Shown here: piece by piece, positions 1 to 21,620 of the stretch
Numbering within the stretch: the first letter of the stretch is position 1
How the letters are laid out: the number at the start of each line of letters is the position of its first letter
Source of the DNA: an uncultured Eubacteriales bacterium
GTDB lineage: Bacteria; Bacillota; Clostridia; Peptostreptococcales; Anaerovoracaceae
Length of the DNA: 21,620 nt
Assembly (NCBI GenBank): GCA_900542565.1
Contig: UQOC01000036.1
Location: forward strand, 1 to 21,620
Direction of reading: 5' to 3'
Made by a program: the position numbers and the translations under genes
Notes under the pieces: generated by a model
Databases searched by the model: none
The model's input: only the letters and a program-made list of their open reading frames with translations
Told to the model about the DNA's origin: nothing

Positions 1-51
1 ATAGACACTCCAATTGCAGAGCATCTGATCGTCGAGTTGTATTCCAAGTAA
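1..51 (+). CDS. rpsD: 30S ribosomal protein S4, C-terminal end (partial)
   Basis: Only the last 16 codons and the TAA stop are present. Frame 1 reads IDTPIAEHLIVELYSK then stop, which matches the conserved end of bacterial S4 (…LIVELYSK). S4 is a primary 16S rRNA binding protein of the small subunit. The gene order S4-RpoA-L17 is standard for the end of the alpha operon in Bacillota, which supports the call despite the short fragment. The 5' part lies outside the window. Confidence 0.85.
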   Translation: MDTPIAEHLIVELYSK

Positions 52-107
52 TAGCATTTAGCAGCGCAAGTTAATGGCAAAACTTGGAATGAAAGGGAGG
101 GTTTTGA

Positions 108-1052
108 GTGATAGAAATCGAAAAACCAACAATCAATAAATATATTGATGAAGACGGATGTTACGGTAAGTTCGTAGTGGAGCCTCTCGAAAGAGGCTAC
201 GGTACAACCCTCGGAAATGCTCTGAGAAGGATCCTTCTCAGCTCACTGCCGGGAGCTGCCGTTACATCGGTAAAGATCGACGGTATACTTCACGAGTTTT
301 CTACAATACCGGGAGTAAAAGAAGATGTCACAGAGATCATACTTAACTTGAAGAAGCTTGCTGTCAGATTAGAAGGTGAAAATACAAAGAGAGCCATAAT
401 CAATGCTGTAGGCCCTAAAGAAGTGACTGCTGCCGACATCATAGGCGATTCGGATATCGAGATATTCAATCAGGATCTTCATATCGCCACTCTTGAAGAA
501 AATGCTACTCTCGTAATGGAGATCAACTTTGCAAGAGGCAGGGGATATGTCCCGGCTGAGCAGAACAAGACCGAGAGCACACCGATTTCTGTAATACCTG
601 TAGACTCCATTTACACGCCGGTGAGAAAAGTCAACTTCACCGTTGAAAACACCCGTGTGGGACAGGTAACAGACTATGACAGGCTTGTTCTTGAGATCTG
701 GACTGACGGTTCCATCACTCCTGAGGAAGGCGTATCAATAGGTGCAAAGATAATGCAGGAACACCTGAACCTGTTTATCCAGCTTACAGATACCACCGAC
801 GCAATGGAGATCATGGTAGAAAAAGAAGAAGACCAGAAAGAAAAAGCTCTTGAGATGACCATCGAAGAACTTGAACTTTCTGTGCGCTCCTTCAACTGCC
901 TCAAGAGAGCCGCTATCAATACGGTAGAAGAGCTTACTCAAAAGACAGAAGAGGACATGATGAAAGTCAGGAACCTTGGAAAGAAATCTCTTGACGAAGT
1001 AAAAGCTAAATTGGAAGAATTAGGACTTGGCCTCAAGCCAAGCGATGAATAA
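108..1052 (+). CDS. rpoA: DNA-directed RNA polymerase subunit alpha
   Basis: 314-residue alpha subunit, the usual length. It nucleates assembly of RNA polymerase through its N-terminal domain and contacts UP elements and activators through its C-terminal domain. The assembly-domain signature [18 protein letters not shown] lies near residues 29-46. An acidic linker rich in E and K (around 237-247) leads to the C-terminal helix-hairpin-helix domain, with [14 protein letters not shown] and the final [13 protein letters not shown] motif. The start is GTG at 108, set 7 nt after GGGAGG (95-100). It begins MIEIEKP, as in family members. It follows rpsD by 56 nt and is presumably co-transcribed with the ribosomal operon. 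Confidence 0.98.
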
Positions 1053-1076
1053 TTCGCTGGAAAGGAGAATCTAAGA

Positions 1077-1418
1077 ATGCCAGGATACAGAAAACTGGGA
1101 AGACCTTCAGCTCATAGGAAGTCCATGCTCAGAAATCTTGTTACCGATCTGTTCAGAGAGGGCAGGATCCAGACCACCGACTGCAGAGCTAAGGAAGCCA
1201 GAAGAGAAGCAGAAAAACTGATCACTTTGGCAAAGCGCGGAGACCTTCACGCAAGAAGACAGGCTCTTGCTTTTATCTTCGATGAGAGCGTTGTGACCAA
1301 GCTCTTTGACGAGATTGCGCCAAAATATGAAGACAGAAACGGCGGATACACAAGGATCCTCAAGCTGGGACCTCGCCAGGGCGACAACGCCGAGGTAGTG
1401 TTCCTGGAGCTGGTATAG
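1077..1418 (+). CDS. rplQ: 50S ribosomal protein L17
   Basis: 113 residues, typical of L17. It begins [20 protein letters not shown], the invariant start of the family, and ends in the conserved EVVFLELV. L17 binds 23S rRNA near the exit tunnel. The start ATG is preceded by AAAGGAG (1061-1067). It lies 24 nt after rpoA and is the last gene of the alpha operon, followed directly by an intrinsic terminator. In many clostridia an ECF transporter operon follows rplQ. Here an unrelated catabolic operon follows, so this is a rearrangement point relative to that common order. Confidence 0.98.
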
Positions 1419-1435
1419 TTTCTGAAAAGATAATA

Positions 1436-1481
1436 AAAGGACATCATCGATCCCGTAAGGGAACGGCGGTGTCCTTTTTTT
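1436..1481 (+). terminator. Intrinsic terminator of the rpsD-rpoA-rplQ operon
   Basis: The arms AAAGGACATC (1436-1445) and GGTGTCCTTT (1468-1477) pair over 10 bp with one G-T. The loop holds a small inner hairpin TCCC-GTAA-GGGA (1451-1462). A T-run continues to 1481. It begins 17 nt after the rplQ stop. Confidence 0.9.
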
Positions 1482-1490
1482 CGTTGTGGA

Positions 1491-1555
1491 ATCCCAGAGA
1501 CAGGGGACTCTTTCTGCTGCAGCATCCCGGAGACAGAGGTGATCCTGCCTGCTGC
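1491..1555. repeat. Degenerate tandem repeat, two copies of about 30 bp
   Basis: Copy 1 is 1491-1520 and copy 2 is 1524-1555. Both run ATCCC[A/G]GAGACAG[G/A]GG … CTGCTGC with a few substitutions and a 2-nt indel. A perfect 10-bp palindrome TGCTGCAGCA (1515-1524) bridges the copies. The repeats sit between the ribosomal terminator and the promoter of the catabolic operon, outside any credible gene. Function unknown. Confidence 0.55.
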
Positions 1556-1603
1556 CCTATGGGTTCCTTTTGTTTTGCTCCGCCTCTCTTTTACAAAGAA
1601 TAT

Positions 1604-1611
1604 TGTATACA
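1604..1611. promoter_or_regulatory. TGTATACA palindrome, candidate operator (distal)
   Basis: A perfect 8-bp palindrome preceded by TAT. The same 8-mer recurs at 1727-1734 in the same intergenic region, 14 nt upstream of the -35 box. Two identical dyads upstream of a regulator gene suggest binding sites for the IclR protein or another dimeric repressor. This is inference only. Confidence 0.35.
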
Positions 1612-1726
1612 CACCGTCGCTGCAAGTTCCATACAATAAAACCAATATTTTCCTATGCAGAATGCAAAAAATACAGCCAGAAGCCACAAAAATAGTGTTA
1701 AAACCACACAAAATACACAAGTATTC

Positions 1727-1734
1727 TGTATACA
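1727..1734. promoter_or_regulatory. TGTATACA palindrome, candidate operator (proximal)
   Basis: Second exact copy of the TGTATACA dyad, ending 13 nt before the -35 hexamer of the IclR-operon promoter. That position suits either an activator or a repressor. The surrounding DNA (about 1655-1747) is A-rich and otherwise holds nothing recognisable. Confidence 0.4.
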
Positions 1735-1747
1735 TTACCAAAAAATA

Positions 1748-1776
1748 TTGACTCCAGGCATACAGACTCCTATAAT
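1748..1776 (+). promoter_or_regulatory. Sigma-A promoter of the IclR/catabolic operon
   Basis: TTGACT (1748-1753), a 17-nt spacer, then TATAAT (1771-1776): a near-consensus -35 and a perfect -10. Predicted transcription start is near 1783, giving a leader of about 25 nt that holds only the AAGGAG ribosome binding site. No terminator is visible from here to 9681, so the six genes can form one transcript. Confidence 0.8.
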
Positions 1777-1808
1777 ACAGGTAACAAAGGGAAAAGGAGT
1801 TTTATGTG

Positions 1809-2615
1809 ATGAAACGCCAGACCAGAGATATGAACGATTATAACATCCGTTCAGTGGAGAGAGCGCTCAGGGCTCTGCAATGTTTCAGCGGCAGCATGCG
1901 GGAGATCTCTCTGATGGAATTTTCCAGACGGCTGGAACTCAACAAGAGTACCGCTTTCCGTATACTTGCCACGCTAAGGAATGCGGGTTTTTTGGAAATG
2001 ACAGACGACGGAAGATACAGGCTTGGCGCTGAGATCGCAAGACTCGGCAGGCTGACCGACAGCGACGGTTTTCTCAAAAGGGAATCGCAGCCTACGCTGA
2101 AGAAATTGGCAAAACTGAGCGGAGAGACGCTGTCTATCTGTAAATATGATAACGGAAGGATGGCCTGCATATCCAAGATCGAAAGCCAGCATGTGCTCAA
2201 ATGCATCTGCGTCTTGGATTCAGATATCCCTATGTTAAAAGGAGCTACCGGGAAGGTTGTCGCAGCACATCTCCCGCAAGAGGAACTCAGACGCTGCATA
2301 CAGATCCAGAAAATGGCCGGGAATCCGGTCAGCGACCCCATACAGCTTGAGGCTGATTTTAAGAAGATCCGAAAGAACGGATATTATATCAGCCACAGCG
2401 AGTATGACGAACGGATCAATGCGCTGGGGGTACCCATTTTCGGAAAATACGGGGAAGTTGTCGGAAGCCTGAGCATAGTCGGCCCCGACAGCCGCTTTGT
2501 AGACGATGCCATTATTAAGATTTTACCTGATGTTTTACAGGAAGTAAAAGACTTGTCCAAAAGAATGGGTTACGAAGAACCGGCTCCGGAAAAAGATATA
2601 GCTGTAAATGCTTAA
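1809..2615 (+). CDS. IclR family transcriptional regulator
   Basis: About 268 residues with the two-domain IclR layout. An N-terminal winged helix-turn-helix (roughly residues 11-65: SVERALRALQCF … LNKSTAFRILATL … RYRLG) is followed by an effector-binding GAF-like domain (about 80-250), with GATGKVVAAHLP and the closing GVPIFGKYGEVVGSLSI segment typical of the family. IclR proteins bind small catabolic intermediates; E. coli AllR, which controls allantoin use, is one. Starts at GTG 1806 and ATG 1809 are both possible in this frame. I prefer ATG, 9 nt after AAGGAG (1794-1799). As first gene behind the promoter it is probably autoregulated and controls the genes that follow. The ligand is unknown. 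Confidence 0.93.
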   Translation: MKRQTRDMNDYNIRSVERALRALQCFSGSMREISLMEFSRRLELNKSTAFRILATLRNAGFLEMTDDGRYRLGAEIARLGRLTDSDGFLKRESQPTLKKLAKLSGETLSICKYDNGRMACISKIESQHVLKCICVLDSDIPMLKGATGKVVAAHLPQEELRRCIQIQKMAGNPVSDPIQLEADFKKIRKNGYYISHSEYDERINALGVPIFGKYGEVVGSLSIVGPDSRFVDDAIIKILPDVLQEVKDLSKRMGYEEPAPEKDIAVNA

Positions 2616-2654
2616 TCTTACTTGGATCGGCCCACGATCAGAAAGGAAAACATT

Positions 2655-4244
2655 ATGGAAAGCTATGGAATTTTAGCATTGCTGCCTGCAGCCATTGTTA
2701 TCACCCTGGCTCTGGTAACAAAAAAGACCCACCTTTCACTGGTTATCGGAATTTTTGTGGGAGTGGTCATATTGTGCGGAGGAAATCCGCTCACTGCCTT
2801 CCCTATCATGTTCAGAGACTATATAATACCGCCTCTGACCAGTGAGAGCAATATCAGAACGCTCATAATCATAGTTGTGATACAGGGCATGGCCAAGATG
2901 CTCAGGATCACAGGAGCCGGCCCGGCCATGGCAAATGCCATAAAGCGGATAGTCAAGACAAAGCGTGGCGCAGAAACAGTGACTACCGTAGCCGGATTTG
3001 CATTTATCTACACCGAACCTTGTTTCCTGCTGGGCGTTGTAATGAGACCTATAACAGAGGCATACAGGGTAACAAAGATCAAGCTGGCTTACATATGCGA
3101 CTCTCTGGGATGCAACATGGCCGCATTGTCACCTATATGCAGCTACGGACCATATTATGTGGGACTCATTGCCGTTGAGCTGGCTGCACTTGGACTTCCG
3201 GGAGACGGATGGAATGTATACGGGGAATACTGGACTCATAACTTCTATGCCATACTGGCCATCCTGCTGGTATATTTCGTATGTATCACAGGTAAGGATA
3301 TAGGGAAGCTTTATCTGGCTGAAAAGAGGGCAGATGTTACAGGAAGGCTCATAGGTCCTGGAGAAGTTCCTGTAGTTCCTGATAATCCGGAAGATATCCC
3401 TTCTGATGAGGAAAAGTTCCCGCTGAGAAACTTTGCCATCCCTATGATAACCATGCTGGTAGTCCTGCTGGGATGCGCTTTCTGGGAAGGAAATGTGATC
3501 GAGAACGGAGTAGTAGGAGCATTCAGAAACTGCACCATAACCCTTGATATAATATGCGGACTGACCGCAGCAGGACTTTCTTCCGTAGTGGTCGGCGCCT
3601 GCCAGAAGAGATTCTCAATCATCGAAGGATTCCAGAAATGGCTGGATGGCTGCTGTGTAGCCCTCAATGTAGTATTGATACTGGTGCTGGCATGGGCTCT
3701 TTCCAGCGTATCAGGGGCTCTGGACCTGAGCGGAGTCGTTGCAGGATTCGTTGACTCCATCGGAGTATCTCCGAGCATCATCCCTGCCTTCATCTTCCTT
3801 GCCGGAGCTGTCATGTCATTTGCAACAGGAAGCTCATGGGGAACTACAGCCCTGCTGATGCCAATAGCTGTGCCTATCTGCTATGATTACGGCCTTGGGA
3901 TCGGCATCGGTGCGGCTGCTGCCGTAGCAGGCGGACTGTTCGGCGATCACTGTTCACCGATATCCGATACGACCATCAAAGCCTCGATGGCATCCGGAAG
4001 CGACCACATGGCGCATGTAACCACACAGATACCTTATGCTGTTACTGCCGGTGTAGGCACCTTCATCGCATATCTGGTTGATGGACTGACCGGAAGCCTG
4101 ATCGTAGGTATTGTCGTAGGACTTGCGATCATGATCGGAGCGATAATGGTACAGAACAGGATGGCTGTGAACAAATACAAGGATTACGACTTTGACGCTG
4201 AGATAGCGCAAAGCGGCGATCAAGCTGAGACTGCGGGGGCATGA
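2655..4244 (+). CDS. NhaC-family Na+/H+ (substrate/ion) antiporter
   Basis: 529 residues, almost wholly hydrophobic with about a dozen membrane spans, so an inner-membrane transporter. NhaC-superfamily signatures are clear: GSSWGTTALLMPIAVP from residue 392 and GDHCSPISDTT from residue 430, followed by SGSDHMAHVTTQIPYA. I start it at ATG 2655 (MESYGILALLPA), behind AAAGG (2642-2646). The longer frame from TTG 2622 adds polar residues with no ribosome site. Members exchange Na+ for protons or organic substrates (MleN swaps malate and lactate). Placed between the regulator and three hydrolases, it more likely imports the pathway substrate or exports a product than acts in pH homeostasis. That role is inferred. 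Confidence 0.9.
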   Translation: MESYGILALLPAAIVITLALVTKKTHLSLVIGIFVGVVILCGGNPLTAFPIMFRDYIIPPLTSESNIRTLIIIVVIQGMAKMLRITGAGPAMANAIKRIVKTKRGAETVTTVAGFAFIYTEPCFLLGVVMRPITEAYRVTKIKLAYICDSLGCNMAALSPICSYGPYYVGLIAVELAALGLPGDGWNVYGEYWTHNFYAILAILLVYFVCITGKDIGKLYLAEKRADVTGRLIGPGEVPVVPDNPEDIPSDEEKFPLRNFAIPMITMLVVLLGCAFWEGNVIENGVVGAFRNCTITLDIICGLTAAGLSSVVVGACQKRFSIIEGFQKWLDGCCVALNVVLILVLAWALSSVSGALDLSGVVAGFVDSIGVSPSIIPAFIFLAGAVMSFATGSSWGTTALLMPIAVPICYDYGLGIGIGAAAAVAGGLFGDHCSPISDTTIKASMASGSDHMAHVTTQIPYAVTAGVGTFIAYLVDGLTGSLIVGIVVGLAIMIGAIMVQNRMAVNKYKDYDFDAEIAQSGDQAETAGA

Positions 4245-4268
4245 TGCCCCCCGTTTGCCCAGAGGGCA
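4235..4268 (+). other. Pair of small hairpins between antiporter and amidohydrolase genes
   Basis: GGGGGC (4235-4240) pairs with GCCCCC (4246-4251) around the TGA stop codon of the antiporter gene. TGCCC (4256-4260) then pairs with GGGCA (4264-4268), just before the TAAAGGAG ribosome site of the next gene. There is no T-run, so this is not an intrinsic terminator. It could mark an mRNA processing or stabilising site, or uncouple translation. Confidence 0.45.
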
Positions 4269-4283
4269 TAAAGGAGTCAGACC

Positions 4284-5708
4284 ATGAAAAAGATTGATAT
4301 GATCGTAGAAACTCACCACATGTTTACCATGAAGGGAGACGGTGTGGGTTATGAAGAAGGCAAGGTTGTGGCAGTCGACAAAGGCAAGATCGTTGCCATA
4401 GGAACAAAAGGAGAGATAGCAAAAGCGTATGAGGCTGATGAAGTTATCGACGGCAGCGGTCATATAGTTTTGCCGGGACTCATTGACGCCCATATGCATA
4501 CCACTTCATCCGCGCTCAGAGGAGTAGCCCAGGATGTGAGCAACTGGATGATGCATGGAGCAGGGCCTTTCCTGACCAATGCGACCAGGCAGACCCGTGC
4601 CGCCAGCGGAAGGCTGGGCATTGCAGAGGCCGTTATGAACGGGACTACCACCATAGGCGACGAAGGTCCTTTTGAAGGGCCGGTATGTGAGTTTGTCAAT
4701 GAGATCGGAGTCAGAGGAAATATAGGGTGCCGTATCAGGAGCGCCATAGACAGAGTATATGCTCCGGGAGAGCTTTACGATTATGACAAGGATTATACCG
4801 AAGAAACCCTTGGAGAAGCAAAGGAGATCTTCAAAAAATGGCATATGGCAGGCGATGGCAGGATAAGAGTGATGTTTGCGCCTCAGGGGCCTGATTTCGT
4901 CAGCGAGGAAACGCTGTATGAGGCACAGCAGCTTGCCAGTGAAAACAACACCTTCATGTATATGCATCTGTCTCAGGGAGACAGAGAAACGAAGCAGATG
5001 ATGATGCGCTACGGGATGCGCAGCATAGACTGGCTGGAAGAAAGAGGTCTCCTTGATGACCGTCTTATAGGGATACATCTTACAAATGCACAGGAATACG
5101 AAGTGAAAAAGGTCACAGACCACGGCGCCAGGATGGTCGTATGTACCACCGCCATAGGTGTGATCGATGGTATCGTACCGCCTGCCAAACAGTTCCAGGA
5201 TTTTGGCGGAAGAGTGGCCCTTGGCAGCGATCAGGCCAACGGGAACAACGAACACAGCATTTTCAATGAAATGCGTATGACTGCCATACTCAACAAGGTA
5301 AAATACGAGGATCCGGAAGTCATGCCATGCTGGAAAGTGCTGAGGATGGCCACCATAGAAGGCGCAAAAGCTCTGGGACTTGATGATGTGACAGGCTCCA
5401 TAGAAGTCGGCAAAGATGCCGATATGATACTTGTTAAGACTGATGTACCTGCAATGCAGCCGATATACACAAGACCGATGAGGAACATAGTGCCAAATCT
5501 GGTATATGCGGCCAACGGACGGGATGTGGATACAGTGATCTCAGGAGGAAAGGTCATCGTAAGGAACAGAAAACCTGTAACTTTCGACCTTGAAAAGATC
5601 TTTGCCGAAGCCCAGGCTGCAGCTGATGAACTTGTGCCGGCAGCCGAAGCGAAATTCTGGGAAGTAAACGGTGCAAATGCAAGATATATGAAAGAGGGAA
5701 AGCTTTAA
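4284..5708 (+). CDS. Metal-dependent amidohydrolase, SsnA/AtzA/cytosine-deaminase-like
   Basis: 474 residues, the usual length of the subtype-III amidohydrolase group (MTA/SAH deaminase, guanine deaminase, AtzA/TrzN, SsnA). Visible metal-site residues are H70-x-H72 (in LPGLIDAHMHT), H228 (MYMHLSQGDRE), H265 (GIHLTNA) and D316 (LGSDQANGNNE). Such enzymes remove an amino or other group from N-heterocycles in the cytosol. The catalytic Glu usually three residues after the third His is Gln231 here, which may mean altered chemistry. The C-terminus (MATIEGAKALGLDD … GSIEVGKDADMILV) returns to the beta-sandwich domain typical of the fold. ATG 4284 follows AAAGGAG (4271-4277). Substrate unknown; it shares an operon with ring-opening and carbamoyl-removing enzymes. 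Confidence 0.9.
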   Translation: MKKIDMIVETHHMFTMKGDGVGYEEGKVVAVDKGKIVAIGTKGEIAKAYEADEVIDGSGHIVLPGLIDAHMHTTSSALRGVAQDVSNWMMHGAGPFLTNATRQTRAASGRLGIAEAVMNGTTTIGDEGPFEGPVCEFVNEIGVRGNIGCRIRSAIDRVYAPGELYDYDKDYTEETLGEAKEIFKKWHMAGDGRIRVMFAPQGPDFVSEETLYEAQQLASENNTFMYMHLSQGDRETKQMMMRYGMRSIDWLEERGLLDDRLIGIHLTNAQEYEVKKVTDHGARMVVCTTAIGVIDGIVPPAKQFQDFGGRVALGSDQANGNNEHSIFNEMRMTAILNKVKYEDPEVMPCWKVLRMATIEGAKALGLDDVTGSIEVGKDADMILVKTDVPAMQPIYTRPMRNIVPNLVYAANGRDVDTVISGGKVIVRNRKPVTFDLEKIFAEAQAAADELVPAAEAKFWEVNGANARYMKEGKL

Positions 5709-5719
5709 GCTTTCCCTTT
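5693..5719 (+). other. Stop-codon-spanning hairpin after the amidohydrolase gene
   Basis: GGGAAAGCT (5696-5704) and AGCTTTCCC (5708-5716) form a perfect 9-bp stem with loop TTA. It extends to about 12 bp with flanking A-T and G-T pairs and contains the TAA stop (5706-5708). Only TTT then G follow, so it is a weak terminator at best. Attenuation or mRNA processing within the operon is possible. Confidence 0.5.
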
Positions 5720-5749
5720 GGCAGCAAAACGCAAAAAAGGAGAACAGTC

Positions 5750-7045
5750 ATGGCCGATAAGATAACTTTTACTGCGGCAGGAGATGTGTTCATGAACAGG
5801 CCTCTGCCGGAAACAGGGTACAAAGGCCTGGATGAAATTTCTGAACTGATAAGGGGATCAGAAGTCAGGTTTGCCAATCTGGAAACCACAGTCCACGACA
5901 GGGAGGGATACCCTTATCCTTTCAGCGGAGGAACATGGGCCATGGCATCACCGCAGATACTGGAGGATCTGAAAAAATTCGGATTCAATATTTACAATGC
6001 CGCAAATAACCATTCAATGGATTACAGCCACAACGGCCTTGAAGCAACCATCAGGCATCTGAAAGAACATGATATCAGGTTTGCAGGCATAGGAATGAAC
6101 CTGGCAGATGCGGCGGCTCCGGTATATCTGGAATGCAGGCAGGGGCGAGCGGCGCTGATAGCAGCTACAGCCACTTTCCATGAGGCATGGGCAGCCGGCA
6201 GCCAGAGGATGGATATGCAGGGAAGGCCGGGAGTAAATCCGCTGCGGCACATTGAAAAATTTTTTGTTACAAAAGACCAGATCAAGGCCCTCAGGGATAT
6301 AGCCCGCGGCACGCTCATAGACGCACAGCAGGAACTGGATATAAAAGAAGGATTTGCAGTTGAGACGCCGGGCTCATTTAAGTTTGCAGGCCGTGATTTT
6401 GAGGAATCGGATAAGACCTATAAGCAGACTGTCCCTGACAAAAGGGATATGGACAGGATAAGCGCCTCGATCAAAGAGGCGGGATCACAGGCCGATTGTG
6501 TTCTGGTCAGCATCCATTCCCACGAGCTTGGCGGGCTGCGCAAAGATTATCCGGCGGAATTCCTCAGGACTTTTGCCCGCAGCTGCATAGATGCAGGAGC
6601 CTCGGCAGTCATCGGCCACGGCCCCCATGTACTGAGAGGCATAGAGATGTATAAAGGCGGCGTGATCTTTTACAGCCTGGGGAATTTTATATTTGAAAAC
6701 GATACTACAACGCATCAGCCGGCTGATTTTTATGAGAAGTACGGAATGCCGCCGGACTCCCAGGTCGGTGCGGGCATGGATAAAAGGAGCAGAGGCGGCA
6801 AAGCAGGACTGGGAGTAAACAAAGATGTGTGGAATTCCGTGATCGCCAGATGGACATGGGAGAGCGGAAAGATCAAAAGGATATATCTGCATCCTATAAC
6901 CCTCGACCAGGAACTTTCCCGTTATCGCAGAGGACTGCCCCGGCTTACAGGCGATGAGGCAGTGCTGGCACAGATGCAGGAACTGTGCAGGGAAATGGAT
7001 ACCGGGCTGACAATACGAGACGGCATAGGATACATAGATATTTAG
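5750..7045 (+). CDS. CapA-family (PGA_cap) metallophosphoesterase-fold protein, cytosolic
   Basis: 431 residues matching the CapA/PgsA domain of the calcineurin-like metallophosphoesterase fold. Metal-site motifs are G11-D12, N43-L-E45, N86-N87-H88 with D91, H256-S-H258-E259, and G289-H290-G-P-H293 followed by the classic YSLGNFIFE. Classical CapA proteins are membrane-anchored and assist poly-gamma-glutamate export. This one has no signal peptide or membrane segment and starts straight into the fold, so it should be cytosolic. No capB/capC/capD-like gene lies nearby. It sits between two amidohydrolases in a catabolic operon, so a hydrolase or accessory role on the pathway substrate is more likely than capsule synthesis. 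ATG 5750 follows AAAAAAGGAG. The exact reaction is unknown. Confidence 0.85.
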   Translation: MADKITFTAAGDVFMNRPLPETGYKGLDEISELIRGSEVRFANLETTVHDREGYPYPFSGGTWAMASPQILEDLKKFGFNIYNAANNHSMDYSHNGLEATIRHLKEHDIRFAGIGMNLADAAAPVYLECRQGRAALIAATATFHEAWAAGSQRMDMQGRPGVNPLRHIEKFFVTKDQIKALRDIARGTLIDAQQELDIKEGFAVETPGSFKFAGRDFEESDKTYKQTVPDKRDMDRISASIKEAGSQADCVLVSIHSHELGGLRKDYPAEFLRTFARSCIDAGASAVIGHGPHVLRGIEMYKGGVIFYSLGNFIFENDTTTHQPADFYEKYGMPPDSQVGAGMDKRSRGGKAGLGVNKDVWNSVIARWTWESGKIKRIYLHPITLDQELSRYRRGLPRLTGDEAVLAQMQELCREMDTGLTIRDGIGYIDI

Positions 7046-7054
7046 GAGGACAGT

Positions 7055-8461
7055 ATGATCTGGGATAAGCTTATCAAGAACGCACACATGGTAACTGCCT
7101 CAGGCGACAGCCATGGAGATATATACATAAAAGACGGCAGGATAGCAGCCATTACCCAATGCGGCAAAGAAGGGCTGGGGGAAGCTGCGGAAGTCATAGA
7201 TGCAGCAGGCATGCTTGTTTTTCCAGGTTTTATAGATACCCACTGCCATTCAAGAGACGGCTCAAAAGGCGCATGGCAAAAGGAAGACTTTGCTCATTCT
7301 TCGATGGCGGCAGCAGCAGGGGGCATAACCACTATCCTTGAAATGCCCAACTGCAATCCGGCCATATATTCCGTTGAGAATCTGCAGGATCTGATCGAAA
7401 CCATAACACCTAAAGCTTATGTGGATTTTGGCGTCTGGGGACTTTGCCTCGGAGATCTGAACAAAGACCAGCTGAAGCCCCTTGCAGACGCAGGGGTAGT
7501 AGCCTTCAAATTTTTCTGGGGCTATGCCATAGATGCAAAGACATATCAGCTCATATACAACTATGAGGAAGGCATGAAAGATGTGATACCGCCTTTCAGC
7601 ACGGGAGAGGTCTACGAACTTTTCCGCAATGTGGCAAAGACCGGTAAAAAGATAGCCATCCACGCAGAGGACTTCGGCATCATCAAGACTCTGACTGCCG
7701 AGGCCAGAGAAAAGGGAATGAACGATTACGACGGCATGCTCTATTCAAGACCGGATTTCAGCGAGACAATAGTGATAGATACTGCCATCAGGATCGCAGA
7801 AGCCACAGGCGCCGACCTGCATATACTGCATCTTGCTGCAGGCGATGGAGTGGAGATAATAGAAAGAGCACGCAAAAAAGGAAGCTCTGTGACCGCAGAG
7901 ACATGTCCGCATTATCTGGGGCTGACCAGCGACGATTACGCCCACGCAGGCACATCCATGAAAGGCTATCCGCCTGTAAGGACAAAATACGACAAGGAAC
8001 TGCTCTGGAAGGGACTGGCGGACGGTGTCATATCTTTCGTGGCTTCAGACCATGCTCCCCACACACCTGAGGAAAAAGCTCAGGACATCTGGTCGGCTCC
8101 TGCAGGTATGGTCACCATAGAAACCATGGCTCCGGTCCTCATAGACGGAGTAAATCATGGCAGGATAAGCTGGAACCGGCTTGCCGAAGTCCTTTCTGAA
8201 GCTCCTGCAAAGATGTTTGGCCTTTATCCTTCAAAGGGCTCTCTGGAAGTGGGAACCGACGCCGATATAACCATAATCGACCCTGATATGGAATATGTCA
8301 TGGATCAGACCAAACTTCATTCCAGGACAAAACTGTCGCCATTTGACGGACGGCACATGAAAGGAAAACCGGTGTGCACCATAGTCAGGGGAAAGACGGT
8401 AATGAAAGACGGAGAAATAAAAGGAGACCCTTCAGGACGGTTTATCCGCCCGGAAAGGTAG
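7055..8461 (+). CDS. Cyclic amidohydrolase (allantoinase / dihydroorotase / hydantoinase type)
   Basis: 468 residues of the subtype-I binuclear amidohydrolases that open cyclic amides such as allantoin, hydantoins and dihydropyrimidines. Metal residues visible are H63-x-H65 (PGFIDTHCHSRD), the probably carboxylated K152 (VAFKFFWG), H203 (AIHAED), H259 (LHILHLAAG) and D332 (ASDHAPHT). AETCPHYLGL and KGYPPVR are the substrate-binding stretches shared by allantoinases and dihydroorotases. A pyrimidine-biosynthetic PyrC role is unlikely because the gene lies in a catabolic operon beside an M20 carbamoylase-type enzyme. ATG 7055 lies 5 nt after AGGAGG (7044-7049), 9 nt after the CapA-like gene, so the two are translated as a unit. 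Allantoinase and hydantoinase cannot be told apart by eye. Confidence 0.9.
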   Translation: MIWDKLIKNAHMVTASGDSHGDIYIKDGRIAAITQCGKEGLGEAAEVIDAAGMLVFPGFIDTHCHSRDGSKGAWQKEDFAHSSMAAAAGGITTILEMPNCNPAIYSVENLQDLIETITPKAYVDFGVWGLCLGDLNKDQLKPLADAGVVAFKFFWGYAIDAKTYQLIYNYEEGMKDVIPPFSTGEVYELFRNVAKTGKKIAIHAEDFGIIKTLTAEAREKGMNDYDGMLYSRPDFSETIVIDTAIRIAEATGADLHILHLAAGDGVEIIERARKKGSSVTAETCPHYLGLTSDDYAHAGTSMKGYPPVRTKYDKELLWKGLADGVISFVASDHAPHTPEEKAQDIWSAPAGMVTIETMAPVLIDGVNHGRISWNRLAEVLSEAPAKMFGLYPSKGSLEVGTDADITIIDPDMEYVMDQTKLHSRTKLSPFDGRHMKGKPVCTIVRGKTVMKDGEIKGDPSGRFIRPER

Positions 8462-8466
8462 GAAAA

Positions 8467-9681
8467 ATGGTAAACATAAATTTTGCAGACTCTCTTAGAA
8501 CATTGTTTGAGGATGTGGCCTGTATAGGTGCCCTGCCGGGCGGAGGAGTCACACGGCTGGGTTATACCGGGGATGAGGACAAGATGCATGGCTTTTTCAG
8601 GGAAGAGGCCCGCAAAAGAGGTTTTCATGTCTGGGAGGATGAGGCCGGAAACAGTTATGCATCCAACTGTTCCAAAGAGGCAGAGGGATATATCCTTATC
8701 GGTTCTCATCTTGATTCGGTGGTCGAAGGGGGAGAATATGACGGCGCCGTAGGCGTGTTTTCCGGGCTCCTGATCCTGGAAGCCCTGAGAGAAGCCGGTT
8801 ATACGCAGCCTGTCAGGGTCGCCGCTTTCCGCTGTGAAGAATCATCCAATTTTAAGATCTGCACCATAGGCAGCGGGCTGATAACCGGCAGCATAGAAAA
8901 GGAACGGCTGAAAGGTGCGGTAGCCATAGACGGCAGACCCCTTGAAGAACATATGGCAGAAAGAGGGTTCACCTTGAATGTCCCCAGGATAAAGGGGATC
9001 AGGCAGTATATAGAGATACATATCGAACAGGGACGAGTGTTGGAAGATGCCGGAAAAAATGTCGGAGTCGTAACAGCCATAGCGGCTCCCCACAGGTATC
9101 TGTTAACCCTTGAGGGATTGTCAGAACATTCCGGAGCAACTCCTATGAAACTGCGGAGAGATGCCCTCTGTGGAGCTGCAGAGATGATACTTGAGGTTGA
9201 GCGGATAGGACGGGAAGAAAGCTTCCGCCATTCAGTGGCTACAGTCGGCGCGATAGAGAATCATCCCAATGTTATGAATTCCGTGCCTGGCTTTGTAAAA
9301 ATGCAGATCGACATGAGGGGCATACACGATGAAAATATCTGCCGAATGGAAAAGATGCTGAAAGAAAAGCTGGCGGAGATATGTTCAAAGAGAGCCCTGA
9401 GATATGATCTGAAAAAAACCGACGAGAAAAAGCCTGTCATTCTGGATCGTCAGATGATAGATGACCTGGCAGAAGCCGCCGGAAGAGAAGGAATATCATG
9501 GATGAAGCTGCCAAGCGGAGCAGGACATGACGCCATGTCCTTTGCCTCCATATGTCCGACAGGAATGATCTTCATACCATGCCGGGATGGAATAAGCCAT
9601 AACATCAGAGAGCATACCGAGTATGGGCAGATCGCCACAGGGATCAGGACCGTACTCAGTTACATCCTTCACAGCTCCTGA
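8467..9681 (+). CDS. M20-family Zn-dependent amidase, hydantoinase/carbamoylase type
   Basis: 404 residues of the N-carbamoyl-L-amino-acid hydrolase / allantoate amidohydrolase family. Dinuclear metal ligands are readable: H81 (GSHLDS), D92 (EYDGAVG), E124-E125 (RCEES), H185 (IHIEQG) and H354 (GAGHDA). The dimerisation lid begins around GLSEHSGATPM. These cytosolic enzymes remove the carbamoyl group (as CO2 and ammonia) from a ring-opened ureide, the step that follows a cyclic amidohydrolase. I start at ATG 8467, 5 nt after the upstream stop. The frame is open upstream to 8374, but that part overlaps the previous gene and has basic, unfolded-looking sequence. Last gene of the operon; a carbamoyl-amino acid and allantoate are both plausible substrates. 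Confidence 0.9.
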   Translation: MVNINFADSLRTLFEDVACIGALPGGGVTRLGYTGDEDKMHGFFREEARKRGFHVWEDEAGNSYASNCSKEAEGYILIGSHLDSVVEGGEYDGAVGVFSGLLILEALREAGYTQPVRVAAFRCEESSNFKICTIGSGLITGSIEKERLKGAVAIDGRPLEEHMAERGFTLNVPRIKGIRQYIEIHIEQGRVLEDAGKNVGVVTAIAAPHRYLLTLEGLSEHSGATPMKLRRDALCGAAEMILEVERIGREESFRHSVATVGAIENHPNVMNSVPGFVKMQIDMRGIHDENICRMEKMLKEKLAEICSKRALRYDLKKTDEKKPVILDRQMIDDLAEAAGREGISWMKLPSGAGHDAMSFASICPTGMIFIPCRDGISHNIREHTEYGQIATGIRTVLSYILHSS

Positions 9682-9763
9682 TCTTACTTTTGACGAAAAA
9701 AAGGTACAGGTGACCAAAACTTAAAAAAATAAAGTTTATGTAAAGATAAAATCTCAAAATGCG

Positions 9764-9810
9764 AAATATCCTTAAACCCGTTGACTTTTGACATGTTTAA
9801 GGATATTTTT
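9764..9810 (+). terminator. 14-bp inverted repeat with T-run; terminator and/or operator
   Basis: AAATATCCTTAAAC (9764-9777) is perfectly complementary to GTTTAAGGATATTT (9795-9808), followed by TT. It lies 82 nt after the amidase stop and is the only candidate terminator for the upstream operon. The stem is AT-rich, and the repeat overlaps the promoter of the next gene, so an operator role is equally likely. The stretch 9682-9763 is AT-rich with no other recognisable signal. Confidence 0.6.
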
Positions 9811-9815
9811 ATATA
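9788..9815 (+). promoter_or_regulatory. Sigma-A promoter of the aminotransferase-lrp operon
   Basis: TTGACA (9788-9793), a 16-nt spacer, then TATATA (9810-9815), with predicted start near 9822. A perfect -35 lies in the loop of the inverted repeat and the repeat's right arm fills the spacer. A protein bound to the repeat would therefore occlude RNA polymerase, and the downstream Lrp-type regulator is the natural candidate. Confidence 0.65.
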
Positions 9816-9848
9816 GACGGCATGAACTGTCAAAAGGAGGATCAGACT

Positions 9849-11081
9849 ATGAATTTTACATATCAAAACAAGAGAAGCGGTATAGGAGCTCCTGATAAGC
9901 TCTTTGGCGTTTCGTCAAAAGCAAAGGAAAGGATCGCTCAGATAGGAAGAGAGAATGTCATAGATTCCACCATCGGCGTTCTTCTGGCAGACGATGGCAG
10001 GCTGGTGGTGCTGGATTCAGTAGATAAATGCGTAAAAGCCCTAAGACCGGACGACTACGCACCATATGCACCTATACTGGGAACATCTGACTACATTGAA
10101 GCAGTAAAAAAAGCCGTATTTCTGGACCAGATGCCTCAGAAGCCTGTCGCAGCGTGCTATACACCTGGCGGCACCGGAGCCATCAGAAACGCTGTTTCTG
10201 CTTATACACAGCCGGGAGACGCAGTGCTCACATCTGACTGGCACTGGAGCCCTTACAAGACCATTTCCGAAGAGATCGGAAGAACACTGACCACATACAC
10301 TCTCTTTGACAGTGAGAATAAATTTAACGCTGAAGCGTTTGAAAAGAAACTGGCAGAAGTCCTTGATCAGCAGGACCAGGCTTTCATCATAATCAACACT
10401 CCGGCCCACAACCCGACCGGATACACTTTCACGCTGGAGGATTGGGACAAGGTGCTGGCGGCATGTGAAAATGCTGCGCCTAAGAAAGTCGTGCTCCTTA
10501 CGGACATCGCATATATGGACTTTGCAGGAGACGCTGCAGAGAACAGAAAGTTCCTGAAAAAACTCGAAGCTGCACCGTCAAATTTGCTTCCGCTTATTGC
10601 TTTCTCCGGTTCAAAAGGATATACTATGTATGGAATGCGCTGCGGAGCGCTCATATGCATAGCTCCTGACGAAGAGACGGCAAAAGAATTTAACGATGTT
10701 ATGCGCATAGAATGCCGCGGATCATGGTCCAACGGCAACAGAGCCGCAATGAGTGTCATAGCCGGGATCGTCAGGGATGACAGCCTGTTTGAAAGCGTTA
10801 AGAACGAAAGAGACTATTATATGGAAATGCTGGCAAAGAGAGGCCGCGCCTTTATGGAGGCTGCCAGAGCCGAAGGCCTTGCGACATGTCCGTATGATGC
10901 CGGTTTCTTTATAACGATACCGTGTGAAAACGCAGAAGAAGCAGGGCTGGAGCTGCAAAAACATGATGTCTTTGCCATAGTCATAGGCAAAGGCATAAGG
11001 GTCTCCGTGGCATCTAATACGGAGGAAGAATGCAGGATCATGCCGGCCAAGATAAAGGCGGCCATTGAATCATGCAAATAA
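9849..11081 (+). CDS. Class I/II PLP-dependent aminotransferase
   Basis: 410 residues of fold-type-I aminotransferases, close in style to aspartate/aromatic aminotransferases. NPTG begins at N188, the cofactor-binding D219 and Y222 lie in LTDIAYMDF, and the Schiff-base lysine is K256 in FSGSKGYTMYGMRCGA. GIRVSVAS near the C-terminus carries the substrate-carboxylate arginine. It transfers an amino group between an amino acid and a 2-oxoacid in the cytosol; specificity is not readable. I start at ATG 9849 behind AAAGGAGG (9833-9840). The in-frame ATG at 9822 coincides with the predicted transcription start and has no ribosome site. The gene overlaps the Lrp-type regulator by 10 nt, which points to translational coupling and regulation by the amino acid handled. 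Confidence 0.92.
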   Translation: MNFTYQNKRSGIGAPDKLFGVSSKAKERIAQIGRENVIDSTIGVLLADDGRLVVLDSVDKCVKALRPDDYAPYAPILGTSDYIEAVKKAVFLDQMPQKPVAACYTPGGTGAIRNAVSAYTQPGDAVLTSDWHWSPYKTISEEIGRTLTTYTLFDSENKFNAEAFEKKLAEVLDQQDQAFIIINTPAHNPTGYTFTLEDWDKVLAACENAAPKKVVLLTDIAYMDFAGDAAENRKFLKKLEAAPSNLLPLIAFSGSKGYTMYGMRCGALICIAPDEETAKEFNDVMRIECRGSWSNGNRAAMSVIAGIVRDDSLFESVKNERDYYMEMLAKRGRAFMEAARAEGLATCPYDAGFFITIPCENAEEAGLELQKHDVFAIVIGKGIRVSVASNTEEECRIMPAKIKAAIESCK

Positions 11082-11518
11082 TTGAAAAGATGAAAAATTT
11101 AGATGAAATTGATCTGAAGATAATCAGACTTCTCAGAGAAAACGGACGCATGTCTCTCAAGGAACTTTCCAGCGAAGTTTTCCTTACACCTCCGGCAGTG
11201 GCCGCAAGGATAGAGAAACTCAGCAAAGAAGGCTACATCAAGGGGATCCACGCCAAGCTGAACATGGAAAAGCTGGGATACGGCATCAAAGCTTTTATCC
11301 AGGTCAGCGTGCCGCCTGAGAAAAGCGGAGAATTTTACGATTTCATCAAGAAACAGGAATGTGTCCTGGAAGGAGACCACATAACCGGAGAATATTCCAT
11401 GCTCCTAAAGGTGATATTCCCATCCACCACCATGCTAGATGAGTTTATGGGAAAACTCCAGCAATTCGGCAAGACTGAAACTTCCGTCGTGTTCTCCACA
11501 TTTTTAGAAAGACCATAG
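11072..11518 (+). CDS. Lrp/AsnC family transcriptional regulator
   Basis: 148 residues with an N-terminal helix-turn-helix (LDEIDLKIIRLLRENGRMSL … TPPAVAARIEKL) and a C-terminal RAM ligand-binding domain (about 70-145). These feast/famine regulators form octameric or disc assemblies and respond to amino acids. Two in-frame starts compete: ATG 11072, overlapping the aminotransferase stop, and ATG 11090, giving MKNLDEIDLK, closer to typical Lrp starts. Neither has a strong ribosome site, as expected for a translationally coupled gene. It probably regulates the aminotransferase and itself through the inverted repeat at 9764-9808. A strong terminator follows. Confidence 0.93.
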   Translation: MQIIEKMKNLDEIDLKIIRLLRENGRMSLKELSSEVFLTPPAVAARIEKLSKEGYIKGIHAKLNMEKLGYGIKAFIQVSVPPEKSGEFYDFIKKQECVLEGDHITGEYSMLLKVIFPSTTMLDEFMGKLQQFGKTETSVVFSTFLERP

Positions 11519-11539
11519 TGAGTATATAATTACATATCC

Positions 11540-11587
11540 AAAGAAACCTACCTGCCTGCCCGTCAGAGCAGGGAGGTTTCTTTTTTT
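11540..11587 (+). terminator. Intrinsic terminator after the Lrp-type gene
   Basis: AAAGAAACCT (11540-11549) pairs with AGGTTTCTTT (11574-11583), with further CCTGC/GCAGG pairing inside, followed by a T-run to 11587. It begins 22 nt after the regulator stop and closes the two-gene unit. Confidence 0.9.
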
Positions 11588-11611
11588 GCGGAACTGTACA
11601 AAGTTTTATGA

Positions 11612-11640
11612 GAGACAGGAAACTTGTTTTGTGATAAAAT
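11612..11640 (+). promoter_or_regulatory. Possible promoter of pcrA-ligA
   Basis: GAGACA (11612-11617), 17 nt, TAAAAT (11635-11640): four of six and five of six matches to the sigma-A consensus, 27 nt before the pcrA start and downstream of a strong terminator. A promoter is expected in this 80-nt gap, but this particular match is moderate. Confidence 0.45.
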
Positions 11641-11666
11641 ATTGAGAGCAGATAAAGGGGGAAAAT

Positions 11667-13895
11667 ATGAACTTAGACCATCTCAATAAACAACAAAAAG
11701 AAGCCGCCATGTGTACAGAGGGGCCGCTGCTGATACTTGCAGGCGCAGGCAGCGGCAAGACTGCGACCATGACCCACAGGATAGCATATCTGATAGAACA
11801 GGGCGTAGCGCCATCGGCGATACTGGCGGTCACATTTACCAACAAGGCTGCGGCAGAGATGAGACAGCGGGTACAGAAACTCATAAGAGGCAGAGCCTCG
11901 GATATGTGGATCATGACATTCCACTCCATGAGCCTGAGAATGCTCAGAGAACACTGGCAGGCCGCAGGCTATGAGAAAAACTTCGTCGTATACGATACAG
12001 TAGACCAGAAAGCTCTGGTCAAGACTGTTCTTAAAGAACTGAACATAGACAGCAAGGAATATCCGGTCAACTACCTTCTCAGCATCATAAGCAAGGAAAA
12101 GGAAGCCGATTTCGGGCCCGAAGAATATATCCAGCGGGAGGGAGAAAATTTTCGCTCAAAGGCCATATACAATGTATACAAGGCATATCAGAAGGGGCTC
12201 AAACAGAACAATGCCATGGATTTTGACGACCTGCTCAGAAATGCACTTCATCTGCTGAGGGATAATCCGGACATACTGGAGGATTACAGAGAACGGTTCC
12301 GCTACATAATGGTTGACGAATATCAGGACACCAACCACATCCAATACAGGATGATCAAGCTGCTGGCAGGGAAATATAAGAACATATGCGTGGTGGGAGA
12401 CGACGACCAGTGCATATATCAGTGGCGTGGAGCCGACATAAGGAACATACTCGACTTTGAGAAAGATTTTCCCAATGCCAGAGTCATCAAGCTGGAACAA
12501 AACTATCGCTCCTGCGGCAACATACTTACTGCGGCCCATTCAGTCATCAGGAACAACCGCGGGCGTAAAGCCAAAAAATTATGGACAGACCAGGATCCGG
12601 GCCACAAGATAGTATATGCACGGCTTGACAACGACAAAGAAGAAGCAAGATATGTGGCAAGAGAGATAGAACTGCTCAAGGGACCGGGAGTGAGCTACGA
12701 TGACTTTGCAGTCCTTTACCGTACCAATGCGCAGTCAAGACTTTTTGAGGATGCTCTGCGCAAAAGCAGGATACCATATCAGATACTTTCCGGATTCAGT
12801 TTTTATGAGAGAAAAGAAACAAAAGATATGATCTCATATATGCGGCTGATCGTCAATCCAAAAGATGACATGGCATTTGCGCGGGTCATCAACGAACCAA
12901 AGCGGGGAGTGGGAGCCAAGACCATAGAAAAGCTGCGGACCCTTGCTTCCGTAAGGGGAGAATCAATACTCGAAACAGTTTCAGATCCTGAAGTTGCAGA
13001 CGGGCTTTCTGCCAAGTCCAGGGAAGCAGTCAAGCAGATGACCCAGGTGATAGACCTATGCCGCAGGGAAAGGGAAAATCTGCGCATATCAGATATATAC
13101 GACAGCCTGCTCATAAAGACAGGATATATGAAGGCCCTTGAAGATGAAAACACCATTGAAGCCGAAGGGCGCATTGAGAATCTGCTGGATTTCAAATCGT
13201 TCATATACGATTTTGAAAAAGAAAAGCAGGATGCAGGCGAGCCTGCCACTTTGGAGGAATTTCTTGAAAAAGTGGCAACTGACGGAGATGCTGATAAATA
13301 TGACGCCGGATCAGGCAAAGTGACACTTATGACCTTGCACAGCGCCAAAGGACTGGAATTTCCGGTGGTGTTCATGCCGGGAATGGAGGATGGGCTCTTT
13401 CCGGGACACAGGGCAATGGACAGTGAAGATGGCCTCGAAGAGGAAAGAAGGCTTTGTTATGTTGGCATAACGAGAGCCAAAGAGAGGCTGTTTATGACAA
13501 GCGCATCCTACAGGATGATGTACGGACAGGGCGACTATACAAGGGAATCTGTGTTCATGCGGGAACTTGACCCGGCGGTGCTGGATCCTGCGGGGGATAT
13601 GGCGTATATGCCGGGACGCAGGACCAATAACAAGCTTGGCATAGACACCGGCTCTCTGGACGGCTTTGCTGCCCCGGCCGGAAAACCATATGATATGCTT
13701 GGGCGTGCAAAAAAGAACCTGGAGACTAAAGCCGCATCCCAGACCGTTGATCTTACCGCCGGGGACAGAGTATACCATGGAAAATTCGGCGATGGACTCG
13801 TACTGGAAACAGACGATAAGACCGTTACGGTAATGTTCCAGACAGCAGGACGAAAAAAGCTTGCAAAGGGAATAGCTCCCCTGAAGAAGCTCTGA
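11667..13895 (+). CDS. pcrA: UvrD/PcrA-type ATP-dependent DNA helicase
   Basis: 742-residue superfamily-1A 3'-5' helicase, the length of Bacillota PcrA. Motifs in order: Walker A GAGSGKT (26-32), DEYQDT (217-222), VVGDDDQCIYQWRGAD, LEQNYRS, TLHSAKGLEFPVVFMPGMEDGLFP, and EEERRLCYVGITRAKERLF. A C-terminal Tudor/SH3-like segment (GDRVYHGKFGDGLVLE) is the one PcrA uses to bind RNA polymerase. It acts in rolling-circle replication, removal of RecA filaments, and transcription-coupled repair. ATG 11667 follows AAAGGGGG (11654-11661). The neighbour ligA, 53 nt downstream with no terminator between, matches the conserved pcrA-ligA arrangement. Confidence 0.97.
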   Translation: MNLDHLNKQQKEAAMCTEGPLLILAGAGSGKTATMTHRIAYLIEQGVAPSAILAVTFTNKAAAEMRQRVQKLIRGRASDMWIMTFHSMSLRMLREHWQAAGYEKNFVVYDTVDQKALVKTVLKELNIDSKEYPVNYLLSIISKEKEADFGPEEYIQREGENFRSKAIYNVYKAYQKGLKQNNAMDFDDLLRNALHLLRDNPDILEDYRERFRYIMVDEYQDTNHIQYRMIKLLAGKYKNICVVGDDDQCIYQWRGADIRNILDFEKDFPNARVIKLEQNYRSCGNILTAAHSVIRNNRGRKAKKLWTDQDPGHKIVYARLDNDKEEARYVAREIELLKGPGVSYDDFAVLYRTNAQSRLFEDALRKSRIPYQILSGFSFYERKETKDMISYMRLIVNPKDDMAFARVINEPKRGVGAKTIEKLRTLASVRGESILETVSDPEVADGLSAKSREAVKQMTQVIDLCRRERENLRISDIYDSLLIKTGYMKALEDENTIEAEGRIENLLDFKSFIYDFEKEKQDAGEPATLEEFLEKVATDGDADKYDAGSGKVTLMTLHSAKGLEFPVVFMPGMEDGLFPGHRAMDSEDGLEEERRLCYVGITRAKERLFMTSASYRMMYGQGDYTRESVFMRELDPAVLDPAGDMAYMPGRRTNNKLGIDTGSLDGFAAPAGKPYDMLGRAKKNLETKAASQTVDLTAGDRVYHGKFGDGLVLETDDKTVTVMFQTAGRKKLAKGIAPLKKL

Positions 13896-13948
13896 TATAA
13901 AAGTCCGTATACGAAATCAGTGCCCCTGGGGCCTAAGAAAGGAAACCT

Positions 13949-15925
13949 ATGGAAAACAGTCATCAAAAAGAACAAAAGATAAAAAGGATAAAAGAGCTGA
14001 CCGGCCTGCTGAGCCGGGCGTCAAAAGCATACTACCAGGAAGACAGGGAGATGATGACCAACCTTGAGTATGATGCCCTGTATGATGAACTGGAAGCGCT
14101 TGAGAAAGAAACAGGGGTGGTAATGGCCGGAAGCCCTACAATGACCGTGGGATACCAGGTGCTTTCAGATCTGCCCAAAGAAGCCCATCCAAAGCGGATG
14201 CTGTCTCTGGACAAGACAAAAGATGTGGGGCAGCTCATATCGTGGATAGGCGATCAGGACGGGCTCCTTTCATGGAAGCTGGACGGGCTGACCATCGTGC
14301 TGACATATAGGGACGGAAGTCTTTTTAAAGCGGTCACAAGGGGAAACGGCGAGATAGGCGAAGTTGTCACCGCCAACGCAAAGACTTTTGTAAACCTTCC
14401 GCTGTCCATTGATTTTAAGGGTGAACTGATATTAAGAGGAGAAGCGGTCATATCTTATGAGGATTTTGAAAAGATAAACCAGCAGATAGAAGATGACAGC
14501 GCCAAATATAAAAATCCGAGGAATCTCTGTTCCGGTTCTGTGCGCCAGCTCAGCAACAAGATAACCGCTGACCGCAATGTGAGGTTTTATGCCTTTGCTC
14601 TGGTTTCAGCCCAGGGACTGGATTTTGCCAAAAGAGAAGAACAGTTCAGATGGCTTTCGGAACGGGGTTTTGAATGTGTGGAGTATGAAAAGGTCAGCAG
14701 GGATACCATGGCAAAAGCCGTAAGGGAGTTTGCAGACAGGATAGGATCAAATCCCATACCATCTGACGGCCTGGTGCTCACATATGACGATATAGCCTAT
14801 GGCACTTCTCTCGGACAGACGGCAAAGTTCCCAAGAGATTCCATTGCCTTCAAGTGGAAAGATGAACTGAAGGAGACAACTCTCCGCCAGATAGAGTGGA
14901 GTGCGTCAAGGACAGGGCTGATAAACCCCATAGCGATCTTTGATCCTGTGGAACTTGAAGGGACAACTGTAAGCCGGGCTTCAGTCCATAATGTGAGCGT
15001 CATGCGAGAGCTTAAACTGGGAATAGGCGACAGGATAACCGTATACAAGGCCAATATGATAATACCTCAGATAGCCGAAAACCTTACATGCAGTGACAGT
15101 ATTGTCCTGCCTGATGTCTGCCCGGTCTGCGGCAGACCGGTGACGGTAAGGGAGGAAAACGGAGTGACGACACTCCATTGCAGCAACCAAAACTGCCTTG
15201 CCAAGCAGATAAAAAAGCTGACCCTGTTCGTATCCCGCGATGCCATGAACATCGAAGGACTTTCGGAAATGACAATAGAAAAGCTGGTGGACGAAGGTAT
15301 GGTAAAGGAGCTGGCAGACCTTTTCCGCATGGATCAGTTCAGGGAAAGGTTTACTGAGATGGAAGGTTTCGGAGAAAAGTCTTTTGAAAACCTTCTAAAG
15401 TCAGCAGAAAAAGCGCGGCACACCACTCCTGACAGGCTGCTTTACAGTCTTGGCATACCCGGCATAGGAAGAGCCAACGCCAGGATGATATGCCGGGCCT
15501 GCGGCAACAAGTGGAAAAAGATACAGGAACTTTCCTTTGAAGATCTGACTGCCATAGACGGAATAGGAGATATCATGGCAGGAAGCTACCGGGAATTTTT
15601 CAGCAGCGAGGAAAACAAAAAGACCGTGGCCGATCTTTTGGCGATCCTTGATCTTGACGAGACTGAAGAAAAGACCGGAAACACTCTGGCCGGAATGACT
15701 TTCGTCATAACCGGAAGCCTTGACCGCTACGAAAACAGAGATGCGCTCAAGGCTGATATAGAAAAGGCCGGCGGCAAGGTGGCAGGTTCCGTCAGCGCAA
15801 AGACCAGCTATCTCATCAACAACGATGTGAATTCTTCATCGGGTAAAAACAAAAAAGCCAGAGAGCTGGGGATACCGGTGATAAATGAGGAAGAAGCCAT
15901 TGAAATGCTCAACGGAAACAAATGA
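13949..15925 (+). CDS. ligA: NAD-dependent DNA ligase (divergent LigA)
   Basis: 658 residues with the full LigA order. Ia domain (Y…EYDALYDELEALE, about 25-50); adenylation domain with nucleophile K110 in K-L-D-G; OB fold; zinc finger C391-x2-C394 … C411-x4-C416; helix-hairpin-helix region (about 425-565); and a BRCT domain from about 583 (GNTLAGMTFVITGSL). It seals nicks using NAD. Several usually invariant positions differ: Ser instead of Glu two residues before K110 (SWKLDG), RGNG instead of RGDG at 131-134, and GEVVT instead of GEDVT. The gene is intact and next to pcrA with no second ligase in view, so I take it as the housekeeping enzyme of a divergent clostridial form. ATG 13949 follows AAAGGAAA. 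Confidence 0.93.
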   Translation: MENSHQKEQKIKRIKELTGLLSRASKAYYQEDREMMTNLEYDALYDELEALEKETGVVMAGSPTMTVGYQVLSDLPKEAHPKRMLSLDKTKDVGQLISWIGDQDGLLSWKLDGLTIVLTYRDGSLFKAVTRGNGEIGEVVTANAKTFVNLPLSIDFKGELILRGEAVISYEDFEKINQQIEDDSAKYKNPRNLCSGSVRQLSNKITADRNVRFYAFALVSAQGLDFAKREEQFRWLSERGFECVEYEKVSRDTMAKAVREFADRIGSNPIPSDGLVLTYDDIAYGTSLGQTAKFPRDSIAFKWKDELKETTLRQIEWSASRTGLINPIAIFDPVELEGTTVSRASVHNVSVMRELKLGIGDRITVYKANMIIPQIAENLTCSDSIVLPDVCPVCGRPVTVREENGVTTLHCSNQNCLAKQIKKLTLFVSRDAMNIEGLSEMTIEKLVDEGMVKELADLFRMDQFRERFTEMEGFGEKSFENLLKSAEKARHTTPDRLLYSLGIPGIGRANARMICRACGNKWKKIQELSFEDLTAIDGIGDIMAGSYREFFSSEENKKTVADLLAILDLDETEEKTGNTLAGMTFVITGSLDRYENRDALKADIEKAGGKVAGSVSAKTSYLINNDVNSSSGKNKKARELGIPVINEEEAIEMLNGNK

Positions 15926-15943
15926 AAAGAACATTATTTTGAT

Positions 15944-15975
15944 AAAATCAAAAAATTTTTAAAAAATCAAAAAAT
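15944..15975. repeat. 13-bp AT-rich direct repeat downstream of ligA
   Basis: AAAATCAAAAAAT occurs at 15944-15956 and exactly again at 15963-15975, separated by TTTTAA. A 7-bp hairpin TTTTGAT-AAA-ATCAAAA (15937-15953) overlaps the first copy. Runs of A facing runs of T are the preferred targets of Tn916/Tn1549-type integrases, so this may belong to the insertion site. Low complexity alone could also explain it. Confidence 0.4.
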
Positions 15976-16012
15976 GTTGTTAAGAATTTTTACCTGGGGG
16001 GGGGTATACGAG

Positions 16013-16047
16013 CGCGATCGTTCAAATTGCAATGATCGCGTTTTTTT
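16013..16047 (+). terminator. Intrinsic terminator, probably for pcrA-ligA
   Basis: CGCGATCGTT (16013-16022) pairs with AATGATCGCG (16031-16040; one G-T) around loop CAAATTGC, followed by T7 (16041-16047). It is the first strong terminator after the ligA stop, 87 nt downstream. A G9 tract (15996-16004) lies just before it. Confidence 0.85.
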
Positions 16048-16053
16048 GTTGAG

Positions 16054-16069
16054 TGGCACGCTTTTTGCT
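16054..16069 (+). promoter_or_regulatory. Sigma-54 (-24/-12) promoter, exact consensus match
   Basis: TGGCACG (16054-16060), N4, TTGCT (16065-16069), with the invariant GG and GC exactly 10 nt apart. The start would be near 16081. The same region also offers an overlapping, weaker sigma-A candidate: TTGAGT (16049-16054), 17 nt, TATATA (16072-16077). No gene follows closely; the next coding sequence starts at 16517 behind two terminator-like hairpins. It may be a chromosomal promoter cut off from its gene by the insertion, or may drive a non-coding transcript. Confidence 0.6.
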
Positions 16070-16242
16070 ACTATATAGTATCAAGCACTTATATTTAAAT
16101 GATAATTACCCCTTTGAGATTTCACCACCTTCCGAGAGGTGTTGTTGGGTGTTATTAAAGCCCCGGAAACCCTTGAAAATACGCCAATTTATCCATGCGA
16201 AGGCGTTATAGGCTGTTATCGAACATTACCGCATTTTTATGG

Positions 16243-16262
16243 CCTCACGGACGCTCGTGAGG
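16243..16262 (+). other. Hairpin in the leader region
   Basis: CCTCACG (16243-16249) pairs with CGTGAGG (16256-16262) around a 6-nt loop. It is followed by GGAAAAATT without a T-run, so it is not a terminator. First of several inverted repeats in the non-coding stretch 16243-16442. Confidence 0.4.
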
Positions 16263-16280
16263 GAAAAATTAAGGGCAAAA

Positions 16281-16442
16281 CACAGGGAACGACAAGAGAA
16301 TGAAGTGGCAAAGAGAACTGTCGTGATGTGTGCCAGGCTCCGCCGGAGCCTTCCCCTGTGTGAAGCCGGACAACTGAATATAGCGGCTCTTGTGAGCCGA
16401 TGGATTGACGGACATTAGTGTTTCTGCTGATGTCCGTTTTTC
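16281..16442 (+). ncRNA. Candidate structured RNA ending in an intrinsic terminator
   Basis: Nested inverted repeats fit a multi-branched fold. Closing stem CACAGGGAA (16281-16289) with TTCCCCTGTG (16351-16360, one bulge); inside it ACGACA (16289-16294) with TGTCGT (16319-16324) and AGGCTCC (16335-16341) with GGAGCCT (16345-16351). Then follow hairpin CGGCTC-TTGT-GAGCCG (16384-16399) and terminator ACGGACAT (16408-16415) / ATGTCCGT (16430-16437) with T5. No plausible reading frame occupies this stretch. I do not recognise the family. It could be a regulatory leader, an antisense or attenuator RNA of the element, or recombination-site DNA with inverted repeats. Confidence 0.4.
16408..16441 (+). 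terminator. Intrinsic terminator in the leader region
   Basis: A perfect 8-bp stem, ACGGACAT (16408-16415) with ATGTCCGT (16430-16437), a 14-nt loop, and a run of five T (16437-16441). It would stop transcripts entering from the left before the parB-like gene. Confidence 0.7.
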
Positions 16443-16462
16443 TATGCCTAAAATTAGATGCG

Positions 16463-16492
16463 AAAGGAGGTTCCGGGCTGGGCCTCCTTTTT
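16463..16492 (+). terminator. Terminator-like hairpin before the parB-like gene
   Basis: AAAGGAGG (16463-16470) pairs with CCTCCTTT (16483-16490), followed by TT and G. It is the second terminator-like hairpin within 90 nt. The left arm is itself a ribosome-binding-site sequence with no start codon in range, so it may be the relic of a lost start or part of an attenuator. The functional ribosome site for parB is the separate GGAGGTGA at 16503-16510. Confidence 0.55.
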
Positions 16493-16516
16493 GTGTCTCA
16501 ATGGAGGTGAGAAGCA

Positions 16517-17434
16517 TTGAGCGACAAGCCCGCGTCACCTGCCAGGGGACGAAAGAAAACCGCCCCGCCTGCCCAGCAGCCACCCCAGGAAGAAGTGGTG
16601 GTCCGCCTGCCGCTGACCGACCTTCACCCATTCCCGGACCATCCTTTTCAGGTGCGGGACGATGAGGAAATGCGGGAGACAATCCAGAGCGTCAAAGAGT
16701 ATGGCGTGATTGTCCCTGCCATCGTGCGGCCCCGCGAGGAAGGCGGCTATGAGATCGTAGCCGGACACCGGCGCAAATACGCCTGTGAGCAGGCCGGTCT
16801 GGACACGATGCCGGTCCTGATCCGCAACCTGGACCGGGACGCCGCCACCATCATCATGGTGGACAGCAACCTTCAGCGGGAGAACATCCTGCCCAGCGAA
16901 AGGGCCAAGGCATACAAGATGAAGCTGGAGGCCATCAAGCGGCAGGGCGCACGAAACGATTTGACTTCGCCGAAAATTTCGGCGAAGTTGAGAAGTGATG
17001 ATGAAATCGGCCAGCAGATGGGGGTCAGCGGCGATACCGTCCGCAACTATATTTCCCTGACGAACCTGGTCCCGGAGCTGATGCAGATGGTGGATGATGG
17101 CAAGATTGCACTTTCACCCGCTTATCAGATTGCGGCTCTCAAGCCGGAGGAACAGCAGATACTCGTCACCACGATAGACTATGAGCAGGCCACCCCGTCA
17201 CTCTCCCAGGCCCAGCGGATGAAGAAATTCAGCCAGGCCGGGCGGCTCAATGAGGACAGTATGCTGGCAATCATGTCCGAGGAAAAGAAGCCGGAGAAAT
17301 TCAGCCTGACTTTGGACGGGGACCGCATACGCAAGTATTTTCCAAAATCCTATACGCCCCTGCAAATGGAGAACACCATCATCAAGCTGCTTGAGGCATG
17401 GCAGAAGAAACGCCAGCGCAGCCAGGAGCGATAA
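16517..17434 (+). CDS. parB: ParB/RepB/Spo0J family partition-like protein
   Basis: 305 residues. An N-terminal ParB nuclease/CTPase domain (about 25-125) holds the GHRRKYA box (G83-A89) and DSNLQREN. The helix-turn-helix DNA-binding region follows (about 160-205: DEIGQQMGVSGDTVRNYISL). Start TTG 16517 is chosen because the near-perfect ribosome site GGAGGTGA (16503-16510) lies 6 nt before it, and upstream in-frame sequence is non-coding. ParB proteins bind a centromere-like site and normally pair with a ParA ATPase. No parA is in the window. In ICEs of this class ParB-like proteins are thought to stabilise the excised circle or act as regulators. A 25-bp palindrome lies inside the gene (16964-16988). 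Confidence 0.9.
   Translation: MSDKPASPARGRKKTAPPAQQPPQEEVVVRLPLTDLHPFPDHPFQVRDDEEMRETIQSVKEYGVIVPAIVRPREEGGYEIVAGHRRKYACEQAGLDTMPVLIRNLDRDAATIIMVDSNLQRENILPSERAKAYKMKLEAIKRQGARNDLTSPKISAKLRSDDEIGQQMGVSGDTVRNYISLTNLVPELMQMVDDGKIALSPAYQIAALKPEEQQILVTTIDYEQATPSLSQAQRMKKFSQAGRLNEDSMLAIMSEEKKPEKFSLTLDGDRIRKYFPKSYTPLQMENTIIKLLEAWQKKRQRSQER
16964..16988. repeat. 25-bp perfect palindrome inside parB
   Basis: Twelve bases (ACTTCGCCGAAA) and their exact reverse complement flank one central A. The palindrome encodes residues 150-157 (TSPKISAK), just before the helix-turn-helix. It does not match the Spo0J parS consensus (TGTTNCACGTGAAACA). B. subtilis has a parS inside spo0J, so an intragenic centromere for this ParB is a reasonable guess. 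A hairpin in mRNA or a recombination relic are alternatives. Confidence 0.5.
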
Positions 17435-17502
17435 AACCGAATACACTTAACCCGCCGGACAATCCATTTGCCCGGCCTTTTCATTTTCACAAGGAGGTAT
17501 CC

Positions 17503-18111
17503 ATGTATATCAACACTTTCAAATACACACCGGCAGATGTAGACTGCAAACTTTGCACCGAGTATGTCAAGAAATTTGGCTGCACCGCCTGCGGCTGCCC
17601 CTGGATGGCCGAGCGCATCGAGGCGGGCGTTGTGGGCTATGCAGAGGTGGTCCGGCAGATGTTTCCCCACGATAAGCGCCTGATGGCCCGCCTGGAACCG
17701 CTGATCCGGGATTTCCCCGGTATGCTCTGGCAGGATGAGCGCCACCGGCAGCGCATGGAGGGTGTGAAAATCCACCTGGGCCACAGCAAACGCCGGGACA
17801 CGCCTGCTTTCTTTGCGGTCATGTTCCTGTTCACTTCCGATGAGGACATTTACCGCCGCGCCGGAAACTGCCTGTGCAGGCGGGGCGCGGAGTTCGACTA
17901 TGCAAGCCTCCATGAGATTTCTCCCCACGATTACACCCTCTATATCGCTGCGCGGGGCATCTATACCAACGCGGGAGGACTGACAACCCGTGACCTGGCG
18001 GATGCCGAGGTTGTGGACGCTGCGGCGCTCCGCATGATCGTGAACGCCCTGCTCATCGCCCGGTATGGCTGTGCGGTCCTGGATATTCACGAAAGGGGGC
18101 GCAAGGCATGA
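17503..18111 (+). CDS. Conserved ICE protein of unknown function, Cys-rich N-terminus
   Basis: 202 residues, not recognised beyond its occurrence in this type of element. The N-terminus carries five cysteines, C15-x2-C18-x8-C27-x2-C30-x-C32, spaced like a zinc or iron-sulfur site. The rest is mixed alpha/beta, with IHLGHSKRRDTPAFFAVMFLFTSD and a C-terminal helix-rich part. No signal peptide or clear membrane span. I start at ATG 17503 behind AAGGAGG (17491-17497); the frame is open back to 17398, but that part overlaps parB. A weak hairpin GCCGG/CCGGC (17454-17476) lies in the gap after parB. It overlaps the next gene by 4 nt (ATGA), so the two are coupled. Confidence 0.75.
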   Translation: MYINTFKYTPADVDCKLCTEYVKKFGCTACGCPWMAERIEAGVVGYAEVVRQMFPHDKRLMARLEPLIRDFPGMLWQDERHRQRMEGVKIHLGHSKRRDTPAFFAVMFLFTSDEDIYRRAGNCLCRRGAEFDYASLHEISPHDYTLYIAARGIYTNAGGLTTRDLADAEVVDAAALRMIVNALLIARYGCAVLDIHERGRKA

Positions 18112-18377
18112 AACCTCTGCATCTCCCGCTGGAAGGCCACGACCTGCTGGCTGTGGAACGGTTCAAGGACGATACCCGGCACATGGCGGAATTTCTCATC
18201 CTGTCCACCCACTGCCCCCTGGGGCGCAGGGGCCAGTATAAGCGGCTGTTTCTGACCGAGGACGAGTATGCCCGGATGCGGTCCCTGGAACGCCAGGGCC
18301 AGCTTCAGATCCGCCGCCACGCTGCAATCATCGAGGGGCATATCCTGCCCGACAAACCCAAAAAACGCCGCCATTGA
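18108..18377 (+). CDS. Small conserved ICE protein, unknown function
   Basis: 89 residues, basic at the C-terminus (PDKPKKRRH), beginning MKPLHLPLEGHDLLAVERFK. It has no recognisable catalytic motif or membrane segment. Its ATG overlaps the stop of the preceding gene in ATGA, a sign of translational coupling, and codon use matches the rest of the element, so I take it as real despite its size. The charged C-terminus and the run LTEDEYARMRSLERQGQLQIRRHAAI suggest a small nucleic-acid- or protein-binding factor, but that is a guess. Confidence 0.7.
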   Translation: MKPLHLPLEGHDLLAVERFKDDTRHMAEFLILSTHCPLGRRGQYKRLFLTEDEYARMRSLERQGQLQIRRHAAIIEGHILPDKPKKRRH

Positions 18378-18407
18378 TGGCAGGCTCACCCATAGGAGGA
18401 TTTAAGT

Positions 18408-18914
18408 ATGGACGCTTATGAAGCATTGAAAGAAACCTTTGACGATCTGTTTCAGCAGGCGGTGGAGGAAGGCTGCTACACCGAGGACGAGGCCGCCGAG
18501 CTGGTGGAAAGCCTGGACATTTACAGTCTGTTGCAGGTGGTCCGCCACAATGCCACAACGGTGTATTCCTACATCACCCAGGGTAGGCAGGAACGGTCCT
18601 TCAACTACCGGGGCGAGGACCTGTTCCGCCAGAAGGCCACCCTGCTGTGTGAGGAAACCGACCAGGTGACAATGGAGATCGTGGTTGCTACCCGCACCTT
18701 GGAGCTGTGGCTCCTGGAAGATATGTCCCTGGCCGTTGTCTCCTGCGTGAGCGTGAACTACGACCATGACGGTTACATCACGCAGTACCGCACCATCAAG
18801 GATACGCCGGTCATGGACAGCGAGCTGTGCCTGGACCTGGGTGAGCTTGTGGAGGACTTAAACGGGCTGTGCGGCCCGGTGTATGAACATACCCAGCCGG
18901 TCTATGAACCGTAA
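18408..18914 (+). CDS. Conserved ICE protein of unknown function, acidic
   Basis: 168 residues, strongly acidic, beginning MDAYEALKETFDDLFQQAVEEG. ATG 18408 lies 8 nt behind AGGAGG (18394-18399). The N-terminal half is predicted helical (EDEAAELVESLDIYSLLQVVRHN); the central part has strand-like stretches (TMEIVVATRTLELWLLEDMSLAVVSCVSV). No known domain recognised. It lies between the small basic protein and the replication-initiator-like gene. The high acidity would suit a DNA-mimic or partner-binding protein, but nothing in the sequence shows that. A GC-rich hairpin (18922-18948) follows it. Confidence 0.7.
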   Translation: MDAYEALKETFDDLFQQAVEEGCYTEDEAAELVESLDIYSLLQVVRHNATTVYSYITQGRQERSFNYRGEDLFRQKATLLCEETDQVTMEIVVATRTLELWLLEDMSLAVVSCVSVNYDHDGYITQYRTIKDTPVMDSELCLDLGELVEDLNGLCGPVYEHTQPVYEP

Positions 18915-18921
18915 CCAGTAA

Positions 18922-18953
18922 GGCGGCTGGCCCCAGGGCCGGGCCGCCCTTTC
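18922..18953 (+). terminator. Terminator-like hairpin between ICE genes
   Basis: GGCGGC (18922-18927) pairs with GCCGCC (18943-18948), with an inner GGCCC/GGGCC stem, followed by CTTTC. The short T-run makes it a weak or partial terminator, lying directly before the ribosome site of the next gene. Confidence 0.45.
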
Positions 18954-18971
18954 AGAATGGGAGTGATGAAT

Positions 18972-19853
18972 ATGGCAGTTTTTCGCGTAGAGCGCACACG
19001 GGACTACACCGTGATGAGCAACTACCACTTGAAAGATACCGGCCTGACCCTGAAAGCCAAGGGGCTTCTCTCCATGATGCTCTCCCTGCCGGATGAGTGG
19101 AATTACACCACGCGGGGCCTGGCCTCCATCTGCAAGGAAAGCGTGGAGACGATTGGCAAGACCCTCCGGGAGCTGGAAAGCGCGGGGTATCTGACCCGCA
19201 GGCAGCTCCGGGGCAAGAATGGCCGGATCACCGATACCGAGTACACCATCTTTGAGAAGCCGGTCAAGCCCCAGCCGGAACCGGCACCGCCAGATACGGC
19301 TTCACCAGGTACGGAAAACCCGGATATGGTAAATCCAGATATGGAAACACCAGATATGGCTGTACCAGATACGGAAAACCCGCCGCAATTAAATACTAAG
19401 AAATCAAATATCCAAAAATCAAATACTCATGGATCAAATACTCATTCATTCTTTCCTTCTGCACCTGCGGCGGCAGAGACGGACGGACAGACGGAAGTGA
19501 TGGAGAAACGAGAAGAAATCAGGGATCAGATTGAGTACGAGCATATCTGCAATTCCCTGAACCGGGAACAGATAGACGAGTTCGTGGAAATCATGCTGGA
19601 AGTGGCGCTGACCAAAAGCCCCACCATCAAGATTGGGCGGGATGCGGAATACCCCACCGCTTTTGTTCAGCAGCGGTTTGCGAAGATCACCTGTTCCCAT
19701 ATCGAAAAAGTGCTGGACGGTATCCACGAAAACACCACCCGCGTCTGGAACACCAAGGCATATCTGATGGCGGCGCTGTTCAATGCACCGTCCTCTCTGG
19801 ACAACCACTACACGATGCTGGTCAATCACGACCTTTACGGAGGCGGCTCATAA
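18972..19853 (+). CDS. Replication initiator A-like helix-turn-helix protein of the ICE
   Basis: 293 residues in two parts. The N-terminal winged-helix domain of replication initiator protein A (about 1-95: MAVFRVERTRDYTVMSNYHL … LKAKGLLSMMLSLPDEWNYTTRGLASIC … ETIGKTLRELESAGYL) is of the type found in Tn1549-class elements and RepA_N plasmids. A C-terminal helical domain (about 185-293) ends in TKAYLMAALFNAP. The linker is low-complexity, built of two runs of 5-residue repeats. I choose ATG 18972 because GGGAGTG (18959-18965) is its ribosome site; ATG 18957 lies upstream of that site. It probably helps replicate the excised circular element, or regulates transfer genes. Its stop sits in a terminator-like hairpin. 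Confidence 0.85.
   Translation: MAVFRVERTRDYTVMSNYHLKDTGLTLKAKGLLSMMLSLPDEWNYTTRGLASICKESVETIGKTLRELESAGYLTRRQLRGKNGRITDTEYTIFEKPVKPQPEPAPPDTASPGTENPDMVNPDMETPDMAVPDTENPPQLNTKKSNIQKSNTHGSNTHSFFPSAPAAAETDGQTEVMEKREEIRDQIEYEHICNSLNREQIDEFVEIMLEVALTKSPTIKIGRDAEYPTAFVQQRFAKITCSHIEKVLDGIHENTTRVWNTKAYLMAALFNAPSSLDNHYTMLVNHDLYGGGS
19290..19379 (+). repeat. Six tandem 15-bp repeats in the initiator linker
   Basis: Six in-frame 15-bp units encode P-D/G-T/M-x-x five times over plus one: PDTAS, PGTEN, PDMVN, PDMET, PDMAV, PDTEN. Units differ by a few bases, so the array is old or selected at protein level. Copy-number variation would lengthen or shorten the linker without a frameshift. Confidence 0.75.
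19401..19445 (+). repeat. Three tandem 15-bp repeats (KSNIQ/KSNTH/GSNTH)
   Basis: Second, unrelated 15-bp array in the same linker, with units AAATCAAATATCCAA, AAATCAAATACTCAT and GGATCAAATACTCAT. The unit is AT-rich in contrast to the surrounding gene, and is in frame. Confidence 0.7.
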
Positions 19854-19865
19854 GGGCCGCCTTTT
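19841..19865 (+). terminator. Terminator-like hairpin spanning the initiator stop codon
   Basis: AGGCGGC (19841-19847) pairs with GCCGCCT (19856-19862), followed by TTT. The loop contains the TAA stop of the initiator gene. It is a credible weak intrinsic terminator or attenuator ahead of the next gene's AAAGGAG site. Confidence 0.55.
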
Positions 19866-19899
19866 CTGCACCCCGGACATGGGGAGAAAGGAGTTTTGC

Positions 19900-20256
19900 A
19901 TGAAACGCCCGCTTGCGTATATCACCGCCCATTGGGGCGACAACGAGTTTGAGAACACCGAAAACGCCGCCAAATACTGCCGCCTGGTCTACGAGGCCGG
20001 ATTTTCGCCGATCTGCCCGCTTCTGTTCCTGCCGCTGTTTTTGAAGGACAGCATCCCCCAGGAGCATAAGGACGGGATCGACATGGCACGCGACTATCTC
20101 CGCCGCGCTTCTGTGCTGGTGGTCTGTGGCGGTACGGTGGATGAGGCCATGAAGAATGACATTGCCGTGGCCGAGCGGCTGCGGATCACCGCCACCACTC
20201 TGGACGGTATTTTGACGGTTAAAGGCCAGGGCCGCGAGGAAGGGGGTGGAAAATGA
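19900..20256 (+). CDS. Deoxyribosyltransferase-like (DUF4406-type) protein
   Basis: 118 residues. The layout resembles the nucleoside 2-deoxyribosyltransferase superfamily: a first strand with KRPLAYITAHWG, NTENAAKYCRLVYEAGFSPICPLLF (helix then strand), and a final strand-turn-helix VVCGGTVDEAMKNDIAVAERL. Members of this superfamily bind nucleosides, nucleotides or NAD-like ligands; the exact substrate here is not readable. I start at ATG 19900 behind AAAGGAG (19888-19894). The frame is open further upstream, but that part overlaps the initiator gene. Its stop overlaps the next start (ATGA). As ICE cargo it may act on nucleotides or in defence, which is inference. Confidence 0.7.
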   Translation: MKRPLAYITAHWGDNEFENTENAAKYCRLVYEAGFSPICPLLFLPLFLKDSIPQEHKDGIDMARDYLRRASVLVVCGGTVDEAMKNDIAVAERLRITATTLDGILTVKGQGREEGGGK

Positions 20257-20618
20257 TGGAGCTGAACCACACAGAACAGATGGCGCTCTTTGAGGGACTG
20301 ATGGATGCGGAATACCGAAAGCTCAAGCCACAGTTCCCGCGATGCCGGTTTAAGAAAGAGTTTTTTCCGGAAGGGATTTATCTGCACATCCAGAACGGCA
20401 GGCGGCACTGTGATGTGGAGGTCGGCACTGGCATCCACATCAACTGCTGGCGGAATGAGCGGTATGGCCGGGACGATGACTTGTGCAGTTGGAGCTATAA
20501 TCCGCCGAAGGACGATCAGGTGGCAGAGCTTTCCCGGTATCTGCAAGAGGTTCATTTCCCCCTGCTGGAACAGCCGGAGCGCCGCTCTGATGAGCTGTTC
20601 CCAGCCATCTGGGAGTAA
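20253..20618 (+). CDS. Hypothetical ICE protein
   Basis: 121 residues, not recognised. It begins MMELNHTEQMALFEGLMDAEY and has a soluble alpha/beta look, with several aromatic-rich stretches (CSWSYNPPKDDQ, HINCWRNERYG). Starts ATG 20253 and ATG 20256 are both possible behind GGAAGGGGGTGG; the first overlaps the preceding stop as ATGA, pointing to coupling. Codon use matches the element. The following 84-nt gap (20619-20702) holds only a small hairpin CCGTCT/AGACGG (20648-20673) and no credible gene. Confidence 0.65.
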   Translation: MMELNHTEQMALFEGLMDAEYRKLKPQFPRCRFKKEFFPEGIYLHIQNGRRHCDVEVGTGIHINCWRNERYGRDDDLCSWSYNPPKDDQVAELSRYLQEVHFPLLEQPERRSDELFPAIWE

Positions 20619-20711
20619 TCGGCTATGCGGACACGATACCTGCTCCGCCGTCTGGTGGTCCCGCCTTAGACGGGGCCGCCGCTTTCATCCTGACAGAAGG
20701 GAGTGATTTTG

Positions 20712-21197
20712 ATGCAGGAAGAAGTGGAAAACAGGACATTGACGCTGACGGTCAATGCCACCAAGTTCACCGGGCGGGTCCTGAAAGCGGCGCTTTCCAA
20801 GTACCTGGCCCACCGCAAGAACAAGAAGCTGCAAAAGAGCCGGGACAGCCCGGACGATGTAAAGCCATACGGCAAGGTCAGCATGGAGGACCTGAAAAAG
20901 CAGTACGGCGACATGAAGGAGATCGACCTGCAAGACAAGGGGCTTCGGAGTTTTGACCGGATTGCCCGCGAGTACAAGGTCCAGTATGCGGTCTATAAAA
21001 CGGCAAAAGGCCAGTATCAGATTTTCTTCAAGGCTCCCAGCGAGGCGAGTATGAACGCCGCCTTCCAGAAGTATTCCAAGAACCGGCTGAAAAAGGAGCA
21101 GCGCCGGGAGTCGGTGCTGGGTAAGCTCAAGAAGTTCAAGGAGCTGGTGAAAGCCCCGGTCCCGAACCGTGAGAAACGGAGGGAACAGGAACGATGA
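20712..21197 (+). CDS. PcfB-like (DUF3801) relaxosome-associated protein
   Basis: 161 residues, very basic at both ends. It matches the PcfB family of conjugative plasmids and ICEs in Bacillota: an N-terminal LTVNATKFTGRVLKAALSKYLA, then GKVSMEDLKKQY, and IDLQDKGLRSFDRIAREYKVQYAVYK … YQIFFKAPSEASMNAAFQKY. In pCF10, PcfB binds the relaxosome and the coupling protein PcfC. Here the next gene is a PcfC/VirD4-like coupling protein, overlapping by 4 nt. I start at ATG 20712, 8 nt after GGGAG (20699-20703). GTG 20703 lies inside the ribosome site. Confidence 0.85.
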   Translation: MQEEVENRTLTLTVNATKFTGRVLKAALSKYLAHRKNKKLQKSRDSPDDVKPYGKVSMEDLKKQYGDMKEIDLQDKGLRSFDRIAREYKVQYAVYKTAKGQYQIFFKAPSEASMNAAFQKYSKNRLKKEQRRESVLGKLKKFKELVKAPVPNREKRREQER

Positions 21198-21620
21198 GAC
21201 AGCTCGAATTGAAAAAACTTCTGCTCCCCAACCTGCCCTATCTGCTGATCGGCCTCTATGCCACCAAGCTGGGCGAGGCATGGCGGCTGGCTCCGGGCGC
21301 GGACGCTTCGGCCAAGCTGCTGGGCCTGATGGATGGATTTGCCGCCGCCTTTCAGTCGGCGCTCCCCAGCTTTCACCCGGTTGACCTGCTGGTGGGCCTT
21401 TGCTGCGGGGCTGCCCTGCGGCTGGCTGTTTACTTCAAAGGCAAGAACGCCAAGAAGTACCGCAAGAACATGGAATACGGTTCTGCCCGCTGGGGTACGG
21501 CGGAGGACATCAAGCCGTTTATGGACCCGGTGTTTGAGAATAACATCATTCTCACCCAGACGGAACGGCTGACGATGAACAGCCGCCCCAAAGACCCCAG
21601 GACAGCCAGGAATAAGAATG
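21194..21620 (+). CDS. VirD4/TraG/PcfC-type coupling protein, N-terminal part (truncated by window end)
   Basis: An open frame of 142 codons from ATG 21194 to the window end with no stop. The ATG overlaps the PcfB-like stop (ATGA). It has two membrane segments near the N-terminus (about residues 8-24 and 63-81), as in VirD4-type coupling proteins. EYGSARWGTAEDIKPFMDP (from residue 94) and NNIILTQTERLTMNSRPKDP are hallmarks of the family in this class of ICE. The Walker A ATPase motif should follow just beyond the window. It delivers the relaxase-bound DNA strand to the type IV secretion channel. Confidence 0.88.
   Translation, partial: MRQLELKKLLLPNLPYLLIGLYATKLGEAWRLAPGADASAKLLGLMDGFAAAFQSALPSFHPVDLLVGLCCGAALRLAVYFKGKNAKKYRKNMEYGSARWGTAEDIKPFMDPVFENNIILTQTERLTMNSRPKDPRTARNKN

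Follow-up and report, generated by a model that had tools for sequence, protein, structure and literature searches.

Why is a CapA-like protein, commonly labeled as a capsule protein, encoded among amidohydrolases in an IclR-controlled operon, and on what compound does such an operon act? The question is raised by six genes within a stretch of 21,620 nucleotides (here, the window) from an uncultured Eubacteriales bacterium (contig UQOC01000036.1). The original prediction described a regulated set of hydrolases that would open a ring and then remove a carbamoyl group, with ureides among the candidate substrates, but left the CapA-like gene unplaced. Our analysis supports such an operon, acting on a cyclic ureide, and offers a plausible role for the CapA-like protein, that of an MslH-type epimerase. 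The six predicted genes are all present on the + strand, and each assignment is backed by Pfam or NCBIfam (IclR; Na_H_antiporter; Amidohydro_1, COG0402-like; PGA_cap, i.e., CapA; cyclic amidohydrolase; and M20 hydantoinase/carbamoylase). The relevant features are as follows.

1432..1481, + strand: terminator-like 23-nt inverted repeat (arms 1432-1454 and 1459-1481, 78% complementary) with a T-run
1596..1734, + strand: two 16-nt direct repeats (1596-1611 and 1719-1734), both with the palindrome TGTATACA at their end
1748..1776, + strand: sigma-70-type promoter, TTGACT-17-TATAAT (11/12 matches)
1809..9681, + strand: the whole block of six same-strand genes, following the rplQ terminator
1809..2615, + strand: IclR-family regulator (Pfam/NCBIfam)
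2655..4244, + strand: NhaC-family (Na_H_antiporter) transporter (Pfam/NCBIfam)
4284..5708, + strand: COG0402 amidohydrolase of a 474-residue subfamily with H228-x-x-Q231 in place of HxxE (profile and alignments)
5750..7045, + strand: CapA/PGA_cap protein, proposed MslH-type epimerase (profile, alignment, and predicted fold)
7055..8461, + strand: HyuA-like cyclic amidohydrolase with dihydroorotase-type R67, N99, and DHAPH (profile and alignment)
8467..9681, + strand: M20 hydantoinase/carbamoylase-family amidase (Pfam/NCBIfam and PDB match)
9849..11081, + strand: class I/II aminotransferase, part of a neighboring unit (Pfam/NCBIfam)
11072..11518, + strand: Lrp/AsnC regulator, overlapping the aminotransferase gene (Pfam/NCBIfam)

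Several gene starts were revised: the IclR gene most likely begins at the ATG at 1809, behind an AGGAG, the NhaC gene at 2655, and the M20 gene at 8467 rather than 8374. The gaps along the six genes are 39, 39, 41, 9, and 5 bases. The inverted repeat and T-run behind rplQ set the operon apart from rpoA-rplQ. A scan of positions 1 to 12000 on both strands gave 27 promoter-like sites against an expected 14.4 in shuffled sequence, the one at 1748 to 1776 scoring highest, and terminator-like sites occurred at chance level (14 found versus 11.9 expected). A single promoter, as predicted, is likely but not proven, since weaker promoter-like sites lie on the + strand within the block; the predicted lack of internal terminators is qualified by one weak terminator-like site (3252-3273, + strand). 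The palindrome TGTATACA occurs three times in the window versus 0.11 expected, and two of these copies fall within the direct repeats, which, judged by their sequence, are a candidate IclR operator.

The predicted fold of the CapA-like protein matches that of MslH (PDB 8gq9), a lasso peptide C-terminal Trp epimerase, over its full length and beyond the calcineurin core (TM 0.93; 34% identity). Among the solved structures in the VIA-align list, MslH is the sole full-length match, although such a list does not establish that others are missing. The MslH study (PMC10406935) identifies E44, N87, H259, H261, H88/D91, and H295/D11 as important by mutation, with six variants inactive and H259A and H261A diminished in activity. 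All eight residues are kept in the window's protein in an alignment of 84 CapA proteins (the L069 protein being gapped at D12), where they correspond to the dyads H88/D91 and H293/D12 and the metal ligands E45, N87, H256, and H258. In the side-chain pocket, Arg346 stands for Leu348 of MslH. This Arg is absent from 13 of the 84 proteins (8 Met, 2 Thr, and 1 each Ser, Gln, and Lys); one of those with Thr, from Rhizobium (L118), is encoded next to an aspartase gene, which counts against reading the Arg as a sign of an acidic substrate. The MslH equivalog model, NF038314, scores 276.2 bits against a cutoff of 700, so the protein is not a lasso peptide Trp epimerase, and its gene neighbors are catabolic, whereas those of MslH belong to a peptide antibiotic. 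A capsule operon was rejected because the partner genes are absent, with no Pfam family of CapB/CapC-type synthesis genes among the eight genes at 1806-11518, and a capsule role for the CapA-like protein is unlikely. Based on its sequence and modeled fold, we propose that it is a calcineurin-fold epimerase of N-carbamoyl- or N-acyl-aspartate.

The cyclic amidohydrolase was predicted to be allantoinase/hydantoinase-like. The allantoinase model TIGR03178 is narrowly exceeded (365.7 bits; cutoff, 357.85), and the best PDB match is the L-selective hydantoinase 1gkr. Its active site, in contrast, is closer to dihydroorotase than to the aligned allantoinases and hydantoinases. With type I dihydroorotase PyrC it shares the HxHxR, MPN, and DHAPH motifs and a TIGR00857 (dihydroorotase) score above cutoff (325.6 versus 279.05). 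R67 is the HxHxR Arg, which is Asn or Ser in three aligned allantoinases and which PMC12524618 assigns to substrate binding in dihydroorotase. This Arg, together with MPN and DHAPH, points to a carboxylated cyclic ureide. The substrate is not simply dihydroorotate, given that the Asn of KxNPP, found in the dihydroorotase-like genes next in line in loci L001 and L002 (31-32% identity), is replaced by Tyr (KGYPPVR). The M20 enzyme exceeds the hydantoinase/carbamoylase model TIGR01879 (354.1 versus 204), has the N-carbamoyl-L-amino acid hydrolase 3n5f as its best PDB match, and is proposed to be an L-specific carbamoylase.

Deamination, the predicted first step, is doubtful. The Glu of HxxE is catalytic in COG0402 aminohydrolases (deaminases). 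It is present in all five chains aligned with the window's COG0402 enzyme (one a named deaminase); in the window's enzyme the motif is instead HxxQ. Q231 is invariant in 23 aligned sequences, and HxxQ was found in 113 of 120 homologs, with the pattern not found in the other 7; the substitution makes simple deamination doubtful.

The operon probably breaks a small ring-shaped nitrogen compound down to an amino acid. From the observed gene content, module conservation, predicted fold, and residue conservation, we infer every reaction and substrate of the following scheme. NhaC would be the probable importer of the substrate, and the COG0402 enzyme of the HxxQ subfamily would convert it to a cyclic ureide, e.g., dihydroorotate or hydantoin-5-acetate. 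The HyuA-like enzyme, judged by its dihydroorotase-type residues and its relatives' neighbors, would open the ring to N-carbamoyl-aspartate. The CapA-like protein, with one metal, would move the alpha-proton of this product between the dyads H88/D91 and H293/D12, such that both enantiomers could reach the M20 carbamoylase, which would release aspartate, CO2, and ammonia from the L-form. We give IclR-controlled catabolism of a carboxylated cyclic ureide, with an MslH-type epimerase, slightly less than an even chance. Since the operon lacks PyrD and PyrK, the dihydroorotate route would need another source. If an L-specific enzyme opened L-dihydroorotate, no epimerase would be needed, a point against the proposed pathway.

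Classical hydantoin utilization operons of the Arthrobacter type contain a hydantoinase, a carbamoylase, a hydantoin racemase, and a transporter. The window likewise combines a cyclic amidohydrolase, an M20 carbamoylase, and a transporter in a single operon, but it differs in the dihydroorotase-type Arg of HyuA, in the extra COG0402 enzyme, and in having a CapA/MslH-type protein instead of a PF01177 racemase, whose place the CapA-like protein would hold. No Pfam match to PF01177 was obtained among the eight genes at 1806-11518, and searches with ten PF01177 references, in both frames and by tblastn, recovered no Asp/Glu/hydantoin racemase relative in 80 CapA loci among the matches listed. A 248-residue gene beside CapA in Bacillaceae, considered as a hydantoin racemase, was rejected, as it encodes a nitroreductase.

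The original prediction could name no known operon with this gene set. The exact six-gene order was found neither in the 80 CapA loci among the matches listed nor at the matches from whole-genome draws, but both halves of the operon recur elsewhere as modules, so the modules cannot be called unconserved. The draws returned the CapA-like protein in 12 of 397 genomes (E 1e-100) and 3 of 391 (E 1e-110), viewed with 1.5-kb flanks only, some of them coinciding with loci among the 80, such as L001 and L002. The COG0402 enzyme was returned in 5 of 398 (E 1e-125) and 1 of 394 (E 1e-110) genomes; in the small families and orders searched, no relative reached the threshold (0/2, 0/24, 0/2, 0/4, and 0/4). 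A search with rpoA reached at most 71% identity across 199 genomes, and it is from its relatives that the operon is termed clostridium-like. The first module, NhaC plus the COG0402 amidohydrolase, is present in two of the six genomes found with that amidohydrolase (L105 and L123, where the genes adjoin); in L061, NhaC adjoins CapA. The second, HyuA plus CapA plus M20, occurs in 11 of the 80 CapA loci among the matches listed, and 10 of these 11 also encode PyrD- and PyrK-like proteins, although the PyrK-like protein of L012 scores below its models' cutoffs (178.5 versus 314, and less). An aspartase gene adjoins CapA in several relatives. Most of the 80 loci among the matches listed lack HyuA, including L003 and L007 of the window's own CapA clade, and the CapA family is thus broader than the proposed pathway. 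Neighbor counts exclude open reading frames of <150 residues, and enrichment of M20 is inflated because its profile was built from M20 genes near CapA; counts over 76 loci omit L019, L039, L047, and L066, which lack a + strand CapA gene call (L039 was used for aspartase only).

In the protein database, near-identical clusters exist for CapA (99%) and HyuA (100%), as do other close homologs (CapA, 87%; COG0402, 92%; HyuA, 85%). Matched on equal longest-contig figures only, the pairs CapA P0010/HyuA P0247 (both 10161), P0078/P0356 (25323), and CapA P0039/COG0402 P0160 (16962) suggest co-location of homologs. Viral contigs yielded no CapA relative and four weak COG0402 pieces. Among plasmids, 29 records carry CapA; of the 7 regions read, those from Roseomonas and Macrococcoides have no peptidase, acylase, or racemase neighbor.

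Four other explanations bear on individual enzymes or on the substrate. The CapA-like protein could be a metal-dependent hydrolase (phosphatase, peptidase, or amidase) in an otherwise similar ureide pathway. Most of the residues that it has in common with MslH also serve as ligands in same-fold phosphatases and so alone are no proof of epimerase chemistry, but the only full-length match among the structures listed is an epimerase, and Asn is absent from the presumed second-metal position (the residue after E45, set by sequence alone) in all 84 proteins, as it is in MslH. Genes of the CapA family are also found in the synthesis of poly-gamma-glutamate, a process for which peptide epimerization was reported, as cited in PMC9266682. 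We consider a hydrolase somewhat unlikely. Also unlikely, and slightly more so in our view, is a guanidino-derived lactam as the substrate, in which case the COG0402 enzyme would deiminate a cyclic guanidine, or an imine of the creatinine kind, to a hydantoin. In L031, a COG0402 relative follows a gene of the arginine-deiminase/DDAH family and an ABC transporter. Two others, of the same length class and both with HxxQ, the better one at 45% identity, lie in a cyanobacterial cluster that we take from its gene set to be of the cylindrospermopsin type, which would make them CyrG and CyrH. In PMC2885083, the role proposed for CyrG/CyrH is to introduce a guanidino group into the uracil ring; their setting is biosynthetic and cyanobacterial, and the reaction is only proposed in the literature. 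HxxQ rather than the HxxE of the aligned chains argues against deimination, as does the Pfam result for the eight genes at 1806-11518, none of which encodes a guanidine enzyme.

The two purine-related explanations are weaker. A variant of reductive uric acid breakdown (SsnA-HyuA-YgeY), acting on a purine-derived bicycle or a partly opened product, would share three enzyme classes (COG0402 amidohydrolase, HyuA, and M20) in the same logical order (PMC12507026), and in genome G423 a COG0402 relative sits between M20 and HyuA relatives. Against it, the SsnA model TIGR03314 scores 111.1 (cutoff, 455.5), HyuA has dihydroorotase-type residues, CapA and NhaC are present, and Pfam finds no reductase or other gene of the XdhD, YgfK/UacX, YgeW/UacY, or YgeX type among the eight genes at 1806-11518; we regard this variant as improbable. 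An allantoin pathway, with allantoinase, allantoate amidohydrolase, and AllR-like IclR control, is favored by the TIGR03178 score, by a near miss of the M20 subfamily model NF006771 for allantoate amidohydrolase (385.9 versus 399), and by an AllR match of 74 bits. In its simple form it was rejected. Against it, the AllB (PRK08044, 282.5 versus 688), AllC (TIGR03176, 260.3 versus 597.75), and AllR (cutoff, 406) models are below cutoff and HyuA carries the dihydroorotase-type Arg. With PyrD/PyrK-like and aspartase genes also among the relatives' neighbors, we hold any allantoin pathway to be very improbable.

Returning to the proposed epimerase, we advance a broader reading more tentatively, as a possibility: a clade of "CapA capsule" proteins may be a catabolic calcineurin-fold N-carbamoyl-/N-acyl-aspartate epimerase. 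In ureide operons it would stand in for hydantoin racemase, and in firmicutes its partners would be L-specific M20 deacylases; proteobacteria and haloarchaea would have more distant relatives. We found one solved example of epimerization in the calcineurin fold. An anaerobic orotate/hydantoin-acetate route is known from old enzymology. If the reading is correct, PyrDK-HyuA-CapA-M20(-aspartase) clusters would supply its genes and open the anaerobic degradation of compounds resembling orotate and hydantoin to genetic study; the large set of capsule-labeled proteins (at least 4125 homologs above threshold from a single query) would include many amino-acid-derivative epimerases; and a new racemase would become available for converting hydantoins to pure amino acids. 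The literature searched, mostly titles and abstract openings from non-subscription journals, contained neither a CapA epimerase in catabolism nor a gene cluster for orotate breakdown.

Downstream, the aminotransferase and Lrp genes are preceded by their own promoter-like dyad (about 9765-9814) and were therefore treated as a separate unit. The best NCBIfam model for the aminotransferase is an aromatic amino acid transaminase subfamily (148.1 bits, under the cutoff of 377); aspartate from the operon may be used by this neighboring enzyme.

The window carries a real catabolic operon, conserved in parts. We read it as a variant of hydantoin/dihydroorotate-type utilization in which, judging from sequence and structure models, a CapA/MslH-type protein most likely stands in for the usual racemase. 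The six-gene hydrolase block of the original prediction was recovered by gene calls and family models as six same-strand genes (IclR, NhaC-family transporter, COG0402 amidohydrolase, CapA/PGA_cap, HyuA-like cyclic amidohydrolase, and M20 carbamoylase-type amidase), separated by 39, 39, 41, 9, and 5 bases. A promoter-site scan found one good promoter 5' of IclR, and two 16-nt repeats upstream of this gene, both with TGTATACA at their end, are candidate operator sites. The features are as follows:

1432-1481, rplQ terminator, upstream boundary of the block
4284-5708 (+), COG0402 amidohydrolase
5750-7045 (+), CapA
7055-8461 (+), HyuA
8467-9681 (+), M20
from 9849, aminotransferase/Lrp unit, a separate unit bounding the block downstream

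A search of genome contigs with a CapA-alignment profile gave at least 80 loci. Among the 80 listed, 11 hold HyuA, CapA, and M20 relatives (the triad) in one same-strand run, two in Lachnospiraceae and nine in Bacillaceae, Caryophanaceae, or Sporolactobacillaceae. PyrK- and PyrD-like genes are also present in 10 of these 11 loci (the exception being L001), and a TRAP DctPQM transporter and PucR regulator in several. All three PyrD-like proteins tested passed the dihydroorotate dehydrogenase cutoff; the one PyrK-like protein tested scored below that of its own model. Six genomes were found by a COG0402 protein search: in two (G425, locus L105; G1150, locus L123), the COG0402 gene lies directly 3' of an NhaC gene, and in a third (G423), it sits between M20 and HyuA relatives. 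Two Brevibacillus panacihumi assemblies have a more distant COG0402 relative (44-45%); in one of them, L031, four genes is its distance from CapA. Because NhaC-COG0402 and HyuA-CapA-M20 recur apart in other genomes, the window operon unites two modules. The gene-order search proposed with the original prediction was thus borne out for the modules, while the exact six-gene order was not seen again among the listed CapA loci and the six COG0402 genomes.

Several of these neighborhoods are of interest in themselves. L012:208-11266 and L022, L035, L049, L050, L055, L058, and L064 (Bacillaceae and Caryophanaceae) are clusters of TRAP, PucR, M20, PyrK, PyrD, HyuA, and CapA in variable order, most with a nitroreductase, and represent a candidate orotate catabolic operon. 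At L002:4620-12678, HyuA-CapA-M20 is followed directly by a dihydroorotase-like gene, a 395-aa gene without assignment, and PyrK- and PyrD-like genes, possibly an orotate-degradation cluster having two ring-opening enzymes. At L102:17-7083, an M20-COG0402-HyuA set adjoins aldehyde ferredoxin oxidoreductase and FMN-reductase-family genes.

The closest general label for HyuA is allantoinase, narrowly (365.7 bits versus a cutoff of 357.85), but its predicted active site tells another story. The motifs HCHSR (R67), MPN (N99), and DHAPH are kept in an alignment of 11 CapA-linked HyuA proteins; dihydroorotase-like genes 3' of two of them have the same motifs, but with MAN instead of MPN. By pattern, Arg, Asn, and APH occur in 112 of the best 120 homologs, the other eight comprising three with Thr for Asn, one GPH, and four incomplete matches. 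None of five aligned hydantoinase/allantoinase chains shares the Arg; the residues at its position are Ile, Asn, Glu, Ser, and Ser. In dihydroorotase, the carboxylate is also held by MPN and DHAPH. The Arg is described in PMC12524618 as a conserved substrate-binding residue of dihydroorotase. One difference is that dihydroorotase has Asn in KxNPP, whereas HyuA has Tyr there. Given the dihydroorotase-type Arg, MPN, and DHAPH, we read the probable substrate as a carboxylate-bearing ring: dihydroorotate, hydantoin-5-acetate, or close kin.

In the 474-residue COG0402 subfamily, HxxQ is invariant in 23 aligned proteins and present in 113 of 120 homologs; all five aligned reference chains (MTA/SAH deaminase, atrazine chlorohydrolase, and three named just amidohydrolase or uncharacterized) have HxxE. 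HxxQ also occurs in two proteins of a cyanobacterial cluster, presumably CyrG and CyrH, the better with 45% identity to the window enzyme. CyrG/CyrH have a proposed part in uracil ring formation (PMC2885083). Together with the Brevibacillus relative, which lies downstream of an arginine-deiminase/DDAH-family gene, this suggests that the COG0402 enzyme may act on a cyclic ureide or guanidine.

For CapA, MslH (PDB 8gq9) is the single known-function relative on which sequence, profile, and predicted structure concur. MslH is Ca-dependent and epimerizes a C-terminal Trp, whose carboxylate is free and whose nitrogen is acylated. According to PMC10406935, of eight residues mutated, six gave dead and two weakened variants, and Leu348 belongs to the side-chain pocket. 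All eight residues are also found in the window CapA. Across 84 CapA proteins (the window, 76 loci, and 7 plasmid loci), six are present in every one, D12 in 83, and D91 in 82 (Glu in two). The residue following E45, to which the second-metal Asn of phosphatase-like YmdB was assigned, is never Asn. CapA-family genes also belong to poly-gamma-glutamate synthesis, where peptide epimerization is reported (cited in PMC9266682).

Where MslH has Leu348, CapA has R346, and Arg occupies this position in 71 of the 84. Such a pocket would fit an acidic side chain, and N-carbamoyl-aspartate, like the MslH substrate, has a free carboxylate and acylated nitrogen. CapA would perform the racemase step within ureide catabolism. 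Contrary to the acidic side-chain reading, the Rhizobium CapA next to aspartase has Thr; this and the below-cutoff PyrK-like score make our main reading slightly less sure. Eight proteins have Met, all of one clade with a different neighborhood (RpiR regulator, 8/8; MFS, 7/8; AMP ligase, 6/8). In one such region, L031:1346-15541, the COG0402 relative lies close to the deiminase-family gene, and RpiR-CapA-(beta-lactamase fold)-MFS-AMP ligase comes next.

Neighboring genes point to aspartate or N-acyl-aspartate as the product. Aspartate ammonia-lyase-type genes occur in 7 of the 80 CapA loci listed. In three of these (L006, L017, and L039) the gene comes immediately 3' of CapA, and in L042 the two are neighbors; the distance is two genes in L034, while L058 and L061 carry the gene elsewhere in the locus. 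Their proteins pass the NF008909 cutoff in 7/7 cases and that of TIGR00839 in 4/7. A malic enzyme relative adjoins aspartase in L061 and L058, and in L006 such a gene stands second in the run; on a Rhizobium plasmid, CapA is flanked by aspartate ammonia-lyase and M20 aminoacylase. CitMHS, DcuC, and DctM family transporters (by Pfam, one representative each) share a run with CapA in other loci.

Among the CapA loci listed, M20 accounts for 33 of 136 immediate neighbors versus 24 of 587 genes at least four genes away, an enrichment biased upward by a profile made from M20 genes near CapA. Relatives of ten PF01177 (Asp/Glu/hydantoin-racemase family) proteins were not found in the 80 loci; all 11 triad genomes hold PF01177-type genes. 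Seven plasmid regions from 29 records were examined. CapA neighbors included M20, M28, and M55 peptidases in Natrialba, D-aminoacylase and alanine racemase in Haladaptatus, dipeptide transporters in Sinorhizobium and Mesorhizobium, and M20 in Rhizobium; the Roseomonas and Macrococcoides regions had no such peptidase, transporter, acylase, or racemase. On the drawn tree, CapA of HyuA loci falls in three places (with all other rows as the contrast, parsimony gives 5 changes), and a single origin may be compatible with the starred branches. L003 and L007 belong to the window's CapA group and lack HyuA.

Two further observations concern the flanks. At 9765-9814, ahead of the aminotransferase-Lrp pair, an AT-rich inverted repeat surrounds a promoter-like site; it may serve as a terminator or as an operator of the Lrp type. 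Across 16500-21620, where a ParB-type gene lies 3' of a putative DNA ligase gene (identified by eye), G+C climbs from about 0.45-0.51 to 0.56-0.58, and this region looks like the border of an integrated mobile element.
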